Origin: a virus
Virus record (IMG/VR): IMGVR_UViG_3300027901_000002
Span: 1 to 64,000 of that record
Length of the DNA stretch: 64,000 nt
Reading direction: 5' to 3' (one strand)
Position numbers and translations under genes: made by a program
Notes under the pieces: model-generated
Databases searched by the model: none
What the model was told of the DNA's origin: nothing
Seen by the model: the letters and a program-made list of their open reading frames with translations, nothing else
Part shown: one piece after another, positions 1-64,000 of the stretch
Layout of the letters: each line of letters begins with the position of its first letter
Numbering within the stretch: the first letter of the stretch is position 1

Positions 1-732
1 TGGGATTCCACAAAGCATTGCTTCAGTTGTTGGAGCACCCCACCCTTCACCACAATCAGTTGCTATGTAAGCGTTAACTGCTCTATAAACCATTGAAGTG
101 TCTGGAACGAAATCTCTCATCCACAAAATATTTTTAGGTAAATCTAAATCGTAGAACATTTTTGGAATACAATATCTATCGCTCCCCATTTTCATAATTA
201 GACAAACGTCTTTATCGTTGCCAAACTCCTCTTTAAACGCTTTCATCATCGTAACAAGATTTTTTCTTATGTCAACTCTTGCTACTGTAAAAAATTTAAA
301 CTTGAAATCTGTTTTAAGAACTAAATCGTGAGTTGGCCCGACTGGCGAAAACAATCCTCTTATGAATGGAAAGTTTACGACGTGAATTTTATCACTTTGC
401 GTTATTCTACTGAAAGATTCTTTACAGAAGGTAGATTGCGTCATAATAAAATGTGCTTGATGTAAAGCGTAAGACATATAATCAGGCGGTTTTTTTACTT
501 CTGTAACTGTGTAAAAACAATCTTGTGGCATAGTTGGTATTGCGTGCATAACTTTAAGAGGATTTTCTACTTTTGTTTTAGTCATAAAATATATTGGGTC
601 TTTTTTGTCCATAAAAGGATAAGGCGTTATTTTTACTTTATATCCCATATTGTGTAATATTTCAACGTACATTCTACCACAAATTCCATAACCGTTGCTT
701 CCAAAATTGTTAAGCCAATTTATGTCGATCAT
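1..732 (-). CDS. Glycosyltransferase, GT-B/GT4-like (3' end outside window)
   Basis: Probably transfers a sugar from a nucleotide sugar onto a glycan. The gene starts at ATG 732, overlapping the stop of the upstream glycosyltransferase (ATGA), and stays open to the window edge, so the C-terminus is missing. About 244 residues are visible. The stretch VARVDIRKN near residue 150 and ATDCGEGWGAPTTEAMLCG at the edge match the GT4 donor-site pattern, in which an E-G-x-G-x-P segment followed by T-E-A-M binds the nucleotide sugar. With the next gene it forms a tandem glycosyltransferase pair, consistent with decoration of virion or host surface. Acceptor and sugar cannot be inferred. Confidence 0.85.
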   Translation of the reverse strand, partial: MIDINWLNNFGSNGYGICGRMYVEILHNMGYKVKITPYPFMDKKDPIYFMTKTKVENPLKVMHAIPTMPQDCFYTVTEVKKPPDYMSYALHQAHFIMTQSTFCKESFSRITQSDKIHVVNFPFIRGLFSPVGPTHDLVLKTDFKFKFFTVARVDIRKNLVTMMKAFKEEFGNDKDVCLIMKMGSDRYCIPKMFYDLDLPKNILWMRDFVPDTSMVYRAVNAYIATDCGEGWGAPTTEAMLCGIP

Positions 733-1979
733 TCTTTAACCTCTGGAGTTATGTATCTATCGCTCCATTCTATTTTTATTGCGTCGCTGTCTATGAAACA
801 CGTTGGAACGTCTAATTTATCAAATATTTTCTTCCATCTCGGAACTATTACTTTCTTAGAACAATTCTTTTTAACCCAAAACATACCTCTCCTTCCCATT
901 TTCTTTCTTTCTTTTTCGTTTTCCAACATCCACAAAATTTTATCAACGAAATCTTTCATATCAACCCACGGTCTATAAATTCCTCTCTCCATTTTAGATT
1001 CTTTAATTTTTGCTATTAATCCTCTTTCTTCGTCTCCAGCAAACTCTGGCATAGTTGTACAATCACTAGCAACAAATGGTGTACCTGTTGCCATTGCTTC
1101 GCAAAAAGGTAGTCCGAATCCTTCACCACCGTGAGGAGAAATGTATAAATCTGCAATATTATAAAGTCTGTTTAAGAACATTGTTCCTACGCCAGTAGTC
1201 CATTGATTTTCTTCTGTGTAAATAATATTATCACTAATGTTTAAGCCGTGTATCAATTTTCTAACGTTTGGCTTTTCTAATACGCCATAGTCGTCAAAAT
1301 CAACGTGAAGATATAGCATAACATCGTCTCTAACATTACAAACTTCTTTAAAAGCAGAAAGTAGAAATTCTAAATTTTTCCTCCAAGAAGGTCTTCCAAC
1401 AAAAAGGAGTATTTTCTTACCTTTTATTTTTGGATTAAATCTATCTAACGCTTTTCTACTATATTCTTTTACGCTTAAAGGTCTAAAAACATCAGTATCA
1501 ACTATGTTATAAATCCAATCGTCTATTTCTATGTTGTATTTTTTTATAAAATCGTAGGCAAATTGACACATAGTAATTTTAACGTCTGGCGTTTGAATAG
1601 TACCAGCTGCTCTTAATAAAGCAGGTGCGTCGTGATTATCCCATGGAAACCAAGAAACCCAAGGAACCTGAATTGGTTTTCCTATTGGTATTCCAGAGTG
1701 GTGATGTATATCACCCATAGAAAAAACGCACATTGGATTTGTGTAATTTATAACCTTTTTTAATGTATGCGTAGTTCTAAGTTCTTCTCCTTCGTGAGCC
1801 CAAGTGACATAACCATCGTGTTCAAAAGGTCTACCGTATAAATATTGTTGACTTATAATGTGAAATTGGTAATAAGGCATTCCCGTTATCAATTCTTTTA
1901 CTTGTAAACCGTAAGAAAAAATAGTTTTTGGATCTTGACTTAAGACAACAATTCGCTGTCTGTCTGGATCTATTGACAT
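729..1979 (-). CDS. Glycosyltransferase family 4-like
   Basis: A 416-residue GT-B glycosyltransferase of ordinary family length. The C-terminal domain has KKILLFVGRPSWRKN (start of the donor-binding domain) and ISPHGGEGFGLPFCEAMATG, the GT4 donor signature containing the catalytic/ribose-binding Glu. GAGGAAAT lies 8 nt before the ATG and supports the start at 1979. Its stop overlaps the start of a second GT4 gene by 4 nt, so the two are translationally coupled. Expected to act in the cytoplasm on a lipid- or protein-linked glycan; substrate unknown. Confidence 0.9.
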   Translation of the reverse strand: MSIDPDRQRIVVLSQDPKTIFSYGLQVKELITGMPYYQFHIISQQYLYGRPFEHDGYVTWAHEGEELRTTHTLKKVINYTNPMCVFSMGDIHHHSGIPIGKPIQVPWVSWFPWDNHDAPALLRAAGTIQTPDVKITMCQFAYDFIKKYNIEIDDWIYNIVDTDVFRPLSVKEYSRKALDRFNPKIKGKKILLFVGRPSWRKNLEFLLSAFKEVCNVRDDVMLYLHVDFDDYGVLEKPNVRKLIHGLNISDNIIYTEENQWTTGVGTMFLNRLYNIADLYISPHGGEGFGLPFCEAMATGTPFVASDCTTMPEFAGDEERGLIAKIKESKMERGIYRPWVDMKDFVDKILWMLENEKERKKMGRRGMFWVKKNCSKKVIVPRWKKIFDKLDVPTCFIDSDAIKIEWSDRYITPEVKE

Positions 1980-2026
1980 TTTTATTTCCTCATTTATTAT
2001 AATATTTTAAAAGTTTTTAAATAATC

Positions 2027-2374
2027 TTAAAAAAGTTTTTCTACCTCAAAATAACCACGTACGTGGTTTACTCTTATTTTCCATCCATATCTTTTAAGAT
2101 ACGTTCTAAATTGTGTTGTAAGGTTTATTTTTTTACTCTTCTTAGTTAGTACTTTTGACGGTAAGTATTCAAAGACTCTCTTCAACCTATCAAGTACAAA
2201 AACCTCTGGTCTACCTCTTCGTTCGTGTTCTCTATTAAGAACGTTAGCGAAAATACTTGCGTATCCTCTAATACTGTTTATTTCTTCCCTCCATCTTCGA
2301 AGTCTTCCAACGCCTTTCTTTAGATTCTCCTCTATTTCAAGTTTTCTAATTGCGTCTTTTCTTTTTAAGTCCAT
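2027..2374 (-). CDS. Hypothetical basic protein, 115 aa
   Basis: Unrecognised. Rich in Lys and Arg, with a predicted helical N-terminal half (KRKDAIRKLEIEENLKKG) and a C-terminal segment (TQFRTYLKRYGWKIRVNHV) that could be a small nucleic-acid-binding fold. The ATG lies inside the end of the preceding reading frame (10-nt overlap). The open frame continues upstream of the ATG without a good start codon, so the N-terminus could be a little longer. Follows the helicase operon; function unknown. Confidence 0.65.
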   Translation of the reverse strand: MDLKRKDAIRKLEIEENLKKGVGRLRRWREEINSIRGYASIFANVLNREHERRGRPEVFVLDRLKRVFEYLPSKVLTKKSKKINLTTQFRTYLKRYGWKIRVNHVRGYFEVEKLF

Positions 2375-2679
2375 ATACTCGTACCATTCTTCTTCTGTAA
2401 TTTCTGGAATACAACATCACTCTCCGAAACGTAATAATATCCTATTTTGTAATCTGCATATTTAACGGTATTTTTTTGATGATATATTTTTACTTTATCT
2501 ATTATAACTCTATATTCGTTGTAATAAACTTCATCGCTTTTTAATTTCCATTCTTTGTCATAAGGAACGTAAATATTAGCTTTTATAATTTGGTCTTGAG
2601 ATATTTCTACATAACCGTTTACTATTCTTTCGTAATCATCAGCAATAGGAATTTTATTGTTTTTAGTTAAGACTAATAT
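2365..2679 (-). CDS. Hypothetical protein with probable non-AUG start
   Basis: An open frame of about 105 codons between the helicase stop and the next gene, ending in TAA at 2365-2367. It contains no ATG, GTG or TTG near its beginning. A strong Shine-Dalgarno (GGAGGGG, about 2686-2692) sits 6 nt before an in-frame ATA at 2679, and an ATT lies at 2685. The peptide (for example DYERIVNGYVEISQDQ, then KIYHQKNTVKYADYKIGYYY) is free of stops and has normal composition, so I take it as coding with an AUA or AUU start. Function unknown. Confidence 0.5.
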   Translation of the reverse strand: MLVLTKNNKIPIADDYERIVNGYVEISQDQIIKANIYVPYDKEWKLKSDEVYYNEYRVIIDKVKIYHQKNTVKYADYKIGYYYVSESDVVFQKLQKKNGTSIWT

Positions 2680-4484
2680 TAAAATCCCCTCCTTCCAACT
2701 CTTATTAAAAATTCTTCTTCGTTGTTTATTTCGTCAACTACTTTTATTTTTCCCCAACTAACTTCTATTACTCCTTCTTCTTCTAAAACGCTAATTATGT
2801 GATTTGTTTTGCTCCTAGTTAAACCTAACGCTTCCCCTAAAGTTGTTTTATTTAATGAAGTTTGTTTTAGAACTTGTTTTAAAGTGTCGAAAAACAACCT
2901 CTTTTTACCTCCTTTTACATAAGAGAGCATGTCGTCGTACATCATATATTTTGCTTCTGGAACTAATCTTTTATAACCAGTAGAAGAGAATATAAATATT
3001 TCTCTTTTATTTTCTCTCTTTCTACCTCTTGGAGTTTTTTGGAAGCTTTGTCTCAACCTTCCAAACCCTTGTTTAATTTCGTCTTCTCTGTGAACTTTAA
3101 TAATAATATCTTCGTCCCACCCTAAAACGTTTCTTATTATTTCTACTTGAAAAGGTGGTATGTTAGGCTCGTGAAACACCACACAAGTATCACAATCTTC
3201 GTAGTAAGAATTACGAGACCTTAAATTGAAGAACGTAGCAAACACGTAATTGCTTATTTCGTCTTCTTTTAATTTTTTTCTTAAAACGCTTTGCACCCTT
3301 TTTGTTGCGCAAATTAAAACTTTTCCTTTTTTATACTCACAAATAGTTTTTAGTAATTCGTATAATCTTAAACCAGAAGAAGTAAAATCGTTTTTTCTTA
3401 TTATTGTGCTAGTAGGATACCTAGCTCCTATTAATTGATAAGTGTTTTTATATTCTATATCGAAACTTATTGATTTACAATCTTCTCCTAAAACGCTTTG
3501 CCAAGTTGGCAAATCAGCAGTTCCGTCTAAAGCAATAACTTTATTTGGCAAGGTTCTAAAAGAAGGTATGTTAGAAATAGTAAGGTGAATCATCCCTTTG
3601 TGCCACTGGTCGCTTTCGCTTTTATAAATCAACCACCTTAATTCTTGAACGTCTGGTCTTTTTTTATATATTTCAATTAAGAAGTGAATTATGTCCTTAG
3701 GTGGAGTTTTTATTCTTTCTTTTGTTATTAATTCTAATAATTTTCCATCGTACTCTTCTTTAAAATCATCAAAATCTAATCTTCTAATCGTAGAAATCAT
3801 TGAATATATCTTAGCGTAGTTTATTGCAATACTATTTGTTGCTAAAGATAATTCGTCTAACATTAATCTTAAAACGTAGCTTTCGTTTCTTTCTATTTCT
3901 GTTAATTGTAAAACGTCTCTAGTATAATCAAGATCTTTTTTTGTAATAGAAATTTGGTTGTAAATCGTGTTAGAAGGAAACTCGTCTATAATAATAACGT
4001 CGTAATAATTAAACAAGCATTTATTTTGCCACTTTTCGTATAAAAGCGTCTGTAACAAAGTTGGGATGTGAGAATGAACGCCAGCAAAACAAGTCGGCAT
4101 TTCTCTTATTATTCTTAAATTTTCGTAGTAAGGACATTTACTATCTTTGTACGAACAAAAATTTTCGCAAAACGGGGTTATGTTTATTCCTTGTTCAGCT
4201 ATTGCTCTATATTCTCTTGACAAACAAAGGTTTTTCCTAGACTGTAAATGTACAAGATTGTGAAAATCTATAACTTTTGATAGTTCTATGTTTTCTTCTA
4301 TAACTTTGTGATATGGAGCAAAGTACATCCAAGTAAATCCATCCTCGCATTCGTAAAGAGTTTTAAGAACTGTCGTTGTTTTTCCAGATCCCGTAAAAGT
4401 ATTAAAAATAATATTGCCAGTACCGTACCGAACGTGGTTTAAAGATTCTTGTTGAATATAGCTTCTTATTTTTCGTTTGTTCAT
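2679..4484 (-). CDS. SF2 helicase, XPD/DinG-like with FeS-type cysteines and C-terminal winged helix
   Basis: A 601-residue nucleic-acid-dependent ATPase. Walker A is FTGSGKTT (about residue 32), Walker B is IIIDEFPSN (DExx-type, about 173), and motif VI is IKQGFGRLRQ (about 485). Between Walker A and B are four cysteines spaced C-x18-C-x3-C-x6-C, at the position of the 4Fe-4S domain in XPD/Rad3/DinG helicases. The last ~60 residues read as a winged helix (GEALGLTRSKTNHIISVLEE), unusual for XPD. Likely a 5'-3' DNA helicase for viral replication or repair, encoded next to an XPF-type nuclease. A DNA-sensing or transcription role through the HTH is possible. Confidence 0.8.
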   Translation of the reverse strand: MNKRKIRSYIQQESLNHVRYGTGNIIFNTFTGSGKTTTVLKTLYECEDGFTWMYFAPYHKVIEENIELSKVIDFHNLVHLQSRKNLCLSREYRAIAEQGINITPFCENFCSYKDSKCPYYENLRIIREMPTCFAGVHSHIPTLLQTLLYEKWQNKCLFNYYDVIIIDEFPSNTIYNQISITKKDLDYTRDVLQLTEIERNESYVLRLMLDELSLATNSIAINYAKIYSMISTIRRLDFDDFKEEYDGKLLELITKERIKTPPKDIIHFLIEIYKKRPDVQELRWLIYKSESDQWHKGMIHLTISNIPSFRTLPNKVIALDGTADLPTWQSVLGEDCKSISFDIEYKNTYQLIGARYPTSTIIRKNDFTSSGLRLYELLKTICEYKKGKVLICATKRVQSVLRKKLKEDEISNYVFATFFNLRSRNSYYEDCDTCVVFHEPNIPPFQVEIIRNVLGWDEDIIIKVHREDEIKQGFGRLRQSFQKTPRGRKRENKREIFIFSSTGYKRLVPEAKYMMYDDMLSYVKGGKKRLFFDTLKQVLKQTSLNKTTLGEALGLTRSKTNHIISVLEEEGVIEVSWGKIKVVDEINNEEEFLIRVGRRGF

Positions 4485-4618
4485 TCATTTCCTTCCTCTT
4501 CTGGATATGGATTAAAAAACCACAATCCAGACAAACACCACGCTAAAGCTTGGCTTAAACTATGTGGTTTTGATTCTTTAGTTTCTGGAACTTGACCTAC
4601 CCAATCAATCAGACACAT
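4481..4618 (-). CDS. Hypothetical 45-aa protein
   Basis: A small frame beginning MCLIDWVGQVPETK and ending PYPEEEGNE. Its TGA overlaps the helicase ATG (ATGA), and its own ATG overlaps the end of the upstream gene by 14 nt. That tight coupling is the main evidence that it is translated. The helicase Shine-Dalgarno (AGGAAGG) lies inside its last codons. No recognised family. Confidence 0.55.
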   Translation of the reverse strand: MCLIDWVGQVPETKESKPHSLSQALAWCLSGLWFFNPYPEEEGNE

Positions 4619-4808
4619 TTTCAACAACTTCTAAGATTATAGTTCCTATATATTTATTTCTTTCTCCTTTATAGGTTATGTAGGTCGGTCTAACTGTAAA
4701 AGTTAAATTGAGAAACGATACGTCAAATTCTTTTTCTTCCAACATTTTTTTTAATATTTCTAAGAGGTTTGTCTCTTCGTAATCAACCCCTTCAAACGTG
4801 ATTTTCAT
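4605..4808 (-). CDS. Hypothetical protein, 67 aa
   Basis: Small acidic protein with alternating hydrophobic residues (TFTVRPTYITYKGERNKYIG) suggesting a beta-rich fold. Starts inside the last codons of the XPF-like nuclease gene, so probably co-translated with it. No family recognised; could be an accessory of the nuclease or helicase. Confidence 0.6.
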   Translation of the reverse strand: MKITFEGVDYEETNLLEILKKMLEEKEFDVSFLNLTFTVRPTYITYKGERNKYIGTIILEVVENVSD

Positions 4809-5568
4809 TTAACAACATCTCTTTATTTTTTTGTATAAATTTTGGCCCGAATCCTTTTACGTTTTCGAAAGCTCCAATAACGCCTTTCAAGTTTCCAGTC
4901 CTAGTATATAAAACACCTGATTCGATTATTGCCTTAAATATTTCCCAAGGACTGTTAAATATTTCTAACAAAGTATCTGCTTTTTTGTTAGAAACGTCTA
5001 ATAATTTGCAAATTATTTTCTTTTGGTCGCTCCAACCAGTGTATTTGTCGTCCAAAGTTTCGTGTATTTGAGGAGCTTCTCCACATTTCTTGTCCAATCT
5101 TTCTAATTCTCTTACTACCTCGTATATATCGTCAATTTGCCACATACAAATATCGTATTGACGAAGCGTTACTCTCATCGATTTGATCCATCCTCTCAAG
5201 TTTTTGTTGTGAGGATCGTCTGCCATCACAGATATAAACCCTTCTAAGAAGAGAAACTTCCATCCTTCGAAATACCTAGCCATCTTAGCAGCTTGATCGT
5301 GTAAAGATTTATCGAGCATAGAAGCTACAAAGTCTTGAGGTTTTTTCTTTTCAACTAAGAAAGTTCTATTCGTGTTTGTGTAATCACCAGCTCTTTCTGA
5401 AATTATTTGTCTGCCTCCACAATTAGGACATTCCTCGAAAGGTTTGAAATCAACTTTTTTACACGCTTTACAATGGTAAAATTTTATTTCCGCTTTAATG
5501 TAAGGAACTCCTAATTCTTCAAACGCGTCGAAAACGTATTGTTTTTCTCCGCTATCTATCACTATCAA
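4792..5568 (-). CDS. XPF/ERCC4-type structure-specific nuclease with zinc-ribbon insert and helix-hairpin-helix
   Basis: A 258-residue endonuclease of the XPF/Hef/Mus81 type without the helicase domain, as in crenarchaeal XPF. Active-site elements in order: IDSGEK at the N-terminus, GDY (about residue 61), and FLVEKKKPQDFVASM (about 72), corresponding to the E-R-K-x3-D core. A pair CKAC...CPNC at residues 33-51 is inserted before the GDY and would bind zinc; I do not know this insert in cellular XPF. The C-terminus carries helix-hairpin-helix sequences (DTLLEIFNSPWEIF, then VKGFGPKFIQKN) for branched DNA binding. Likely cuts flaps or forks together with the neighbouring helicase. Confidence 0.85.
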   Translation of the reverse strand: MIVIDSGEKQYVFDAFEELGVPYIKAEIKFYHCKACKKVDFKPFEECPNCGGRQIISERAGDYTNTNRTFLVEKKKPQDFVASMLDKSLHDQAAKMARYFEGWKFLFLEGFISVMADDPHNKNLRGWIKSMRVTLRQYDICMWQIDDIYEVVRELERLDKKCGEAPQIHETLDDKYTGWSDQKKIICKLLDVSNKKADTLLEIFNSPWEIFKAIIESGVLYTRTGNLKGVIGAFENVKGFGPKFIQKNKEMLLNENHV

Positions 5569-5764
5569 GTTTCATCCTTTTTCTTATTTCGTCTATTAAT
5601 CTCTTAAAAAACGCGTGGCTAACTGCTTTAAAAAAGGGTTCGTCTTCTCTATCAATCAAGTCTATTATACAAATCTCCAAACCTTTAATCAATTGTCAGT
5701 CGTCCATCATTTTAAATTGACCAGAATCAAAATCCCTATTTAAAATCTTTTCGTCCTCTATCAT
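5552..5764 (-). pseudogene. Small reading frame interrupted by an in-frame TGA
   Basis: A frame that starts with ATG at 5764, overlapping the upstream stop as ATGA, and ends in TAG at 5552, overlapping the XPF-like gene start. Codon 23 is TGA (5696-5698). Both halves are in the same frame and look coding: MIEDEKILNRDFDSGQFKMM before, then LIKGLEICIIDLIDRED and KAVSHAFFKRLIDEIRKR after. Either one gene with a nonsense mutation, a readthrough site, or two mini-genes with the second starting at TTG 5692. TGA ends many genes here, so it is not reassigned. Function unknown. Confidence 0.55.
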
Positions 5765-5970
5765 TTACAAAACTCTTTTTCTATTAAACCTAATAACGAT
5801 ATACTTCTACTTTCTACGTGGTAGAATTGTTGTTTATCCGTAGTTTCAGTAGGCTTCATAAATCCAACTGTAATTGTTGTATTTTTAGCTTCTTCTTCAG
5901 TAAAACACATGTGAAAAATCAAAAAATGTTTGTTGTTGTTTATTTTTAACGTAAATTCTTTTTTATCCAT
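5761..5970 (-). CDS. Hypothetical protein, 69 aa
   Basis: Small protein of mixed composition (FTLKINNNKHFLIFHMCFTE) with no recognised family. Starts 8 nt inside the end of the APS kinase gene and ends in an ATGA overlap with the next frame, so it sits in the same translational chain. Confidence 0.6.
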   Translation of the reverse strand: MDKKEFTLKINNNKHFLIFHMCFTEEEAKNTTITVGFMKPTETTDKQQFYHVESRSISLLGLIEKEFCK

Positions 5971-6499
5971 CCTTCATGCCGAACTCTTCTAATAATTCTT
6001 CGTAACTTTCGTGTGGGTATTTTCCTTCTGTTGTTATAACGTGATCCAATCCGTGTGGATTCGGTTCGTATACTTGAGTTATACCAGTAAAGTTTTTTAT
6101 TTCTCCATTTAAAGCTTTTTTGTATAATCCTTTTGGATCTCTACCAACACAGGTTTCTAATCTACATCGTAGATTAATTAAAACTAACCTCTTCCCAAGA
6201 AATTCTCTAAGAAATAATCTCATTGATTCTAGTGGCGTAATAAACGAACAAACAACGTAAATTCCAAATTCAGACACAATTTTTGCTACCCACGCTACTC
6301 TTCTTATATTTTCAAATCTATCGTCTAAAGAATAACCAAGATCTTTAGTTAAAAATTTTCTTGTTATATCTCCATCTAATCTTAATACTTGGTGTTCGTC
6401 TTTTTGTAATTTTTTAGCAAAGGCATCTGCTAAAGTGGTTTTCCCACTAGCAGACAAACCGTAAAACCAAAAAACTCTTCCTTTACCCAAAATATTCAC
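5963..6499 (-). CDS. cysC: Adenylylsulfate (APS) kinase
   Basis: Phosphorylates adenosine 5'-phosphosulfate to PAPS, the sulfate donor for sulfotransferases. At 178 residues it has normal CysC length. The P-loop GLSASGKTT is near residue 14, followed by LRLDGDITR (the D-G-D substrate motif), FENIRRVAWVAK, and GRDPKGLYKKALNGEIKNFT, all diagnostic of APS kinase. A sulfotransferase gene lies 2.5 kb away on the same strand (8993-9754), so virus-made PAPS probably feeds glycan or protein sulfation. No ATP sulfurylase is seen, so APS must come from the host or from outside the window. Confidence 0.93.
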   Translation of the reverse strand: MNILGKGRVFWFYGLSASGKTTLADAFAKKLQKDEHQVLRLDGDITRKFLTKDLGYSLDDRFENIRRVAWVAKIVSEFGIYVVCSFITPLESMRLFLREFLGKRLVLINLRCRLETCVGRDPKGLYKKALNGEIKNFTGITQVYEPNPHGLDHVITTEGKYPHESYEELLEEFGMKDG

Positions 6500-6632
6500 T
6501 CTTTTTTAGTTTGTCTCTTTCTATTATTATTGTATATCTTTCAAAAATCTCATCGTCTGATCGAGCCACCTCAACATAGTAGCCCATCCCTCTTAACTTT
6601 CTTGCTAGTTCCATTATTTTTTCCCATATCAT
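6483..6632 (-). CDS. Hypothetical 49-aa protein
   Basis: ATG at 6632 overlaps the primase stop as ATGA, and the frame ends 17 nt inside the APS kinase gene. The sequence (MIWEKIMELARKLRGMGYYV, ending RDKLKKSEYFG) predicts a helix followed by strands, and is rich in charged residues. No family recognised; reality inferred from coupling on both sides. Confidence 0.6.
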   Translation of the reverse strand: MIWEKIMELARKLRGMGYYVEVARSDDEIFERYTIIIERDKLKKSEYFG

Positions 6633-7669
6633 AACAAATTTGCAATCCTTTGGCATTTAAAACAAAACGGAGGACACACCCCTTGAGCCTTTAACTTTTT
6701 AGGATTAAAAACTCTGTTTTTAATGTAGGCGTATTGCGCTTGTCCTTCGCATATAGAATGTATTCCTTCCTCTTTTAGTAAAGCGACTAAGAGATTTACG
6801 CAATCGTCAAATTCTAATCTAACGACACTTTTGAAGTACTTTATTAGTTCCCACCTCAAATAATGTCCTACATAATCCATACTTAAAATGTGTTTTATAG
6901 GGTCGCAAAATTCTTCAACTTTCCAACCGTATTTATCAAGTATTTTACAAGCGTCTGGATTATCCTTCAATTGTATAAACAATTGTTTCTTCTTTATTTT
7001 ATCTTCGTCTATTTCAAAATTGTTAAGACTGAAAATTTCCTCCCCGTAAATAAACCTTTCTCTAAATCTAGGGGTTTCCGCTAAAGAATGAATTTTATTA
7101 TAAGAAAAACTTAATTCTTCTTCTTTTAATGGAATACAATAACATTTTCTATGCTCTCCAAAATTATAAGAATTTAGAACTCTCATCATTCTACTAGTGT
7201 CTCCAACAGTAGCTGGGTCTATATCAAGACCTACTTCTTTTCCTAAAGTAAGCATTCCATCCCTTAATTTTAAAGGGTGTCCTTGTGCTTTGACGATTCC
7301 GTAGAATCCTCCTCCACTGAAGACGTACTCTCGCATGTAATTTTTACTTTCACACCATTCAGCAAATCTTCTAATAGATTCGATACCTGCGTCCGTATAC
7401 GATTCAATTGTTTCTCCGTTAAGCTTGATTGTTTTGTAAGAATCCAAGTCAAGACTAATTCTGGTAATAATTGCGGTAGTGTAGTCAGGGCCCCATCTTG
7501 TATAGTTACCAAAACGGTCAAATTTTTCTTCTTGGTCTGTAAACCAATAGATAGAATGGTAGACGTTTGTAAACGACTTGAATCTATTGAAATCCTGTAT
7601 GGCGTCTCCTTTGGTAGCAAACATTCTTCTAAATGGTTTACGACCGCTAGCACCAGTTTCGATATACAC
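6629..7669 (-). CDS. DNA primase, archaeo-eukaryotic (PriS/PrimPol) superfamily
   Basis: Catalytic primase subunit of 346 residues. The catalytic acidic motif is RISLDLDSY (about residue 70), followed by FSGGGFYGIV (about 120) and GDTSRMMRVLNSYNF (about 155), the three conserved AEP motifs for metal and nucleotide binding. The C-terminus has a cysteine cluster (CPPFCFKCQ) that may bind zinc. The start is GTG at 7669, behind GGGAGG in the preceding gene. Probably lays down primers for the split PolB and clamp system encoded at 15-26 kb. No large primase subunit is recognisable. Confidence 0.87.
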   Translation of the reverse strand: MYIETGASGRKPFRRMFATKGDAIQDFNRFKSFTNVYHSIYWFTDQEEKFDRFGNYTRWGPDYTTAIITRISLDLDSYKTIKLNGETIESYTDAGIESIRRFAEWCESKNYMREYVFSGGGFYGIVKAQGHPLKLRDGMLTLGKEVGLDIDPATVGDTSRMMRVLNSYNFGEHRKCYCIPLKEEELSFSYNKIHSLAETPRFRERFIYGEEIFSLNNFEIDEDKIKKKQLFIQLKDNPDACKILDKYGWKVEEFCDPIKHILSMDYVGHYLRWELIKYFKSVVRLEFDDCVNLLVALLKEEGIHSICEGQAQYAYIKNRVFNPKKLKAQGVCPPFCFKCQRIANLL

Positions 7670-7672
7670 ACT

Positions 7673-7849
7673 TTATTCTTCCTCCCAAATGTGAAAATCT
7701 ATAACTTTTTCTGGCCACTTTTCTAATGCGTTTATAATCCATTTTTTAAATTCTTCAGCCAGTTTCTTTTTACAATCTTCTTCGTTTTCAAACGCATCAA
7801 CTCTTGTACCTATTTTCATTACTCTTAAAGTAGCAGACATTAATTTCAT
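7673..7849 (-). CDS. Hypothetical 58-aa protein
   Basis: Starts with ATG 7849 in a TAATG overlap with the Cas4-like gene stop and ends 3 nt before the primase GTG. It contains the primase Shine-Dalgarno (GGGAGG). Largely helical and acidic (FENEEDCKKKLAEEFKKWII). Position between two DNA-metabolism genes suggests an accessory role, but no family is recognised. Confidence 0.65.
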   Translation of the reverse strand: MKLMSATLRVMKIGTRVDAFENEEDCKKKLAEEFKKWIINALEKWPEKVIDFHIWEEE

Positions 7850-9003
7850 TATATTCCCCTAAATTCGTTTTCTATTTCTTTTAAACAATCCTCGTTTCTA
7901 CTACAATTTACGCATCTATATTTGTTGTACTCTGGTCTCGTTTTCATTCGCCTAATCGGATAATACTTGTCTTCGTTTCTATAAAACCACGATTGTCTTA
8001 TTTCGTTTATTCTAAACAAAACCGTTTTTAAAGAAGTGTAATTAAATTTCTTTTTTACAACAACAGGGTTTTGTATGTCTGGATCTCCAGTAAGAAAAAT
8101 TATACCAAGTATTATATCTCCGTGTTCGAAAGATTGAAACTTTTGTGTTTTTTGGTTAAATCTATAAAGTTTATGGTCTATATTTCCTATATATTTTCTT
8201 TTCTCGTCGTCTATTTCTTTTTGTTCTTCTTTTGTTGTTCCTAAACCAAATTTTTTCCAATTTCCATCTTCGTCTAAGTACAAATTTTCGATAATAAACT
8301 TTCTAACTCTTTCGTCTTTAAAGTTCCATCCTCGTTTTAAGAGATACAGTAAAGCGTAGAAGTGTACTTCAAACATAAACTTAGGTGGAACTTCTACTGA
8401 AGTTTCGTCTGCAATATGTTTTCTTCCTTTTAAAACTTTGTTTGGAATTTTTCCAGTTTTGTAATCAGCGACGTATATACCTTCGTCTAAACTCTCGTCT
8501 ATTTCTAAAAACACTGTGTCAATAGTGCCGTATATCTCAAACTCTTCGCTATAATAAAATTCTTCTACTTCAACTGGCTTAAAATATTTCCAAACCTTAA
8601 ATTTGTTTCCATTGAACAATTGATATAGATATAAAAATCTATCTGCGTGTATACATGCAAACTTCCAAAATATTCTTTGTAACACTGCAACCTCCCTGTC
8701 ATATTCTGGAGTTATAGACATACAAATACCATAGAAGTAATACGTAACTGGGTTGTTTTCAGTTCCAATTGTTGGATTAATTTCTAAAGTATAAAGATAA
8801 TCAAAGTCTAAATTATCCCAAAAACTAGAAAATATAAGGTGCGTATCTGTTCCAACATCACATCTTTTTGTGAAGTCCTCTGGTTTCTCTCCTAATACGT
8901 ATTTAGTATAAAATAGATAAGGACAAAAGTAAGAATGAGTTTTTATCTTACTTTTTGCTACATGCGGCATTTTTTTGTAATGATAATATCCTCTAGGTTC
9001 CAC
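7849..9003 (-). CDS. PD-(D/E)XK nuclease, Cas4/RecB-like with FeS-type cysteines
   Basis: A 384-residue exonuclease-type protein. IYVADYKTGKIPN (about residue 173) is the D-x(n)-(D/E)-x-K core, preceded by EFEIYGTIDTVFLEID. One cysteine near the start (FCPYLFYTKY) and three near the end (YRCVNCSRNEDCLKEI) give the C...C-x2-C-x5-C arrangement of the 4Fe-4S cluster in Cas4 and AddB-like nucleases. No CRISPR array or Cas1 is present, so I read it as a viral recombination or end-processing nuclease, as in other archaeal viruses. Confidence 0.82.
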   Translation of the reverse strand: MEPRGYYHYKKMPHVAKSKIKTHSYFCPYLFYTKYVLGEKPEDFTKRCDVGTDTHLIFSSFWDNLDFDYLYTLEINPTIGTENNPVTYYFYGICMSITPEYDREVAVLQRIFWKFACIHADRFLYLYQLFNGNKFKVWKYFKPVEVEEFYYSEEFEIYGTIDTVFLEIDESLDEGIYVADYKTGKIPNKVLKGRKHIADETSVEVPPKFMFEVHFYALLYLLKRGWNFKDERVRKFIIENLYLDEDGNWKKFGLGTTKEEQKEIDDEKRKYIGNIDHKLYRFNQKTQKFQSFEHGDIILGIIFLTGDPDIQNPVVVKKKFNYTSLKTVLFRINEIRQSWFYRNEDKYYPIRRMKTRPEYNKYRCVNCSRNEDCLKEIENEFRGI

Positions 9004-9754
9004 TTTTCTCCTCTTCTTTTATAATTTTCCAGTATCTATTACTAATATCTTCGGTTTTTTCTATCATATATTCGTCTAACCAATTTTTCCAGTCGTTTTC
9101 TATTCCTTTTCTTCTCCACTCGTCTCTTCTTATTTCCTTTCCTGGTTCTCTTCCGCTTTTATTTTTGAAAGAATGTTTTATACATAACCTCCTTATACTA
9201 GTATCTGGAACTTTTGAATCCAAAAACTTGCAAATTGTTTTGACTTCTTTGTAAGTATCATTCACTAACCAATGATAACAAGTCCAAACATAAGTTTGTT
9301 TCACGCTAGGATCGTATTTTTTAGTACTCATCCCCCTCACCATAAGCGGAAATTGTCTTTCGTTGTGGCGCCACGGTAATTCCAAATTAAAGACTGCCTT
9401 AACTGCTTCTAAATCAGAAGGAGCGTCTTTAATAATTTTCAACCCTCGACCTGGTGGTTTGTATCGTTGATGAAATGTCCAAGACACCATTCTATCTCTT
9501 GGATTCCTAACTATTCCAATAACTTTGTAATCCACTGGTTTTATGTTTTCGTACAATTCCTCTCTAATAACGTGGTGAAATTTCACTATCCTCCGCTCAG
9601 CAAACCTTTCTCTCACTGTAGTAGCACAAGTAGGCAAGTCCTTAAAGTCAAGTTCTGCGCTAACTTTCATCCCAAACAATTCAGACAAGAGATAATGAAG
9701 CCATCGAGAACCAACTCTCATTTCACTAATTATTATTATTTTCATTTTTATCAC
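8993..9754 (-). CDS. PAPS-dependent sulfotransferase
   Basis: Transfers sulfate from PAPS to a hydroxyl or amine acceptor. The 5'-phosphosulfate-binding loop region is SEMRVGSRWLHYLLSEL (residue 10 onward) and the 3'-phosphate motif is VIGIVRNPRDRMVSWTF (about 82), matching the sulfotransferase fold. At 253 residues it has usual length. It starts with GTG at 9754 (GTGA overlap); an ATG follows at 9745. Neighbours are two methyltransferases and a GT2, and an APS kinase is encoded nearby, so a sulfated, methylated glycan is a coherent inference. Acceptor unknown. Confidence 0.85.
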   Translation of the reverse strand: MIKMKIIIISEMRVGSRWLHYLLSELFGMKVSAELDFKDLPTCATTVRERFAERRIVKFHHVIREELYENIKPVDYKVIGIVRNPRDRMVSWTFHQRYKPPGRGLKIIKDAPSDLEAVKAVFNLELPWRHNERQFPLMVRGMSTKKYDPSVKQTYVWTCYHWLVNDTYKEVKTICKFLDSKVPDTSIRRLCIKHSFKNKSGREPGKEIRRDEWRRKGIENDWKNWLDEYMIEKTEDISNRYWKIIKEEEKSGT

Positions 9755-10452
9755 ATTTTTTTTATGTAAATACTTCCCCCTGTGCTTTTACAAACCAAGG
9801 GAAAATCTTCTTCTAATAGAATTTTTAATTTGTGTTGTATATAATGGTTAAAAAACATTATCTTAAAATTTGTATTACTTTCTAAAAAATATCTTAATTC
9901 AAATAATTCTGTATATCCCCTCCCCTCTTCTATATATTGTGGTATGTATATCCAGGGATAGAAAATGTCGTGTATGTGAATATAAACGCCTTCGTTTAAT
10001 ATAGGTAATATTTTATGTAAATAAAATCCAACGTCTTCCTCCTTATGCGAAGTATCAATAAATAACAAATCGTTTCTTTTAAGAGAATCAAAAATTCTCA
10101 AATTAACGTTTTCTAATTTATTATTAATTTTACCTTGATTGTTTGGTATATATCTTTTCATTTTGGTGTCGTTTTTGTCTATAAAAAGACAATCTATGTT
10201 GTTGTTAAAATACTTTTTATTAACAAACATTAATATCTTAGACGAATTACCAACACCTACTTCTATAACTCTTTTTGGTTTTATTAAACGCAAAAAACAA
10301 TAATAAAAAATCCCATCACAATAAGAAAAATCACTGTGAGGAAAAAAAGTTAAGAAATGTTGTGGCATTTCGTCATAATATCTTTTAAATTGTGCCAATA
10401 AATGTACTTGCGTTTGTACGTTTAAATCTATATTTTCTCTATAAGACACCAC
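9751..10452 (-). CDS. Class I SAM-dependent methyltransferase
   Basis: A 233-residue methyltransferase. VIEVGVGNSSKILMF (about residue 65) is the SAM-binding motif I, followed by CLFIDKNDTKMK and LLFIDTSHKEED, as in the Methyltransf_24 family found in glycan clusters. HIHDIFYPWIYIPQY is the usual post-core region. It overlaps the next methyltransferase by 25 nt; the start is GTG. Probably O-methylates a sugar of the glycan made by this cluster. Confidence 0.8.
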   Translation of the reverse strand: MVSYRENIDLNVQTQVHLLAQFKRYYDEMPQHFLTFFPHSDFSYCDGIFYYCFLRLIKPKRVIEVGVGNSSKILMFVNKKYFNNNIDCLFIDKNDTKMKRYIPNNQGKINNKLENVNLRIFDSLKRNDLLFIDTSHKEEDVGFYLHKILPILNEGVYIHIHDIFYPWIYIPQYIEEGRGYTELFELRYFLESNTNFKIMFFNHYIQHKLKILLEEDFPLVCKSTGGSIYIKKM

Positions 10453-11111
10453 AATTCAGCCGCTATTTTTGGGTGAAATTTAGTTCCTAAAAAAACAAAT
10501 AGTTCGATATCGTCTCTAAAATAATATTGCATTTCTTTAAGTGGAAGAGGTTTAAATAAAAAACCACCGTTATCAATAACTTCGTATTTTCCTCCAGTTT
10601 TCCACTCTAATTCTTCTATAAATTGATAATCGTACATGTGCCTATGTCCACTCTTAATGTCACTTTCAGAAAGGTCGTAAGGAGTTTTTATTAATCCAAG
10701 TTCAGCTCCTAATATTCTATTAAGAGACCTAGCGTTTGGATACAAAATAAATATTTTTCCTTTTGGATTTAAGAGTTTATATAAATTATTAAGAACGGCA
10801 TAAGGAGAATGTAAATGCTCTATTGTTCTAACCATTAACACAAAATCGTATTTATGGCTTGTGTGTTTTACAAATCCTTCTATATCACACGTTACATACA
10901 TAGTGCCAGGTATTTCTTCTTGGCTAAGAAAATTTGTGTCAACTAACACCATAGTTTTGAAATTTAATTTTTTTGCCATGTCTCCGCTCATTGCACCTAA
11001 ATCCAACGCGTCCATATCTGGAGTTATAAATTCGTTTATTTTATCAATTGTCATTTCCCAAAGTTTTTTTTCGTAAATTGTAGTGTTGTATTCTGAAAAA
11101 TCCCCTTCCAT
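10428..11111 (-). CDS. SAM-dependent methyltransferase (Methyltransf_11/23-like)
   Basis: A 227-residue methyltransferase with motif I LDLGAMSGDMAKKL (about residue 37), an acidic TMVLVDTNF strand end, and RTIEHLHSPYAVLNNLYKLL (about 95) followed by NPKGKIFILYP, which is typical of the type 11/23 families. Part of the 9-12 kb glycan-modification cluster between another methyltransferase and a GT2 gene. Likely small-molecule or sugar methylation rather than DNA. Confidence 0.82.
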   Translation of the reverse strand: MEGDFSEYNTTIYEKKLWEMTIDKINEFITPDMDALDLGAMSGDMAKKLNFKTMVLVDTNFLSQEEIPGTMYVTCDIEGFVKHTSHKYDFVLMVRTIEHLHSPYAVLNNLYKLLNPKGKIFILYPNARSLNRILGAELGLIKTPYDLSESDIKSGHRHMYDYQFIEELEWKTGGKYEVIDNGGFLFKPLPLKEMQYYFRDDIELFVFLGTKFHPKIAAELWCLIEKI

Positions 11112-11115
11112 ATAA

Positions 11116-11814
11116 TCACCAATAACTGTTTACAACTTCTTTAACTGTTTCGTCGAAATTGTTTTGTAAATTTTTTATTAATCTATCGTTTGATGTATGA
11201 TTCAAAATCTTCTTCTCTTGCTTCTCTTTTATTGAATGTCTTCCTCCATGATGTTTATGGTCTAACTTTTTAGGATGAAGAACTACTTTTTGTTTAAATA
11301 CTCTTGCAGCTAACATTAAATAATAAGAATGTTCTCCTAAATAATAAGACATTCTTTCGTCTATACCTCTTCCTTTTATTAAGAAAGGTCTGTAACAAAC
11401 TTCTATTGTTCCATTTCTACCAGTGTGTCTACCGTTTTTATCTAATATTTTAACTAAAAATCTAAGAGTAATTTTTTTAGGATCGTGATCTTTATAATAA
11501 TCGAGTATTAATTGAGCAAAATTAAGAGGATAAATAACGTCCATAGGAATCCTCACAAATAAGTCGTTCTTTGCTTCAAATATTGATTTGTTAGTCATTT
11601 TAGACATGTGGAAATAAACGTTTGGTGTTTTTTCTATTCTAAAAAATCTAAAACCGTAACTTTTTACTACTTGTTCTATATTATCTGTACTACTGTAGTC
11701 TACAACTATAATATCGTCGCTTTGTCCTTTTATACTATCGAAGACCTGTTTAACCCATTTAATTCCTCGTTGTTTTATTATATCAAAAGTGTAAAACGAA
11801 AAAGTAATTTTCAT
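11116..11814 (-). CDS. Glycosyltransferase family 2-like
   Basis: A GT-A fold glycosyltransferase of 232 residues. The N-terminus ITFSFYTFDIIKQRGIKWVK and DDIIVVDYSSTDNIEQVVK are the nucleotide-binding strands of GT2 enzymes, but the later D-x-D is weak (RIPMDVIYP). A long basic C-terminus follows (HPKKLDHKHHGGRHSIKEKQ). Its ATG overlaps the stop of a DMIL-tailed gene as ATGA. Likely works with the methyl- and sulfotransferases downstream. Confidence 0.75.
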   Translation of the reverse strand: MKITFSFYTFDIIKQRGIKWVKQVFDSIKGQSDDIIVVDYSSTDNIEQVVKSYGFRFFRIEKTPNVYFHMSKMTNKSIFEAKNDLFVRIPMDVIYPLNFAQLILDYYKDHDPKKITLRFLVKILDKNGRHTGRNGTIEVCYRPFLIKGRGIDERMSYYLGEHSYYLMLAARVFKQKVVLHPKKLDHKHHGGRHSIKEKQEKKILNHTSNDRLIKNLQNNFDETVKEVVNSYW

Positions 11815-12278
11815 AATATCATATCACTAGAAAATGTTTGCTTTTTAAATATATCGTTCCAATTATACAACAAATGGTACTTTTCTAATATTTGTTTTGG
11901 CGCTTCTAAAGAGGCCAAAAGAAAACCGTAATCGTTATTGATTTGAAAAAATAACCAATAACTATCATATACGTCGTAGACTTTTGCAGAAACTGTATTT
12001 GTTTCTAAAAAGTTTAGTATCTCTACGATTTTATTTAAATCGAAATATCCATCTCCAAACTTCAACATTTGCTGTCTATCGTCGCGTTTTGGTATTTCGT
12101 TAATTAAATATTCTTCTATGTCTTCGTTTCCGTATTCCTTAAAGAATTTCTTCAAATCGAGTAATCCTACAACTGTTCCAGCGCTTGCCGTTATTACGGC
12201 TTCGTTCGTGATTGGTTCTAAAGTTTCTCCGAAATGTACATTAAACCGCTTTCTTGTAGATTCCTTCTTCTTTATCAA
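11811..12278 (-). CDS. Hypothetical protein with C-terminal DMIL tail
   Basis: A 155-residue protein of unknown function, probably starting with TTG at 12278 inside the HNH gene (38-nt overlap) because no in-frame ATG lies near. Mixed alpha/beta composition (ITASAGTVVGLLDLKKFFKE). It ends FSSDMIL-stop, one of five proteins in the window with the tail [FI]-x-x-D-M-[IV]-L. The tail codons are GAT ATG ATA TTA followed by TGA in an ATGA overlap. The tail suggests it binds the same partner as PolB and the large clamp-loader subunit. Confidence 0.65.
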   Translation of the reverse strand: MIKKKESTRKRFNVHFGETLEPITNEAVITASAGTVVGLLDLKKFFKEYGNEDIEEYLINEIPKRDDRQQMLKFGDGYFDLNKIVEILNFLETNTVSAKVYDVYDSYWLFFQINNDYGFLLASLEAPKQILEKYHLLYNWNDIFKKQTFSSDMIL

Positions 12279-12624
12279 AAACTATATTACCTTTATTGAA
12301 TTCGTTTAAAGCTAATTCCAATCCCATTTTAAACAAAGAAGACTGCGCTAATTGATGAGTAGAATGATTACAAATGAATAAATTATCTAATCTATTGTCG
12401 TGTTTATCGAAGTTTATGTGGTGTATTTCTTCACCTTTTTTAAGATATCGTCCTAAATGTTTCTCCATAACTAAAACTTGTTCTTTCACATATCCTTTAT
12501 GATTTTTTGGGTGATCTACGCATCTTATCCATCTATATCCATTTTTTACGTTCCAGACTCCACCTTTCCATTGTGGGTGTTTTTCTCCAATGTTTAATTT
12601 ATGTCCTTTTACAAATTTAGTCAT
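12241..12624 (-). CDS. HNH endonuclease (HNH_3, homing-type)
   Basis: A 127-residue nuclease. HPQWKGGVWNVKNGYRWI is the common substrate-binding N-terminal part, and GEEIHHINFDKHDNRLDNLF is the HNH catalytic core (H-H...N...N). The open frame extends upstream, but ATG 12624 forms an ATGA overlap with the previous stop and gives the right family length. Such free-standing HNH genes in phages are often selfish insertions. It sits between a deoxyribosyltransferase-like gene and an unknown gene, without an obvious intron. Confidence 0.85.
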   Translation of the reverse strand: MTKFVKGHKLNIGEKHPQWKGGVWNVKNGYRWIRCVDHPKNHKGYVKEQVLVMEKHLGRYLKKGEEIHHINFDKHDNRLDNLFICNHSTHQLAQSSLFKMGLELALNEFNKGNIVFDKEEGIYKKAV

Positions 12625-13166
12625 TTCGCTTTCTTCCAAAAAGGTTCGTCTTTCACAAAAGCGTCGTAATCTATATAAAACACGTCCGCAAGTATCCAGA
12701 GAAAAGGTTGTGGTTTGTAACACAAAACTGTTATTTTCTTGTGCATGTTGTAAGCCCACACTAGTTCTATTGGAGTGCCAATCATTGTAATGTCTTTTGG
12801 AAACCATCCAAAATATTCGTGGCAATGTTTAACCATGTCGTAGTCTTTATCAACAATGTCTTTAGCGAAATCATAAGTAGGGTTTTCGTAATAATGGTTT
12901 ACACCATATTTTTCGTTTAGTCTATCCTCTTCTTTAAAAGGATTAATTACTTTATAATTTCTTCCTTCTAAGATTCTTTCGATCATTTCTTCTCTTTTGG
13001 AGTGCCATTTGTCGAAAGGGTGGGCAAAATATATAGTTCTTTTTTCTTTAAACCTCGCTGGATGGTCGACAGTCTTTGCGTATATATCTTCGTTTGCTTG
13101 TTTGTAAGACAATTTCTCACCTTTTTCTAAAATTCCTTTAGGGTTTATTTGTTTTGTGAAGTTCAT
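12621..13166 (-). CDS. Nucleoside 2-deoxyribosyltransferase-like protein
   Basis: A 181-residue protein with RTIYFAHPFDKWHSKREEMI, the usual N-terminal strand of the nucleoside 2-deoxyribosyltransferase/MazG-linked Rossmann-like family, and MIGTPIELVWAYNMHKKITV, the helix carrying the catalytic Glu (TPIELVWA). Family members exchange or hydrolyse bases of nucleotides. In a virus this fits dNTP-pool management or modified bases. Overlaps both neighbours by 4 nt. Substrate unknown. Confidence 0.7.
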   Translation of the reverse strand: MNFTKQINPKGILEKGEKLSYKQANEDIYAKTVDHPARFKEKRTIYFAHPFDKWHSKREEMIERILEGRNYKVINPFKEEDRLNEKYGVNHYYENPTYDFAKDIVDKDYDMVKHCHEYFGWFPKDITMIGTPIELVWAYNMHKKITVLCYKPQPFLWILADVFYIDYDAFVKDEPFWKKAK

Positions 13167-13414
13167 AAATTATCCTCGTTGTATAGTTTTCCTACCATTA
13201 TTCCTTTTACGTCTTTTGCTACTATCAAATCCATACCCATTACTTTTGTTCCAACCGTTTTAGCTGTCGTGTCTTTTATTAAAACTAAACTATCTAAAAT
13301 TTCCAATTCTACTTGTTCGTACTCGTCGTCGTTTATTATTAAGTGGGTAGGTTCAAAACCAAATCTATGTTTAAATTTCTCCTTTAAGAAGAAAATTTTT
13401 TTTAAATAACTCAT
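13163..13414 (-). CDS. Hypothetical protein, 83 aa
   Basis: Unrecognised small protein. FGFEPTHLIINDDEYEQVEL and GTKVMGMDLIVAKDVKGIMV look like an alpha/beta fold. The latter resembles short phage proteins of virion-associated or toxin-antidote type, but that is weak. ATGA overlaps on both sides, following a DMIL-tailed methylase. Confidence 0.65.
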   Translation of the reverse strand: MSYLKKIFFLKEKFKHRFGFEPTHLIINDDEYEQVELEILDSLVLIKDTTAKTVGTKVMGMDLIVAKDVKGIMVGKLYNEDNL

Positions 13415-14280
13415 AATATCATATCGTCTCCTATTTTATCTTTTTTATCGTAATAATCCATCGTTGGAGTTTTCTTAGGATCGAAATTCCTAATCACGTA
13501 TTCGATATCTCTCGACTTTTCTCCTCCAACACAATAAGAAGAAGCGTTTACTCTCTCCACTTCTTGATAATACCAGTCTTCGTGGTGAAAATATTCTTTA
13601 CTATCAACTGTGAGAACGAAAAGAGCGCGTTTTAAATCGTAAAGTATTTCTCTTAAATCCTCAAAGTCTTGCGCGCCCCAAGCGTTTTCGTCTGTATCCA
13701 TTCCAGACATCTCTTCGTAAAGCTTTCCTCCTTTGAAATAAGGAGGGTCTAAGAAAAAAAGAACGCCTTCTTTATCTGCTCTCTTCATTAGATCTCTGAA
13801 GTCTTGACACTCAAATTGTACGAACTTTATTCGCTCGTAATACTCGTTGATGTTTTTTAATTTGTTAAGATAAGGGTGATGCCAGTGTTCTTTTCCAGTA
13901 AACGACATTCCGTGGTAGCAATTGTTCATTTGAGAGAACGAGTGATGATTCACGTAATAAAATCTCATAGCGTCTTCTATTGGATTTTCCGCTATGTTGT
14001 CTTTAAACTCGTCGAATAATTGTCGACTATCTATTCCACCCTCGTTTCTACAATAATCAACGAACTCTCTTCTTGCACTCTTAATTACTTTCCACATGTT
14101 CACGAGTCGAGAGTTTATATCGTTGAACACTTCTATTTCAGAAGGAACTTTGTTAAACAAAACCACACCAGACCCTCCAAACACTTCTATGAAAGTTGTG
14201 TGGACAGGGAAAGGCAAAAAATGTTTAAGGAGATTGTATTTTCCTCCGTACCAACCAATAATGGATTGACCTTTTCTCAT
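13411..14280 (-). CDS. dam: DNA adenine-N6 methyltransferase (Dam/D12 class)
   Basis: Methylates adenine in DNA. IIGWYGGKYNLLKHFLPF (residue 6) and FIEVFGGSGVVLF (about 32) form the SAM site, and VLFFLDPPYFKGG (about 165) is the catalytic DPPY motif of alpha-class m6A methylases. At 289 residues it is normal length. Unusually it ends IGDDMIL-stop, the shared C-terminal tail, possibly tethering it to the replication machinery. No cognate restriction enzyme is adjacent, so it probably protects or marks viral DNA. Confidence 0.92.
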   Translation of the reverse strand: MRKGQSIIGWYGGKYNLLKHFLPFPVHTTFIEVFGGSGVVLFNKVPSEIEVFNDINSRLVNMWKVIKSARREFVDYCRNEGGIDSRQLFDEFKDNIAENPIEDAMRFYYVNHHSFSQMNNCYHGMSFTGKEHWHHPYLNKLKNINEYYERIKFVQFECQDFRDLMKRADKEGVLFFLDPPYFKGGKLYEEMSGMDTDENAWGAQDFEDLREILYDLKRALFVLTVDSKEYFHHEDWYYQEVERVNASSYCVGGEKSRDIEYVIRNFDPKKTPTMDYYDKKDKIGDDMIL

Positions 14281-14423
14281 TTTATAAAATCTTCTACTAT
14301 TGATCTAATAATAAAACCACACATACAACTTCTACAACCAAATACCTGGCGTCCTTCTTTTGTTCTTCCAACTTTTATTACTTTTTCGCTTCCACACACT
14401 GGACAATATTCAACTTCTTTCAT
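14277..14423 (-). CDS. Zinc-ribbon miniprotein, 48 aa
   Basis: YCPVCGSEKVIKVGRTKEGR then FGCRSCMCGFIIRS gives a classic C-x2-C...C-x2-C zinc ribbon, as in small transposase-type or TFIIS-like ribbons. ATGA overlaps join it to the SLOG gene upstream and the Dam gene downstream. Probably nucleic-acid or protein binding. Confidence 0.75.
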   Translation of the reverse strand: MKEVEYCPVCGSEKVIKVGRTKEGRQVFGCRSCMCGFIIRSIVEDFIK

Positions 14424-14812
14424 AACAATATCAACTTCTTTTCCCAATCTTCGTGGTATTTCTTAAAATGTTTTATTGTATTTTCAGTGCCTCCTGTTCT
14501 ATCTGGAGATATAATAGCAATTAAATAGTCTAAAGGTTCCTTTGCTATTTTCTCGTTTCTTTTGTAACATTCTTGTACAAATTCGTGATAAGGTAACCAA
14601 CCTCTTGGTATATTTTTTGATTTTACTTCTAATTCTATGTTGTGTTCTTTAGCTATTTTTCTTGCAAAATAGTCTCCGCCTCGTGTACAATCACCAGTAA
14701 CTATTTTTGTTACTTTTCCAAAATTATGTGTTAACCAGCCTAATTTTGCCATAAGACTGTAATAAGCTTGTTCGTCGTGTCTTCTTCTGCTACCAACTAT
14801 TCCAATTATCAT
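14420..14812 (-). CDS. SLOG-family (YAcAr/DprA-like Rossmann) protein
   Basis: A 130-residue nucleotide-binding domain. IIGIVGSRRRHDE at the start, KIVTGDCTRGGDYFARKIA in the middle and RNEKIAKEPLDYLIAIISP near the end match the SLOG/DUF2493 pattern found in phages and defence or nucleotide-signalling contexts. Family members bind nucleotides or ligands; the reaction is unknown. It lies between zinc-ribbon miniproteins near the deoxyribosyltransferase-like gene. Confidence 0.75.
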   Translation of the reverse strand: MIIGIVGSRRRHDEQAYYSLMAKLGWLTHNFGKVTKIVTGDCTRGGDYFARKIAKEHNIELEVKSKNIPRGWLPYHEFVQECYKRNEKIAKEPLDYLIAIISPDRTGGTENTIKHFKKYHEDWEKKLILL

Positions 14813-14976
14813 TCTTCAAAATCTCCTATACTTATTTTAAATCCACAGCCGTGCACGTTTATGCCGAAGTAATGTCCTTGACAAACGTATTCCATATCTA
14901 TCGCGTCGTAAATTAATGGCAGTCCGCATTTCGGACAATAATAAAATCCAAACCTTCTATCTTTTTCTAACTTCAT
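14809..14976 (-). CDS. Zinc-ribbon miniprotein, 55 aa
   Basis: Begins MKLEKDRRFGFYYCPKCG and continues with two further cysteines (YVCQGHYFG, VHGCGFKISIG), a likely single-zinc fold. ATG at 14976 overlaps the end of the next upstream gene, and the stop overlaps the SLOG start as ATGA. Confidence 0.7.
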   Translation of the reverse strand: MKLEKDRRFGFYYCPKCGLPLIYDAIDMEYVCQGHYFGINVHGCGFKISIGDFEE

Positions 14977-15136
14977 TTTTAAAATCAATCCAAATTCTTT
15001 CTTTATAACACACTTCGTCTTTAAAAATCATACCACAATAATCACATACATACAAATTAAAACAATGATCTGTTATTTGATCGTCGTCCCAACACCACAT
15101 AAATTTCATTTCTTCTCCGCATTTACACTTTGTCAT
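14957..15136 (-). CDS. Zinc-ribbon miniprotein, 59 aa
   Basis: MTKCKCGEEMKFMWCWDD then YVCDYCGMIFKDEVCYKE gives two cysteine pairs of ribbon type. I start it at ATG 15136, which lies inside the last codons of the Dam-like gene, rather than at the Met three codons upstream. Unknown role. Confidence 0.7.
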   Translation of the reverse strand: MTKCKCGEEMKFMWCWDDDQITDHCFNLYVCDYCGMIFKDEVCYKERIWIDFKNEVRKR

Positions 15137-15623
15137 AACTTTCACAAATCGTTTTTCCTTTTTTACAATTGTATTTATTGTTAAAAATTACGATAGCAGA
15201 AGGGAAAGGAGCGCTTGATGGTTCTCCTCCGTTTCCATAAGAAGGAAGAGTTCTATTCCAAAATTTTAACCTTCCTTTTATGAACCTTATGGTTCCTTTC
15301 ATACAATAATCGTGCCACCATCGAGTGTCTGTTCTCGCTGGTACTAAACAAACAACAATAGCTCCTTTTTGATATTCTTCGTACGCTTTTTTTATCCACT
15401 TACCAATGCTTCTTCCGTAAGGGGGGTTCATAAACACTATTTCAAAGTGCCAACTCCTAGACAGTCCATCTTCTTCTTTAGTGAAGTATCTATTACATTT
15501 GTGGTTTTCGTGAGTTGCGCAAGGGTCTAACGTGAAACCGAATTCTTCGTTTAATTCGTCGAAAAGCCATTGAGGAGTTTCCCACTCGTCTGATTTAGAG
15601 CTAAACAAGGATTTATTTATCAA
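15123..15623 (-). CDS. Phage-type DNA N6-adenine methyltransferase (Dam, Pfam DNA_N6_MTase-like)
   Basis: A 166-residue enzyme of the small phage Dam family. FSSKSDEWETPQWLFDEL at the N-terminus, FTLDPCATHENHKC, and IVFMNPPYGRSIGKWIKKA (the NPPY catalytic motif) are all diagnostic. It is a second adenine methylase beside the D12-type enzyme, so viral DNA may carry m6A in two contexts. Confidence 0.93.
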   Translation of the reverse strand: MINKSLFSSKSDEWETPQWLFDELNEEFGFTLDPCATHENHKCNRYFTKEEDGLSRSWHFEIVFMNPPYGRSIGKWIKKAYEEYQKGAIVVCLVPARTDTRWWHDYCMKGTIRFIKGRLKFWNRTLPSYGNGGEPSSAPFPSAIVIFNNKYNCKKGKTICESYDKV

Positions 15624-15831
15624 TTTCGTTCATTCTTCTATTTAAATCAGAAATCCAAAACTGGATTAGTTTTATTTCTGCTCTTAGACTAGGTTTTGGT
15701 TCGTCTACAAACCCTTTCATGGAGCAACCCATTATACAATCTACGGGTTTTTCTCCAAACACTTCTTCTTCTAATTTTTTTACTCTTTCTTCTAAATCAC
15801 TCATTTCTTTTCCACAACATTTATCGTTCAT
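15613..15831 (-). CDS. Hypothetical coiled-coil protein, 72 aa
   Basis: Contains a short coiled coil (SDLEERVKKLEEEVFG), a few cysteines (KCCGKEM, CIMGCSM) and a helical C-terminus (FWISDLNRRMNEI). Its ATG overlaps the PolB C-terminal gene stop in ATGA. Possibly oligomeric; function unknown. Confidence 0.6.
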   Translation of the reverse strand: MNDKCCGKEMSDLEERVKKLEEEVFGEKPVDCIMGCSMKGFVDEPKPSLRAEIKLIQFWISDLNRRMNEIDK

Positions 15832-17492
15832 AATATCATATCATTGCTTATTTCTGATTCTGCTTTTAATTTATAAAAGTCTGTATCTATTAAACTAAGA
15901 AAAGGCTCGGCCTTGAGATAAACTTGACTTCTTTTTAAGTCTTTGTAATTTGGTACGAATCCTTCTTCTTTAATTTTTTCTATATCTTCTTCGTCAAACG
16001 ACAAAACTAATTCGTTTCCTTTGTAGGGAGAAACAAACTTACCGTTTAACTTTTTTGGAAATTTCTCAAAAGGTATAATGTAAGGGTTATCGCCAGGATT
16101 AAATATTTTGTTAAAATAATCTCTTGCGTTTCTTGCTCCCCTAGAATTATAGTGACCAACTACATATTCGTCCATGTCGTTGTTCAAAGCTCCTTTCGGG
16201 GCTATGTAATCCCAAGGAAATTTCTCAAAATTGTCGTCTATAACTTTCATTAACAACTTAAAATCACTAGGAATATCTTCTGAATCTAATAAGATATTCA
16301 CTAACACTTCTTGCATGTCTGCCGAAAACCTAGAAGTGTTTCTTTTCTTCATGGATATACCTTTAATCTCTAATTGAGGTGTGTCTAATCTAGTTCCATC
16401 CATCCACACGTTTCTCTTCACGTAATTTTTTGCCGCTTTAACTAAGAATTTATCCGAGATAGATTCTAAACCAACCTTCATAGTGTGGTCTTGTATGTTG
16501 TAGACTTCTCTTAAATAGTCGTCTATTGCGGTGTTAATATGTTTTACTAACATTGCTGCTTCCCATTCTGCACTTAATAAATTATCAGATTTTAGGATAG
16601 GAAAACAGGAATCTGTGTCTCCTCCCACTATCTCGTAGCCAAAATTCCTAACAACGTTCATCATTTTCTTAGTTAAATCTTGACACATAACAGTACAAGA
16701 GTTAAAAACGAATTGAGAATAATTTCGATCCGCTCTTAGACCCATTATTCCGAACCCACCATTCGTGAAAGTTTTTATTCTAAATTGTTTACCATCTAAC
16801 AATTTATAAAACGGATCTTCTGAATTTTTCACTTTCTTAAGGTATTCTTTCGCTCTTTGTTGAGCGCGAATTCTATAACTTAACCATTTAGAGAATTTCT
16901 TTTTGTTTACGGATTCTATATCTTTTCTAAAGAAACCAATTGGAGTTTCTATAAGGAATTTTCTATTCCATTTTTCGCCGTTTTCATCCCAAACCCATTC
17001 GTCGTCGTATTTTTTTATTTTAATAGCAGTCCTTATTCCAGCGTTTGAACTCATAATAGCGTTTGGATATTGCTTATTAAAATCTATCGTTGCCACCCAT
17101 ACAAACATTCCTTTTCTTAAAGGAGGCGGAACATATCCTCCTACCTTTTTACCAACATCGTGTAGTGAATTATATTCTACAATTTCTCCTCTTCTTTTAG
17201 CAACTTCTTCTAAGTCTTTAAGAGTTATCGTAAATTTATCTCCTATCTGTTCTTTTGGTTTTAACGGTAATCTCTCCCATTGTTGGTATTTCGTGTCAAA
17301 AACCATTTTATCTCTAAAATCTCTTATTGTGTCGTGGTCGTGCATTTTAGAGGAATAAATACCGTCTTCTGGAGGAGCTACGACTAACTCAGCTTGTTCG
17401 AATTGATCTTGAACTAAATTAAACTTCTCATTAAGAAGAACTAAACCTTCAACATCAACAAGATTATAATCAAGAAGTTTTTTGCAATTCAT
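15828..17492 (-). CDS. polB: DNA polymerase B, C-terminal fragment (Exo III motif, polymerase domain)
   Basis: The polymerase half of a split family-B replicase, 554 residues. It begins with the Exo III region (LLDYNLVDVEGLVLLN, about residue 6) and then has motif A ATIDFNKQYPNAIMSSN (about 135), motif B around KTFTNGGFGIMG (about 243), and motif C IVGGDTDSCFP (about 290, catalytic GDTDS). The last residues are ISNDMIL, the tail shared with the large clamp-loader subunit, a Dam methylase and two unknowns; in cellular PolB the C-terminus carries the clamp-binding motif. The N-terminal half is a separate gene (18424-19698), with five small genes in between. Confidence 0.93.
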   Translation of the reverse strand: MNCKKLLDYNLVDVEGLVLLNEKFNLVQDQFEQAELVVAPPEDGIYSSKMHDHDTIRDFRDKMVFDTKYQQWERLPLKPKEQIGDKFTITLKDLEEVAKRRGEIVEYNSLHDVGKKVGGYVPPPLRKGMFVWVATIDFNKQYPNAIMSSNAGIRTAIKIKKYDDEWVWDENGEKWNRKFLIETPIGFFRKDIESVNKKKFSKWLSYRIRAQQRAKEYLKKVKNSEDPFYKLLDGKQFRIKTFTNGGFGIMGLRADRNYSQFVFNSCTVMCQDLTKKMMNVVRNFGYEIVGGDTDSCFPILKSDNLLSAEWEAAMLVKHINTAIDDYLREVYNIQDHTMKVGLESISDKFLVKAAKNYVKRNVWMDGTRLDTPQLEIKGISMKKRNTSRFSADMQEVLVNILLDSEDIPSDFKLLMKVIDDNFEKFPWDYIAPKGALNNDMDEYVVGHYNSRGARNARDYFNKIFNPGDNPYIIPFEKFPKKLNGKFVSPYKGNELVLSFDEEDIEKIKEEGFVPNYKDLKRSQVYLKAEPFLSLIDTDFYKLKAESEISNDMIL

Positions 17493-17679
17493 TTCTCTTT
17501 GTCTTTACGTATTTCCAAATATTTTCAAATACAAAATAATTTATTGTTTTAAAAACTTCAAGTATAATAGTTATTGTAGTCGTTATTTGAGGATTTCCAG
17601 TTACTAAAAAAACTATTGTACTAGTTAATAAAACACTCCAAATTCTATACAGTATCGACTTTAAGATCGTTTTTTTCAT
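17470..17679 (-). CDS. DUF2061-like membrane protein, 69 aa
   Basis: KTILKSILYRIWSVLLTSTI, then a hydrophobic segment, then VFKTINYFVFENIWKYVKT matches the small DUF2061 pattern (K-x-x-x-x-x-x-Y-R, G, E-x-x-K-x-x-x-Y-x-x-x-E). Two membrane helices are predicted. It lies inside the PolB split. Role unknown, also in cellular relatives. Confidence 0.75.
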   Translation of the reverse strand: MKKTILKSILYRIWSVLLTSTIVFLVTGNPQITTTITIILEVFKTINYFVFENIWKYVKTKRNELQKTS

Positions 17680-17803
17680 TTGTTATACCTTTAAATTCAT
17701 AACCACATGCTGGACATCTTAGAACGTAATATTCTTCAGTCCACTCCACTATCGCTAAAACGTCTTTTCCACACTTACAACGGATAATACTTATCTTCAA
17801 CAC
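17645..17803 (-). CDS. Zinc-ribbon miniprotein, 52 aa
   Basis: Two cysteine pairs (RCKCGKDVLAIVEW and VLRCPACGYEFKG) make a zinc ribbon. It probably starts at GTG 17803 (or TTG 17800) inside the end of the upstream gene, and overlaps the DUF2061 start by 35 nt. The overlaps are longer than usual here, which lowers confidence. Confidence 0.55.
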   Translation of the reverse strand: MLKISIIRCKCGKDVLAIVEWTEEYYVLRCPACGYEFKGITNEKNDLKVDTV

Positions 17804-18056
17804 CTAATATAAATTTATCGTAATAACACTTACTACAAAAATACACGTTTCTTGGATCGTGCATGTTTAACTTGAAAAATTTAAAACACCTAATACAGAG
17901 GTGTTCTTGTTGTTTCCACTTTTCTCTTTTTTCCCACTTGTCGCAAGTATCAGTATCGTAAGTCCAAGTTAAACATATTTCTGCTCCTTTGGAACAAAAC
18001 CCTTCTATTCTTTCGTACTGGTGCCAAAATTGACACGTTTTACACTGATTCTGCAT
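17775..18056 (-). CDS. Cysteine-rich zinc-binding protein, 93 aa
   Basis: Several cysteine pairs: QCKTCQFWHQ, then CDKWEKREKW, then HLCIRCFKFFKL and VYFCSKCYYDKF. The first half resembles short phage Cys-rich proteins with C-x2-C-x2-W-H. Probably binds two zinc ions. Part of the gene block between the two PolB halves. Confidence 0.65.
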   Translation of the reverse strand: MQNQCKTCQFWHQYERIEGFCSKGAEICLTWTYDTDTCDKWEKREKWKQQEHLCIRCFKFFKLNMHDPRNVYFCSKCYYDKFILGVEDKYYPL

Positions 18057-18222
18057 ATCTAAGATCTAAATCACTTCCACAATGTTCGCATATAAAATCT
18101 CTACCACCTAACGAAACGACGTGTTTACCATGAATACTTTTTACGATCATTAATTCAGTAGCACTCGTCATAAAATAAGTGTATTTTTTACAATACTGAC
18201 ATTCAAATCTCGCTATGTTCAA
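18040..18222 (-). CDS. Zinc-binding miniprotein, 60 aa
   Basis: Cysteine pairs FECQYCKKYTYF and FICEHCGSDLDL separated by about 40 residues form a likely zinc ribbon. ATGA-type overlap with the preceding gene. Function unknown. Confidence 0.65.
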   Translation of the reverse strand: MNIARFECQYCKKYTYFMTSATELMIVKSIHGKHVVSLGGRDFICEHCGSDLDLRYAESV

Positions 18223-18455
18223 GGTAAATTGCCTTTTTTTCTTCTCTCCATTTCTTTTTCTATGATTTTAATTCCTTTACTAATAAGAGAATTTTCTTTT
18301 TTCAATTTAAAAATTTTTTCTCTGTTCCCTTTTCTTTTGTTTAACTCTTGTTTGTACATTTTTTCGAGTTCTTTGTCTGTTGCGTTGTAAGCTTTATTCC
18401 AAAATTGACCAAGAGCAATTTCCCTAGCCAATCCTTCTAAGCCTAACTTTTTCAT
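18219..18455 (-). CDS. Hypothetical helical protein, 78 aa
   Basis: Strongly helical and basic (KELEKMYKQELNKRKGNREK, then KGIKIIEKEMERRKKG). Starts inside the end of the PolB N-terminal gene (32-nt overlap) and is the first gene of the block that splits the polymerase. No family recognised. Confidence 0.6.
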   Translation of the reverse strand: MKKLGLEGLAREIALGQFWNKAYNATDKELEKMYKQELNKRKGNREKIFKLKKENSLISKGIKIIEKEMERRKKGNLP

Positions 18456-19698
18456 ATAATTTTTTCACCAAATTTTCTTTCTTTTTAGTGCCAACTAATT
18501 CTGGATTCGTAGGATCGTAATTAGAAGATAGATTATTCTTCCACATCTCCCATATTTGTTCTTTGTGAGGAACCTTACCAAATCCTAAGAAATAACTCAT
18601 GTATCCTTGTAGGTTTCCTTCTCTAAAATCGTTAAACTTCTTATGATACATAAAAATTTCGTTCGTATAAATCCAATCTATTTGACAAACGCCGTCTATT
18701 ACGACGCTTTGTTGATTGCCGTGAGACCTAAACCTCACACCTTTTAAATGGTTAGGTATAGGACTTAATTTCTGAATCTCGTCGAGCAAATCTAATTGTT
18801 TCGCTCTGTGATAAAGGTAAAGCATGTCAAAGCCGTTAAACCAATACTTACGAGAATATCCTTTCTTAGTAGAAATTTTATATCCTCCTTCTGTATTAAA
18901 ACCGTATTGAGCGTCTGGTCTAATAAGAGAATACCAATTAAAATAACTCTTCAACGTGTCTATTTCGTTGTCGTGAGAATGATTTATTACCGTGTTTATT
19001 TTATCGTATTCTTTATATCCTTTCAACGCTGGCACGTAATATTCTCCTCTTCTATTCCACTCGTTAGAGTTTATAATATTTACGCCATAAGGATGCCAGA
19101 AAAACCTATTGTAGGTTTCTGTGTAAGAATCGTACGCAGTTATGCTTATTATTTCACACTTTTCTGCGTCTTTGTAACCGTTAAAATTAGGGAAGACTGG
19201 TTCCGCGTTTGTTTCTATATCCCACGCTACAAATCTCACTGGAACGTAGAAGTGTTCGTCTTCTGAAAGTTCTGATATGTCGTCAACTTCCAACCATCTT
19301 TCTGTGTAATCGTCTGGAACGTTTATATAAGGAGTTCTTATTCCCATTTTTTCGATACACATTTTTTCCCATTTAACGTCTGATAAATAACTATGAGTAA
19401 ACAACTTTCTCAATTTTTTAACTTGCCAAGGGAAAGTCGTGTAACAAACTATTGTCTCTTCTCCATAATTAGAATTAGGAGCTTTATCAATTTTTATTAT
19501 TTCTTCTTGCTCTTCTGCTATCATTCTTTCTGCCGCTGGTACGTACATTTCTGGAGCAAGATTTTTTTTATCACACATAAAAACAGTGTGAAATTTCCAC
19601 TCCTTATCTCTACAAAAAAATAAGAGAATTGGAGCGTTGTACTTCTCTATATCACTATTGTTATTGTAGTACGAATAATTAACGATTTTTAGGTGCAT
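18424..19698 (-). CDS. DNA polymerase B, N-terminal fragment (exonuclease domain part)
   Basis: 424 residues corresponding to the N-terminal and most of the 3'-5' exonuclease domain of family-B polymerases. VRFVAWDIETNAEP (about residue 153) is Exo I with the catalytic D-x-E. The Exo II region is spread over AQYGFNTEGGYKIS and WFNGFDMLYLYHRAKQLDLL (about 275-305), with an insertion between them. The Exo III tyrosine motif is absent here and begins the second gene, so the split falls between Exo II and Exo III. The two proteins presumably assemble, as in the split PolB of some archaea. Confidence 0.85.
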   Translation of the reverse strand: MHLKIVNYSYYNNNSDIEKYNAPILLFFCRDKEWKFHTVFMCDKKNLAPEMYVPAAERMIAEEQEEIIKIDKAPNSNYGEETIVCYTTFPWQVKKLRKLFTHSYLSDVKWEKMCIEKMGIRTPYINVPDDYTERWLEVDDISELSEDEHFYVPVRFVAWDIETNAEPVFPNFNGYKDAEKCEIISITAYDSYTETYNRFFWHPYGVNIINSNEWNRRGEYYVPALKGYKEYDKINTVINHSHDNEIDTLKSYFNWYSLIRPDAQYGFNTEGGYKISTKKGYSRKYWFNGFDMLYLYHRAKQLDLLDEIQKLSPIPNHLKGVRFRSHGNQQSVVIDGVCQIDWIYTNEIFMYHKKFNDFREGNLQGYMSYFLGFGKVPHKEQIWEMWKNNLSSNYDPTNPELVGTKKKENLVKKLYEKVRLRRIG

Positions 19699-19840
19699 AA
19701 TTTCTACAACTACCAGATTTGTTTTTCTCTTCTTTAAAAAGATCTACGCAACTTTTGCTATACATACAAGTTTCGCATATTTCGAAACAAGGATCACCGT
19801 ACTTATCCATTCCTCCTATAATTCCGTCGTATTTACCCAT
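19679..19840 (-). CDS. Cysteine-rich miniprotein, 53 aa
   Basis: MGKYDGIIGGMDKYGDPCFE followed by CETCMYSKSCVDLF and GSCRNYAPKNR: a C-x3-C-x2-C-x4-C pattern suggesting zinc or FeS binding. An SD-like AGGAGGA lies inside it. It overlaps the PolB N-terminal gene start by 20 nt. Confidence 0.6.
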   Translation of the reverse strand: MGKYDGIIGGMDKYGDPCFEICETCMYSKSCVDLFKEEKNKSGSCRNYAPKNR

Positions 19841-20021
19841 CCTTATCAATCCTATAAGTCATATAAGATACGCTTATTAACATTGCTAATCCAAAAAATA
19901 ACCACATCCATATATTAGAATCTTCTAGGTACATCAAGGAGTTAAGAATAATAACCATTGGAATCAACGCAATTACGATTAATAAGTTTGTCAAAAAACT
20001 TCTAAGAAAACTTATCCCCAT
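19833..20021 (-). CDS. Small membrane protein, 62 aa
   Basis: Two hydrophobic helices (FLTNLLIVIALIPMVIILNS and MWLFFGLAMLISVSYMTYRI). I start it at ATG 20021, which follows GGAAGGGGCG and overlaps the preceding stop, rather than at an upstream non-ATG codon. Topology probably N-in/C-in; function unknown. Confidence 0.65.
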   Translation of the reverse strand: MGISFLRSFLTNLLIVIALIPMVIILNSLMYLEDSNIWMWLFFGLAMLISVSYMTYRIDKDG

Positions 20022-20239
20022 AATACGCCCCTTCCATAACAAGTTCTGCATGGTACTTCTCCTGCTTCAGCACTTGTTCCTCTCAAATCAGCGTAAAAAC
20101 TTGCTTGTACTGTTCCACATCCATTACAAACTGGACAAAGGTAAGGCTTAACAGGTGGTGTTGGATACCAAAACCCACCGTTGAAACTGTATTGTGACTT
20201 TTCCTCTCCATATTGCGTGTTTTCCTGTTTCTTGCTCAT
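20012..20239 (-). CDS. DnaJ-type zinc-finger protein, 75 aa
   Basis: LCPVCNGCGTVQASF and VPCRTCYGRGVLWG are the paired C-x2-C-x-G-x-G modules of DnaJ-type zinc fingers, without a J domain. Such single-module proteins are frequent in phages. Encoded just downstream of the sliding clamp. Confidence 0.75.
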   Translation of the reverse strand: MSKKQENTQYGEEKSQYSFNGGFWYPTPPVKPYLCPVCNGCGTVQASFYADLRGTSAEAGEVPCRTCYGRGVLWG

Positions 20240-20366
20240 ATTTTTCCACGTCTTTTTGACAAAATTTAAAATCTTTTGTAGAAAGAGGATGGTATTTTTT
20301 CCTCTTCTTTTTGTTCCAAGCTTCTAAAATTAATTTATCGCTCGGGAATTTCTTCTTCTTCTTCAT
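20148..20366 (-). CDS. Possible basic protein, 72 aa (doubtful)
   Basis: A Lys-rich frame (MKKKKKFPSDKLILEAWNKK, then FKFCQKDVEKYEQETGK) that bridges the gap between the clamp gene and the zinc-finger gene. It overlaps the latter by about 90 nt, far more than usual here. The bridging position and non-random start favour a real gene, the overlap argues against it. Confidence 0.35.
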   Translation of the reverse strand: MKKKKKFPSDKLILEAWNKKKRKKYHPLSTKDFKFCQKDVEKYEQETGKHAIWRGKVTIQFQRWVLVSNTTC

Positions 20367-21234
20367 ACAATACACCGTCCTTGTCCTGCGAACCAATTGA
20401 AAGTATCTGATAAAAATTTGCGTCCATAGTTTCTATTCTTAAAACAACTGTATCTTCACTAGTCTTCCTAAAATTAAGAATAATTTCGTCTTGTAAGTTA
20501 GGAACAATTCCTTGTAAAGCAGAAAATTTAACTGAAAAATCAATAATTTCTTTTCCTATGTTTTCAAATGGAACTCTGTGTTTTGATTGATTTGTTGAGT
20601 TAGGAGTTCCGCTCCATATTTCTATGTTTTCTCCCTCAGAAATTATAATTGTGTTGTTGTCTTTTGTTAAAGTTACAGCGTCTGCTACGAACTTTTTGAG
20701 ATCGTCTTTTTTAACTTTTATTCTCATTGGATAAATTGCGCTAGCGGTTCCTAGCGTAATCCTCCAAACACCAATTCCTTCTTGAGAAACTAAATCGTGA
20801 CTATCTTTCCAAGCATTAAGTTCTTTTTCTTTGTTAGTTATTTCGTCTAACGCTTTATCTCCAACAATTCTTCGTTTATACCAATCCCCTTCTTGACTTT
20901 CTATGTAAATAGCGTCTCCATCACAACTAACAATAATTGGTTTAGCTCCATCTAAATTTTTGAAAATAGTATCGAATACTGATTTGTCAGTTATTTCTAT
21001 AATACCTCCTTCTTCTACTTTCGCTCCTATTGAAGCAAGTTGTTTTATTTTGTTAAAATAAGTGTCGAGACTTAACACTCTTAACTTGTTTTCTTTGTCG
21101 TCGACTTCAATAAAAAAAGCAGAAAAAAGAGGAGCGTCTACTTTACCCTTCGATTTAAACTGCAAAGTACCTTTACAAGAAACTGCGTCCAAAAATTTTT
21201 TGAAATCCTTCGTTTTTATAGTAAATTTTACCAT
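20335..21234 (-). CDS. Sliding clamp, PCNA-like
   Basis: Likely processivity clamp for the split PolB. The 299-residue chain starts FTIKTKDFKKFLDAVSCKG, as PCNA domain 1 does, contains DKENKLRVLSLDTYFN, and has a second domain with RIKVKKDDLKKFVADAV and KEIIDFSVKFSALQGIV. It ends in an acidic tail (EEEEEIPER). It is longer than cellular PCNA (about 250), with an insertion around residues 115-165. Recognition is by pattern and context (RecA-like protein, clamp-loader subunits, PolB), so moderate certainty. Five proteins with a DMIL/DMVL tail could be its clients. Confidence 0.7.
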   Translation of the reverse strand: MVKFTIKTKDFKKFLDAVSCKGTLQFKSKGKVDAPLFSAFFIEVDDKENKLRVLSLDTYFNKIKQLASIGAKVEEGGIIEITDKSVFDTIFKNLDGAKPIIVSCDGDAIYIESQEGDWYKRRIVGDKALDEITNKEKELNAWKDSHDLVSQEGIGVWRITLGTASAIYPMRIKVKKDDLKKFVADAVTLTKDNNTIIISEGENIEIWSGTPNSTNQSKHRVPFENIGKEIIDFSVKFSALQGIVPNLQDEIILNFRKTSEDTVVLRIETMDANFYQILSIGSQDKDGVLYEEEEEIPER

Positions 21235-21235
21235 A

Positions 21236-21427
21236 TTATTCCGCTTCTTCTAATAATTTTTTTATTTTTTCTATTGTTGATTCAAATCTTGCTTCATTTG
21301 TTATAGTTATTGTGATATCTTCGTTTTGATTGTGAAGTGGCTTACGTATTCTATACTTATCTGTGTAGTCGTAAGTTGGTTCGTCATGCCAATTATAAAT
21401 CAACAAATTAAACGTTTTTCTTACCAT
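21236..21427 (-). CDS. Hypothetical protein, 63 aa
   Basis: Begins MVRKTFNLLIYNWHDEPTYD and ends in a helix (ESTIEKIKKLLEEAE). Two nucleotides separate it from the clamp gene, and it overlaps the RecA-like gene stop. Could be a clamp or recombinase accessory; no family recognised. Confidence 0.6.
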   Translation of the reverse strand: MVRKTFNLLIYNWHDEPTYDYTDKYRIRKPLHNQNEDITITITNEARFESTIEKIKKLLEEAE

Positions 21428-22434
21428 AGATCTTCCTCCTCCACATCTCCTCCCATAAGATAGGGCGCCATGTGTTCTATAAACTTGAATATTGCTGTTC
21501 TTTTCTTTAATGGATAGTAAATTCCAGAATTTTCTGCGGCTAAGAGACTTTTGTATCTACCATTAACTAAGTCAAAATAAGCAAGGCCATCTGCGTCTCT
21601 TTTAATCCACCACAATTGATCTAAGTTAAAGGCGTTGTCTCCAGAACCCTCGGCCCATTTAAAACTATACGGACTTGCTTTTGGATTTTTCTTTAGAGCC
21701 GCATTATACCAATGTTCTGGTTTTTCTATGACTTTTACTGTATCTATCTGCCACCCTGGATAATTCCTCTTCTTCTTCATAGTTTCGCTCCACCAAGCGT
21801 TTCTTATTTGCCACTGATTTTGATTCTCTACTTTAGAGAACATATCAGCTTCAAAAGTCGCTTCGTAAACAACAGAAAACATGTCGTTCAATACTTCGTA
21901 ATAAGAGCTTATAGAGTCTATAATAAAAAGAGTTTCTTCGTTAAAATCTTCTATTGCTAATTGTATAGCGTCTTCAACTTCTCTTTTTGCTTTAAAGAGT
22001 TCTTCGCTTCTAGCGTTAACTATGCTACCGTTTTTCATTTTTGTTTGTCTTTTTGGAATAGAAATTGTGTGGTATTCTATAATAGGTTTTAGAGGTTTTA
22101 ACAAATCAGAAAAAGTACCTTTTTGAGACAACTTATGAAAAGAGTTATCTAAATCAAGTATTCTTATAGCTGAAACTTCTGGCATGTATCCTCCTTTCAA
22201 TAATTTTATTGAGTTTGGATACAATTCTGGATCTAATTTGTCGACATATTTACTATTAAACATTCCAAACAAAGCCGCCATTAAAGATTTACCTAAATGT
22301 TCTTCTCCTAAGATAGCAAGATTAAGACCATATCTTGTGTCCTCTGTTATTTTCTTATATACTATTTTTTCTCTTATTGTATCGTCTTGTTTAGCTTCTG
22401 TTTGCTTTGCTTGGGTATATTTAGCAAATCCCAT
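21421..22434 (-). CDS. RecA-superfamily ATPase (Sak4-like)
   Basis: A 337-residue P-loop ATPase with Walker A LGEEHLGKSLMAAL (about residue 42) and Walker B ETLFIIDSISSYYEV (about 165). The motif layout and the following WWSETMKKKRNYPGW and VKVIEKPEHWYN segments resemble phage Sak4-type single-strand annealing ATPases rather than cellular RadA. Immediately downstream of a probable ssDNA-binding protein, as in phage recombination modules. Probably DNA recombination coupled to replication. Confidence 0.7.
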   Translation of the reverse strand: MGFAKYTQAKQTEAKQDDTIREKIVYKKITEDTRYGLNLAILGEEHLGKSLMAALFGMFNSKYVDKLDPELYPNSIKLLKGGYMPEVSAIRILDLDNSFHKLSQKGTFSDLLKPLKPIIEYHTISIPKRQTKMKNGSIVNARSEELFKAKREVEDAIQLAIEDFNEETLFIIDSISSYYEVLNDMFSVVYEATFEADMFSKVENQNQWQIRNAWWSETMKKKRNYPGWQIDTVKVIEKPEHWYNAALKKNPKASPYSFKWAEGSGDNAFNLDQLWWIKRDADGLAYFDLVNGRYKSLLAAENSGIYYPLKKRTAIFKFIEHMAPYLMGGDVEEEDLW

Positions 22435-23759
22435 TATAAATCACCAGTTAATTCTTTCGGAAAAACTATCTTTTCGTAGTTAATCAAAGTTTTATATCCA
22501 CAAATATTTATTCTTAAATCTGGATCGTCTGCGTCTTGAATAGTTTCTCTACTTTCTCTATCGTATTTAGTATTACCTCTTCCAGTTTTAACGCAAATTA
22601 ATATGTCTGCTGGTGTTGGAATATCCATAGGTAAATGTTCGTCGTAATTAACGTAATGAGATTCCTCTCCAGTCGAATCGTGTTGAATTACTGCTGGATT
22701 ATAGGTTTCCTTAAATTCTCTTTTACCTAAGTAAGTAACTTGGTCTATGACACAATATTCGTCCCAGTGCGTAACGTCCCATCCACTGTCTCTTTTAAGA
22801 ACTTTTTCCTTACCAGTTTTTTTATCTATTACTTTAACTACCCTCCTATCTAAGTGCCATTGTTTTATATCTGCTAATTCGATTATTGGAACTAAATCCT
22901 TTTGTTCTTTTCCTTTTGCTTCTTGTTGAAGCATAAACGAACCATTAACAGATTCTATTAATTGAACAACGTCAATTTCTTCACCTGGCTCTTCAAATAA
23001 GATAGGTTTGCTTCTTGCGTTTACAACGTAACATTCGTCGTTGCTTAAAGTTTCGTTTAATTGAACTTTCATTTTGTAAATCCTAAAAAAGTCTAAGTGT
23101 TTACACACAAATTGACCACTACCAGGATTACCTGCGTCTCCAAAAAATCTAACTTGGACTTTCTTTGTTAAGTCTGGAGTATCTTCAAAAAATCCAAGAC
23201 CAAACATTGTAGTCTTCCAATTGGGATACAATGGTCTCGACCATTGCCAATTTTCTGTTCCTCCTCCTTCTGCGTTTTCGTCGTCTTCTTTTCCTAAATG
23301 TGTTCTAAAGTCTCTACAAATAGGATTAATGTTCGTTGCTGCGTCCCATAATTCTCCTTTAGTTGGTATAAATTCACCATCTACTTCTACGTATTCTTCT
23401 ATCGAAATGAGCGGCTTCTTTTTGATACAATGAATTTTTCCTTCATCTATTACCTTCTTTCTACTTTCTGGATTGTTCCAGAACTCCTCAAGAATCTTTT
23501 CTCTTGTGGAGGCGTTCGTGTCTCTACTAGGATCTTTGCCAAAGAATATAACATTAATTTCTTTACCAATTTCAGATTGAGCTTGAGTTAATTTTGCTCT
23601 AACTGCGTGAAGAGCCGCTACGCTTAAAGAAGGTTCCTTTTTTCCAGTTTCTGCCGCTAGTTTATTTTTCGCCCATTCAAATAGTTCTACTATCTTTTCA
23701 AAGTCCTTGTTAAAAGACTTTGCTAAATTTTCTAATAGTTTTTTCATTTGTGCTTCCAT
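22434..23759 (-). CDS. Probable single-stranded-DNA-binding or replication accessory protein
   Basis: A 441-residue protein without catalytic motifs. Its N-terminal helices (LLENLAKSFNKDFEKIVELF) precede a long beta-rich part with segments such as VQVRFFGDAGNPGSGQF and FFRIYKMKVQLNETLSNDE, which look like OB-fold strands. Placement directly upstream of the RecA-like ATPase and close to clamp and clamp loader suggests an RPA/SSB-like role. This is inference; a structural or unrelated role cannot be excluded. Confidence 0.5.
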   Translation of the reverse strand: MEAQMKKLLENLAKSFNKDFEKIVELFEWAKNKLAAETGKKEPSLSVAALHAVRAKLTQAQSEIGKEINVIFFGKDPSRDTNASTREKILEEFWNNPESRKKVIDEGKIHCIKKKPLISIEEYVEVDGEFIPTKGELWDAATNINPICRDFRTHLGKEDDENAEGGGTENWQWSRPLYPNWKTTMFGLGFFEDTPDLTKKVQVRFFGDAGNPGSGQFVCKHLDFFRIYKMKVQLNETLSNDECYVVNARSKPILFEEPGEEIDVVQLIESVNGSFMLQQEAKGKEQKDLVPIIELADIKQWHLDRRVVKVIDKKTGKEKVLKRDSGWDVTHWDEYCVIDQVTYLGKREFKETYNPAVIQHDSTGEESHYVNYDEHLPMDIPTPADILICVKTGRGNTKYDRESRETIQDADDPDLRINICGYKTLINYEKIVFPKELTGDL

Positions 23760-23765
23760 AATTCA

Positions 23766-24581
23766 TCAATAATATTTTTTAATTCCTTTTCTAATTTTTG
23801 TTAGCATAATATCTGGTTTTTTCCAGATTTTGTTGTCTATTTCCTGACAACTATTTGATTTTACCAAAATATTTTTTATTTTGGTTTTATATTCGTTTGG
23901 ATAATCTAACAAAATAATATACCCACCGTGTATAAGATTGTTTTTTACAACACTGTCTAATCTCACATTCCAACTTTTTAAGGTTTCTTTTTTACCAGTA
24001 AATAAACTAACAAAACCTAAATATTGTGGAGTGTACAATCTTTCTTTTCTATATATCGAGTCAACAATCGTTGAAAACTTTTGGTTCCTCAATTCTTCTC
24101 TTATAAATTTTACTTCCATCGTTTTTAAATTTAATTTCTTTATGTAATCACGCAAATTATCAAAAATATAATTTAGTCTCTCTAAATTTAAATTAACCTT
24201 CTTAAATTTCATTTGGTCGTCAATGTTTTTTTCTATTTCACTACTTAACAAGAAAGCTATTATTTTTTTGTGATTATCGTCAAATTCTATTTGATACAAT
24301 TTATCTATCAATTCAGCAGTTTCTTTGTTAAACAAATGAGAAAACAACGAATAATACTTACTTGTTTTAACTATTCCAGTTATGTCGTCGTCTATTTTAT
24401 TCTTAATGTAATTAAGAGTATATTCGCTAGGTAAGTCACGTATAATAAATTCGCTAAAAATTCCCCAGCAATGGTACATTGGAGCAATATAAACTTCTTT
24501 GTCTAACTCACAAAGGAATTCTATTACGCCTATATCGTGTCCAAAAGGTACTAAGACTGGGGAACTAATCCTCACAGTCAT
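23766..24581 (-). CDS. Hypothetical protein, 271 aa
   Basis: Unrecognised. Begins VRISSPVLVPFGHDIGVIEF and is mainly helical and lysine-rich in the middle (NLNLERLNYIFDNLRDYIKK). The end, YIILLDYPNEYKTKIKNILV followed by PDIMLTKIRKGIKKYY, is basic. Lies between a small unknown gene and the ssDNA-binding candidate, so a DNA-transaction role is possible. No motif supports a specific activity. Confidence 0.65.
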   Translation of the reverse strand: MTVRISSPVLVPFGHDIGVIEFLCELDKEVYIAPMYHCWGIFSEFIIRDLPSEYTLNYIKNKIDDDITGIVKTSKYYSLFSHLFNKETAELIDKLYQIEFDDNHKKIIAFLLSSEIEKNIDDQMKFKKVNLNLERLNYIFDNLRDYIKKLNLKTMEVKFIREELRNQKFSTIVDSIYRKERLYTPQYLGFVSLFTGKKETLKSWNVRLDSVVKNNLIHGGYIILLDYPNEYKTKIKNILVKSNSCQEIDNKIWKKPDIMLTKIRKGIKKYY

Positions 24582-24582
24582 C

Positions 24583-24882
24583 TTAAAAACTAAAGTGTGG
24601 TCTTCCTTCTTTTACTATCCAATATAAATGAATCCATTTTGGAGGAATATAGTGACAAATTTCTTCGTTGTCGAAAATACGATGTCCTCCAGACTCACTA
24701 ACGTGTAACTTCAAAGGATTATAAATATAAACTGTACAACCTCCAGGAAAAATATATGCTCTGAATTCTTCAGTGCTTATATCCTTCCAGTCGTAATCAG
24801 TCGTGTGTCTAAATTTATTGTTCTCTAGTATTGTTTCGTTTATAGGTATTCCACTATTAAACATATCGTCTTCTTCTGGCAT
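24583..24882 (-). CDS. Hypothetical protein, 99 aa
   Basis: Soluble protein with several aromatic and histidine residues (GGCTVYIYNPLKLHVSESGG, then EEICHYIPPKWIHLYWIVKE). The end resembles small cupin-like or phage DUF proteins, but not clearly. Immediately follows an ArsR-type regulator gene; no function assigned. Confidence 0.6.
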   Translation of the reverse strand: MPEEDDMFNSGIPINETILENNKFRHTTDYDWKDISTEEFRAYIFPGGCTVYIYNPLKLHVSESGGHRIFDNEEICHYIPPKWIHLYWIVKEGRPHFSF

Positions 24883-25185
24883 TTATTTCAACTTAATTAT
24901 TATTTTGGTAATTTTAAGTTTTGGTATTTTTTGCATTTTACCTCTCATTCCTTCGATGATTAAATCTTCTACCAAGCCGCTATTTCTTATCCAAGACATG
25001 TGGTTAGTTATCGAAGTAGGACTCCTACTAATAGCTTTTGCTATCGCTCCGTAATTTAATTTTTCGTCGTCGTCGTCGGCAATTAATTTAAGAATTTCCA
25101 ACCTCTTTAAGTCCGCTAAGGCTTTTGCAATTTTTTTCAACTTAACGTTGTCTGCTTTATTACCAATTTCAATTTCTAATTCCAT
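24883..25185 (-). CDS. Winged-helix transcription regulator, ArsR-like
   Basis: A 100-residue wHTH protein: KIAKALADLKRLEILKLIAD (helix 1-2), YGAIAKAISRSPTSITNHMS (recognition helix) and SGLVEDLIIEGMRGKMQKIP (wing) match the ArsR/HTH_20 layout. No metal-binding cysteines, so it probably responds to something else. Encoded just downstream of the small clamp-loader gene. May control the replication genes, but no operator is identified. Confidence 0.85.
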   Translation of the reverse strand: MELEIEIGNKADNVKLKKIAKALADLKRLEILKLIADDDDEKLNYGAIAKAISRSPTSITNHMSWIRNSGLVEDLIIEGMRGKMQKIPKLKITKIIIKLK

Positions 25186-25186
25186 T

Positions 25187-26122
25187 TTAATCCTCTTCTA
25201 ATAATGAAAACAAGTAATTTATTTGAATAATTTCGCTACTATACATCCTTAATCTAGCGTCTACTTTTGCAAACGCTTTAGAATACTTAAGAGAATTATC
25301 ACCTAATAAATCGTAATATTCCTCTAAAAAATCTCTTACGTCAAACGCTTCTTGTCTATATATCTCAAAAAAAGTTGCTCTTGGATTTTCTGATTCGTAA
25401 ACTCTTTGAGCTACGCTCCTACCAGTTTGTTCGTAAATCTTATACAAGTGATCCGTTGTTATAGGGTTTTCGTATCCACGAAGAGCTTCTAAACAATCGT
25501 TTAGCATGTGTCTTAAATCCCCTTTATAATATTCTGCTATATTTTTAGACATTACTTCTGGGAAGTCGAATTCTACTCCTTCCTTATTAGCTATATCCAA
25601 AAATAACTTAGCTGATTGTTCAGTCGTAGGTCTTTTAAAAAAGAACGTAGCGCAACGAGAAATTAAAGCTGGTTCTTTTATACCAGATATGTTGTTTAAA
25701 CATAAAATAAACTTACACCTATCTTCGTTCTTTTCTATAACTGGTCTAAGAGCGTGTTGAAATTCTCGAGTAGAAGAATCAACCTCGTCTAATAAGATAA
25801 ATCTACAAGGGCTACCGCTTTCTGGTTTTGTTCTCGCAAATTCTTCTATTCTATCTCTTACTGTATCTATTCCTCTTTCGCTTGAAGCGTTTAGTTCTCT
25901 AAAGTCCTTATCTCCTTCGTTTGTATTAATATGAATCGGTCTTCCAAGAACTGTTCTTGCTACTAATAACGCCATAGTTGTTTTGCCACACCCTGGAGGC
26001 CCAACAAACATAAGATGAGGAATATCGCCAACTTCTAAAAGAGCTTTTATATCTTTTACTATTTGTTCGTTTCCTATAAACTCGTCGAAAGTTCGAGGAC
26101 GATACTTTCTATCAAGATTCAT
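25187..26122 (-). CDS. rfcS: Replication factor C small subunit (clamp loader)
   Basis: Loads the sliding clamp with ATP. NLDRKYRPRTFDEFIGNEQI at the start, Walker A FVGPPGCGKTTMAL (about residue 39), Walker B FILLDEVDSSTREF (about 107), sensor 1 ILCLNNISGI, and the Ser-Arg-Cys finger ALISRCATFFF (about 152) are all present. At 311 residues it is RFC-S length. The AAA gene at 37158-38228 is a good candidate for the large subunit. Confidence 0.95.
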   Translation of the reverse strand: MNLDRKYRPRTFDEFIGNEQIVKDIKALLEVGDIPHLMFVGPPGCGKTTMALLVARTVLGRPIHINTNEGDKDFRELNASSERGIDTVRDRIEEFARTKPESGSPCRFILLDEVDSSTREFQHALRPVIEKNEDRCKFILCLNNISGIKEPALISRCATFFFKRPTTEQSAKLFLDIANKEGVEFDFPEVMSKNIAEYYKGDLRHMLNDCLEALRGYENPITTDHLYKIYEQTGRSVAQRVYESENPRATFFEIYRQEAFDVRDFLEEYYDLLGDNSLKYSKAFAKVDARLRMYSSEIIQINYLFSLLEED

Positions 26123-26274
26123 GGTTCGCTCAAACCTTTAATGTAATTTCTACATCTTTCTAATTCATTTGTTAATCTTTGTATTTGAGCTTCTAATGTT
26201 TTTATAGCGTCTTTTAAAATAGCGTTTTCTTTTTTATATTTTTTAACCAATTTAGATGAAAATTTGTTACTCAT
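26119..26274 (-). CDS. Coiled-coil miniprotein, 51 aa
   Basis: Almost entirely one heptad-patterned helix (KENAILKDAIKTLEAQIQRL), probably dimeric. ATG 26274 lies inside the end of the upstream gene, and the stop overlaps the RFC small-subunit ATG (ATGA). Function unknown. Confidence 0.65.
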   Translation of the reverse strand: MSNKFSSKLVKKYKKENAILKDAIKTLEAQIQRLTNELERCRNYIKGLSEP

Positions 26275-27055
26275 CTTTTTCTTCCGTTTTTTCTTTAAGC
26301 CACTGTTGATATTGAGAAGTTTCTTTCTCGTTTTTCAAGGCTAGTTCACCAGTTTCCTCTTCGTATTCTTTGTAAAAAGGATCGAATTTTGCTCTTTCTA
26401 CATCCAACCAATTTTTGAAGGCTTTTGTTTCTTTACCGTGGTAGACAGCTTTCTTATTTTTGTTAGATTTCTCAAATTGTTGATATAACTGATGTCTAAC
26501 TTCTTTTGTCGATTCGTCTTTTTTTGGTATAAGACTAAGCTCTTCGCTTCTTTCTAATTCGTCTAAAACGTCGCTTGTTCTATCTGGATCTTCGTCTTTA
26601 ATAACTTTTTGCTGTCTAAACAAAATTTCGTTTGCGACATGAGAAGGTGCCTCTAATAAATCCTCACTAGGTTCGTTAGTTAAATCGTAAATTTCGTCGT
26701 CTCTAAATTCTTCTTGTTCTGGTTCCTCAAATCCTTGCTCGTCTAAAGGAATTTCGTCAATTGTTTCTGCTTTTCTTATTGTAAATTTTTTCTTTTTCGG
26801 CTCTCCTTTTCCTTTTCTAAAGACGTAACATCCACCATAAGGTAAATCTGGATGTTCTGCAGTTCCACAATAAATCCATCCGACTGCTCCTAACCTATCA
26901 AAATAATCTAAAAACGCTTTTATCGTATCTCTTGTATCTAGTTGTATAGCACCTATTGGGCCTCTATACCCCTGCGCTCTCCTTTCTTGAATTGTTTGTT
27001 CTCTTGCTTCTCTTAATATCGCTTGTGGCGTTACAAATCTGTACAAATATGCCAT
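26267..27055 (-). CDS. Hypothetical acidic protein, 262 aa
   Basis: The N-terminal ~90 residues look folded (KAFLDYFDRLGAVGWIYCGT). After that comes a long charged, probably disordered part rich in Glu, Asp and Lys (EEPEQEEFRDDEIYDLTNEP) and a Lys/Glu-rich helical end. No family recognised. It starts 25 nt inside the dNMP kinase gene and precedes clamp-loader genes. Confidence 0.6.
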   Translation of the reverse strand: MAYLYRFVTPQAILREAREQTIQERRAQGYRGPIGAIQLDTRDTIKAFLDYFDRLGAVGWIYCGTAEHPDLPYGGCYVFRKGKGEPKKKKFTIRKAETIDEIPLDEQGFEEPEQEEFRDDEIYDLTNEPSEDLLEAPSHVANEILFRQQKVIKDEDPDRTSDVLDELERSEELSLIPKKDESTKEVRHQLYQQFEKSNKNKKAVYHGKETKAFKNWLDVERAKFDPFYKEYEEETGELALKNEKETSQYQQWLKEKTEEKDE

Positions 27056-27645
27056 AATGTTTCTTCACCCATTATTTCGTCTATTTTTTTATATAAATCT
27101 TTTATTGTTCCAAAATTATAAATTTCTTTGTCTACTTCTATGTCGTCCATTTCGGTTTCGCTTGCGTGTAACTCATGCGAATCTCCGAGATTTCTATGTA
27201 TTCTTATTAATTTTCCTCCAAGTTTTTTGATTTCTTCGGCTTCGTGTTTAAACCTCACATCAGAAATTACGACGTTAAATTTAAGGTATTTAATGTCGTC
27301 TATCTCGTCTGGAATAGGTTCTGTATACCATTGTATAAATCTATATATCCACAATTTTCTTGGAGGGATCGTTTTCACAAGTTCTGGTATGTGGTTGTAA
27401 ATATCGTACTGAAAAAGTTCTGTACCAAAAACTTGTAATAATTTTCTTGGAGTTATTCCGTACCTGTCGTCTATCTCGTCTTTCTCTTTTCCCCACAATT
27501 GTTTGTTGGAAAGTAAGAAAATATCTTTACATGCTCTCTTCATTGGATCTGCAAGAGAGTATTTAATAAAGTCGTAATTTTTTACTAAATAATCGGCAAC
27601 AGTGTCTTTACCACTCCGTTTTTTTCCGATTAAACCAATTAACAT
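27031..27645 (-). CDS. Deoxynucleoside monophosphate kinase (phage type)
   Basis: Phosphorylates dNMPs to dNDPs. The P-loop is LIGLIGKKRSGKDTVADYL at the N-terminus, followed by SLADPMKRACKDIFLL, GITPRKLLQVFGTELF and NVVISDVRFKHEAEEIKKLG, the usual motifs of phage dNMP kinases (T4 gp1-like). 204 residues, normal length. Supplies precursors for viral DNA, with the deoxyribosyltransferase-like protein and other nucleotide genes nearby. Confidence 0.88.
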   Translation of the reverse strand: MLIGLIGKKRSGKDTVADYLVKNYDFIKYSLADPMKRACKDIFLLSNKQLWGKEKDEIDDRYGITPRKLLQVFGTELFQYDIYNHIPELVKTIPPRKLWIYRFIQWYTEPIPDEIDDIKYLKFNVVISDVRFKHEAEEIKKLGGKLIRIHRNLGDSHELHASETEMDDIEVDKEIYNFGTIKDLYKKIDEIMGEETLWHICTDL

Positions 27646-27685
27646 AGTAATTAACTCGTTAAAAAATGAAAATAAAAAATGAAAT
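27646..27685 (-). terminator. T-rich termination signal after structural genes (weak)
   Basis: Between the dNMP kinase ATG and the fibre-associated gene the minus strand has two T-runs (TTTCATTTTTTATTTTC then ATTTTTTAACG). Archaeal RNA polymerase stops at such runs without a hairpin. It would separate structural from replication genes. Confidence 0.35.
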
Positions 27686-28057
27686 TTATCTCGTTACGTC
27701 TGATTTTAAGATAAATTCTCCTTTAAGAATAGTGTAAACTTTGTTGTTGCTGAGAGTAACTTGAAAATCGAACCAATATTTGCTTGGTCTCATCTCGTTT
27801 GTGTTTGTTGGAATTAAAAACATCTTAAATTTGCCGTCCGTTCCGTCTGTTGAATAGGTTATTTGTGTACTATCACCAGACGCTTTTTCGTTTTTTCTTT
27901 CGATTTCTATATTACTATTCTCTTTTAAATTTGCTCTTACTGTAAAAACTATTTCAGAATCGCTAATATCCACAGCAGTACCGTTTTCGTCGACAACGGT
28001 GATTTCTGCCGAATAATTGTCTCCTCTAAACATTTCAATTGTTGTTGTACTACTCAT
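27686..28057 (-). CDS. BppU/baseplate-like immunoglobulin-fold protein
   Basis: A 123-residue beta-rich protein. TTTIEMFRGDNYSAEITVVD and ISDSEIVFTVRANLKE are typical of the N-terminal domain of phage upper baseplate (BppU-type) proteins, which starts with a similar M-x-x-G-D sequence. Directly downstream of the fibre-like gene and the last structural gene of this block. Probably a tail-tip or fibre attachment subunit. Confidence 0.6.
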   Translation of the reverse strand: MSSTTTIEMFRGDNYSAEITVVDENGTAVDISDSEIVFTVRANLKENSNIEIERKNEKASGDSTQITYSTDGTDGKFKMFLIPTNTNEMRPSKYWFDFQVTLSNNKVYTILKGEFILKSDVTR

Positions 28058-28244
28058 CTATCTCAGCCTCTAACCCTTCTATTTCCACTAAAATACCAAT
28101 ATATTGTTCTTCTTGAACTAATAATCCTTGTAGAGATTCTATTTCTACCAATAATCCTTCTAAATCTTTCACAATTTGTAAACCTCCAACCCCTCCTCCA
28201 CCCCTAAATCCTCTTGATGCGTGTCTAAGTGTTATAAAACTCAT
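28050..28244 (-). CDS. Glycine-rich and repeat-containing small protein, 64 aa
   Basis: After MSFITLRHASRGFRGGGGVG comes a run of near-repeats (EGLLVEIESLQGLLV, then IGILVEIEGLEAEI) with regular Leu/Ile/Val spacing, likely a coiled coil. The start at ATG 28244 follows the fibre stop closely (TAAAATG). Probably a structural linker or fibre cap. Confidence 0.6.
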   Translation of the reverse strand: MSFITLRHASRGFRGGGGVGGLQIVKDLEGLLVEIESLQGLLVQEEQYIGILVEIEGLEAEIDE

Positions 28245-28245
28245 T

Positions 28246-30540
28246 TTAATCACTGTCTTTTACTGCGATTGGTTCTGTATCTCCTAATTCACCATACCAA
28301 AGATAGACTGTTTTTGTTGATATAGGACTACTCCAATCTGGATCTGAATCGTTTTTTACTTTAATAATTATTCTATCTAAAACTCCAACTGCAACTTTTC
28401 TCGTGTCGTTTTGAACGGTAGCTTCGTAATATTCGTACGAAGTATTTCCATCTAAAGCATAACTTTTTACTAGCGTTATGTCTGAATCTATTGAATCTAT
28501 TTTTGATTCAATAGAAATGGTGTTTGCAAGAACTGTATCTACATTTCCATCAACAGTATCGACTTTTGATTCTATTGAAGTGGTATTAGATAATATTGTA
28601 TCGACATTTCCATCGACAACGTCGACTTTTGATTCAATAGATTCAGTGTTTGAAAGTATATCAGTAACATCTATTCCAATTTGATTTAGTTTACCTAACG
28701 CTTCACCTGTTGAGCCAGATATTACATGATCGACGAGTAGTTGATCCCATACTCTCTCCCAAATAATATCACTATTAACTGTACAAGTAACACCTTCGTC
28801 GTGCCAAGTTGTATAACCACCAAATCTTATAGTTCCAGCCGTACAACTAGAATGTCCATAAATTTCACATCCTTTTTCCGCTCCAAAAAGAGCTATTCCA
28901 CTCGTCATATTTTTTATTCTATAAACGCCAGTACTGTCTCCAGCAAACCCAACCATTCCACTACCGTTAGCGTCTATGTTAACTATAAACGGTGTAAGAG
29001 TTTGAGTGTCTCTAAAAAGGAGAATACCTAAGATACTGGTTTTGAGATTTGTTGTTATCCAACACCTTTTAAAGATTCCTTGCATACCCGTTATAGCGCC
29101 AAAGGCTAAATCGTTTCCGTAAATAAAACCACTTTGACTCCCAGTAATTTTAACTGCGTTAAATACGGAATTTCCTATCGGTTGACCATTCATGTTAATA
29201 GTACAACGGTTATAATTATCAGAAGTAAATATATATCCTTGATAAGCTTGGTCAAGCGTAATACTACCTACGCAATGAAACTCTCTAAATCCTAAATTGT
29301 CGGCTATAGTTCTCGCATCTGTTATGTTGTTTACTGGATGATAATGAGTTCCAACTGGAAATTCTGTACCTGCGTAGCCGTTGTCAACATCTATCCAAAC
29401 TTTACCTAGATAAGCAGTAATTTCCATAGTATGTCCAGCTGTTTCTGCTGTCGTGTGATCGGCAATCTTTTCTTCCCAGACCATCCATCTTGTAGTATCG
29501 TCAATAACTGTACAAGTTCCAGTTCCTTCTCCAAAATGACTTGCTTCTCCTCCAATTCTCACTTCTCCAGCAGAACACGTATCATCAACTGTGACTAAAC
29601 CTTGTCCATGTTTAAAAAATTTAGAACCAGAGTCTGTCATGTTTTTTACTGTACATTCGAGAATAGATTCAGTAATTCCAATAGAACCAGTTTCGTTCAT
29701 ATTTATATCGTACGAATTAACTCCAATAGAGTGGACGCCCCAAAGATAAGCCCACTCTCCAGATTTTACTGTAAGATTACTGGCTATAATTGCTTCAGTA
29801 TATTCTCCATATAAATCTGTAATACCATTTAATTCGCAAAAATGAGATCTAACACGACCATTTTGTTGACCAGTTAATTTTACATTTATAAAATTTGATT
29901 CTTCTACGTTTTGATTATTAAGAGTGATTGTACAAACTGACGGAGAATGTGCTTCAAAAGTATAACCACTAAAATCGCCAGATAGCGTTATATTTCCAGT
30001 AACGTGAAAATGCTCAAATCTTAAATTGTCGGCTATTGTTTTTGCGTCGGCTAAATTATTAACTGGATGAGCTTGCGTTCCTATAGGAAATTCTGTACCT
30101 GCTTCTCCTCCGTCAACGTCTATAACGACCATTCCATCGTAATACAATTCTTGAAGTTCTAACATTGAAATTGTAGCTGAAGACGAACTAGTAAGAGTTA
30201 CAGTAACATAAGCAGTTGGATTGACTGGATTACCATATTGTTCTGTTCCTGTATCGTATCGCACGAGATTACCTCCTCTTATGTTACAGAGTTCCCAATC
30301 AGGCCCTCCACGAGGCTCGAATTGAACTTTCCAATCGTAAAGTACCATTGTAATACCAACTAACACTCCTCCACCTAAATCCTGTTTACCATAAGCATCC
30401 GCTATCTTATTAACTTCGATGTTAGGAAAATCATCTTCGTAATCTCTAACAGCGTTAAATAATTCTTGAATAGTAAACTCTGCGTCTGGAGATTCACATT
30501 GTATTATCTGATTTGTCTTATCGAATGTAAACTCTACCAT
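28246..30540 (-). CDS. Tail-fibre-like virion protein with internal duplication and coiled-coil repeats
   Basis: A 764-residue virion-type protein. The N-terminal ~110 residues (FTIQELFNAVRDYEDDFPNI, then GGVLVGITMVLYDWKVQF) form an attachment-type domain. Two copies of a ~235-residue beta-solenoid unit follow, starting near residues 138 and 380 (IDVDGGEAGTEFPIGTQAHP and IDVDNGYAGTEFPVGTHYHP). Then come three 21-residue units with the core SIESKVD at residues 628-689, and a C-terminal domain. This is the usual build of trimeric receptor-binding fibres. Alpha and beta repeats indicate evolution by internal duplication. Confidence 0.75.
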   Translation of the reverse strand: MVEFTFDKTNQIIQCESPDAEFTIQELFNAVRDYEDDFPNIEVNKIADAYGKQDLGGGVLVGITMVLYDWKVQFEPRGGPDWELCNIRGGNLVRYDTGTEQYGNPVNPTAYVTVTLTSSSSATISMLELQELYYDGMVVIDVDGGEAGTEFPIGTQAHPVNNLADAKTIADNLRFEHFHVTGNITLSGDFSGYTFEAHSPSVCTITLNNQNVEESNFINVKLTGQQNGRVRSHFCELNGITDLYGEYTEAIIASNLTVKSGEWAYLWGVHSIGVNSYDINMNETGSIGITESILECTVKNMTDSGSKFFKHGQGLVTVDDTCSAGEVRIGGEASHFGEGTGTCTVIDDTTRWMVWEEKIADHTTAETAGHTMEITAYLGKVWIDVDNGYAGTEFPVGTHYHPVNNITDARTIADNLGFREFHCVGSITLDQAYQGYIFTSDNYNRCTINMNGQPIGNSVFNAVKITGSQSGFIYGNDLAFGAITGMQGIFKRCWITTNLKTSILGILLFRDTQTLTPFIVNIDANGSGMVGFAGDSTGVYRIKNMTSGIALFGAEKGCEIYGHSSCTAGTIRFGGYTTWHDEGVTCTVNSDIIWERVWDQLLVDHVISGSTGEALGKLNQIGIDVTDILSNTESIESKVDVVDGNVDTILSNTTSIESKVDTVDGNVDTVLANTISIESKIDSIDSDITLVKSYALDGNTSYEYYEATVQNDTRKVAVGVLDRIIIKVKNDSDPDWSSPISTKTVYLWYGELGDTEPIAVKDSD
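28474..28659 (-). repeat. 63-nt tandem repeats inside the fibre gene (3 units)
   Basis: Three consecutive units encode ILSNTESIESKVDVVDGNVD-like segments (21, 21 and 20 residues). Each unit is three heptads with Ile/Val at core positions, so the protein repeat is a trimeric coiled-coil stalk. Such repeats change number easily and set stalk length. Confidence 0.8.
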
Positions 30541-30576
30541 CAGTATCCACTGTAATAAATAAAAAAATATGTTTGT

Positions 30577-33228
30577 TTATTGATATACTGTATCTTCCGT
30601 TCTAATTACCGCTACTGACATTCCTCCAGAAGTAATACTAGAAGTTGTCTCAAACGGTAGTATAGGCGTTCCTGCTTCCACGTTTCTTGCTCTTACTATA
30701 ACATCTCGATTTGTGTTGTAGAGAATAGTCTTTTCGATACTAGTTGTTGCCGCTTTTTTAAGAATAAACGGACAATAAACAGTGTCAGAACCGTCGTAGG
30801 TCTGAACTAAACTCCCAATTTCGTAGGCATCGCCAGTTGACCAAGCCAAAGTATTTGAACCAAATCCAGTTACTGTAACTAAAGTATCTTCGTCTGTAAC
30901 GCTTACAACATATCCCCAGGTTCCATCTGTCGTATTTCTAATAATATCGCCATATTGAATACCCCAAGTTACGAAAGTTGCAGCATCGTCTTCTAAAGTG
31001 TTTCCACTTGAATCTGCGTCTGCTGTTCCAGTTCTTTCAGTCATCAAAGTAAATATTTTGCCAGTCCAAGAAGTGTAACGATAAATATGTTCTTCTTCTT
31101 CGTCGACCGCAACAACCACAACATGCCCTGTTGCTGGAGTATCTATTGGAATGTCTTCTTGAATTTCTAATGTTGAATCGCTTTGTGAATTGTTTGTTGC
31201 GTGACTAGTGTAAGTATCTTTGTCTATTTCACCAGATCCATCATCTAAGAAAACCCCAACTCTATCGCCAGAAACTGTGTTTGAAACTTTAACGACTACT
31301 GAAGTGTAAGGGGTTCTCACGTTTCCGTTTTCGTCTGTCAACTGAATATTATTAGCGTCTGCTGCTGCCATTCCTTGTAACCATATTCCTTGAGCTCCGA
31401 AAAATACGCCTCCAGCAAATGTTCCGTAAGGTGCGGCTTTAACTAATGGATGTGTTGATTTCGCTCTTTCGTATTCTTGACCATCAACAATTGTTATACT
31501 AGAACCATTACTTGTAAATATTTGATATTCAGAACCGTCTTGACAAACGTGTTTTATAAATTCGTATATTTCAGCAAGAGATCTACCAGTATTGTAAATA
31601 CTACCACCTTCTATAAAGACGTTGTAAGAATACGCTGTCTGTTGTGTGAAGGCAAAATCTTCGTTGTTATCGTCTGTTAAACCACTATCACAATCACAAG
31701 TTGCTCCAGAAATATCTCCAGTAAAACTATCTGCTGAATCTGGTTCGTCTGTTGGATCAACATTCCCAAGAGTCATAGTTGAAGAACCATTAGTATAAAT
31801 CATTATAGCTTCGCTTGAACCTGCATTCCAAGTAATTCTTTCTCCTGGAATAAAATCTCCAGCAAAGTTACTTACTGTTACAGTTCCATTAACATGAGCT
31901 ATAGTAACGTCGCTAAATCCACAAACCCCTCTATTGTAATTGTCAGGAACAGCAGAACCAGTTGTTGCTCCAGTTACTAAGTTTGTCGTGTTCATATCAA
32001 TGTAATACGCATCTCTATTTGTTCCAGTTTGCGTAAGATCTACTTCACAAACTACAGTATCTCCAGCAGTACTATATCCTCTTTGTAAAGCTTTTGCTCC
32101 ACTTGTTGCTTGTGTTAATAATTGACCGTTTGTCGTAAAGTCTGTGCCAGGGGTATAATCAAAGTATGAATCTCCTTCGGTTCCGTTTGTGTTAGCTGTC
32201 CACGTTCCATCTCCACAACCATCGTTGTCAAGAATATCAGCACCATTTACCTTCCTTAAACCTTTAAGACCTAAGAGGTATTCTGCTCCAGTTATATTAG
32301 AAGAAGTTCTAATTTCTGCATACCATTCAATTGCTCCAGAAGTTGGATGATAAATAATATCTCCCACGCTTGGTGTGCCACCAGAAACTCCATCTATTAA
32401 TAGATAACAATCCATGTCGTCGTCGTTAAGATCGTCTGCAGTAGATAATGGTACGGCATTTCTGCCTCCACTCGTGAGATCTATTTCAAAATGATCATAT
32501 AAATCTCCAGATTGTCGAGCAAAAACTGTTATAACTCCACTAGCTATTTCTACACCCATTTCTTTTACTTGAATAAGAACGTCGATATGTCCTCTATCCC
32601 AATTGTCTTTATCAGACCATTCGTCAATCCTCTCAGAGGCTTGAAACACGTAAACTTGAGCATAAGGACTTGACTCAATAGTACCTAAAGTATAGATGTT
32701 TGCGTAAAGTTCTTCTCCAGTTAGAGAGCCTCCACTATCAATTAAATCGTCTAATACTTGAGTGTCGTCCATATCTAAATTTGTTGTTGTGTTCGAAAAA
32801 CTATCACTTGTTCTAACCCATATATAATCAAGAGTGTTGTCGTATCCAAGCAAGATTCCAGTATCAGTCGGAGTTCCTCCAGAATATCCAATTTCTTTTC
32901 CTATATCACTAGTTGTGAATGTATAAGCGCAAGATTCCATTTTAAGCAATCGAATAGCGGTATTATAACCAACAGTTTCGATAGCGCCTTCTTTTAGATA
33001 TTTGTGAGCTTCTGAATCTTCACCTATATCTAAGAACCATCCGTTTATCATTTGGAATTCGTTAGGCGTTAAAGCTTTCATAGGAACGTCGTCGTCCATT
33101 GCCGCTTGTTCGTCAAAAGTGTCCATAAGCCACGAATAAAACGCTCGTACAGTATATGTATTATTGTTTGCAGTATGATATACTCTTTGATTAGTGTAAT
33201 CAACCGCAAAATCGTCGCCAATTGCCAT
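30577..33228 (-). CDS. Large tail-associated structural protein, 883 aa
   Basis: Begins MAIGDDFAVDYTNQRVYHTA, then TVRAFYSWLMDTFDEQAAMD and FQMINGWFLDIGEDS, a start I associate with large beta-rich structural proteins in environmental phage genomes. The rest is Thr/Ser/Gly/Asp-rich and beta-stranded, without enzymatic motifs. Flanked by two other large structural genes. Likely part of tail fibre, spike or decoration; exact place unknown. Confidence 0.65.
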   Translation of the reverse strand: MAIGDDFAVDYTNQRVYHTANNNTYTVRAFYSWLMDTFDEQAAMDDDVPMKALTPNEFQMINGWFLDIGEDSEAHKYLKEGAIETVGYNTAIRLLKMESCAYTFTTSDIGKEIGYSGGTPTDTGILLGYDNTLDYIWVRTSDSFSNTTTNLDMDDTQVLDDLIDSGGSLTGEELYANIYTLGTIESSPYAQVYVFQASERIDEWSDKDNWDRGHIDVLIQVKEMGVEIASGVITVFARQSGDLYDHFEIDLTSGGRNAVPLSTADDLNDDDMDCYLLIDGVSGGTPSVGDIIYHPTSGAIEWYAEIRTSSNITGAEYLLGLKGLRKVNGADILDNDGCGDGTWTANTNGTEGDSYFDYTPGTDFTTNGQLLTQATSGAKALQRGYSTAGDTVVCEVDLTQTGTNRDAYYIDMNTTNLVTGATTGSAVPDNYNRGVCGFSDVTIAHVNGTVTVSNFAGDFIPGERITWNAGSSEAIMIYTNGSSTMTLGNVDPTDEPDSADSFTGDISGATCDCDSGLTDDNNEDFAFTQQTAYSYNVFIEGGSIYNTGRSLAEIYEFIKHVCQDGSEYQIFTSNGSSITIVDGQEYERAKSTHPLVKAAPYGTFAGGVFFGAQGIWLQGMAAADANNIQLTDENGNVRTPYTSVVVKVSNTVSGDRVGVFLDDGSGEIDKDTYTSHATNNSQSDSTLEIQEDIPIDTPATGHVVVVAVDEEEEHIYRYTSWTGKIFTLMTERTGTADADSSGNTLEDDAATFVTWGIQYGDIIRNTTDGTWGYVVSVTDEDTLVTVTGFGSNTLAWSTGDAYEIGSLVQTYDGSDTVYCPFILKKAATTSIEKTILYNTNRDVIVRARNVEAGTPILPFETTSSITSGGMSVAVIRTEDTVYQ

Positions 33229-33259
33229 TTTTCTTCCTTTTCTTTTTTTATTTTTATAA

Positions 33260-35788
33260 TTATTCTACATTAGTGTCTTCGTATAAAATTACAGTCGTTG
33301 AAAATCCATCACTTGTAATTGTCCCAATTCCCTCAAAAGGAATATAACGCGTAGAACCAGTCGAAGATTTCCTCACCCTATAATAGATAGATGTGTCTGC
33401 TGTATGAAGGAAAGACTCAGAAGCATCTCCATTAACATCTGTGTCTTCATTCATTAATTGAGAATCGTCACTTACTTTATAAACTGCAGTTTGAGCGTTT
33501 TCAATATCGTTTCCGTCGGAGTCTTCGACGTGTATTTTTATTAAAACTTGAGTTCCATCTACATCAGTTAATTTTTTAAGAGATTGAGAACCCCCACTTA
33601 CTGTCGTAAAATCTTTTGTTGACATAAGTAGGATTAACGTAGAACCAGTTAATTCAACTGTATCTACTTGAAAATCGTAATCGTAAATGTAAAACGTCAC
33701 ACCATCAACAGATTCTATTGGATCTATTAAATCCATATTAGCTACAAGAGCTGTATAATACCGCATGTATTCAAAAACTTCTTTTAAACTGTGATTCGTA
33801 GTACTTAATTCTATTCTATCTGGTGTTGGCGTTTCGTTAATTGTAATATCACTACTCCAACCAGAAACCGTCCCTACTGCAGTTGTAGCAACATCGTCGT
33901 CTAATAAAACAAAAGCATCTGAAATTGCTGTTTCTCCAAAAGTTTTACCTTCTATTTGCTGAGGAATATAATCGTATTTTCTAACTCTTAATTGAAATGG
34001 ATTGTGAACCGTTGTTGATAAACTACCAGTATACGTTCTAGTCCTTCTTACAACTTGCTGTTCTGCTATATCTCCTCCAGAATCTGTTTGAACGCAAAAT
34101 TCTTGAGAACCACCATCGTTTTCTAATCTAACAGTTGCTTGGTTAATGTTAGAACCTAATTCGTCTTTTACGTTTAAATTATAAGTCGTTTTTTCGTATA
34201 TATTCCAAGTTGCGGTGAAAAGTTGAGACGCTGTTACGTTGTCTGTTGAATCTATTAAATTAATAGTAGCAGTGCCAGAACTATGTGTGAAATAAATATC
34301 GTAACTAGTATTACCAGTAAATAAAAATTCTTTTAAAGAAACAGTTATGCCTTCATTAAGGTTAATTCCAAAAGTATTATTGTAAATTTTACAATCAGTA
34401 AAAGTATTAGACGGCGCAACATAAAACCGCATTCCATAAGAACCAGAAGAGTCGTGTATTTTTGATTTATCTATTGCAAGAGAAGAGGAACGACATTCAA
34501 CTTGATTACAATCGCTAATTTCAACCTCTAACAATTCAACGTCTCCAGCTTGGTTTCCAGATAATCCTAATTCTATGTTATACCAATTTTTAAAGACACT
34601 GCCATAACAATAAAATTTAGAACCACTCCCTCTTACTGTGAAGTCTGGATTTTTACCAGAGGTAACAATAAGAGGTACTGAATTAGCAGCAAAATTTTCG
34701 CCACCTGCTGTGACTTTTTGTCCTAGAGTAACTTGAGCGTTTCCTTTGACTATCCAATCGTATTTCACGTCGTCTGAATATTGACTTATGTAAAACACTT
34801 TTCCAGTTTCTGTGAAGTAGGTTGACGTGCTGTCGTCTCCAAAATTAACTCCACACGTAAATTTTACCAAAGCTTCGTTAAGAATATCTTGGTCGTCGAA
34901 ATACACAATTCCATGTTGAGTGTTGTAACCAACAGCGTCCTCTATGTCTGTAATATCTAATGGACTTCCAACAGTTCCACCAGTAACTGTAATTGATTTA
35001 CCGTATCGCAAATAATCCATTCCAAATGGATAACTTGAAGTATTTGCAGCAAGAAAATCAAATCTAATAACTATGTATTTAATGTCTGTATAATCAACAG
35101 TTGCAGTTTCGTCTACAATTCTCCAATATATAGCTGTTGCTCCAGTAAAATTTGCTCCACTACAAGTTACTTGTGTGTTAGAATCTACGCTAGTTATTGT
35201 GTAATGTCCTTCGTCTACTGATGGTCTATCAAGAATTAATGTATCTCCAACAGAAACCGTTGTAAGAAAATTTTGTCCAGCTTCTGTAAAAATTCCACTT
35301 GACGCAGTTGTTACACCAGCGATTCCAGCGTCAACAGTTTCTCCTTGCATAAAAACGTCATCTTCGTCACCTGAACACAAAAGAACTTCCCAATTACCCA
35401 TTCTCTCTTGATCTCCGCCAAAACTCCATTCCCCCCATCTACCGCTTGCGGATGTTGGTAAGGCAGTACTATCGTACAATCTAATTCTTGTAGCTTCTCC
35501 ATTAGCAAGATATTGATTTCCGCCTTTTCCTTTGACTATATAAATCCATATTAAAAAGTCGTTTTGCGTAATATCTATTGTTGAAGGTAAAGTAAAATAC
35601 ATTGAATTCCATAACGGTTGTCCGCTAGTAGCGTAGAAATTATAACAATCAGTCCCTTGTTTAGGTTCGTAAGAACCGTTTGTTGCCATAGCATAAGTAT
35701 ACGGATCGCCGTAGCAAGGACTCAAAGTCCAGGGGTTTGGCGTCCCTTCACAATCGTCTATCATAGTGTAGTTGGCTGTAACAGTCAC
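33260..35788 (-). CDS. Large tail or fibre structural protein, 842 aa
   Basis: A beta-rich, Ser/Thr/Gly-rich protein. YTMIDDCEGTPNPWTLSPCY at the N-terminus reads like a carbohydrate-binding or jelly-roll domain. A middle section of short repeats around KSKIHDSSGSYGMRFYVAPS resembles parallel beta-helix coils. The last ~180 residues resemble the end of the neighbouring 883-residue protein (SDGFSTTVILYEDTN here and SGGMSVAVIRTEDTV there), suggesting a shared C-terminal domain. Probably host-recognition or tail surface. Confidence 0.65.
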   Translation of the reverse strand: MTVTANYTMIDDCEGTPNPWTLSPCYGDPYTYAMATNGSYEPKQGTDCYNFYATSGQPLWNSMYFTLPSTIDITQNDFLIWIYIVKGKGGNQYLANGEATRIRLYDSTALPTSASGRWGEWSFGGDQERMGNWEVLLCSGDEDDVFMQGETVDAGIAGVTTASSGIFTEAGQNFLTTVSVGDTLILDRPSVDEGHYTITSVDSNTQVTCSGANFTGATAIYWRIVDETATVDYTDIKYIVIRFDFLAANTSSYPFGMDYLRYGKSITVTGGTVGSPLDITDIEDAVGYNTQHGIVYFDDQDILNEALVKFTCGVNFGDDSTSTYFTETGKVFYISQYSDDVKYDWIVKGNAQVTLGQKVTAGGENFAANSVPLIVTSGKNPDFTVRGSGSKFYCYGSVFKNWYNIELGLSGNQAGDVELLEVEISDCNQVECRSSSLAIDKSKIHDSSGSYGMRFYVAPSNTFTDCKIYNNTFGINLNEGITVSLKEFLFTGNTSYDIYFTHSSGTATINLIDSTDNVTASQLFTATWNIYEKTTYNLNVKDELGSNINQATVRLENDGGSQEFCVQTDSGGDIAEQQVVRRTRTYTGSLSTTVHNPFQLRVRKYDYIPQQIEGKTFGETAISDAFVLLDDDVATTAVGTVSGWSSDITINETPTPDRIELSTTNHSLKEVFEYMRYYTALVANMDLIDPIESVDGVTFYIYDYDFQVDTVELTGSTLILLMSTKDFTTVSGGSQSLKKLTDVDGTQVLIKIHVEDSDGNDIENAQTAVYKVSDDSQLMNEDTDVNGDASESFLHTADTSIYYRVRKSSTGSTRYIPFEGIGTITSDGFSTTVILYEDTNVE

Positions 35789-36645
35789 GTTCCTAACATC
35801 ATTTGTATTATTTCAGCAATTGTTGGTCTTAATAAAGTTTTTTTACAATTTTCACATAATCTGTCTGGATCAATGGGTCTCATTTTTCCTTCTCCAAATA
35901 ATGAAGGAGGAGGTGCTAAACAAGAATATTTCTTTTCTAATTTAATAGCTTCTTCTCTCGTAACTCGTGGAATTTGTTCTCTAAATCTCTTTTTGTTTTC
36001 GTACAAAATTTCGTTGCTTCCCAAACAAGCTTTTGCCATATTTAATAAAGAACACGCAGAATCCATCCAACCCATTATATCGTTGCATAAATTTAAGAGA
36101 CTTTCGTCTGTTTGATTTTCAAATCTTAATCTTTGTATTTCTGTAATATAATACATTAATCTTCCGTTCCACAAACAAGTTTCTTCAACGAATAAACTTT
36201 GCGTCGGAAATATCATATCTTTAATTTCTGACGTAACTTGAACTGCTTGTTCAGTAGAGGCTAATTCGTCTAGTTGTTCTTCTTGTCTACATTGAGCGCA
36301 AAATTTTTTCGTGTCGTAAATATACCATTCCCCGTATAAAGGCGGATGCTCTACAATATTAATAGTTAAACCTAAATCGTAGCGATCGTTTATTTCTTTC
36401 GCTTGTTTCGTAGATTCTGTGCAAAAATTAGTCAATTGACCTAGAAAAGTTGCGTGTGGCCTTATTTCGTGAATTTTATCTCTTACTTGTGGAGTTTGCT
36501 TTCTAAAATTTTTTTCTGTATCTATAAAAGAAGGATAAATAGTCTCCCTCCACAAACTTTTTCTTCCCATAGAAACTTTTCCTATTAAAAATATGTTGTA
36601 AGCACATTTTCTAAATATTTCTTTTATATCTTGAAGCGCTCCCAT
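35785..36645 (-). CDS. Hypothetical protein, 286 aa, probably virion-associated
   Basis: A soluble, mostly helical protein with two C-x2-C pairs (KKFCAQCRQEEQL about residue 115, and DRLCENCKKTLL about 265) that could bind zinc. Its stop overlaps the start of the 842-residue structural gene (ATGA), so it belongs to the structural operon. Perhaps a tail assembly or completion factor; not recognised. Confidence 0.6.
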   Translation of the reverse strand: MGALQDIKEIFRKCAYNIFLIGKVSMGRKSLWRETIYPSFIDTEKNFRKQTPQVRDKIHEIRPHATFLGQLTNFCTESTKQAKEINDRYDLGLTINIVEHPPLYGEWYIYDTKKFCAQCRQEEQLDELASTEQAVQVTSEIKDMIFPTQSLFVEETCLWNGRLMYYITEIQRLRFENQTDESLLNLCNDIMGWMDSACSLLNMAKACLGSNEILYENKKRFREQIPRVTREEAIKLEKKYSCLAPPPSLFGEGKMRPIDPDRLCENCKKTLLRPTIAEIIQMMLGT

Positions 36646-36647
36646 AA

Positions 36648-36845
36648 TTACACCTTTTCAAATAAATTTGCGTCTACCCAAGTTATTCTATTTGAACCTT
36701 TTCTCCTTACTAATATTTTATCAGTTGCGGTTGGTTTTGTATCTTGTTCGTCTCCTAAAACAATGTAAATTTTTCCCTTAAAATGAGAATAAACTTCTTC
36801 GTATTTTTGTTTTAATTTTATTTCGTCGAATAAATTAAACTTCAT
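36648..36845 (-). CDS. Hypothetical protein, 65 aa
   Basis: Small, charged (KLKQKYEEVYSHFKGKIYIV) with an end RKGSNRITWVDANLFEKV. First genes of the structural operon; no family recognised. It lies 2 nt upstream of the zinc-pair protein. Confidence 0.55.
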   Translation of the reverse strand: MKFNLFDEIKLKQKYEEVYSHFKGKIYIVLGDEQDTKPTATDKILVRRKGSNRITWVDANLFEKV

Positions 36846-36982
36846 ATCTCAACATCTGGATTGTTTTTAATAAATTCTTTTAATGATACCCAATTTTTCC
36901 AAGTTCTATTATGACCAATAACGGTCATTTGTACATAAATTTTACCAGAATAATTAACTTTTTGTAGGTGTGTAACTTCCAT
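36842..36982 (-). CDS. Hypothetical protein, 46-60 aa
   Basis: MEVTHLQKVNYSGKIYVQMT, ending NNPDVEI in an ATGA overlap with the next gene. The open frame extends upstream through ETIKIKDSSGIE to a CTG at 37024, so the natural start may be non-ATG and the protein about 60 residues. First gene after the hairpin and promoter region. Confidence 0.5.
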   Translation of the reverse strand: MEVTHLQKVNYSGKIYVQMTVIGHNRTWKNWVSLKEFIKNNPDVEI

Positions 36983-37059
36983 TTCAATTCCAGAGGAATC
37001 TTTAATTTTTATGGTTTCAACCAGTTTTTAAAACCCCTTGTTTTCTACCCTGTTTTTAT

Positions 37060-37078
37060 TAGGTACAAAAGTTACCTA
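37060..37078. repeat. Hairpin TAGGTA-N7-TACCTA in intergenic region
   Basis: A perfect 6-bp inverted repeat with a 7-nt loop in the non-coding stretch 36983-37157 between the clamp-loader gene and the structural operon. On the minus strand it precedes A-rich sequence rather than a T-run, so an operator or mRNA 5' element is as likely as a terminator. Nothing else is visible in this stretch apart from the TATA-like box. Confidence 0.5.
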
Positions 37079-37130
37079 CACTACAAAAACATTTAACTGG
37101 GAAAATTTACTTCCTTTGTTCCTTACTATT

Positions 37131-37139
37131 TTTATAAAT
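37131..37139 (-). promoter_or_regulatory. TATA-like box upstream of the structural operon
   Basis: AATTTATAAAAATAG on the minus strand, with A-rich sequence 5' of it, fits an archaeal BRE/TATA element. The leader before the first structural genes would contain the hairpin at 37060-37078. Its position just after the large clamp-loader subunit stop implies a separate late transcript. Confidence 0.45.
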
Positions 37140-37157
37140 TATTCTAATTTAAAGGTG

Positions 37158-38228
37158 TTATAAAACCATATCACCAGTAAATCTTAATAAGGTCGCTTGT
37201 TTTTTTTCTTTCTGTTTCTTTTGCTCTTTTGTTTCCTTTGGTTTTGTTTTCTTTTTCTTCCCATGTAACCAATCCTCTTTCTCCTCTTTTGGTTTAAACT
37301 TAATAGGAGGAAAATTCATTTTCGCCCTCTTATCGTGTTTTCCAAAATTAAGAAGAATCCCGTTAAGATATTTTTGTTTGTAGTCGTATTTGTATGTGTC
37401 TACAAAAGACAAATTTTCGCTTGGTGAGACACTTGAATAAAATTTATGAAGGTTGTTTCCCAACCAATTTAAAATAAAGATGAAAGGATGTTCGCAATTC
37501 TCGAAATCTTTTTTCTCACATTTTCCAGTCAATATTTTGTAAGCAACTTGCTGAGAACTAAGCTTTTCTTCTTCTATTGGTTTAAAGGATTTAATCCCAC
37601 TCAATATGTTTCTCAAAGTCACTCGCATGTCGGAGTCGTAAATATCCTCAATGTCTCCCTGCCAATCTGGATATTTTTTCTTAACGAATTGCTCTACGTC
37701 CTTTCGAGTAGGAGCTTGAAGTTTTAGCGGAGTCATTTGTTTTGCGACTGTTGCGTGAACCGTATCTTTTTTATTGACAATTACAATAAAAGGATTTTTG
37801 GATTCTTTTACGTAAAAATTAATGAGAGCATAAGCTCTCCAGTAAAAGGAGTCTCCCTCTACTACGAAGATAGTGTTCCTCGTTTGTAGAGGGAGTTGTG
37901 CAAAATCCTTCAGTAAATCCTCGGTGTTTCTAGGATAAGAGTATTTTATCTGCCACCCAATTTCGCTGGCAATAAGTCTTGGGAGTGAGGATTTTCCAAC
38001 GCCATGTTCGCCAAACAAAAGGATTTTTTCGTTATTAAGGATAAGCTTTCGCAATTGATTTCTTTGTTTTTCGTTTCCCGCGATTAAAAAACTCGCCAAA
38101 ATTTTTTTGCCTGTGTAATTTTCGTAAGCTGTTGTGCATTCTTCAACAGTTGAATTACACAGGCAAGCGATTTCAGGTAATGTAAACCTATTCTGATATA
38201 CTAATTTTTTTACGCGTTTTCCTAACAT
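37158..38228 (-). CDS. Clamp-loader large subunit-like AAA ATPase (RFC-L) with PIP box and DMVL tail
   Basis: A P-loop ATPase of 356 residues from ATG 38228. Walker A is LLFGEHGVGKSSLPRLIA. Walker B is degenerate (NTIFVVEGDSFYW), sensor region NPFIVIVNKKD, and DSDMRVTLRNIL matches the D-R-x-x-x-N block of RFC-L. The Lys-rich tail ends QATLLRFTGDMVL: Q-x-x-L-x-x-F is a PCNA-interacting (PIP) box at the place where archaeal RFC-L has one, followed by the window's shared DMVL tail. The frame is open to a Met at 38258, but that lies inside a structured RNA, so ATG 38228 is preferred. Works with the small subunit at 25187-26122. Confidence 0.75.
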   Translation of the reverse strand: MLGKRVKKLVYQNRFTLPEIACLCNSTVEECTTAYENYTGKKILASFLIAGNEKQRNQLRKLILNNEKILLFGEHGVGKSSLPRLIASEIGWQIKYSYPRNTEDLLKDFAQLPLQTRNTIFVVEGDSFYWRAYALINFYVKESKNPFIVIVNKKDTVHATVAKQMTPLKLQAPTRKDVEQFVKKKYPDWQGDIEDIYDSDMRVTLRNILSGIKSFKPIEEEKLSSQQVAYKILTGKCEKKDFENCEHPFIFILNWLGNNLHKFYSSVSPSENLSFVDTYKYDYKQKYLNGILLNFGKHDKRAKMNFPPIKFKPKEEKEDWLHGKKKKTKPKETKEQKKQKEKKQATLLRFTGDMVL

Positions 38229-38238
38229 AAATTTAAGT

Positions 38239-38366
38239 AAGGAAGGTCGGATTTGCACCGACGCTTTCTTAGGTGATGGTCTCAGTAAAGAAAGTCTAAA
38301 ATAGATAAGCGGACGTCCTTACCATCATTACCGTCAGTAGGCTTTACGCTATCTATTTTCTTCCTT
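38239..38366 (-). ncRNA. Four-way-junction RNA with kissing loops (5' leader or free ncRNA)
   Basis: All but a few bases fall in helices. P1 pairs 38239-38245 with 38360-38366 (7 bp). H3 is 38246-38250/38258-38262 with the 7-nt loop TGCAAAT, like a tRNA T-arm. H2 is 38264-38270/38288-38294. H1 is 38298-38307/38350-38359 plus 38309-38311/38347-38349 and 38312-38315/38332-38335. The H2 loop 38274-38280 is perfectly complementary to the H1 loop 38321-38327 (7 bp). It ends 10 nt before the RFC-L ATG. It is not a standard tRNA (no D or anticodon arm). Riboswitch-like control or an independent RNA are both possible. Confidence 0.65.
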
Positions 38367-38412
38367 TATTTTATTTTATTTTTAAATTTTCTTAACATAA
38401 AAATATTTTAAA

Positions 38413-38424
38413 CATTTATAAATG
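38413..38424 (-). promoter_or_regulatory. TATA-like box before the structured RNA
   Basis: CATTTATAAATG, a palindromic TATA-type box, lies about 47 nt upstream of the first base of the four-way-junction RNA. Initiation 25 nt downstream would put the RNA at the 5' end of the clamp-loader transcript. Surroundings (38367-38455) are otherwise plain AT-rich sequence. Confidence 0.4.
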
Positions 38425-38455
38425 TGTATTCCCAGACGAAGCATTTTTATTATTT

Positions 38456-38731
38456 TCAGATTTTTAAAAATAATAAAATAATCAAAATTGAAGTCGCTAC
38501 GACGTTTCCAATCGAGGTATATAAAATAAACCTAAGAGTAGAGTTAATTTTTTGCGTTACGTTTAGTGTGTCTTGTAAAGTATCTAAAAGTTCGAGTATA
38601 TCTTCTTCCATACTTAAGAAGAGTCCTAGCTCGTACAAATCTTTTTTCGTGTAAGACGAATTACATTCTTTACAATAAAATCTTTCGTAAACCCAATTCA
38701 TTTCAATGTTTTTATGTATCGGACAATTCAT
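38456..38731 (-). CDS. Zinc-finger and membrane-anchor protein, 91 aa
   Basis: MNCPIHKNIEMNWVYERFYC begins a likely zinc site (C-P-x-H...C-x2-C in FYCKECNSSY). A helix follows, and a C-terminal transmembrane segment (TSIGNVVATSILIILLFLKI) would tail-anchor it. Start at ATG 38731 in a TAATG overlap. Last gene before the RNA leader. Confidence 0.65.
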   Translation of the reverse strand: MNCPIHKNIEMNWVYERFYCKECNSSYTKKDLYELGLFLSMEEDILELLDTLQDTLNVTQKINSTLRFILYTSIGNVVATSILIILLFLKI

Positions 38732-38829
38732 TAGTTGTTCGCCATTATTAAGCAAAGCGTTATAATTACGATAGATACGCCTAAAAACAAGGAAATAACA
38801 AAAAGGGCGTATTTTTTAAGTTGGTTCAA
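38731..38829 (-). CDS. Single-span membrane peptide, 32 aa
   Basis: TTG-started frame NQLKKYALFVISLFLGVSIV followed by IITLCLIMANN: one transmembrane helix with a basic N-terminal flank. Overlaps the previous gene's end and the next start (TAATG). Typical of small viral membrane peptides; function unknown. Confidence 0.5.
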   Translation of the reverse strand: MNQLKKYALFVISLFLGVSIVIITLCLIMANN

Positions 38830-38992
38830 TTTTTTCGACCTTAAAAGTAGTTTCGTTATCGATTCTTTCTGGATCTTGATTCCAAATCCTTTTAGTTGCT
38901 TTTCTAATCGCTTCGCACTCGTCTTCCGCTTCTACTTCTACTCTGTAAATATCTATCAAAAATTCTTTTACTTCTACTTTATATTTAACCAC
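38816..38992 (-). CDS. Hypothetical protein, 58 aa
   Basis: Starts with GTG 38992 inside the previous gene's last codons. VKYKVEVKEFLIDIYRVEVE then DECEAIRKATKRIWNQ gives a beta-beta-helix layout like small phage DUFs in which a strand pair is followed by an 'A-A-I-x-K-A' helix. Function unknown. Confidence 0.6.
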   Translation of the reverse strand: MVKYKVEVKEFLIDIYRVEVEAEDECEAIRKATKRIWNQDPERIDNETTFKVEKIEPT

Positions 38993-39428
38993 TCATATCC
39001 ACTCTTATTTCCATTATTATACCATCTTCGATTTTTGCGTAAACTGGATACAATCCATCTCCAAATCCAGAATCAAAAGATACAGCTAAACCATCGTGTC
39101 CAAGGTGGAAAGGTATTTGTTTGTAACTTTTTCCTTTTTTGTGAGAGACGTAATTGTAAGAAAATTCAAATTCTGGTTCGTAATGTATTCGAATCCATTG
39201 TTTAAGATCGTGTATTAAGTTATTAGGTGTTAATCCTAGTTCTTTTATTTCTTGTTCGTAGCTATCAAAATCTTTACCATATTTGTATATTTTACCGCTT
39301 TCTTTGTCTCGATATTCTCTTATATCTTCGTATTCGCCTTTTTTCCACCATTTAAGATAAGAAGGATCGCATATTATTAACTGTCCAGAATCTACTCCAA
39401 CTACGCCAATTTTTTTCCATTCTGTCAT
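38985..39428 (-). CDS. DUF4241-like protein, 147 aa
   Basis: GVVGVDSGQLIICDPSYLK near the N-terminus and FDSGFGDGLYPVYAKIEDG near the C-terminus are familiar from small phage and plasmid proteins of DUF4241 type, whose activity is unknown. Its ATG (39426-39428) directly abuts, and shares one base with, the 3' boundary bulge of the non-coding element at 39429-39566. Confidence 0.65.
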   Translation of the reverse strand: MTEWKKIGVVGVDSGQLIICDPSYLKWWKKGEYEDIREYRDKESGKIYKYGKDFDSYEQEIKELGLTPNNLIHDLKQWIRIHYEPEFEFSYNYVSHKKGKSYKQIPFHLGHDGLAVSFDSGFGDGLYPVYAKIEDGIIMEIRVDMSG

Positions 39429-39566
39429 TTCGAGTCGGTAGAGTTCGTCAACTCAGTGTTTCACATGCATGTTACGCACACCCCTGATAGCTCCTTGCTG
39501 TTGATTGAGGTAAGTGCAATGAGCACGTCTCTCGCTCCTTAGGAGTCCGTCTTAGGAGGCACCGAT
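39429..39566 (-). other. BHB-like non-coding insertion element E1 (138 nt), candidate intron
   Basis: GC-richer than its surroundings. Ends pair as CGAG (39569-39572) with CTCG (39431-39434), then a 3-nt AAA bulge (39566-39568), then TCGGTG (39560-39565) with TACCGA (39435-39440), and AAA again follows the CTCG. This is the layout of an archaeal bulge-helix-bulge splice site. Excision between the second and third bulge bases would give GAC GAG AAA TGA, joining the upstream frame to the downstream ATG as ATGA. Internal hairpins include GAGTT-GACG-AACTC and GTGC-TCATT-GCAC. Only the last codons of the upstream gene read into it. Confidence 0.6.
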
Positions 39567-39979
39567 TTCTCGTCTAACTCTTTTAACCATCTATTTATAA
39601 AACCATTTATTTCGTGAGTTGGAACGTTATATCCGCTTGGACTACCTTCAGACCATTTGTTTAAAATTCTTTGCGTTTCTAACAAAACTAGTTCTGCCAT
39701 AGTTTTTCTTTCTTTCAGAAGGTGTTGTTTTCTACTTAATTCCGCTTTTTCGTACATTCCATCTCTATAAAGCATTCTTGCAAACTTCATTTTTTGACGC
39801 AATTCAAAAATACCTAAATAATGACGATTAAACATTTCCACCAAAAACCTAGAATTTCGTCCTCTTTTTTCGAGCATTTTAATTGCTTTGTAAGTTCGCA
39901 AAAAATTACCAATACTTAGTTTAATTGGATTAGTACTTATATTACTACAAATTGATTCTATTTTTTCTCTTTTTGACAT
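39539..39979 (-). CDS. Hypothetical helical protein, 146 aa
   Basis: Basic and helical throughout (RTYKAIKMLEKRGRNSRFLV, then ELVLLETQRILNKW). The unspliced frame runs nine codons into element E1 and ends SVPPKTDS. If E1 is removed, the protein ends LDEK-stop at an ATGA junction. Function unknown; possibly nucleic-acid binding. Confidence 0.6.
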   Translation of the reverse strand: MSKREKIESICSNISTNPIKLSIGNFLRTYKAIKMLEKRGRNSRFLVEMFNRHYLGIFELRQKMKFARMLYRDGMYEKAELSRKQHLLKERKTMAELVLLETQRILNKWSEGSPSGYNVPTHEINGFINRWLKELDEKSVPPKTDS

Positions 39980-40194
39980 TATTTTTCGTCTAATTTAGAT
40001 ATTGGACAATTTTCCCAATCTTGTGAATTGTAACAACCGCTAGTACATCCTCCTCCTTTGCCACATATTTCTCCACCACCTCTTAAATCTACAAGATATG
40101 GACATGTTGTTTTACAAATCCACGTAACATGGTTCCAAGGGCAGTTGTTTATGTATTCACAACCTATACAATAATCTACGCTATAACTTGGCAT
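39979..40194 (-). CDS. Cysteine-rich protein, 71 aa
   Basis: Eleven cysteines, for example YCIGCEYINNCPWNH, WICKTTCPYL and GGCTSGCYNSQDWENC. This suggests two metal sites or an FeS/zinc mini-domain. ATG 40194 lies 5 nt after the boundary of element E2. Stop and next start form TAATG. Confidence 0.65.
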   Translation of the reverse strand: MPSYSVDYCIGCEYINNCPWNHVTWICKTTCPYLVDLRGGGEICGKGGGCTSGCYNSQDWENCPISKLDEK

Positions 40195-40196
40195 AT

Positions 40197-40341
40197 ATCG
40201 AGTCGGCCTCAATTGAGATTTTTGCTCTGGCTTGGGAAATTTGCATGCTTTCCAAAATAGTTAAAAGCTATAAAGTTTATAATCCAATGGGATCTCTAGT
40301 CCCTGTCTACCCCCCAAGAGGCCGTCGCAGAGCTTACCGAT
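40197..40341 (-). other. BHB-like non-coding element E2 (145 nt) with internal pseudoknot
   Basis: Boundary: CGAG (40344-40347) with CTCG (40199-40202), AAA bulge (40341-40343), TCGG (40337-40340) with CCGA (40203-40206). Inside, GCTCTG (40328-40333) pairs with CAGAGC (40224-40229), and CGGCCTC (40318-40324) with GAGGCCG (40204-40210). The two helices interleave as a pseudoknot. The second helix uses the same CCG as the boundary helix, so the structures compete. The element ends just before the ATG of the Cys-rich gene. Confidence 0.55.
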
Positions 40342-40427
40342 TTCTCGTTCGGCGGGATGTAGTGACAATACGCACCGTCCCTATGTGACCTTCCTTATTA
40401 CTCTTACGAGCTATGCCCTATACCGAT
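40342..40427 (-). other. BHB-like non-coding element E2b (86 nt)
   Basis: Boundary: CTCG (40430-40433) with CGAG (40344-40347), AAA bulge (40427-40429), TCGG (40423-40426) with CCGA (40349-40352), plus one extra A at 40348. The outer pair is the reverse of that in the other elements (CTCG/CGAG instead of CGAG/CTCG), a compensatory swap. It shares its flanking tetranucleotides with the elements on both sides. Contains a GCTC-GUAA-GAGT hairpin with a GNRA tetraloop. Confidence 0.55.
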
Positions 40428-40559
40428 TTCGAGTCAGCTGGAGCTCCCAAAGAACTTTCGGTTAGAGACGATATACGCTTCAACCTCCCCTGCATCCACT
40501 CGTGTAGAGTCTTTCTCTCTACTCAGGATCTACGGCTGTCCCGCTTCGTTCACGCTGAT
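40428..40559 (-). other. BHB-like non-coding element E3 (132 nt)
   Basis: Boundary: CGAG (40562-40565) with CTCG (40430-40433), AAA bulge (40559-40561), TCAGC (40554-40558) with GCTGA (40434-40438). The second helix has A-U where the others have G-C, a compensated change. Inside lies GTAGAG-AGAAAGA-CTCTAC with an outer GATCC/GGAT pairing. The upstream gene's last ten codons read into it. Confidence 0.55.
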
Positions 40560-40877
40560 TTCTCGTATTCTTTCTTGTCTTCTTTTCTTAATTTCTTCTA
40601 ACTCACTTTTCGGAACTGGTTTTAACTTTACGCCTTCCGCAAAAACCAATTTTAATTCTTTTACCAATTCTTGCTTTACGCCGCTAATTTTAGGAGCAAA
40701 TTTTGGAGGTTTCGGAGGAGGGTTCCAAGTAGGACGAGAAATAAATCTTTTCGTCCCAACGAACCTAAGAAAACTACTTCTATTTCTCCCTTCCAATTCT
40801 GCGTTTTCGTCTATTTTCTTTAGCTCCTCTTCATTAACCCAAAAACTAATTTTTATTGCTCTTTTTCGATGCGACAT
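40530..40877 (-). CDS. Ribbon-helix-helix DNA-binding protein, 115 aa
   Basis: IKISFWVNEEELKKIDENAE then RNRSSFLRFVGTKRF is a ribbon-helix-helix fold as in MobC- or Arc-type regulators. A proline-rich linker (RPTWNPPPKPPKFAPK) and a basic helical end follow. The unspliced frame ends ISVNEAGQP inside element E3. Probably a transcription regulator or relaxosome-type DNA binder. Confidence 0.7.
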   Translation of the reverse strand: MSHRKRAIKISFWVNEEELKKIDENAELEGRNRSSFLRFVGTKRFISRPTWNPPPKPPKFAPKISGVKQELVKELKLVFAEGVKLKPVPKSELEEIKKRRQERIREISVNEAGQP

Positions 40878-40891
40878 AAGAAACCGATGTG

Positions 40892-41002
40892 TTAACCTTT
40901 AAGAATTGGTAAATAAATTGCTGTTAATAATATAAACGCAAGTAAATGTACGACAACCCAAAATATAGCAATTACGATTGCTATTTTTTCGTCTTTATCC
41001 AT
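40892..41002 (-). CDS. Single-span membrane peptide, 36 aa
   Basis: MDKDEKIAIVIAIFWVVVHL continuing LAFILLTAIYLPILKG: an acidic N-terminus and one long hydrophobic helix. Sits between the zinc-finger gene and the ribbon-helix-helix gene. Function unknown. Confidence 0.6.
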   Translation of the reverse strand: MDKDEKIAIVIAIFWVVVHLLAFILLTAIYLPILKG

Positions 41003-41003
41003 T

Positions 41004-41225
41004 TTAACCCAAATTTTTCAAAAAAATTACCAAACAATCTATCGAACAAAAATCAAGCCTACATTCGTAGTAGGTTCCTGTTGTTTTATTGTTTTCGTCT
41101 GAAATATTAATATCAAACGTGCAGTTATCCTTACTAGAAATAGTAATCCAACCAACACATTTTCTAACTTCGTCTAACGTTCCTTCTCTTCCACAACTAT
41201 CGCATTTATATTTTGTTATTTTCAA
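41004..41225 (-). CDS. Zinc-finger miniprotein, 73 aa
   Basis: KYKCDSCGREGTLDEVRKCV and a C-terminal CRLDFCSIDCLVIFLKN suggest a treble-clef-like zinc site. Probably starts at TTG 41225 (KITKYKC) overlapping the end of the adenylyltransferase gene; an upstream TTG at 41243 is the alternative. Confidence 0.6.
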   Translation of the reverse strand: MKITKYKCDSCGREGTLDEVRKCVGWITISSKDNCTFDINISDENNKTTGTYYECRLDFCSIDCLVIFLKNLG

Positions 41226-41589
41226 ACTTTTCGAACTTCTCAATTATTTTTTTTACTTCTGGATGAACTTCCATCGAAGCTCCAGCTCTAATTTTAGTTC
41301 CAGAAATAACTTTCACATCTTCTGGAACTTCTACTAAAGAGTATCCAACTCCTCTTCCAATAGCAACCATTTCTATGTCTGGAATCGTAATAATTTTTAC
41401 CATTCCAGTTAAAATTTCGTCTTGATACACAACAGAAATCATTCTGTATCTAAGCCAAAGAGGATATTTTTCTTCGCTATCTCTTATTGCGATACAAACT
41501 GGCTTTCCGTTAAGTAAGAAAGAGTCTATAATTGTTTTATGTCCTAAATGGAAAGGAGACCACCGACCAATAAACAAATTATATTTCAT
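41206..41589 (-). CDS. Nicotinamide-nucleotide adenylyltransferase-like protein (NadM type)
   Basis: A compact nucleotidyltransferase of 127 residues (archaeal NadM is about 170-180). LFIGRWSPFHLGHKTIIDSF contains the H-x-G-H motif, DSEEKYPLWLRYRMI aligns with the middle of NadM, and KVISGTKIRAGASMEVH contains the I-S-x-T-x-I-R motif. Would make NAD+ from NMN and ATP. Shorter than cellular enzymes, so another small cytidylyl- or adenylyltransferase activity is possible. In a virus it could restore NAD+ lost to defence. Confidence 0.75.
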   Translation of the reverse strand: MKYNLFIGRWSPFHLGHKTIIDSFLLNGKPVCIAIRDSEEKYPLWLRYRMISVVYQDEILTGMVKIITIPDIEMVAIGRGVGYSLVEVPEDVKVISGTKIRAGASMEVHPEVKKIIEKFEKFENNKI

Positions 41590-41834
41590 TTTGTAAAATC
41601 TCTTGTAAATACGTGTTCGCCGTGAAGTGTTCTTTCTATTGCGTTAAGATAAGTTGTTTCAAAAATAATCCATTTATCACAGTCCACACATTTATCGTTT
41701 TCTACTTTTCCTCCACAAAAACAACAAACAGCGTCGTGGAAGTCGGCAATAATAATTCTTACATTAACAAGCATTTTTATTAATTCTTGTTTATCCATGT
41801 TGAAATATTCAACAATTGGTAGATATTTTTCCAT
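41586..41834 (-). CDS. Zinc-binding protein, 82 aa
   Basis: AVCCFCGGKVENDKCVDCDKWI is a compact zinc ribbon in the middle of a helical protein (MDKQELIKMLVNVRIIIADF before it). Start at ATG 41834 next to the preceding stop, rather than an upstream ATG. ATGA overlap with the adenylyltransferase gene. Confidence 0.65.
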   Translation of the reverse strand: MEKYLPIVEYFNMDKQELIKMLVNVRIIIADFHDAVCCFCGGKVENDKCVDCDKWIIFETTYLNAIERTLHGEHVFTRDFTK

Positions 41835-41835
41835 T

Positions 41836-42054
41836 TTAATCCTTGTCTCTATATATTTCAGCATAAGCTCGCATTGGCTTTATAACGTAAAAATAAAACG
41901 ACAACTTGTTAAACTTTGGATGTTTAACGTTTATTAAACATTCAGTAAGAACGTCGGCAAAAGTATCTAAATATATCGCGAGTTCTCCGCGAGACATGTC
42001 TTTAAAATTCTCGTGTCTGCTACCAACGCAAAAATTGTTACTAATTATTTTCAT
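41836..42054 (-). CDS. Hypothetical protein, 72 aa
   Basis: ISNNFCVGSRHENFKDMSRG then FADVLTECLINVKHPKFNKL; helical, no motif recognised. Lies between zinc-protein genes, with a 22-nt gap upstream containing a CCTCCTCC (GGAGGAGG on the minus strand), a strong ribosome-binding site for its ATG. Confidence 0.6.
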   Translation of the reverse strand: MKIISNNFCVGSRHENFKDMSRGELAIYLDTFADVLTECLINVKHPKFNKLSFYFYVIKPMRAYAEIYRDKD

Positions 42055-42076
42055 ACCCTCCTCCTCAATTTTTATT

Positions 42077-42319
42077 TTATTTTTCGATTTTGTAAGCTAA
42101 CTTCGCTTCTCTTATTATTTCTTCGAATTTGTCCTTGTCTTCGTACCACCACAATATTGGCTCTGCACCAAAATCAGCAACTATTTGGTAGCCGCATACT
42201 GGACACTCCCATAAATCAGCGTGAAAAATATAATCGTTTTCTTTGTAAACTATAACTCCGTTTCTTTTACAATCTAAATATACGCCACAATCTACGCAAA
42301 TTTTTCTCCATTCGTTCAT
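42077..42319 (-). CDS. Zinc-ribbon protein, 80 aa
   Basis: RKICVDCGVYLDCKRNGV and LWECPVCGYQIVADFG form two cysteine pairs of a ribbon. The C-terminus is helical and charged (DKDKFEEIIREAKLAYKIEK). Function unknown. Confidence 0.65.
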   Translation of the reverse strand: MNEWRKICVDCGVYLDCKRNGVIVYKENDYIFHADLWECPVCGYQIVADFGAEPILWWYEDKDKFEEIIREAKLAYKIEK

Positions 42320-42320
42320 T

Positions 42321-42431
42321 TTATTTCCTCTTGTAATTTTTACACGTTCCTAAGTAAAAAGTTATAGGAATAAGGTGCTTTTTGCACCAATGATCTTTAC
42401 AATGTTTGCAACTAAGACAAACTTTCTTCAT
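42321..42431 (-). CDS. Cysteine-rich peptide, 36 aa
   Basis: MKKVCLSCKHCKDHWCKKHL, then LGTCKNYKRK. Resembles small C-x2-C-x2-C...C-x-N-Y peptides (also at 50618-50734). ATGA overlap with the upstream membrane protein stop. Confidence 0.6.
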   Translation of the reverse strand: MKKVCLSCKHCKDHWCKKHLIPITFYLGTCKNYKRK

Positions 42432-42664
42432 ATTTCGCTTTCCCACCGTTCTATAATTGGCGTAAGGTCTGCAAACCTTGCAATTAAGAAAGTAATTCCC
42501 ACGACTGCATTTAATATTGCAAGAAACAAGAAAATACTAAAAAAACTTTTTTCGTCGTTTTTTAATGTTTCCATAGCAAACCAAACACACACGCCACTCA
42601 TTCCAAACATAAAGCAAATAGAAACAATTGCTATTATATTTACTATAAGTTCTCCAACTAACAT
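42428..42664 (-). CDS. Small membrane protein, 78 aa
   Basis: Two transmembrane helices (LIVNIIAIVSICFMFGMSGV and FFSIFLFLAILNAVVGITFL). Its ATG is one nucleotide from the stop of the DMVL-tailed gene. Function unknown. Confidence 0.65.
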   Translation of the reverse strand: MLVGELIVNIIAIVSICFMFGMSGVCVWFAMETLKNDEKSFFSIFLFLAILNAVVGITFLIARFADLTPIIERWESEI

Positions 42665-43180
42665 TTATAACACCATATCGCTCGTTATGTTAATTTTTAT
42701 GAATACTTCGTCGAAACTCAAATTTTTAGGCTCGTTTATTTCGGCACCTAAAATTTTTTTCGCGTCTTCCTTTTCCTCTTCGTCTAACTCGTAAAGTTGT
42801 TGATACACGTAAGAATAAGTATCGTCTAATTTGAATTCCAAATAACATTGACCACTTGGTATAGCAATCGCCCTTACTTCAAAAGGTTGATTGCCGTAAT
42901 AAGCTTCGATAAATTTTTTTGTTTCGTAATAAAAAAATCTTATTCCTTTCTCTAAGAATATCACTACGTCGTCTTTTTGTTTATAATCAAAGTTAAAATT
43001 AACGAGTTTAAAATTTCTTTTAATTATTATACCGTCTGGCGTTTTTGTTCTATCAACAATGTGATCTATTCCACAAAACCAAACTATGTAGTGATTTTTT
43101 TCCAGTAAATCTTCTTTTAAATCTTCTTCTTTGTATCCCCAATAATTCACGAGGACTTTCTTTACGCTTTCAGGGATCAT
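42665..43180 (-). CDS. Hypothetical protein with C-terminal DMVL tail, 171 aa
   Basis: Start at ATG 43180 (MIPESVKKVLVNYWGYKEED), which overlaps the preceding stop. Middle part: HYIVWFCGIDHIVDRTKTPD and an alternating strand region. It ends KINITSDMVL-stop, the shared [FI]-x-x-D-M-[IV]-L tail. Unlike three of the other copies the codons are ATG GTG TTA TAA, so the amino acids rather than the DNA are conserved. Possibly a client of the sliding clamp. Confidence 0.65.
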   Translation of the reverse strand: MIPESVKKVLVNYWGYKEEDLKEDLLEKNHYIVWFCGIDHIVDRTKTPDGIIIKRNFKLVNFNFDYKQKDDVVIFLEKGIRFFYYETKKFIEAYYGNQPFEVRAIAIPSGQCYLEFKLDDTYSYVYQQLYELDEEEKEDAKKILGAEINEPKNLSFDEVFIKINITSDMVL

Positions 43181-43334
43181 CGTCTTCAGTTTTAACCAAA
43201 CCAAATATATCGTATATCAATTCGTCTTCAGAATAGTAAGCGTCGCAAGAAGGACACCAAAAATCCATGTCGTCAGTTAAAAGTAATTCACTACCACATG
43301 CTAAATGAATAACATTGAACAATTTAGGTTTCAT
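43170..43334 (-). CDS. Zinc-binding miniprotein, 54 aa
   Basis: VIHLACGSELLLTDDMDFWC then PSCDAYYSEDELIYDIFG: H-x2-A-C...C-x2-C resembles a short zinc ribbon. It overlaps both the TFB end and the next gene start, a pattern typical of this window. Confidence 0.65.
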   Translation of the reverse strand: MKPKLFNVIHLACGSELLLTDDMDFWCPSCDAYYSEDELIYDIFGLVKTEDDDP

Positions 43335-44385
43335 AAAATTCTGCCTTTAAGTTATTTTTTGTTTTTTTTAATTTCATTTCGTATTTTGGATTTATTAACC
43401 CTTTTAACAACAAGCCATCAATATCGTAAATTTTACACGCGTTTTCTATTATTGACGAATATTCGCATTCTTTTAAAGCTTCTTCGAAGATATTGTCTTT
43501 AAAACCAAAATAAGAAAAAATTGTTTTTAAAATTTCTTTTGTTTCGTATATCCTTTTTCTAAGAGTTCGAACGTCGCAACCAACAATTTCACATAAATCC
43601 TTTTGCGTTACGCCGAAATTTTCGCTAGTTAAAATATAAATACAAGCGGCGGCTTTAACAATTGGATTTCTAAATAAAGTAGAGGAACCTATTGCTTCCT
43701 CTATTTTTAAAATATTTTTTATGAAATTTTTGCTTGCACAACAGACTAAAAACTCTTCTCTTGGAGATAAGCATATTCCGCTCACTATTTTAGTGACAAA
43801 AGTTTCTGGTTGTTGTTGTTCTACTTTTAAGTTTAAAATCGTAATTAATCTCGAATAAAATTGTTTTATTTTCTTTACATCGCATTCTATTTTCTCAAAA
43901 TCGAATAAAGTGTAAGGAAGTTTTTGTTTTTTTATTTCTAAATACGCTATTCCTTGCGCTACAATTTCAAGTGAAACCTTACCTCCACCTCTAAAAATGT
44001 TGGTTGAGGAAATTTCATTTAATTTACATATTTTAATGAAGTTATAAAACGCCGAAGCGTAAAAATCTTTACTTAAACCAAGAAGTTCAATTATCCTCTT
44101 AAGTTCTTTTTTGATTACAGATTCCCTTTTATCCTTCCAATCGTAATAGTATTTTTTTAAAGCTCTTTTTAAATTAGGATTTTTGCATTGTTTAATGTTT
44201 ATTTTCGTTCTCTTGTTTATACCTTTTAAAAATGTAGACCTATTTCTTTCTTTTTCTATTGCCGAGTTGTCTTCTAATTGTTGAGGAGGAGTGTAATCAA
44301 TCGGTTTATCTTCAAAAACCAAGCCACAGTTAGTACAAACATCTATTCTGTAAGATTTTTCTCCACATTCTGGACACCACGTCAT
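43324..44385 (-). CDS. tfb: Transcription initiation factor B (TFB/TFIIB-like)
   Basis: A 353-residue TFB homologue from ATG 44385 (MTWCPECGEK). The N-terminal zinc ribbon (CPECGEKSYRIDVCTNCGLV) is followed by a linker and two cyclin-like repeats. The first contains KEIKKQKLPYTLF-like elements around residue 170, the second ends in VTQKDLCEIVGCDVRTLRKR (helix-turn-helix for BRE contact). Virus-encoded TFB could redirect host RNA polymerase to viral promoters. Divergent from cellular TFB, and longer than usual (about 300). Confidence 0.85.
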   Translation of the reverse strand: MTWCPECGEKSYRIDVCTNCGLVFEDKPIDYTPPQQLEDNSAIEKERNRSTFLKGINKRTKINIKQCKNPNLKRALKKYYYDWKDKRESVIKKELKRIIELLGLSKDFYASAFYNFIKICKLNEISSTNIFRGGGKVSLEIVAQGIAYLEIKKQKLPYTLFDFEKIECDVKKIKQFYSRLITILNLKVEQQQPETFVTKIVSGICLSPREEFLVCCASKNFIKNILKIEEAIGSSTLFRNPIVKAAACIYILTSENFGVTQKDLCEIVGCDVRTLRKRIYETKEILKTIFSYFGFKDNIFEEALKECEYSSIIENACKIYDIDGLLLKGLINPKYEMKLKKTKNNLKAEFYET

Positions 44386-44480
44386 AATCCACACAATTTA
44401 CCATAAATTATTGCACAAATAGAAGTCACAATTAAAAAAAGGACGAAGACGTAAAGAGCCTCTTTCTGGTCTTCGTTCAT
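44382..44480 (-). CDS. Single-span membrane peptide, 32 aa
   Basis: MNEDQKEALYVFVLFLIVTS followed by ICAIIYGKLCGL: acidic N-terminus and one hydrophobic helix. ATGA overlap with the TFB ATG and overlap with the RNase H stop, so translated in the same chain. Confidence 0.6.
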   Translation of the reverse strand: MNEDQKEALYVFVLFLIVTSICAIIYGKLCGL

Positions 44481-44920
44481 TCCCCTAATTGCGTAATTTT
44501 TGTTCGCTTAGTTTCCATTGCCCTTTTACTAAGGGCGTCTGCAAACCCGTTTTCTTTTCTTGGTATTTTTTCGATCTTTACGTCTTCGAAAAACTCTACT
44601 ACATCCAAAAGGACTTTATAGTAGGGTTTTAAATTGCTACTTCTTATGGTTTTATGTTTTGGATTAGTAACGGGAAGTAAACTCCCATACACTAATTCGC
44701 TGTCTACATATACGTTTACTTCTTTCGGTTTAAAATATTGCTTTGTATAGCAAAGTGCATTGATAAGTGCAGCAAATTCGGCTTCGTTGTTAGTTATATT
44801 GTCGCCAAGGTATTGACTACCTTCCATTAATACTTTATTTTCTCTAAAAACAACAAAGCCTATACCTCCGTGTCCAGGGTTAGTTGGACTTGCACCACCA
44901 TCACAGAATATTTTTATCAA
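44477..44920 (-). CDS. rnhA: Ribonuclease HI
   Basis: Degrades RNA in RNA-DNA hybrids. IFCDGGASPTNPGHGGIG (first Asp), ITNNEAEFAALINAL (Glu), NVYVDSELVYGSL (second Asp) and RKENGFADALSKRA (last Asp and following Ala) give the D-E-D-D catalytic set. 147 residues, standard length. Likely removes primers or R-loops in viral replication. Confidence 0.93.
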   Translation of the reverse strand: MIKIFCDGGASPTNPGHGGIGFVVFRENKVLMEGSQYLGDNITNNEAEFAALINALCYTKQYFKPKEVNVYVDSELVYGSLLPVTNPKHKTIRSSNLKPYYKVLLDVVEFFEDVKIEKIPRKENGFADALSKRAMETKRTKITQLGE

Positions 44921-44924
44921 TAAA

Positions 44925-45935
44925 TCACGTCACTTGTGCTAACATTATTTGTCCTGCTATTTCTTCCAATCTTAACCTGTCTTCTAACAATAAATCTCTT
45001 GCGACTTCAGCTATGCTCTGTCCTACCCAAAACGCGTTGTCTCCGTAATCGTTTGTTTTCATTATTTTTATAGCTTCTCTAGCCTCTGCAATTTTTATAT
45101 CAAAATTGTCTGGAAGCCAATTTACTAAACTGGTTTTTTCGTCGATGTAGGATTCAGCAACCTCCACAGCTTCTCTTAATAGTTTTGCGTATTTATCGTA
45201 ACCGCTAAAGGATTCTGCCATGCTTCCCACTAACATTCCAAGCATTTTTTTGTCGTTTGCTCCTTTGTGAACTTGTCTAAACGATATATGATCGTCCCAA
45301 ATTATTACGCCGTTAGTACACGCAAATCTAAGAAAGCCAGCGTCGTATCCTAGAGATCTATGTCCACAGAAACTGTTAATAACTATTATTCTATAAGAGA
45401 GGTTGTCGTTTCTTCCTATTTCAATTCCTAATTCTGGAAAGTTAATGTCAATTCTCATTTTGTAAATGTTGTGGTCGAAATTCATCGTATACTTTTCTCC
45501 TAACATGTCCACGAATTTTGTTACAGTGTCGTAAACAACTTTATCTGGAATGAAAGTGTGTTGGTCGCTAACTACGCCGTAAAGAGAATTATTCGTCGAA
45601 TCTACGTATCCAAAAAGCGTTCCGTCTCTTCTTAACAATTCCCCTACTCTTATTAAATCGTCTGAAATCTGTGCAGGATAAATTGTTGTTCCGTAATAAT
45701 CTTCGTCTTGAATAGGATCTAAGTTTTCTAATTTTTGAATTATTCGTCCCAAACCTATTTTCAAAGGCTGGTTTATACGTCCAATGTACTGACTTCTAAC
45801 TTCTTGTCCCCAAAATTTATAGCCGTTCGATAAAGAATTTTCGTTTTCCCAATGAACTGCTTTAGAAATTGGAACCTTTTTTACGTTGTCGTTTAAATCG
45901 TTGATTAATTTCTCAAATTGATTTTGATTCATCAT
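44925..45935 (-). CDS. DUF932 phage/plasmid-like protein
   Basis: A 336-residue protein of the DUF932 family common in phages and plasmids. GYVDSTNNSLYGVVSDQHTF, YRIIVINSFCGHRSLGYDAG and FLRFACTNGVIIWDDHISF are the usual landmarks (the C-T-N-G turn). Function is unknown in the family. An in-frame second ATG follows the first directly. Confidence 0.8.
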   Translation of the reverse strand: MMNQNQFEKLINDLNDNVKKVPISKAVHWENENSLSNGYKFWGQEVRSQYIGRINQPLKIGLGRIIQKLENLDPIQDEDYYGTTIYPAQISDDLIRVGELLRRDGTLFGYVDSTNNSLYGVVSDQHTFIPDKVVYDTVTKFVDMLGEKYTMNFDHNIYKMRIDINFPELGIEIGRNDNLSYRIIVINSFCGHRSLGYDAGFLRFACTNGVIIWDDHISFRQVHKGANDKKMLGMLVGSMAESFSGYDKYAKLLREAVEVAESYIDEKTSLVNWLPDNFDIKIAEAREAIKIMKTNDYGDNAFWVGQSIAEVARDLLLEDRLRLEEIAGQIMLAQVT

Positions 45936-46089
45936 AATTTTTTATATTATTTTGTTTTCTTAAACATAAATCTAATTTACCATATTGATGGACGTGATAT
46001 TTACACTTATCACAACAAAAATGTTCGTGAACTATATATCCTCTTATAGAACACTTATCCATGTTATCGCAAACGCATTCATTGCACAA
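45913..46089 (-). CDS. Zinc-binding miniprotein, 58 aa
   Basis: Starts at TTG 46089, immediately after the preceding TAA (TAATTG). CNECVCDNMDKCSIRG and HFCCDKCKYHVHQYGKLDLC have many cysteines and histidines, probably two zinc sites. Overlaps the DUF932 start by 23 nt. Confidence 0.55.
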   Translation of the reverse strand: MCNECVCDNMDKCSIRGYIVHEHFCCDKCKYHVHQYGKLDLCLRKQNNIKNYDESKSI

Positions 46090-46284
46090 TTATATTCTAC
46101 TCTCATCGTAATCTGGTTCGTAGTTTTCAATTGCTGAGTTTGCGCAATTATCGAAATTTGGACAATCATCAAAATCCCACAAGTCAAAAACCATACTTAA
46201 GATTTCTGCGAAAAAATCAGTATCGTCTCTCATTCGAACGTATATGTCGTCCAAATATTTTCTATCTTCTAAACTAAAAGACAT
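46090..46284 (-). CDS. Acidic miniprotein, 64 aa
   Basis: Highly acidic (DRKYLDDIYVRMRDDTDFFA, then FDDCPNFDNCANSAIENYEP). The strong negative charge could suit a DNA mimic or an inhibitor of a DNA-binding protein, but this is speculation. ATG lies inside the upstream gene's end. Confidence 0.6.
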   Translation of the reverse strand: MSFSLEDRKYLDDIYVRMRDDTDFFAEILSMVFDLWDFDDCPNFDNCANSAIENYEPDYDESRI

Positions 46285-46726
46285 CCTCTAATACTACCCC
46301 TTCGTAAATAAGAAGTTTGTTTATTTCGTGTCGATACACAGACGCTTTTTTTGGATTTAAATCCATTCTTTTAAGCAGACTCTCTATTTGTTTTTTAGCC
46401 ATCTCCCTTAACAAACTAAAATCTGCTTTTAAAATTCTATTGGAAGGAATTAAATCCTCTTTTTTACCATAGTGTTTTGAGTGCTTAAAATAAACTTCGC
46501 CTCCACTATGATTTCGCTTGCATTTCTTACAAAAATAAGGTCTCAATCGAATTTTGTCGTCAAAATCTTCTAAATTGTCGATTGAAAATTTAAATAAAAC
46601 TACGCTCTTATACCTACCTCGTGGTTTAAAGTTACCTACTATCTCAATAGTTCCGTTGCCATTATCTACAACGAATTTTACAATATGAAAATTGTATTCT
46701 TCACCGCACTTTAAACGAACTTTCAT
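46274..46726 (-). CDS. Hypothetical protein, 150 aa
   Basis: Beta-rich N-terminal half (KVRLKCGEEYNFHIVKFVVD) with PYFCKKCKRNHSGGEVYFKH, a cysteine/histidine site in the middle, and a helical end. Possibly zinc-binding; no family recognised. Confidence 0.6.
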   Translation of the reverse strand: MKVRLKCGEEYNFHIVKFVVDNGNGTIEIVGNFKPRGRYKSVVLFKFSIDNLEDFDDKIRLRPYFCKKCKRNHSGGEVYFKHSKHYGKKEDLIPSNRILKADFSLLREMAKKQIESLLKRMDLNPKKASVYRHEINKLLIYEGVVLEDVF

Positions 46727-47130
46727 TTCAAAGTTTTTCTCTTAAAAATAAAGTGTAAACCGTAAAGAAGTGAAACTAGGATTGTATTGATAGTCAACAA
46801 AACAAAAAAAGGAAACAAAAAAATAATGCTTTCTGAAATCCCACCAATTCCAACCAAAATTATGTCGCTAAGCGAATTTTCTACTGAATCTTTTCGTTTT
46901 TCAAATTTTATTTGTTTAAAAAGAGTGTTTTCAAACATTTCAAATATAATTCCAGTAAATAAACAACACACAACTCCATAAGAGAGGGCGTATTCTATTT
47001 GAAACCCACACATCATAATAACGACGTAAGATATAAAAAACGCAAGCATCCCCATAATTAAATGGTCAAAACTATAAAAATCAAGCCATGCTCTTCCCAC
47101 TTGCGTTCTATTTCTTGCTATTAGTTTCAT
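46723..47130 (-). CDS. Multi-pass membrane protein, 135 aa
   Basis: Three or four hydrophobic helices (FDHLIMGMLAFFISYVVIMM, YGVVCCLFTGIIFEMFENTL, IIFLFPFFVLLTINTILVSL). Resembles small integral membrane proteins with a conserved first helix (FDHLIMG), of unknown role. ATGA overlap with the next gene. Confidence 0.65.
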   Translation of the reverse strand: MKLIARNRTQVGRAWLDFYSFDHLIMGMLAFFISYVVIMMCGFQIEYALSYGVVCCLFTGIIFEMFENTLFKQIKFEKRKDSVENSLSDIILVGIGGISESIIFLFPFFVLLTINTILVSLLYGLHFIFKRKTLK

Positions 47131-47233
47131 TATTGATCGAAAAGTATTGCTCGGTATCCTCTTGCGGACAGTAATACCAACCTTCTTTGTCGCCTTGTAT
47201 TGCGCAACCGCAAGATTGACATATTATTTCCAT
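47108..47233 (-). CDS. Zinc-ribbon miniprotein, 41 aa
   Basis: MEIICQSCGCAIQGDKEGWY followed by YCPQEDTEQYF. The C-x2-C-x-C...C set suggests a zinc ribbon. I start it at ATG 47233; the longer frame upstream lies in an AT-rich promoter-like stretch. Confidence 0.55.
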   Translation of the reverse strand: MEIICQSCGCAIQGDKEGWYYCPQEDTEQYFSINNETNSKK

Positions 47234-47299
47234 TCTAACCAATATTTTAAAACTTTTTAAAATATCTTTTATGATTTTTAAAAATATAAAATACATTTC

Positions 47300-47343
47300 A
47301 AATTTGTCAAACCCCTGTAGTACTAGGGTACTTTGACAAATTT
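47300..47343. repeat. Perfect 12-bp inverted repeat with inner CCCT/AGGG stem
   Basis: AAATTTGTCAAA (47300-47311) and TTTGACAAATTT (47332-47343) are exact complements. Inside them CCCT (47313-47316) pairs with AGGG (47325-47328), around the palindromic GTAGTACT. It lies in the non-coding region 47234-47487. Could be an operator for a dimeric regulator, or an RNA hairpin that ends the upstream transcript. Confidence 0.7.
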
Positions 47344-47394
47344 AAAACTTTATTATTTCGATTATATTGATTCTGTTTTGACTTCAATCGTTTT

Positions 47395-47495
47395 AAATCT
47401 GATGTAACGATTTTAAAATTATTTCACTTTTTTAACAAAAATGTCAAAATCTGATTAGTCAGATTTATTCGTCAAAAAATAAGAAATTCAGATTT
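47395..47495. repeat. AAATCTGA-type repeated motif, including an 8-bp hairpin
   Basis: AAATCTGA occurs at 47395-47402 and 47447-47454, and inverted as TCAGATTT at 47459-47466 and 47488-47495. The two middle copies form a perfect 8-bp hairpin with a TTAG loop. The spacing fits a regulator binding several half-sites upstream of the 46-47 kb genes. The last copy overlaps the end of the next gene. Confidence 0.55.
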
Positions 47496-47919
47496 TCGAT
47501 GCGATTTTCGATTGAATTAATTCGTTGTTTTTTTCCAAAGCCTTTTCTAACCCCCTCTTCAAAACTTTTGAAATTTTTCGAGGAGAAAGAATCCTAGAAA
47601 GTCGTAGAATAATAGTACGATAATCCAGAAACGCCTCCATGTTTGTTTCACGACTCAACAACCTAGAAAAAGTCAGATTTTCAACAAATTTTGCGTCGCA
47701 ATTGTTAATCCATTTTCTTAACTGCTTCATTCTAAATTGAGCCCAAGCAATTGGGTTTTCTGGATATTCAAAATTTTCTGCAATATATGGGTTTATGTCA
47801 TCTTCTAAGACTCCTTTAACAAACGAAGTAATAGTGTTGAAAATCGCAGTTATCGAAGTACTCGGATTTTCGAGAACTAACAACACTTCCCTTTGTATAT
47901 CTTTTTCAAAGTCCTCCAT
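47488..47919 (-). CDS. Hypothetical helical protein, 143 aa
   Basis: All-helical, with IQREVLLVLENPSTSITAIF and an Arg-rich end (ILRLSRILSPRKISKVLKRG). No recognised family. First gene downstream of the metalloprotease-like gene and last before the repeat-rich intergenic region, so it may be the end of a transcript. Confidence 0.6.
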   Translation of the reverse strand: MEDFEKDIQREVLLVLENPSTSITAIFNTITSFVKGVLEDDINPYIAENFEYPENPIAWAQFRMKQLRKWINNCDAKFVENLTFSRLLSRETNMEAFLDYRTIILRLSRILSPRKISKVLKRGLEKALEKNNELIQSKIASKI

Positions 47920-48194
47920 TTTATTTTCCTCGTTGCGTTTTTAAATCTCCAATACCTATCGCTACTTTCAAATTCGTCTATAATTGGATGATGGTGTATT
48001 GGTTTTAATCCCATTTCGTGTAACACTTTATGGTGTAATTCGTGAATAAGTATTTTTAGCCAAATTGAAGGGTCTGCGTTTTTACCACACAAAAATATTT
48101 CTTTTGGCTCTGCACAATAACCAAGCGCCCATTTATCGCCTAATTTATTCCAATCCACAAACATATCATCGGGCACTTTAGGTAAAATTTTCAT
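47877..48194 (-). CDS. Small HExxH metallopeptidase-like protein, 105 aa
   Basis: ILIHELHHKVLHEMGLKPIH contains H-E-L-H-H with a third His nearby, the zinc-peptidase signature of small M78-like proteins. DSSDRYWR-like acidic residues follow. Possibly cleaves a repressor or host protein. Overlaps the upstream zinc-ribbon gene. Confidence 0.6.
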   Translation of the reverse strand: MKILPKVPDDMFVDWNKLGDKWALGYCAEPKEIFLCGKNADPSIWLKILIHELHHKVLHEMGLKPIHHHPIIDEFESSDRYWRFKNATRKIKWRTLKKIYKGKCC

Positions 48195-48339
48195 CTTTTA
48201 ACATCCATTTTAAATATTGTTTAGTTACCTTTACTTGTTGATTACAATGAGGACATATCGTTTCTATTTTCCTCACGTTATAAACGTAAGAATAAGGAGG
48301 TTCAAATTCCTTTTTACAAGCTGGACACTTAAATTTCAT
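48178..48339 (-). CDS. Zinc-ribbon miniprotein, 53 aa
   Basis: MKFKCPACKKEFEPPYSYVY and ETICPHCNQQVKVTKQYLKW form two C-x2-C knuckles. ATGA overlap with the basic protein upstream and 17-nt overlap with the metallopeptidase start. Confidence 0.7.
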   Translation of the reverse strand: MKFKCPACKKEFEPPYSYVYNVRKIETICPHCNQQVKVTKQYLKWMLKDENFT

Positions 48340-48515
48340 TTGTATCGCTTGTCGTCTTTTCTTACAATAAACGGAAAATAAGGTATTTCCTTAAAAAGGT
48401 TTGGAAACTGTAGTTTCCACTTCGAAGCTCTATACTTTCTCGTTCTTACTCGTTTTCGTCTGAGGGCCTTTTCGCTCCGTAGTCTGGAATATTTGTGTTT
48501 TTTCTTTCGTCCCAT
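48336..48515 (-). CDS. Very basic 59-aa protein overlapping a membrane protein gene
   Basis: MGRKKKHKYSRLRSEKALRR, then VRTRKYRASKWKLQF. It starts inside the end of the membrane-protein gene in another frame (70-nt overlap), and its TGA overlaps the next ATG. About 40 percent Lys/Arg, so probably binds DNA or RNA. The ATGA coupling argues that it is real. Confidence 0.55.
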   Translation of the reverse strand: MGRKKKHKYSRLRSEKALRRKRVRTRKYRASKWKLQFPNLFKEIPYFPFIVRKDDKRYK

Positions 48516-48724
48516 TTTATAACTACCTCTTTTTTTCTACCGCTACAACAACAAATTAGAATCATTATTATTATAATTCCAATAAATGTTGCGTTGGTTC
48601 CGAATTCTATTTCTGTAAATATTAAAAACCAAACTAACGCTTCTATTAGAACAAATACTAAGAAAAATATTCCGACCAAAATTGCGATAACAATTACAAA
48701 TGCAATAAAATCGTGTTTGTTCAT
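48446..48724 (-). CDS. Membrane protein, 92 aa
   Basis: Two hydrophobic helices (FIAFVIVIAILVGIFFLVFV and TFIGIIIIMILICCCSG) with a charged tail (RKKEVVIKWDERKN). Start at ATG 48724 (TAATATG). The cysteine run CCC at the membrane edge may be lipid-linked or metal-binding. Confidence 0.65.
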   Translation of the reverse strand: MNKHDFIAFVIVIAILVGIFFLVFVLIEALVWFLIFTEIEFGTNATFIGIIIIMILICCCSGRKKEVVIKWDERKNTNIPDYGAKRPSDENE

Positions 48725-48725
48725 A

Positions 48726-48857
48726 TTAGTCAATATATCCGCTAATAAATTTTGCCATAGCTATTCGGTGTTCTTCTTCTTCTTTTTCCTTTTTTAGTTT
48801 TGCTATTAATAAATCAAGCATTTCGTCCAATTTATCTAAACTATCTTTCAAACTCAT
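48726..48857 (-). CDS. Coiled-coil miniprotein, 43 aa
   Basis: MSLKDSLDKLDEMLDLLIAK then LKKEKEEEEHRIAMAKF; heptad pattern typical of a short dimerising helix. The ATG overlaps the upstream stop. Function unknown. Confidence 0.6.
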   Translation of the reverse strand: MSLKDSLDKLDEMLDLLIAKLKKEKEEEEHRIAMAKFISGYID

Positions 48858-49129
48858 ACATTAAACACGTCTCCGTTTTCTTCTTTCTTTTTGTCTTCGT
48901 AATGGGAAATTAGTCTGCGGTATATTTCTTGTTTTGCCGATTCTAAAATTCCCATAATAGTGTTGTAATCGTTATATCGTGTTGGATCTATTACTTCTGT
49001 TAACAACTTACATATACAGTAGTTTAGTGCTCCAGTAATTTCTTCCTGTGGAAGTTTACACAAATCAAATATTAAATAATCTAAACAATAAGCCAATATT
49101 TTTCTATTTTCTTTTTTTATGTACGGCAA
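48854..49129 (-). CDS. Hypothetical protein, 91 aa
   Basis: TTG start directly after the previous TAA (TAATTG). Helical with YCLDYLIFDLCKLPQEEITG and NTIMGILESAKQEIYRRLIS. The latter part resembles helices in small phage proteins; no function assigned. Confidence 0.6.
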   Translation of the reverse strand: MPYIKKENRKILAYCLDYLIFDLCKLPQEEITGALNYCICKLLTEVIDPTRYNDYNTIMGILESAKQEIYRRLISHYEDKKKEENGDVFNV

Positions 49130-49294
49130 TTATTTTTTCAACTCTTTTCCAGTTTGTGAATCAAATTTTATAGCGTTTTTATGACATTCTGCGTGGCAGG
49201 CGTACCATCTATCCATCAACCCTACCAGAAGTCTAGCCAACGAACCGTATCCAGTATTCCCTCCAAAAAACGATGTCCATTTAATTTTTTTCAT
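49130..49294 (-). CDS. Hypothetical protein, 54 aa
   Basis: MKKIKWTSFFGGNTGYGSLA, then DRWYACHAECHKNAIKFDS: short, one CxxxC pair with histidines. ATGA overlap with the next upstream gene. Unknown role. Confidence 0.6.
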   Translation of the reverse strand: MKKIKWTSFFGGNTGYGSLARLLVGLMDRWYACHAECHKNAIKFDSQTGKELKK

Positions 49295-49671
49295 TGTTCA
49301 AATAAACCATCCAATACTATTTTTGTAGAATAAGAAACACATCCATGTTCGTATGTTTCTTCTAATATTTTCATAGCTAAACCATACCACAACCAAAATT
49401 CTCGTTCGTTTCTTTCTGCTACGCATTTTTTAATCTCTTTTACGAGATAATTATCTCTTCTCTTGTCACAAAATCTTGGTTCTAAGAGACAAAACTCACA
49501 TTCGTCATTAGAACCAGGTCTTTTAAGAACTAAATGAGATATTGCTTCTTCACAAAAAGGACAACCTCCAGCTATTATATCGTTGTAATCTTCGAATTTT
49601 TCTAATTTTCCCCATCTTTCTGATATTGATTGTATAGCTAATTCTGAAGCTTTTTCTATTACATCACTCAT
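49291..49671 (-). CDS. Zinc-binding protein, 126 aa
   Basis: GCPFCEEAISHLVLKRPGSN and DECEFCLLEPRFCDKRRDNY suggest a double zinc site within a helical protein. Acts perhaps as an adaptor. Unrecognised. Confidence 0.6.
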   Translation of the reverse strand: MSDVIEKASELAIQSISERWGKLEKFEDYNDIIAGGCPFCEEAISHLVLKRPGSNDECEFCLLEPRFCDKRRDNYLVKEIKKCVAERNEREFWLWYGLAMKILEETYEHGCVSYSTKIVLDGLFEQ

Positions 49672-49693
49672 TTTCTATTTTTCCTCCAAATAT

Positions 49694-50095
49694 TTAGTAC
49701 CAACAACCCCAAACATATTTTTCGAAAGGATAGCGTTTTAAGTGCCAATAATATCGAATAAGAGCCATTATTACTGTGTATTTATTGACTTCCCAACCCC
49801 TAGATGGTTGACCGTGATGGTGTTCTGGTCTTGTCTTCATTTTCCTACTCCAATACTCGTGATTGTATATGTTACCTTTACAATAATACCGTAAAGCGTT
49901 TCTCACCGTCTTTAAAAGGAATTTATGTTCTTCTATTGGAACGAACGGTTTTCTTTTATCCCAATCGTAACAATCCTCTATATGATTGTGGAGCATCCAA
50001 AAAGGAAACATTTTGTTGTAATTACGAGTAATATAGAAGCCATCCCCTTGTGTTGTCCTACAATACCTACATCTTATCGAATAATCGGCACCCAT
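49694..50095 (-). CDS. Hypothetical protein, 133 aa
   Basis: Starts MGADYSIRCRYCRTTQGDGF (one cysteine pair), contains a His/Pro-rich stretch (RPEHHHGQPSRGWEVNKYTV), and ends in aromatic-rich WHLKRYPFEKYVWGCWY. The middle resembles nothing I know. Adjacent ATGA-coupled genes. Confidence 0.6.
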   Translation of the reverse strand: MGADYSIRCRYCRTTQGDGFYITRNYNKMFPFWMLHNHIEDCYDWDKRKPFVPIEEHKFLLKTVRNALRYYCKGNIYNHEYWSRKMKTRPEHHHGQPSRGWEVNKYTVIMALIRYYWHLKRYPFEKYVWGCWY

Positions 50096-50286
50096 TATTT
50101 TTCCTCCTTTCTATGTCTTTGACACTCCCAATATTCCGCCTCGATTCCTTTTTTAATGTCGGGAAGGCTTATCTTTCCGAAATACCACCATCGGGACAGT
50201 ATTCTCCCAAATAATATTAAGATTATTCCTCTTCTCCCACAACAAGAACATCGTCTCGACAATATACCCGTGTTTTTTATTATCAT
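50095..50286 (-). CDS. Hypothetical Arg- and Cys-containing protein, 63 aa
   Basis: MIIKNTGILSRRCSCCGRRG then hydrophobic IILILFGRILSRWWYF, then basic/charged end. A C-S-C-C-G motif suggests a metal site next to a short hydrophobic helix. Coupled on both sides. Confidence 0.55.
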   Translation of the reverse strand: MIIKNTGILSRRCSCCGRRGIILILFGRILSRWWYFGKISLPDIKKGIEAEYWECQRHRKEEK

Positions 50287-50615
50287 TTTCTATTTTTCAC
50301 CCACATTATTTTTCCTTCTTTTTTAAGTTTTATACACGTTTCGAAAACTTGTCTCGCGTCCAAATTGTGTTCGAACGCTATATCGCTTGGATAAATAGTT
50401 TCGTTTTGATGTTCGTCTAAATACATTAAAATAAATTTTTCCAAATCTTCCTGATACCATTCTTCTTTTCTTACGTCGTGCCAAATCCAAGCGTGAAAAT
50501 GAGGTCTCCAAATTACGTGAACCTCCCATCTTAAAAATTTAAACCAGAATCCTATTTTTTGGAAATATCCGTTGTACATTTTTCCAAATTCTATAAACTC
50601 TTTAATTCTACACAT
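50283..50615 (-). CDS. Winged-helix-like protein, 110 aa
   Basis: The C-terminal half (EDLEKFILMYLDEHQNETIY, then EHNLDARQVFETCIKLKKEG) has the helix-turn-helix layout of a winged helix. The N-terminal half is aromatic-rich (FLRWEVHVIWRPHFHAWIWH). Possibly a transcription regulator. Confidence 0.55.
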   Translation of the reverse strand: MCRIKEFIEFGKMYNGYFQKIGFWFKFLRWEVHVIWRPHFHAWIWHDVRKEEWYQEDLEKFILMYLDEHQNETIYPSDIAFEHNLDARQVFETCIKLKKEGKIMWVKNRK

Positions 50616-50617
50616 TT

Positions 50618-50734
50618 TTATCCTTTACTTTTTTTATAATAAGTACAATTTTTAGGTTTAAATCCTATTATTATTAAATATTTAAACTGACATTTTTTGT
50701 AATGTTCGCAAGTTTTACAAAACTCGTCGCTCAT
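50618..50734 (-). CDS. Cysteine-rich peptide, 38 aa
   Basis: MSDEFCKTCEHYKKCQFKYL then GFKPKNCTYYKKSKG. Same pattern (C-x2-C-x-H/Y-x-x-x-C...K-N-C-x-Y-Y-K) as the 36-residue peptide at 42321-42431, so a second member of a small family. Confidence 0.6.
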   Translation of the reverse strand: MSDEFCKTCEHYKKCQFKYLIIIGFKPKNCTYYKKSKG

Positions 50735-50737
50735 TTG

Positions 50738-50896
50738 TTACCACTCGTACTTACAATCAGTACAAAGGTGCTTCTTTTTGTACATTGGTTTTTGACCATA
50801 ACCAAAATGATATAACGGTTTATCTAAATCGTCCCATTCTTGGATGTGCTTTGGATTGTTGTTTCCACACATCGGACAAGTAGTTTTATTTACCAT
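50738..50896 (-). CDS. Zinc-ribbon miniprotein, 52 aa
   Basis: MVNKTTCPMCGNNNPKHIQE, then HLCTDCKYEW at the end: two C-x2-C pairs. ATG overlaps the stop of the upstream zinc protein. Function unknown. Confidence 0.65.
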   Translation of the reverse strand: MVNKTTCPMCGNNNPKHIQEWDDLDKPLYHFGYGQKPMYKKKHLCTDCKYEW

Positions 50897-51135
50897 TCTT
50901 CACCACACTCGTCACAAACATATCCTTTGTTTGCTAATAAATTACTTTCAAACTCTACAAATTTTCCATTTTTATCGTAATAAGCTACTCCGCCTTCCCA
51001 CCAAAGAATTTTATCACTACCACAAACGTAGCAATATTCTCCGCGCTCTCTTAAAACAATTCTTAAATTCTCGATAAAATTGAGAAAATTACAAAACGGA
51101 TTTAAGTATTTTGTCGAGTATTTTTTTATGTTCAC
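50890..51135 (-). CDS. Zinc-ribbon protein, 81 aa
   Basis: EYCYVCGSDKILWWEGGVAY and NKGYVCDECGEEW make a zinc ribbon. ATG 51135 lies 46 nt inside the upstream gene; the true start may be later, but no good codon is closer. Function unknown. Confidence 0.6.
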   Translation of the reverse strand: MNIKKYSTKYLNPFCNFLNFIENLRIVLRERGEYCYVCGSDKILWWEGGVAYYDKNGKFVEFESNLLANKGYVCDECGEEW

Positions 51136-51373
51136 GATCTTCCCACTTGTTGTAATTTTTATTTATACAGGCAATTTTAACAATAGATTCGCACGGATTA
51201 TATGCACAAGTTTGACAAGGATCGTGCGTACAATCTATATATCCAGTAGCCTCGTATTCTCCTTTAAAATGTTCACACTCTGTTAGTACACAAATGTTTG
51301 GAGATACATAACACCAATATTTACTACAATAAATTTCTTCTCTTATTATAATTTTTTTCTTCAATTTAACCAC
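51089..51373 (-). CDS. Cysteine-rich protein, 94 aa
   Basis: IYCSKYWCYVSPNICVLTEC, then IDCTHDPCQTCAYNPCESIV and more. Ten cysteines in 94 residues suggest two or more metal sites. Distinct from ribbon proteins. Coupled to the 178-residue gene upstream. Confidence 0.6.
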   Translation of the reverse strand: MVKLKKKIIIREEIYCSKYWCYVSPNICVLTECEHFKGEYEATGYIDCTHDPCQTCAYNPCESIVKIACINKNYNKWEDREHKKILDKILKSVL

Positions 51374-51902
51374 TAATTGAAACTATCCCTTTTTTGCGTT
51401 TTCTATCTTTCACAACCTTTAAAAATTTTCTAATTGTAGCTTCGTTCACGTTTCTAAAAATCGTGTGTTCGAAATCGTACCTAAATTCTTTAATTCCAGT
51501 TTGTAAGAAATTTTCAAGTATATTTACCAATCTACTTTCTTTTTTTATCCCACAATATCTCGTATCTGTTGTTACCCCTATCCACCATTTCATTTCGTGG
51601 ATTCTTTTCCAAATCAAATCGAGAGTTTTTCTTACGTCCCGTTCGTTGTCGTTAATTTCCCAAAACTCTTCTGGAAATATTTGAGTAAAAATTCTTTTTT
51701 CTTCTTCGTTAGTATAAAACGGATTGTAAGGAATGTTTATCAAATCTCTATCGTATCCTTTCGGATGTAGTATTACTTTATACGAATCTTTTGTTTTTAT
51801 TATAAACTTTAGAGAGTTTTCTAGGAATTCTGCTATTTTAAAGTATCTAAACAAAACAACTTCTAACTTTCTATACATTTCAAATTCTTTTGAAACTTCC
51901 AT
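51366..51902 (-). CDS. Hypothetical protein, 178 aa
   Basis: Soluble, mixed fold: EFEMYRKLEVVLFRYFKIAE, then PFYTNEEEKRIFTQIFPEEF, and a basic C-terminus (KFLKVVKDRKRKKGIVSI). A TATA-like TGTATAAAATTT lies about 20-30 nt upstream at 51917-51928, so it may head a transcript. Function unknown. Confidence 0.6.
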   Translation of the reverse strand: MEVSKEFEMYRKLEVVLFRYFKIAEFLENSLKFIIKTKDSYKVILHPKGYDRDLINIPYNPFYTNEEEKRIFTQIFPEEFWEINDNERDVRKTLDLIWKRIHEMKWWIGVTTDTRYCGIKKESRLVNILENFLQTGIKEFRYDFEHTIFRNVNEATIRKFLKVVKDRKRKKGIVSISG

Positions 51903-51935
51903 TTTTTACATCAACCAAATTTTATACAAAAAAAA

Positions 51936-52304
51936 TTAGGTAAAATAAGTTTTACCGTTTGCTCCAAACTTCTTCATTAGATCGTCGTAGTTTTCTTTTA
52001 CGTGTTCTAGCGCTTCGTGTGCTTCCTTTTTTACGATTTTTGGAGTAACTTCTTTAATTTTTTCGGTTAAATACTCGAGTGATTTAACCATATATTCTTT
52101 TAAGTGTTTGAAATTTGTTTTATGGTCGTAGAAATTAGCAAGAGTAGCTTTATGCGCTTTATAAATTTCCACATAAAAATCTGCAAAACAAAAAGTACTT
52201 TTTTCTATAAAATCGTCCATAATATGTCCAAAATGAATATATCGACCAACTATTTTTTCAGAGTTAAACTTTTTCGAGTATTTTTCGAACTCTTCGTTGC
52301 TCAT
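51936..52304 (-). CDS. Hypothetical helical protein, 122 aa
   Basis: MSNEEFEKYSKKFNSEKIVG, FADFYVEIYKAHKATLANFY and a long C-terminal helix (LEHVKENYDDLMKKFG). Looks like a soluble helical bundle. No family recognised. Confidence 0.6.
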   Translation of the reverse strand: MSNEEFEKYSKKFNSEKIVGRYIHFGHIMDDFIEKSTFCFADFYVEIYKAHKATLANFYDHKTNFKHLKEYMVKSLEYLTEKIKEVTPKIVKKEAHEALEHVKENYDDLMKKFGANGKTYFT

Positions 52305-52607
52305 TTAATATCTATATCCCATTTCTCTTATTGTTTTAAGAACAGGACAATCCAGACACCAATCGTCCTCGTATAATCCCTCCACTCTTGTTAAGGCACA
52401 TATAAATTCGTTAAGAAAAACTCCATTTAAAACTTTAGCAACTGTTAAATAATTACAGTTTTTATAAAAACCTAAATTGCTTAGAAATAGTTTTATTAAG
52501 TATTTGTTTTTCCGTAGCTTCCGATAGTAAGCGCCCGTGTCTGCGCCACTGCACTCATTCTTTATTGGAGTCAATCTAATAACGTGTTTTATTACAACTG
52601 AATCCAT
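52305..52607 (-). CDS. Hypothetical protein, 100 aa
   Basis: VIKHVIRLTPIKNECSGADT, then RKLRKNKYLIKLFLSNLGFY and LYEDDWCLDCPVLKTIREMG with a terminal C-x2-C. Perhaps one metal site. Directly abuts the next gene's ATG. Confidence 0.55.
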   Translation of the reverse strand: MDSVVIKHVIRLTPIKNECSGADTGAYYRKLRKNKYLIKLFLSNLGFYKNCNYLTVAKVLNGVFLNEFICALTRVEGLYEDDWCLDCPVLKTIREMGYRY

Positions 52608-52805
52608 TTACATCGCCACAGTAATAAGAAGAATAACAAGGAATATTAAACCACACAACATAGACGATGCGTAGAAAAATATTCCGAGTGCTCCGAGAAA
52701 TTTTGATAGTTTTGGTCTTTTATCTTTGTAAAACGAAGAAAATCCTTCGAGTAAAAATATTAAACAAAGAAAAATCCAAACTAACAAAATAAAAAAAGTC
52801 AGCAT
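52608..52805 (-). CDS. Small membrane protein, 65 aa
   Basis: Two hydrophobic helices (TFFILLVWIFLCLIFLLEGF and GIFFYASSMLCGLIFLVILL) joined by a basic loop (YKDKRPKLSK). Overlaps the next upstream stop by 1 nt. Unknown function. Confidence 0.65.
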   Translation of the reverse strand: MLTFFILLVWIFLCLIFLLEGFSSFYKDKRPKLSKFLGALGIFFYASSMLCGLIFLVILLITVAM

Positions 52806-53062
52806 TATACAATATCCTTTGGATCTATTTTTTTACCAATCGGGACGGAGTAGCCTTTTTTATTCTTACCAGTTTTGCGAATCTCTTGTCCTCCGCATTC
52901 GTCGGAGTCTTTCCATTGACAAGTTTCGCATTTTTCTAAACCCCAGAATTGAACATCCCAACATTCGGCTGTTAATTTTGATTGGTCAGCTTGCCTTGCT
53001 TCCGTTATTTTTTCAAATTCTCTTTTCGTTAAATAAAAATTTGTCTTTCCAAAATGAGGCAT
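52805..53062 (-). CDS. Hypothetical protein with Cys motif, 85 aa
   Basis: MPHFGKTNFYLTKREFEKIT, and GLEKCETCQWKDSDECGGQE. A C-x2-C-x7-C cluster suggests metal binding. I use ATG 53062, two bases after the TIR-like stop, rather than an upstream TTG. Confidence 0.55.
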   Translation of the reverse strand: MPHFGKTNFYLTKREFEKITEARQADQSKLTAECWDVQFWGLEKCETCQWKDSDECGGQEIRKTGKNKKGYSVPIGKKIDPKDIV

Positions 53063-53063
53063 T

Positions 53064-53390
53064 TTATTCAACTTCCTTTTCTTTCCATTTTTCTAAAATA
53101 GGTTTTACTTTTTCTTCCAATAATAATTCTAAGTTTCTATCTTTATCTGTAAAATACACTCTTGCGATAATATTACATTCTTTAAAATGATTTTCGTCTA
53201 TTTCTGTCCCTTCTTTTATTAAAAGGATTAATTCTTTTCCAATTTTTTTTGCGTGTATTAATTCTTCTACACAAAGAGGGTCTAAAAAATATTCGTCTGA
53301 AATTACTAAAATAACGCCCTTACATTCTTCCATTTTTTCCTTCCAAGGCCCTCTTCCTACCGTTATATTACTTTCTTTTTTTTCTTTCAA
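53064..53390 (-). CDS. Truncated TIR-domain-like protein, 108 aa
   Basis: CKGVILVISDEYFLDPLCVE then ELIHAKKIGKELILLIKEG match the middle of TIR domains (central strand followed by x-C-x-x-E-L helix containing the position of the catalytic Glu, then a strand). The N-terminal strand and helix of a full TIR domain (about 140 residues) are missing. Could be a degenerate NADase, a binder that blocks host TIR assembly, or a nucleotide-sensing domain. Evidence is motif only. Confidence 0.55.
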   Translation of the reverse strand: MKEKKESNITVGRGPWKEKMEECKGVILVISDEYFLDPLCVEELIHAKKIGKELILLIKEGTEIDENHFKECNIIARVYFTDKDRNLELLLEEKVKPILEKWKEKEVE

Positions 53391-53608
53391 AATTCCTTAC
53401 CACAACCACAACAATAAATATAGACTGTTTCGCATTCCATTCCTATGTTAGTTTTGTCTATTTTTCGACAGGGTAACGTGAATTCTGCGTATTCGTGTTG
53501 AGTCCTTTCCCATTCGAAATTCTTAGAGCCGCATTTTGGACAACATTCTATATCCGTTAATCTATCAATAATATATTTTACAAATTCTTCTTCTTCGCAT
53601 TTATCCAT
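53387..53608 (-). CDS. Zinc-ribbon protein, 73 aa
   Basis: ECCPKCGSKNFEWERTQHEY, then ETVYIYCCGCGKEF: ribbon with C-P-x-C-G and C-x-C-G knuckles. Very similar in layout to the next two genes, suggesting a local duplication series. ATGA coupling. Confidence 0.7.
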   Translation of the reverse strand: MDKCEEEEFVKYIIDRLTDIECCPKCGSKNFEWERTQHEYAEFTLPCRKIDKTNIGMECETVYIYCCGCGKEF

Positions 53609-53613
53609 TTAAA

Positions 53614-53865
53614 TCAACAATTGTAAGTGTCTTGAAAAATTATTTTGTTACAATTTTTACATTTAATAACAATATAATCGTGATATTCTGGAAAAAAATT
53701 GGAGTCCAATTTTTTAATGTAATCTTCTTCTACTCCAAAACTAAACACGCCTAAATCCATTTCTATGGAACCGTAAAATTCTGTACAACCACATTCACAC
53801 GATATTCCTTCTTCGTCTAAAATTTGGAGTAGGTATTCTTTTAATCCTTTCTCAAAATCTGACAT
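53614..53865 (-). CDS. Zinc-ribbon protein, 83 aa
   Basis: GISCECGCTEFYGSIEMDLG, then IVIKCKNCNKIIFQDTYNC. Same arrangement (N-terminal acidic helix, first knuckle, long middle, second knuckle) as the proteins on both sides. Confidence 0.7.
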   Translation of the reverse strand: MSDFEKGLKEYLLQILDEEGISCECGCTEFYGSIEMDLGVFSFGVEEDYIKKLDSNFFPEYHDYIVIKCKNCNKIIFQDTYNC

Positions 53866-53890
53866 CTAAATCAACTTGTCTATTATTTCT

Positions 53891-54097
53891 TCATTCATCG
53901 TACAATACCTTCCCACAACAATTACAGTTTATTTTGTGATGTCCATGTGGATAAATTTCGTAAGGATGGTCGCTTATAACTTTACCTTTTTTATCGATAT
54001 TTATAAAAGTACTAATTGTTACGCAGAATTCGTCGTTTCCACAATCTGGACACTCTGGTTCGTCCAATTCTTCAATTAGCCACTCAAATTCACTCAT
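53891..54097 (-). CDS. Zinc-ribbon protein, 68 aa
   Basis: LDEPECPDCGNDEFCVTIST, then HHKINCNCCGKVLYDE. Start at ATG 54097 (MSEFEWLIEELDE). Third member of the local ribbon series with proteins at 53387-53608 and 53614-53865. Confidence 0.7.
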   Translation of the reverse strand: MSEFEWLIEELDEPECPDCGNDEFCVTISTFINIDKKGKVISDHPYEIYPHGHHKINCNCCGKVLYDE

Positions 54098-54248
54098 TTT
54101 TTTCACTTTTTAAGTATGATTCTATACTGTTATAAGAGGAAGTGCGTTCTGTGTTACAGCTCGTGCACTTCCACGTGATTTTGACGAGGTTACCTTCTCG
54201 TTGTATTTTTATTCTTTTCCAATTATGATGACAAATTCGATAAGACAC
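54090..54248 (-). CDS. Zinc-binding miniprotein, 52 aa
   Basis: GTG start at 54248: MSYRICHHNWKRIKIQREGN, then TWKCTSCNTERTSSYNS. C-H-H and C-x2-C suggest one zinc site. Overlaps neighbours by 8 and 26 nt. Confidence 0.5.
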   Translation of the reverse strand: MSYRICHHNWKRIKIQREGNLVKITWKCTSCNTERTSSYNSIESYLKSEKNE

Positions 54249-54342
54249 CTATCATCACAACAATTATGGCAATTAAGATAAATATTATGCAGACGATACA
54301 ACCACAATACCAAGCTTTTTCGTGTGGTTGTTCGCGACTCAT
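54223..54342 (-). CDS. Single-span membrane peptide, 39 aa
   Basis: MSREQPHEKAWYCGCIVCII then FILIAIIVVMIGVLSNLSS: charged N-terminus, cysteines C-x-C-x2-C at the membrane edge, one helix. ATG overlaps the preceding stop. Confidence 0.55.
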   Translation of the reverse strand: MSREQPHEKAWYCGCIVCIIFILIAIIVVMIGVLSNLSS

Positions 54343-54599
54343 TGTTTAATGCCTAAAATTTTATAACTTCCGTCTTCATTTACTTCTATTTCAATTCCAA
54401 TCTCACATAAACAATAAGCGAAATTGCAGCTTATTGCGTCTTCGCTAAGTCCAATTTGTAATCCTTTTTCCCACATACTGTCTTTGTTTGAATGGAGATA
54501 TATAACAGTTTTGTAAGGAAAAATTGGCTTTTCTTTCAAATATAATTTTATTCCACAACGAGGACAATATTCGTCCCCATATTTATGTTCGCAATTCAT
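54339..54599 (-). CDS. Zinc-binding protein, 86 aa
   Basis: MNCEHKYGDEYCPRCGIKLY is a ribbon knuckle with a preceding C-x-H; later part includes CNFAYCLCEIGIEIEVNEDG. One or two metal sites. No family recognised. Confidence 0.65.
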   Translation of the reverse strand: MNCEHKYGDEYCPRCGIKLYLKEKPIFPYKTVIYLHSNKDSMWEKGLQIGLSEDAISCNFAYCLCEIGIEIEVNEDGSYKILGIKQ

Positions 54600-54600
54600 T

Positions 54601-54756
54601 TTAATCCTTCCTATTATAAACAGAAACTTCGTTCCCTTTTATTATAACTCTAAATTTTGAGCCGCAATTTTTGCATTCACAATCACATCCTTTGTAAAGG
54701 GGCATTAATTTTAACTCAATTTTCGTTTTACAGTCTGGACAATTAAATTCAATCAT
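54601..54756 (-). CDS. Zinc-ribbon miniprotein, 51 aa
   Basis: MIEFNCPDCKTKIELKLMPL, then CDCECKNCGSKFRVIIKG. Start at ATG 54756, overlapping the preceding stop. A MJ0042-like ribbon pattern (F-x-C-P-x-C...C-x2-C-G-x-x-F). Confidence 0.7.
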   Translation of the reverse strand: MIEFNCPDCKTKIELKLMPLYKGCDCECKNCGSKFRVIIKGNEVSVYNRKD

Positions 54757-54947
54757 TTTTTTCCAACTAATCCTTTTAAAATTTCTTCTGTTGTGTGGTC
54801 TTCTTGATGCCACATCATCCTATCAGAGATAGGAGGCACGTTAAAAACGTAATTAATAAGAAATTGTCCGAGTCTCATGTCTGGACAACGCTCCCACGCT
54901 TCTTTCAACAGAGAAGTTATTACTTCTATTCTTTTTTGGTCTCGCAT
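54753..54947 (-). CDS. PDMRLGQ-MWHQEDH family protein, copy 1 (64 aa)
   Basis: ERCPDMRLGQFLINYVFNVP and MMWHQEDHTTEEILKGLVG. A family I know as small bacterial and archaeal proteins with the P-D-x-R-L-G-Q core and an acidic D-H/D-D-E end, function unknown. A second copy is at 61401-61649, so the virus carries two paralogues. Confidence 0.75.
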   Translation of the reverse strand: MRDQKRIEVITSLLKEAWERCPDMRLGQFLINYVFNVPPISDRMMWHQEDHTTEEILKGLVGKK

Positions 54948-55261
54948 TTTAATTCGTTTATCGCGTCTTCTATATGTTGTTTAAACAATTCTTTTTTAAA
55001 CCCAAAATTAGTATTATCGAGTTTGTCTTTAAAAGGAATGTAAAGCATACTATCTAATTTGGCACACAGCCAACAAATCATTCGTTCGTGTTCATCCTTT
55101 CCTCTATAATAAGATTTTGAGTAGTGATATCTTTTTATTTTTTTTATGTAAAAATACCAGAGTAATTCTGTAAAATAGGTTGTTTGTTTTGTGTGTTTAG
55201 TAGATTTATCTCTTACATCTTTTCCAAAAACTTTCATAGTTTTATCGTATATAAAATCCAA
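54926..55261 (-). CDS. Hypothetical protein, 111 aa (start uncertain)
   Basis: TTG start at 55261 gives LDFIYDKTMKVFGKDVRDKS; the open frame extends to an ATA at 55309 behind GGTGAT, with coding-like residues (RDRRLDLHITHRE). C-terminal half YYRGKDEHERMICWLCAKLD. Function unknown. A second possible AUA start in the window. Confidence 0.55.
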   Translation of the reverse strand: MDFIYDKTMKVFGKDVRDKSTKHTKQTTYFTELLWYFYIKKIKRYHYSKSYYRGKDEHERMICWLCAKLDSMLYIPFKDKLDNTNFGFKKELFKQHIEDAINELKCETKKE

Positions 55262-55292
55262 TTCTCTATGCGTAATATGTAGATCGAGTCTT

Positions 55293-55640
55293 CTATCTCT
55301 TTTGTTTATTTATATCACCTTTTAAATCATTTTGTATAGATTGTACTACATCAAACATGTGAGGATTAAACTCTCCAAAATCTTTTACAAATTCTACTAT
55401 TTTATTGTGGTGCCTACGAGCTTTAATTTTGGAATGATATCTTTTCATATATATTTCTTTGCCGTTTTTAAAGATCATTGTTTCATATTTTCCTCCAATG
55501 TGTTTAAAAGATTTTTCCATTATTTTGTACATAGTTGGTGTTACAATATGAAAAGGATCGAAAAAATGTAAACAAACGGTCGAAATGTAATAATCACCAA
55601 ATTTTCTCCTCAATTGCCATTTAATTTTTGGTCTATACAT
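55293..55640 (-). CDS. Hypothetical basic protein, 115 aa
   Basis: MYRPKIKWQLRRKFGDYYIS then KYETMIFKNGKEIYMKRYHS. ATG 55640 is in a TAATG overlap with the membrane-protein stop, so the longer upstream frame is dropped. Basic, perhaps nucleic-acid binding. Confidence 0.6.
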   Translation of the reverse strand: MYRPKIKWQLRRKFGDYYISTVCLHFFDPFHIVTPTMYKIMEKSFKHIGGKYETMIFKNGKEIYMKRYHSKIKARRHHNKIVEFVKDFGEFNPHMFDVVQSIQNDLKGDINKQKR

Positions 55641-55831
55641 TAGAAACACATTAAGAAAATAAGTCTCATTGGCATCGTAATTAAACAATAACCAATCCAA
55701 CATAACCCTACAAAACCACAAAAATCGTTGTCTTTTTGTACGCCTATTATTATCAAAATAAATCCAGCAAAACCAATTAAACTAGGAACTAATAAAAACC
55801 ACGCTAATATTTCGAATGTAATTTCGATCAT
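55640..55831 (-). CDS. Membrane protein, 63 aa
   Basis: Two hydrophobic helices (EILAWFLLVPSLIGFAGFIL and FCGFVGLCWIGYCLITMPMR). ATG 55831 overlaps the upstream stop as ATGA. Function unknown. Confidence 0.6.
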   Translation of the reverse strand: MIEITFEILAWFLLVPSLIGFAGFILIIIGVQKDNDFCGFVGLCWIGYCLITMPMRLIFLMCF

Positions 55832-55953
55832 CTTAATAAATGTAATTTCATTTGTCTTTCGAGACACAACCCTACAAAATATTCTGGAACGATATATAAA
55901 CCCCAAACGACGAGCATTAAATTATGTCTTGTGTTTTGATTTAAACTAATCAT
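55828..55953 (-). CDS. Hypothetical peptide, 41 aa
   Basis: MISLNQNTRHNLMLVVWGLY, then PEYFVGLCLERQMKLHL. One partly hydrophobic helix; ATGA overlaps on both sides support translation. Confidence 0.55.
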   Translation of the reverse strand: MISLNQNTRHNLMLVVWGLYIVPEYFVGLCLERQMKLHLLR

Positions 55954-56108
55954 TTTCGATGTCCTCTTCGTATAAAACATTCAGAATGATTAAATCTACC
56001 GAGATATTCTACGATGTTGTCTTTTTCTTGGAATCTTTCTCTACATATGTAGCAAAAATTCCAAATCATAAATGTTGTTACCATATCCCACAAACCTTTA
56101 AGAAACAT
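55950..56108 (-). CDS. Hypothetical protein, 52 aa
   Basis: MFLKGLWDMVTTFMIWNFCY followed by ICRERFQEKDNI and HSECFIRRGHRK: a hydrophobic N-terminus followed by C-x2-C...H-x2-C, a finger-like set. ATGA coupling downstream. Confidence 0.6.
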   Translation of the reverse strand: MFLKGLWDMVTTFMIWNFCYICRERFQEKDNIVEYLGRFNHSECFIRRGHRK

Positions 56109-56325
56109 TTTTATCCTTTTTTATAATCCATTTGTAAATTCCTTGAACATCGATACAAATTCCAGGCGCGTAAATAATAAATACCAACGACCAGACTTGT
56201 AGTGTGATAAAAAATATTAAGAAAAAAGTGTCTGTACAAAGCCAAATAATCCAACACCATTTAATCTTTCTTGAGGCTAAAAAAAAGCCAAATTGAGACC
56301 AAATAGCAAAAATCCAATCAATCAT
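56098..56325 (-). CDS. Membrane protein, 75 aa
   Basis: MIDWIFAIWSQFGFFLASRK, then WIIWLCTDTFFLIFFITLQV and WSLVFIIYAPGICIDV; two or three helices. Start at ATG 56325 inside the preceding gene's end. Unknown function. Confidence 0.6.
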   Translation of the reverse strand: MIDWIFAIWSQFGFFLASRKIKWCWIIWLCTDTFFLIFFITLQVWSLVFIIYAPGICIDVQGIYKWIIKKDKNVS

Positions 56326-56575
56326 CTTCTTCCCATTTTTTAGCGCATTCGTCGCATCCAACGCCCCACACTCGTTCTTCTCCGTCTAACTCGTAAAAGA
56401 GCAGATTTATTTCTTCTGTAAGAATTAGAGCGTTGCAAGCGTCGCAAACGATTTGATCGTCTGGAACATTACTTATATTTTCCGAGACAACGAATCCTTT
56501 TTCGTTTAAATGAGTAAAAGTAATTTTTCTATTTTTAAACATGGGATGGTGTCTCGATACTTTCTTGGTCGGCAT
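56318..56575 (-). CDS. Zinc-binding protein, 85 aa
   Basis: PDDQIVCDACNALILTEEIN and GVGCDECAKKWEEDD make a C-x2-C...C-x2-C ribbon at the end of an otherwise basic N-terminus (PTKKVSRHHPMFKNRKI). Start ATG 56575. Confidence 0.6.
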   Translation of the reverse strand: MPTKKVSRHHPMFKNRKITFTHLNEKGFVVSENISNVPDDQIVCDACNALILTEEINLLFYELDGEERVWGVGCDECAKKWEEDD

Positions 56576-56852
56576 CTTCAATCGCGTCCAATATTTCAAA
56601 TTTTTCTAAATCTTTAAATACAGCGTCAATAACAACTTTTCTTATGTATTGACTTTTAGAGCTATACAATTCTGTAAAATATGTATTTATAATATCTACT
56701 ATTCGTGGAGGCAAAAACAACGAACAATTTATCATTTTTTTACACTTTGGACAAGTCCATTTCTTTTTATAGGGAATCCAACCGTTTATTTTTGCTTCCA
56801 CTTTTGAAAAGTATTTTTCTTCGACGCCGCATCTTTTACATTTTATTATCAT
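56535..56852 (-). CDS. Zinc ribbon plus ribbon-helix-helix protein, 105 aa
   Basis: IIKCKRCGVEEKYFSKVEAK and KWTCPKCKKMINCSLF is a zinc ribbon. LFLPPRIVDIINTYFTELYS then SKSQYIRKVVIDAVFKDL is a ribbon-helix-helix DNA-binding unit. The fusion suggests a DNA-binding regulator. Confidence 0.65.
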   Translation of the reverse strand: MIIKCKRCGVEEKYFSKVEAKINGWIPYKKKWTCPKCKKMINCSLFLPPRIVDIINTYFTELYSSKSQYIRKVVIDAVFKDLEKFEILDAIEDADQESIETPSHV

Positions 56853-56967
56853 TTTTGTTCTTCTTTTTAAATACTTTTAAACAATTTTCACAAATGTAAG
56901 CTTTATGATGTGATATTTTTGTGATATTTTTTGACCCACAATAAGGACATTTTTTTAAACCAAACAA
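56836..56967 (-). CDS. Zinc-ribbon miniprotein, 43 aa
   Basis: TTG start 56967 behind GGAAGG. LFGLKKCPYCGSKNITKISH then YICENCLKVFKKKNKND, a small ribbon with a basic tail. Overlaps the VWA gene's stop and the next gene's start. Confidence 0.55.
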   Translation of the reverse strand: MFGLKKCPYCGSKNITKISHHKAYICENCLKVFKKKNKNDNKM

Positions 56968-58658
56968 TTTATTAACAACCTTCCAAATTTTAAAAGTGTT
57001 CCTATTAACTCTCGCGGACGATAAGTATATACCGTCGTAAAATTTCCTCGTCCATACATCTCTAATAAATGACGACCGTGTGCATCAATACTAAAAGCAT
57101 ATATTCCTTTAACCATTTTTTTTGCTTTGTATATTTCAAAAACCGCCTCTTCCATTCCGTATCCGTTGTGACCAGCAGGTTGTCCATCTGAAAAAACTAT
57201 TATATAACCGCCTTTATTTTTGTTTGCCTCGTATAAAACAGAAGTACCGTCTAGGTTTTCATAAATGTTTTTTCTACTACCAAATTTATCAAACAATTCT
57301 GGTTTAGTATCTTCGTCAAAATCTTTCACTACAACATTATTAGCACGAGAGTTTCCACTAAAAAGTACAACTCTTATATTAGCAATGTCTTGAAGAGCTT
57401 CATTAAAAACAACCACTGCTTTTTTAGCAGTATGTGCTTTTTCATCTGGTTTAGTATGACTTCCAAACATACTTCCAGAAATATCTACTAAGAGAGTTAT
57501 TTTTCGTTGTATTAATTTATCTTTTTTAGAAAAGACTTTTTTGTAATCAGAAATAATTGCTCTTACAAACATGTTGTTTAGTCGCCCCCTTTTTCTAAAC
57601 TTTTGCGGGTCAGCTAATTTTTGTTTAAAATAGTGTCGCAAATTGTTTATTACACTAAAAAATTCATTAACTATTTCTTTATATGTTGGATAACTTTCAT
57701 AATTCTCCATTGGCGCAAATTTTATTTGTTCTTCTGTACATCTTCTAGTTTTTAAAAAAGAACCAGGATTATAAACCAATTTATTAAAATGATTTTTCAA
57801 TTTATCGTGGATATCTTGAACATCGCCGTTTTTAAATTGTGGGTAATACATACATAATTTTTTAATGATTTTTTGTTTTTCTTCTTCGTCTAATTCTGAT
57901 AATAATTTTATCAATTTTTGTATTAAATCGTCTATATCATCTTTAGTATAAAAATTTGGGTTGTGTTTTCTATCAAAATTAAATTGGGGAAATGTTCCTA
58001 GCGAGCCAGGTTTAGAACGATCACCATCACATGATTGTTGTGATGGAGGTGGAGACTCTTTTTTTGGCAAATCTTCTTTTTCTTTTTGTATTAATTTACC
58101 AATCATATCAGCAGCAAAAACAGTTGCCATCGTAGTTCTATTTTGCTGTATTATTTCTTTTGCTTTATCTATTACTTCGAGTGCGTTTTCGCTAATTTTA
58201 CCTTGAAAATTTTCTACCAAATCTTCGTAATACGCAGCTAAATCCATAAAAAATCCGTCTTTTCCTGGTCGATATAATTCCAAAGTTTCTAACAATTTTT
58301 TTCTAAAAGGTCTATAAAATCCAGGAAACATATACTTGTTTATTGTATTTATCCGCAAATCTTCGATAATATTTACTAAACTTCTTGCGTCTTGATGCGA
58401 AAGATTGTATTTGGCTTCTAAAAATTGCGGTAAATAATAATTTATTTGCTCAGTGAAGCTTCCATGTCCAATATGACCACCCTCGTGAATTACATACCCT
58501 TCAGACAAAGGTAAATCTTCATTTGGGAGGAAAAGGGAGTGGTTGTCGCAACACGGACTTGTGACGTCTCCTATTACTATTTTAATTTTACGTAAGCCGC
58601 TTACCCGTATTGCTAATCGCTTTAAAGTTTCGAGTTCTACTTCTGTAAATCTTGTCAT
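56955..58658 (-). CDS. CobT-like VWA protein with HExxH-type N-terminal site
   Basis: A 567-residue protein. The N-terminal part has YVIHEGGHIGHGSFTEQINY (H-E-x-x-H) with NIIEDLRIN downstream, as in CobT/VWA-type peptidase-like proteins. The C-terminal VWA domain has the metal site DISGSMFGSH (D-x-S-x-S) and SDGQPAGHNGYG. The gene immediately downstream of the MoxR-type ATPase forms a CobS/CobT-like pair. In phages this pair is known but of uncertain function (metal insertion or complex remodelling). Confidence 0.8.
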   Translation of the reverse strand: MTRFTEVELETLKRLAIRVSGLRKIKIVIGDVTSPCCDNHSLFLPNEDLPLSEGYVIHEGGHIGHGSFTEQINYYLPQFLEAKYNLSHQDARSLVNIIEDLRINTINKYMFPGFYRPFRKKLLETLELYRPGKDGFFMDLAAYYEDLVENFQGKISENALEVIDKAKEIIQQNRTTMATVFAADMIGKLIQKEKEDLPKKESPPPSQQSCDGDRSKPGSLGTFPQFNFDRKHNPNFYTKDDIDDLIQKLIKLLSELDEEEKQKIIKKLCMYYPQFKNGDVQDIHDKLKNHFNKLVYNPGSFLKTRRCTEEQIKFAPMENYESYPTYKEIVNEFFSVINNLRHYFKQKLADPQKFRKRGRLNNMFVRAIISDYKKVFSKKDKLIQRKITLLVDISGSMFGSHTKPDEKAHTAKKAVVVFNEALQDIANIRVVLFSGNSRANNVVVKDFDEDTKPELFDKFGSRKNIYENLDGTSVLYEANKNKGGYIIVFSDGQPAGHNGYGMEEAVFEIYKAKKMVKGIYAFSIDAHGRHLLEMYGRGNFTTVYTYRPRELIGTLLKFGRLLINCLV

Positions 58659-58660
58659 CT

Positions 58661-59743
58661 TTATAATTGTTCTATAAGACGAGGTTTAAAATCAATACCT
58701 TTTAAAAATTCTTCGACAAATTTTTGTTCTTTTTCGTCTTCAGACAATTTATTAACAATAATCGCTTGTACGCTTTGCTTCAAAAATCTTTTTCCCATTC
58801 TGGCTACAATTGAAGCAAAATTGACACACATTCTCGTTGAAAACAATCTGTTCAACGATTTATCTATTAAGGCGGCTTTTCTTAAATGGTCAGCCGCTTC
58901 TACGACGACTGAGGCAAATCCTTCAGAACAAGGAACATTTCTCGTAATAATTTCTATTTCTTTTCTTTTTTCTGGATAGTCAAATTTCCAACCTATTGGA
59001 AACCTATCGTTAAAAGCTTCTTGTAATTCGTTAATTCCAAGTACATTAAAATTAACTGTCGCGATTACAATTAATTTTGCGTCTGAATTTAAACCGTGTC
59101 GTTCGCTAGATTTTGATATTAAGTTTAAATGTCCCTCGGATAAAATTCCATTAAGAGAAATCTGTTCTGGCGTTTGAATTGTATTTGCTTCGTTTATAAT
59201 TAAAAAACAAATTCCGTTTTTGTTTGCTTCTTTAACGGCTAAAACTAAAGGGCCGTAACTAAATCGAGTTTGTCCATTAATTATTTCCCAACAACCCTCT
59301 AAATCTCTTCTGTCTAATTGAGGACTTCCATCTATTATGAAGTATCTTGAATTAAAGTGTTTCGCTAACGAAATTGCGAGTAGAGTTTTACCAGTACCTG
59401 GAGGGCCGCTGAGTAATATACCAAGACTTTTTCCTTGTTCAGCAATTTTTATACATTCCATTAGATAGTCGAGTTCTCTCCCTTGTTGAACATATCGTTG
59501 TTCTTCACAATACCTTCTTCTATTTTGTTTTTTTGCAAAATGTGCTTGTTTTGCAAATTCTATGGCTTTGTCTCTCCTTAAAATAGTTTTTGTATGTTTT
59601 TTAGTCCAAAAGAAAGTTTCGCCACATTCTAAACATTCTATAACATAATCTCCGTCGTCTCTGTTTCTTATTTTAAGACAATTAGTGTGACAATCTTGAC
59701 ATTTCATGTTACGAAGCGATTGTCCTAATCTTTTATCTACCAT
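58661..59743 (-). CDS. CobS/MoxR-like AAA ATPase
   Basis: A 360-residue AAA protein. A short zinc ribbon comes first (CQDCHTNCLKI, then ECLECGETFFW). Walker A is LLSGPPGTGKTLLAISLA (about residue 112), Walker B FLIINEANTIQTPEQIS (about 177, with I-N-E-A instead of D-E), and VIATVNFNVLG is sensor 1. Ends in a helical lid. Paired with the VWA protein (3-nt gap), so they probably form a remodelling machine. Confidence 0.82.
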   Translation of the reverse strand: MVDKRLGQSLRNMKCQDCHTNCLKIRNRDDGDYVIECLECGETFFWTKKHTKTILRRDKAIEFAKQAHFAKKQNRRRYCEEQRYVQQGRELDYLMECIKIAEQGKSLGILLSGPPGTGKTLLAISLAKHFNSRYFIIDGSPQLDRRDLEGCWEIINGQTRFSYGPLVLAVKEANKNGICFLIINEANTIQTPEQISLNGILSEGHLNLISKSSERHGLNSDAKLIVIATVNFNVLGINELQEAFNDRFPIGWKFDYPEKRKEIEIITRNVPCSEGFASVVVEAADHLRKAALIDKSLNRLFSTRMCVNFASIVARMGKRFLKQSVQAIIVNKLSEDEKEQKFVEEFLKGIDFKPRLIEQL

Positions 59744-59965
59744 TTACATCAATTCTAATTGTAGTTTCGTTGCTATTATTTTAATTTCTTGTAAGTGTTT
59801 AACGAACAATTTTTTAAATCGTTCTTCGTGAATACCATTAATAATTGATTTTAACCATTCCATTGTGCCTAATAATCCTTTCCAATATTCTTGTATAATC
59901 AAGGCAGTTTTTTCTACTTTTTGAACAAAATAATTACATAAATGTTCTTCTTCGCTTTTTGACAT
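59744..59965 (-). CDS. Hypothetical helical protein, 73 aa
   Basis: MSKSEEEHLCNYFVQKVEKT then KKLFVKHLQEIKIIATKLQL. All-helical, no motif. Start ATG 59965 one base from the membrane protein stop. In the same transcript as the MoxR-like gene. Confidence 0.6.
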   Translation of the reverse strand: MSKSEEEHLCNYFVQKVEKTALIIQEYWKGLLGTMEWLKSIINGIHEERFKKLFVKHLQEIKIIATKLQLELM

Positions 59966-59966
59966 T

Positions 59967-60179
59967 TTAAACATCTATTATTGCTATTATTGCTATAAGT
60001 GCTAAAATTACCAAAAATATACCTAATTCTATTAGTGCGGCATAAATTCCAAACATTACGAATTCTCCAAACAATATGTCGCCGTATGGAGTCGTCCAAA
60101 AATTTATAGACAATAAAATTAAATAAATAATCCACCAAATCAAAACTACTAAACTTCCCACGTAATTTTTTTCAGTCAT
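59967..60179 (-). CDS. Membrane protein, 70 aa
   Basis: Two helices (VGSLVVLIWWIIYLILLSIN and FVMFGIYAALIELGIFLVIL) with a periplasmic-type loop. Overlaps the next gene. Function unknown. Confidence 0.6.
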   Translation of the reverse strand: MTEKNYVGSLVVLIWWIIYLILLSINFWTTPYGDILFGEFVMFGIYAALIELGIFLVILALIAIIAIIDV

Positions 60180-60483
60180 ATTTTTTTCGCACTTCTTCTA
60201 TATCTACTTCTGTAATTACAAAACCTTCTTTAATAAACTGTTCGATGTCTTTTTTAACAATACTTTCTTTATCCCACCAGCATTCACAACCCCAAACGAT
60301 CTTGCCGTTGTCAAGAAGAATTTTTGGATTTAATTGCCCTAACGCTCTCACAATTGGCGCTACACCTCTTGCGTTTTCGTCTGGGGTTTCGTATCCAATT
60401 AACTCTCCATACCCTAAAAATTCTACTTGTTTATTGTCGTCGTCTATTGATAAAAAAGCACCAACTCTTATATTTTCCGACAT
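60172..60483 (-). CDS. Hypothetical protein, 103 aa
   Basis: VGAFLSIDDDNKQVEFLGYG and GKIVWGCECWWDKESIVKKD. A conserved-looking G-E-L/G-Y-E-T turn and a W-G-C-E-C-W-W block; I recall similar small phage proteins but cannot name the family. Soluble. Confidence 0.6.
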   Translation of the reverse strand: MSENIRVGAFLSIDDDNKQVEFLGYGELIGYETPDENARGVAPIVRALGQLNPKILLDNGKIVWGCECWWDKESIVKKDIEQFIKEGFVITEVDIEEVRKKYD

Positions 60484-60484
60484 T

Positions 60485-61396
60485 TTAAATCTTATTTAAC
60501 AATAAATTGTTGTCTTCTAATAACTTTAAAAATTCTTTTGGACGCGTTCTATTTAAATGTTCTTTTCCATTTCCAAAATTTCGCGCCAAAAATCTTAAAT
60601 AATCCATTATAGTTCCTCGAGTAAGATAACGCCACTGTTCTTCGTCTCCAGAAAAATCCTTTATGTAAAGTTCGTGGTTAAATTTAACAGCAACAATATG
60701 ATAGTCTCTATACCAACTTCTTTGTTTAAAGAAGTAAATTGTTCCTCTGATTCTAAGCCACATTGTAAATGATGTATACCACGTATCGGCTATCTGGCGA
60801 AATCCCTCGTCGATTCGAGTGTGTATTTCTAACGCTTTTCTTCTTCTTTCCATTTCTTTATCGTACGCTTCTAATTGAGACATTTTATCTCTTAAGTAAG
60901 GGGAAGCAGATATTTCTTCTGGAGTAAAACCAAATTTTTTGTAAAATCTCCAACCGTCGTAAGTCGACGGGCTCGGAATGAAATAATCTATTAATTTTTT
61001 GTTTGCAATATATTTTTCGTCTATTTGTTTTATCAAAAATTCTTTGTATTTTGGATTTGCCAACGACAATTCTTTTAACAAAGGCCACGACAAACTACTA
61101 TGCAGCAAACGACAATCGCAATCGTGCTCTATCCACGCTTGTAAATTAGAACAATGTCCCCAAAATTCGTCTTCTGGAGGAATTTTAAATTGTGTGGCTT
61201 GATATTCTGTTTGATATGTACTCAAATCGTCTATCGACTCTATTTTATTTATTTTGTCGAAATTGCTTGGAGTGAGAACTACCAATAAATATTTACACAT
61301 GCTTATGTACTTATCGTTTATGTAAATATTTGTTTTTTTGCCTTCTAATTTAACTTCCATTTCTTCAGTAATTTTATAACATAATGATTCTGTCAT
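60485..61396 (-). CDS. Archaeal-type conserved protein (EFWGHCSNLQ family), 303 aa
   Basis: DEFWGHCSNLQAWIEHDCDC followed by RLLHSSLSWPLLKELSLANP and KYKEFLIKQIDEKYIA matches a family widespread in archaea (E-F-W-G-H-C-S-N-L-Q, then R-L-L-H-S-x-L-x-x-P-L-L), whose function I do not know. The C-terminal half (FTMWLRIRGTIYFFKQRSWY) differs and may be a virus-specific extension. It supports an archaeal host. Confidence 0.7.
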   Translation of the reverse strand: MTESLCYKITEEMEVKLEGKKTNIYINDKYISMCKYLLVVLTPSNFDKINKIESIDDLSTYQTEYQATQFKIPPEDEFWGHCSNLQAWIEHDCDCRLLHSSLSWPLLKELSLANPKYKEFLIKQIDEKYIANKKLIDYFIPSPSTYDGWRFYKKFGFTPEEISASPYLRDKMSQLEAYDKEMERRRKALEIHTRIDEGFRQIADTWYTSFTMWLRIRGTIYFFKQRSWYRDYHIVAVKFNHELYIKDFSGDEEQWRYLTRGTIMDYLRFLARNFGNGKEHLNRTRPKEFLKLLEDNNLLLNKI

Positions 61397-61400
61397 AATC

Positions 61401-61649
61401 TTAAGTTTTTGCGTCTTTTTTGGATTGATTCGACAACATTTTTTTTAATAAGCGTTCCGTTTCGTGGTCTTCTTGATGCCACATGTTAGAGCTTTGTGGA
61501 GGCGGAACAAAAAAAGTAAAATTAATAAGCAATTGACCTAATCTCATGTCTGGAAAATATTTCCACAATTTTCCAAGAGATTCTAAGATTCTGTCGATCC
61601 TCGCTGGATCTCTCGTAATTTCTTTTTCTTTTTTGTAAATTCTAAACAT
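61401..61649 (-). CDS. PDMRLGQ-MWHQEDH family protein, copy 2 (82 aa)
   Basis: KYFPDMRLGQLLINFTFFVP and NMWHQEDHETERLLKKMLS. Clear paralogue of the protein at 54753-54947 with the same core and end. Starts at ATG 61649. Carries extra N-terminal basic residues and a C-terminal tail. Confidence 0.75.
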   Translation of the reverse strand: MFRIYKKEKEITRDPARIDRILESLGKLWKYFPDMRLGQLLINFTFFVPPPQSSNMWHQEDHETERLLKKMLSNQSKKDAKT

Positions 61650-61737
61650 AATCGTGAAAGGTGAAACTTGGAAGTGGTACAAGGAGGAGGGGTTGATTAT
61701 CCAAAATAGTGATACGAACTAAAATTAAAACCACTTC

Positions 61738-61977
61738 CTAAGTTTCTTGTTTTATAAATTCTCGTAAGTGCCACAACTCGTGTTTTTCTAACCAATTAAT
61801 GTCCGTTCTACTCGAACTTAACATTGTTTGTAATATTTGAACCCTATTTCTACGATCGGTGTTGTAAGAAGAACATGTATTTTTAATACACTTGTTTGGC
61901 TTGCATTTATAAAGGATACAATGTTTAACGCATCCCATACAAATAGGCGAGGACTTGTTGGTTTTTACGCTTTTCAT
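61738..61977 (-). CDS. Cysteine-rich protein, 79 aa
   Basis: PICMGCVKHCILYKCKPNKC and IKNTCSSYNTDRRNRVQILQ: several C-x2-C/C-x3-C groups in the first half, then a helical second half. The 55-nt gap before 61738 holds GGAGGAGGGG on the plus strand but no gene. Confidence 0.6.
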   Translation of the reverse strand: MKSVKTNKSSPICMGCVKHCILYKCKPNKCIKNTCSSYNTDRRNRVQILQTMLSSSRTDINWLEKHELWHLREFIKQET

Positions 61978-61987
61978 TTTAATCGTT

Positions 61988-62329
61988 TTATTGAATGTAT
62001 TTTAATTCCCGCGCGCATTTTTCGCACAAAAATCGAGTAGAGCCTGGAATTGGTTCGGAGTCTTTTATCTCCTCAAAATCTCCGCGTTCGTCCATTTTCC
62101 AAACTTTTTCTACATCTTCGACGCAATAACGAGCGATAGCTGGACAATGATCGCAGTATTGTTTGTCTCTAATTGTTTCGAGAATGTCGAGTTGAGTTTC
62201 CAGCATAAGAAGAGTTGCTTGTTTTTCGTGAGCGTACGCTTCTTCCATACGCAAATTTAAAACCATATTTTTTAATACTTTGTTGCTCTTTAACAATTCT
62301 TCTAATTCGCTTTCCTTTATAACTTTCAT
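61988..62329 (-). CDS. Zinc-binding helical protein, 113 aa
   Basis: ESELEELLKSNKVLKNMVLN and a C-terminal half with KQYCDHCPAIARYCVEDVEK and TRFLCEKCARELKYIQ. A coiled-coil arm with a zinc module (C-x2-C...C...C-x2-C). Resembles regulatory or adaptor phage proteins. Function unknown. Confidence 0.6.
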   Translation of the reverse strand: MKVIKESELEELLKSNKVLKNMVLNLRMEEAYAHEKQATLLMLETQLDILETIRDKQYCDHCPAIARYCVEDVEKVWKMDERGDFEEIKDSEPIPGSTRFLCEKCARELKYIQ

Positions 62330-62351
62330 AATTTTAAGTAATGATGTTTTG

Positions 62352-62403
62352 TAATCGTAAAAATAAAGAAAAAAAAATCAAACAAAAAAAATGTTAGTTT
62401 GAT
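62352..62403 (-). terminator. Hairpin plus T-run terminator
   Basis: On the minus strand ATCAAAC (62397-62403) pairs with GTTTGAT (62377-62383), with a T-rich loop, and is followed by T-rich sequence down to 62352. It ends the transcript of the single gene 62414-62854. The best terminator in the window. Confidence 0.6.
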
Positions 62404-62413
62404 GTTAATTGTT

Positions 62414-62854
62414 TTACTTCGAATTGGATAAATCTAAATCTTGTAGAAATTCGTCTAGGACGCTCCACAAGCCAGAAGGACTGAAATCTCCAGGAGTCGA
62501 TACTTCTTTGTCTAATTGAGACCTTTGCCAAAAGTTGTTTTCTACTAAAAAGGTTTTGTAGTCTTCGTGATCCTTAGCCCAATCTTGTATAATTTTCCAT
62601 CTTTCTTTAAGAGGAATTTTTGAGATTGGTCGTTGATCGATCTTTTTGAGGTCTGGTACCTCAGTAAGGGCGTACGCCGTTTCAACTTTGTCGAGAGGTT
62701 TCATTGTTTTTTCTCCGCTAAAACATCTTTTCTGATGTTCTGGAGGAAGTTGGGAAACGATTTTGACGATTTGATTCTTCTTTAAAGTAATATACGAGGA
62801 ATCTTTAGTCCGTTCACTGATTTCAGTTTTAGACATTCCTTTTTTACCTGCCAT
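62414..62854 (-). CDS. Hypothetical protein, 146 aa, monocistronic
   Basis: MAGKKGMSKTEISERTKDSS, then IVKIVSQLPPEHQKRCF, then LDEFLQDLDLSNSK. Basic, Ser/Thr-rich N-terminus, helical rest. It has the strongest ribosome-binding site of the window and its own terminator, so probably a highly or early expressed product. It faces the only rightward gene, so a regulator is likely. No family recognised. Confidence 0.65.
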   Translation of the reverse strand: MAGKKGMSKTEISERTKDSSYITLKKNQIVKIVSQLPPEHQKRCFSGEKTMKPLDKVETAYALTEVPDLKKIDQRPISKIPLKERWKIIQDWAKDHEDYKTFLVENNFWQRSQLDKEVSTPGDFSPSGLWSVLDEFLQDLDLSNSK

Positions 62855-62861
62855 AGCTTTT

Positions 62862-62868
62862 ACCTCCT
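62862..62868 (-). promoter_or_regulatory. Consensus ribosome-binding site AGGAGGT
   Basis: AGGAGGT lies 7 nt before the ATG at 62854. It shows that the host uses Shine-Dalgarno-led translation. Confidence 0.85.
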
Positions 62869-63036
62869 AATTTTATATTTGGTTAATAATTTTGTTGGTA
62901 GATTTTACTGTGAAATAAATTCCACTCTATACTATGATATCTCGAATTTGAGATCTTAAAATCTGTGAGAGCTAGGATTATTTCGGTTAATCTAATTGAT
63001 TGAATAAAGAAAATATTCTCGGATATTCACGATGTA

Positions 63037-63118
63037 GGGAATACTGGATAAAGAAATTGATTGAAATGAGCCGCTGGTAAAGCGCAAAGTTTATAAATGA
63101 TGCTACATTGGGAATACT
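63037..63118. repeat. GGGAATACT direct repeats flanking the rightward promoter
   Basis: GGGAATACT at 63037-63045 and 63110-63118, 73 nt apart start to start, one on each side of the TATA box at 63090. This looks like a pair of operator half-sites for the divergent region 62870-63152, which contains no gene. The region also holds the dyad ATCTCGAATTTGAGAT at about 62939-62954. Confidence 0.5.
63090..63098 (+). promoter_or_regulatory. Archaeal TATA/BRE promoter for the rightward gene
   Basis: CGCAAAG followed by TTTATAAAT fits BRE plus TATA. Initiation about 25 nt downstream would precede the TTG start at 63153 with its GAGGAG. The cleanest archaeal promoter in the window. Confidence 0.7.
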
Positions 63119-63152
63119 TGACAGTTTTGAACTAAAAAAGAGGAGTAAAAAA

Positions 63153-64000
63153 TTGGATTTAAACGCGCTAAAATTAAATACAATCTTCAAGTTGAGGCTT
63201 CTTAAATTGGACGAAAAAGAGTTAGACAAACTCTGCAACCAAGTAATGAGAGGCAACACGAAAACTGTCAAAAAGATTATCTACAAATACATTAGAACTA
63301 ACACAGAACGAAAGTCTCAAGACTACTTTTATCAATTTAGGCTCAAAAAAAACAGGCGTTTTCTCAACAAACTATCAATCGAAAACATTCAACGAATGAT
63401 TAGTATGGAGTTAGATCGTTCTCTCAAGCACGATTTTAGAAACAACAAATCTAATTTGAAGTTTCAGAAAGTCGTATCAAACGCTATTGAAACTATTAAC
63501 AATTGTCCAGACGATAGAGTTGTTAATTGCGTCGATTGGATTAAATCTCGTTATCAAATAGTACAAACAGACGAAATTGGTTTGACAAAAATCGAATATT
63601 CTTACTCGGATCACGCCGCATTGTTTAGAAAGAAGTTAATAAACAAAAAGTTGGAATTCTCTGAAGTAGCAAGAGATGTGTTTGAATTAGTCGATCATCT
63701 CGATTACATTCAAAATTTAAAGGCTATGATTAATGAGTCCGAATCTAGTACGCCTCCTATCCCTCCTAACGGCACGGTTGATATGTACGAATATACTGAC
63801 TATTTACAACAAACTCAAATTAAAGTAGAAGATTTAAAGCGACAATTAAATAAATACACAATTATTGTCGAACGATTCTTAAAGGAGAGTAGCGTACCAG
63901 AGCGTATCAAAGAAGAAGTTAAGAAAAATAAGTATCAAATTAAAAGTAAGAAAAGTAAATTGTTCGTTTTAGAATTACGCAAACAATTTGAACGATTTAT
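63153..64000 (+). CDS. Hypothetical protein, only rightward gene (3' end outside window)
   Basis: Starts at TTG 63153 behind GAGGAG and stays open to the window end, over 280 codons. Lys/Arg-rich and helical: MDLNALKLNTIFKLRLLKLD, then LDRSLKHDFRNNKSNLKFQK, a Ser/Pro-rich linker (SESSTPPIPPNG) and a coiled-coil region (LKRQLNKYTIIVERFLKE). It uses more CGA, CGT and CTC codons than the leftward genes by eye. No family recognised; may be an early regulator or host-takeover protein. Confidence 0.75.
   Translation, partial: MDLNALKLNTIFKLRLLKLDEKELDKLCNQVMRGNTKTVKKIIYKYIRTNTERKSQDYFYQFRLKKNRRFLNKLSIENIQRMISMELDRSLKHDFRNNKSNLKFQKVVSNAIETINNCPDDRVVNCVDWIKSRYQIVQTDEIGLTKIEYSYSDHAALFRKKLINKKLEFSEVARDVFELVDHLDYIQNLKAMINESESSTPPIPPNGTVDMYEYTDYLQQTQIKVEDLKRQLNKYTIIVERFLKESSVPERIKEEVKKNKYQIKSKKSKLFVLELRKQFERF

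Follow-up and report, generated by a model that had tools for sequence, protein, structure and literature searches.

Virus-encoded APS kinases (CysC) have been described as AMGs from freshwater, hadal, and vent environments; they cluster with other viral CysC proteins, and the viral cysC genes have been read as contributing to assimilatory sulfate reduction (PMC10914622, PMC9529941, PMC9789665). Among cellular enzymes, the nearest counterparts of the proteins considered here are the bifunctional PAPS synthases, the cytosolic SULT-type sulfotransferases, and the NadM-type NMN adenylyltransferases. The HxGH superfamily of nucleotidyltransferases includes the Sat-type ATP sulfurylase.

We analyzed a window of 64,000 nucleotides, taken from the start of a viral record of 99,014 bases (G000). 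A sequence-only reading of the window had proposed that an APS kinase gene and a sulfotransferase gene, close to glycosyltransferase and methyltransferase genes, form one virus-encoded module for PAPS synthesis and sulfation. We favor, with a probability of about 0.6, a dispersed gene set for sulfate activation and sulfation in a probable archaeal contractile-tail virus, in which the first enzyme would be a compact HxGH protein. The relevant features are listed in Table 1.

Table 1. Features of the window bearing on sulfate activation and sulfation
Feature	Position	Strand	Basis
GT4 glycosyltransferase; possible maker of the acceptor glycan	729–1979	-	PF00534, E 1.2e-23; 64–67% identity to kin
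APS kinase (CysC-like), 178 aa	5963–6499	-	PF01583, TIGR00455, complete lid; 4/5 related records, one clade
PAPS-dependent sulfotransferase, 253 aa	8993–9754	-	PF00685, SULT fold; PAPS-binding motifs invariant in 5/5 related records
Two methyltransferases and GT2 adjoining the sulfotransferase	9751–11814 (methyltransferases, 9751–10452 and 10428–11111; GT2, 11116–11814)	-	PF13578, PF13489, PF00535
DUF2061 small membrane protein, 69 aa	17470–17679	-	PF09834, 38.6 bits (cut-off 23.1)
Compact HxGH nucleotidyltransferase, 127 aa; candidate APS-forming (ATP sulfurylase-like) enzyme	41206–41589	-	APS-kinase linkage of homologues; NMNAT/PPAT-like fold

The virus, its relatives, and the two PAPS-related genes

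The record encodes a terminase, a maturation protease, a tail sheath, and baseplate proteins. It also encodes RFC-like AAA, XPD-like, and ERCC4-type proteins and shows a weak TFIIB match; the TFIIB and PCNA candidates have no PDB relative. Its gene content makes an archaeal virus with a contractile tail probable, and we infer an archaeal host. An alignment of the capsid protein found no relative in 84,980 bacterial and archaeal genomes; therefore, a host could not be assigned. Queries with the terminase and the capsid retrieved four related records, G001 (60 kb), G002 (99.5 kb), G003 (76 kb), and G004 (66 kb). When the APS kinase or the sulfotransferase was used as a single query sequence, scans of IMG/VR returned no relatives, which reflects a limit of exact-peptide seeding, and searches of annotated phage proteins yielded only five APS kinases and no sulfotransferase.

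Several of the five related records are fragments. Nevertheless, a common gene order is kept, which runs through the sulfotransferase, a PDDEXK nuclease, a primase-like protein, the APS kinase, an ERCC4 nuclease, a helicase, a small ORF, GT4, and a second glycosyltransferase; in G000 the last of these lies outside the window, at the other end of the record. The sulfotransferase is syntenic in all four relatives, and the APS kinase in three of them. In the exception, the fragment G003, the slot between the primase-like gene (4407–5447) and the gene of the ERCC4 protein (5943–6785) contains only small ORFs, and the record carries two sulfotransferases. With its empty APS-kinase slot beside a retained sulfotransferase, it lends no support to the earlier suggestion that host PAPS is limiting.

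The ORF assigned to the APS kinase was confirmed on the minus strand. It matches PF01583 with an E-value of 7.5e-45 (153 bits against the Pfam cut-off of 21.1) and the NCBI equivalog model TIGR00455 (apsK) with 160.9 bits against a curated cut-off of 138.7. The nearest solved relative is 2yvu, a probable adenylyl-sulfate kinase (E 1.3e-36). Sequence and alignment contain all of the elements of the family, namely the P-loop (GLSASGKTT), the DGD motif (LDGD), the N-I-R-R residues, and the mobile lid of the KGLYxxA...FTG type (KGLYKKALNGEIKNFTG), and the full lid and the FTG/MTG motifs are retained by the kinase and its kin. By family and motif, the product is thus predicted to be a full APS kinase. 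In a tree restricted to the HxGH-linked kinases and those of the group, which therefore gives no indication of where in cells the viral gene came from, the kinases of the group formed one clade (support 100/99) with L049 as the nearest row. Therefore, the gene was probably present in the ancestor of the group and later lost in G003.

The sulfotransferase ORF is likewise found on the minus strand, with two possible starts, a GTG at 9754 or an ATG nine bases downstream. It matches PF00685 with an E-value of 6.9e-18 (65.4 bits, cut-off 22). The best Foldseek matches of its AlphaFold model (pLDDT 84) are SULT enzymes with bound PAP, including SULT7A1 with PAP at an E-value of 2.6e-7, and a profile built from the five sequences of the group retrieves the same enzymes by sequence (E 7e-12). 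No variation is seen among the five related records in the 5' PAPS loop (SEMRVGSRW), the histidine of a KxHH motif, or the 3'-phosphate motif (VRxPxDRxxS). Family, modeled fold, and motifs therefore identify the predicted product as a PAPS-type sulfotransferase. For both genes, the match scores are well outside what chance would give.

Additional sulfotransferases of other families were observed in the relatives, where they adjoin tail or baseplate genes. A second sulfotransferase of the PF17784 family lies near tail-spike genes in G002 (4250–4819), G003 (16580–17134), and G004 (27018–27575), and G002 has two further sulfotransferase-like ORFs within 14220–16240.

The neighboring genes that had been drawn into the proposed module are all real, and the GT4 gene is syntenic in all five related records. 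However, the two methyltransferase genes and the GT2 gene are missing from the syntenic place in all four relatives. They are contig-specific cargo and hence weak evidence for a single module. The module as first described was also incomplete, in that it overlooked the HxGH and DUF2061 genes, both of which are linked to APS kinase elsewhere.

Several other features of the window were recorded. The family B DNA polymerase appears to be split, with the exonuclease and polymerase parts in two ORFs on the minus strand (18424–19698 and 15828–17492) about 0.9 kb apart, and it is split likewise in G001 and G004. Three unrelated genes share an end motif, TGATATGATATTATGA or CGATATGATATTATGA, on the minus strand (11811–11828, 13411–13428, and 15828–15845). 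The motif lies across gene junctions, where it overlaps both a stop and the following gene's start; it is commoner than in shuffled sequence and is possibly a translation-coupling signal. Three large adjoining ORFs of 764, 883, and 842 aa occupy 28246–35788 (minus strand); two of them match G002 over short stretches only, and the other is unmatched in the relatives. At 56955–59743 (minus strand), a protein with a von Willebrand A domain (weak PF13519 match) and a neighboring 360-aa protein are encoded, and both are matched in G002 and G003.

The compact HxGH protein and its linkage to APS kinase

The HxGH protein contains the motifs GRWSPFHLGHK ... PDIEMVAIGRGVGY ... ISGTKIR. It is 63% identical to a protein of G002 and was found in only two of the five related records, several of which are fragmentary, and its gene lies 35 kb away from the APS kinase gene. 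Its best matches in both sequence and fold are NMNAT and phosphopantetheine adenylyltransferase (PPAT), not ATP sulfurylase; the structure model is uncertain at residues 74–87. ATP sulfurylase was not among the best 50 Foldseek matches of the model. Therefore, the proposed sulfurylase function has no support from the fold and is based on gene linkage. Matches to PF01747 over the cut-off were absent from G000 to G004, and one HxGH homologue scored 14.9 against a cut-off of 24.3. The NMN adenylyltransferase models also missed their cut-offs on this protein (TIGR01527 and PRK01153, 22.5 against 181.2 and 24.5 against 127 bits). We also weighed a likeness between its GRGVGY block and the GRDHAG loop of ATP sulfurylase but did not retain it, as it is unproven.

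When IMG/VR was scanned with the HxGH sequences of the window and of G002, 75 viral loci were obtained, which fall into two kinds. The HxGH protein is either a compact form of about 130 aa, which stands alone or forms part of a fusion (L049 to L084), or a long NadM-type protein (L085 to L123). An APS kinase was located within 2.5 kb in 32 of the 36 compact loci, eight of which were fused, and in none of the 39 NadM-type loci (Fisher p 4e-17). After clustering at about 90% identity, the linkage was 17/20 and 0/31, respectively. Compact cassettes occur in the viral loci L049 and L061, and in L049 three consecutive genes encode an HxGH protein, a sulfotransferase, and a DUF2061-like/APS kinase protein. 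DUF2061 was found near APS kinase or HxGH genes in 11 viral loci, and in L049, L055, L061, and L067 the APS kinase has a DUF2061 or DUF2061-like domain as a neighbor or as a fusion partner.

The same association extends to cellular genomes. The scan of 84,980 genomes gave 80 HxGH loci from Omnitrophota, Planctomycetota, Patescibacteria, Acidobacteriota, Bacteroidota, Marinimicrobia, and others, including one locus labelled as from a marine group III archaeon; an APS kinase was nearby in 53 of the 80, and in the same ORF in 27. The canonical ATP sulfurylase (PF01747) was detected in 5 of the 46 genomes with HxGH-APS kinase loci. CysD exceeded the cut-off in two, and lower-scoring, possibly fragmentary matches were present in four more, one of which also has PF01747. 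In about 36 of the 46 genomes neither was detected, although the MAGs are incomplete and such absence is weak evidence. Because the compact protein is so often fused or linked to APS kinase, because other ATP sulfurylases are frequently missing, and in view of what HxGH enzymes generally catalyze, we infer that it makes APS; the virus could thus start from sulfate and ATP to produce PAPS.

Two further groups of loci were noted. Short APS-kinase-like partners without the KGLYKKA lid, which either pair with or are fused to HxGH proteins, occur in the genome loci L145, L149, L153, L155–L159, and L161, in L146–L148, L152, L160, L162, and L174, and also in L077. Such pairs of an HxGH protein and a lid-less kinase may therefore have a second substrate. 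Stand-alone HxGH proteins of about 150 aa, with no APS kinase nearby, occur in L178, L190, L191, and similar Dadabacteria loci.

Proposed pathway and alternatives

In the favored reading, the HxGH protein would adenylylate sulfate with ATP to give APS. The APS kinase would then phosphorylate the 3'-OH of APS to give PAPS, a step strongly supported by its family, and the sulfotransferase, as its family and fold indicate, would transfer the sulfuryl group from PAPS to an acceptor. As a guess, the acceptor may be a glycan of the virion or of the host surface, possibly built with the conserved GT4 enzymes of the virus; the conservation of the GT4 genes makes a glycan acceptor plausible. The DUF2061 protein might tether the enzymes or aid the supply of sulfate, which is also a guess. 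Sulfation of S-layer proteins had been offered as an analogy. Sulfated archaellin glycans have been claimed in Halobacterium, and the claim was not reproduced by a later study (PMC6591318); therefore, we set this analogy aside as evidence.

The APS kinase could instead be an AMG for assimilatory sulfate reduction, with viral PAPS feeding a host PAPS reductase and leading to sulfide and cysteine. This is the published reading of viral cysC, the reductase could come from the host, and one bacterial HxGH gene (L171) adjoins a PAPS reductase gene. However, no PAPS/APS reductase (PF01507) over the cut-off was found in 31 viral records, comprising G000, its kin, and 26 other records with APS kinase and HxGH genes, which argues against that reading. 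All five related records and many of the other viruses carry sulfotransferases; with matches defined by E-values of at most 0.01 for PF00685 or at most 0.001 for PF13469, they were found in 16 of the 26 APS kinase/HxGH viruses and in 3 of 24 NadM-type records (Fisher p 0.0004, the records not all being independent). We therefore consider assimilation improbable for this virus. The pairing of a PAPS-making kinase with a PAPS-using sulfotransferase, as initially proposed, holds up: the two are conserved together in related viruses that lack a detectable PAPS reductase.

A different possibility is that the kinase and the sulfotransferase cooperate, while the HxGH protein is an unrelated adenylyltransferase of NAD salvage or of the CoA type and the APS is supplied by the host. 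The top matches to NMNAT and PPAT and the distance between the genes agree with this, and they count against the favored reading, as do the presence of the HxGH gene in two of five records, the lid-less kinase partners, and the many Dadabacteria-type genes with no APS kinase nearby. However, dozens of loci place a compact HxGH gene next to an APS kinase gene or join the two in one ORF, none of the long NadM-type phage proteins shows such linkage, and the score of the protein is far below the NMNAT equivalog cut-offs (24 against 127 bits); we regard an unrelated role as unlikely. The APS-kinase fold can also serve a different substrate, as reported for the Campylobacter capsule kinase Cj1415. 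A kinase of this sort, acting with the HxGH protein, might make a different activated nucleotide, which would suit the lid-less short partners (L077, L156) and an HxGH substrate that is itself only a candidate assignment. The complete lid and FTG/MTG motifs of the window kinase and its kin, its score over the apsK equivalog cut-off, and a PAPS-type sulfotransferase in every member of the group leave this idea only a slim chance. It is least probable of all that the genes are independent cargo with no functional set. No single operon unites them, about 36 kb separates the outermost of the four candidate parts, and G003 lacks the APS kinase, but the synteny and co-occurrence in four of the five related records and the compact cassettes elsewhere (L049 and L061) argue against this reading.

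A broader proposal can be advanced tentatively, at somewhat less than even odds. The compact HxGH protein may be an uncharacterized minimal ATP sulfurylase with about 130 residues that differs from both Sat and CysND and in many cases is joined to APS kinase in a small PAPS synthase; viruses would carry it with DUF2061 proteins and sulfotransferases to sulfate surface molecules, and many viral cysC genes now annotated as sulfur assimilation would serve sulfation. If true, the initial step of sulfate activation would gain a new candidate enzyme, present in many bacteria with no recognized ATP sulfurylase. Common viral metabolic genes would then be re-read from nutrient assimilation to the chemical decoration of viral or host molecules.

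Comparison with known systems

Compared with the viral cysC genes reported previously, the kinase of the window is accompanied by sulfotransferase, HxGH, and DUF2061 genes, and no PAPS reductase was detected. None of the three papers describing those genes (PMC10914622, PMC9529941, PMC9789665) contains the word "sulfotransferase". The sulfotransferase of the window shares the fold and the PAPS-binding motifs of the cytosolic SULT-type enzymes (PF00685) at about 20% identity. Three relatives of the virus have second-family sulfotransferases (PF17784).

The HxGH protein has the GRxxPFHxGH motif and the fold in common with the NadM-type NMN adenylyltransferases, whereas its scores lie far under the family cut-offs, it has its own PDIExVxxGRxVGY block, and it is linked to APS kinase. 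The bifunctional PAPS synthases, in which ATP sulfurylase is fused to APS kinase, provide a further parallel, in that many bacterial HxGH relatives likewise combine an adenylyltransferase and an APS kinase in one chain. However, the adenylyltransferase half in these proteins is an HxGH domain of about 130 aa with no PF01747 match over the cut-off. In the window, the HxGH protein, whose activity is only predicted, and the APS kinase are encoded by separate genes.
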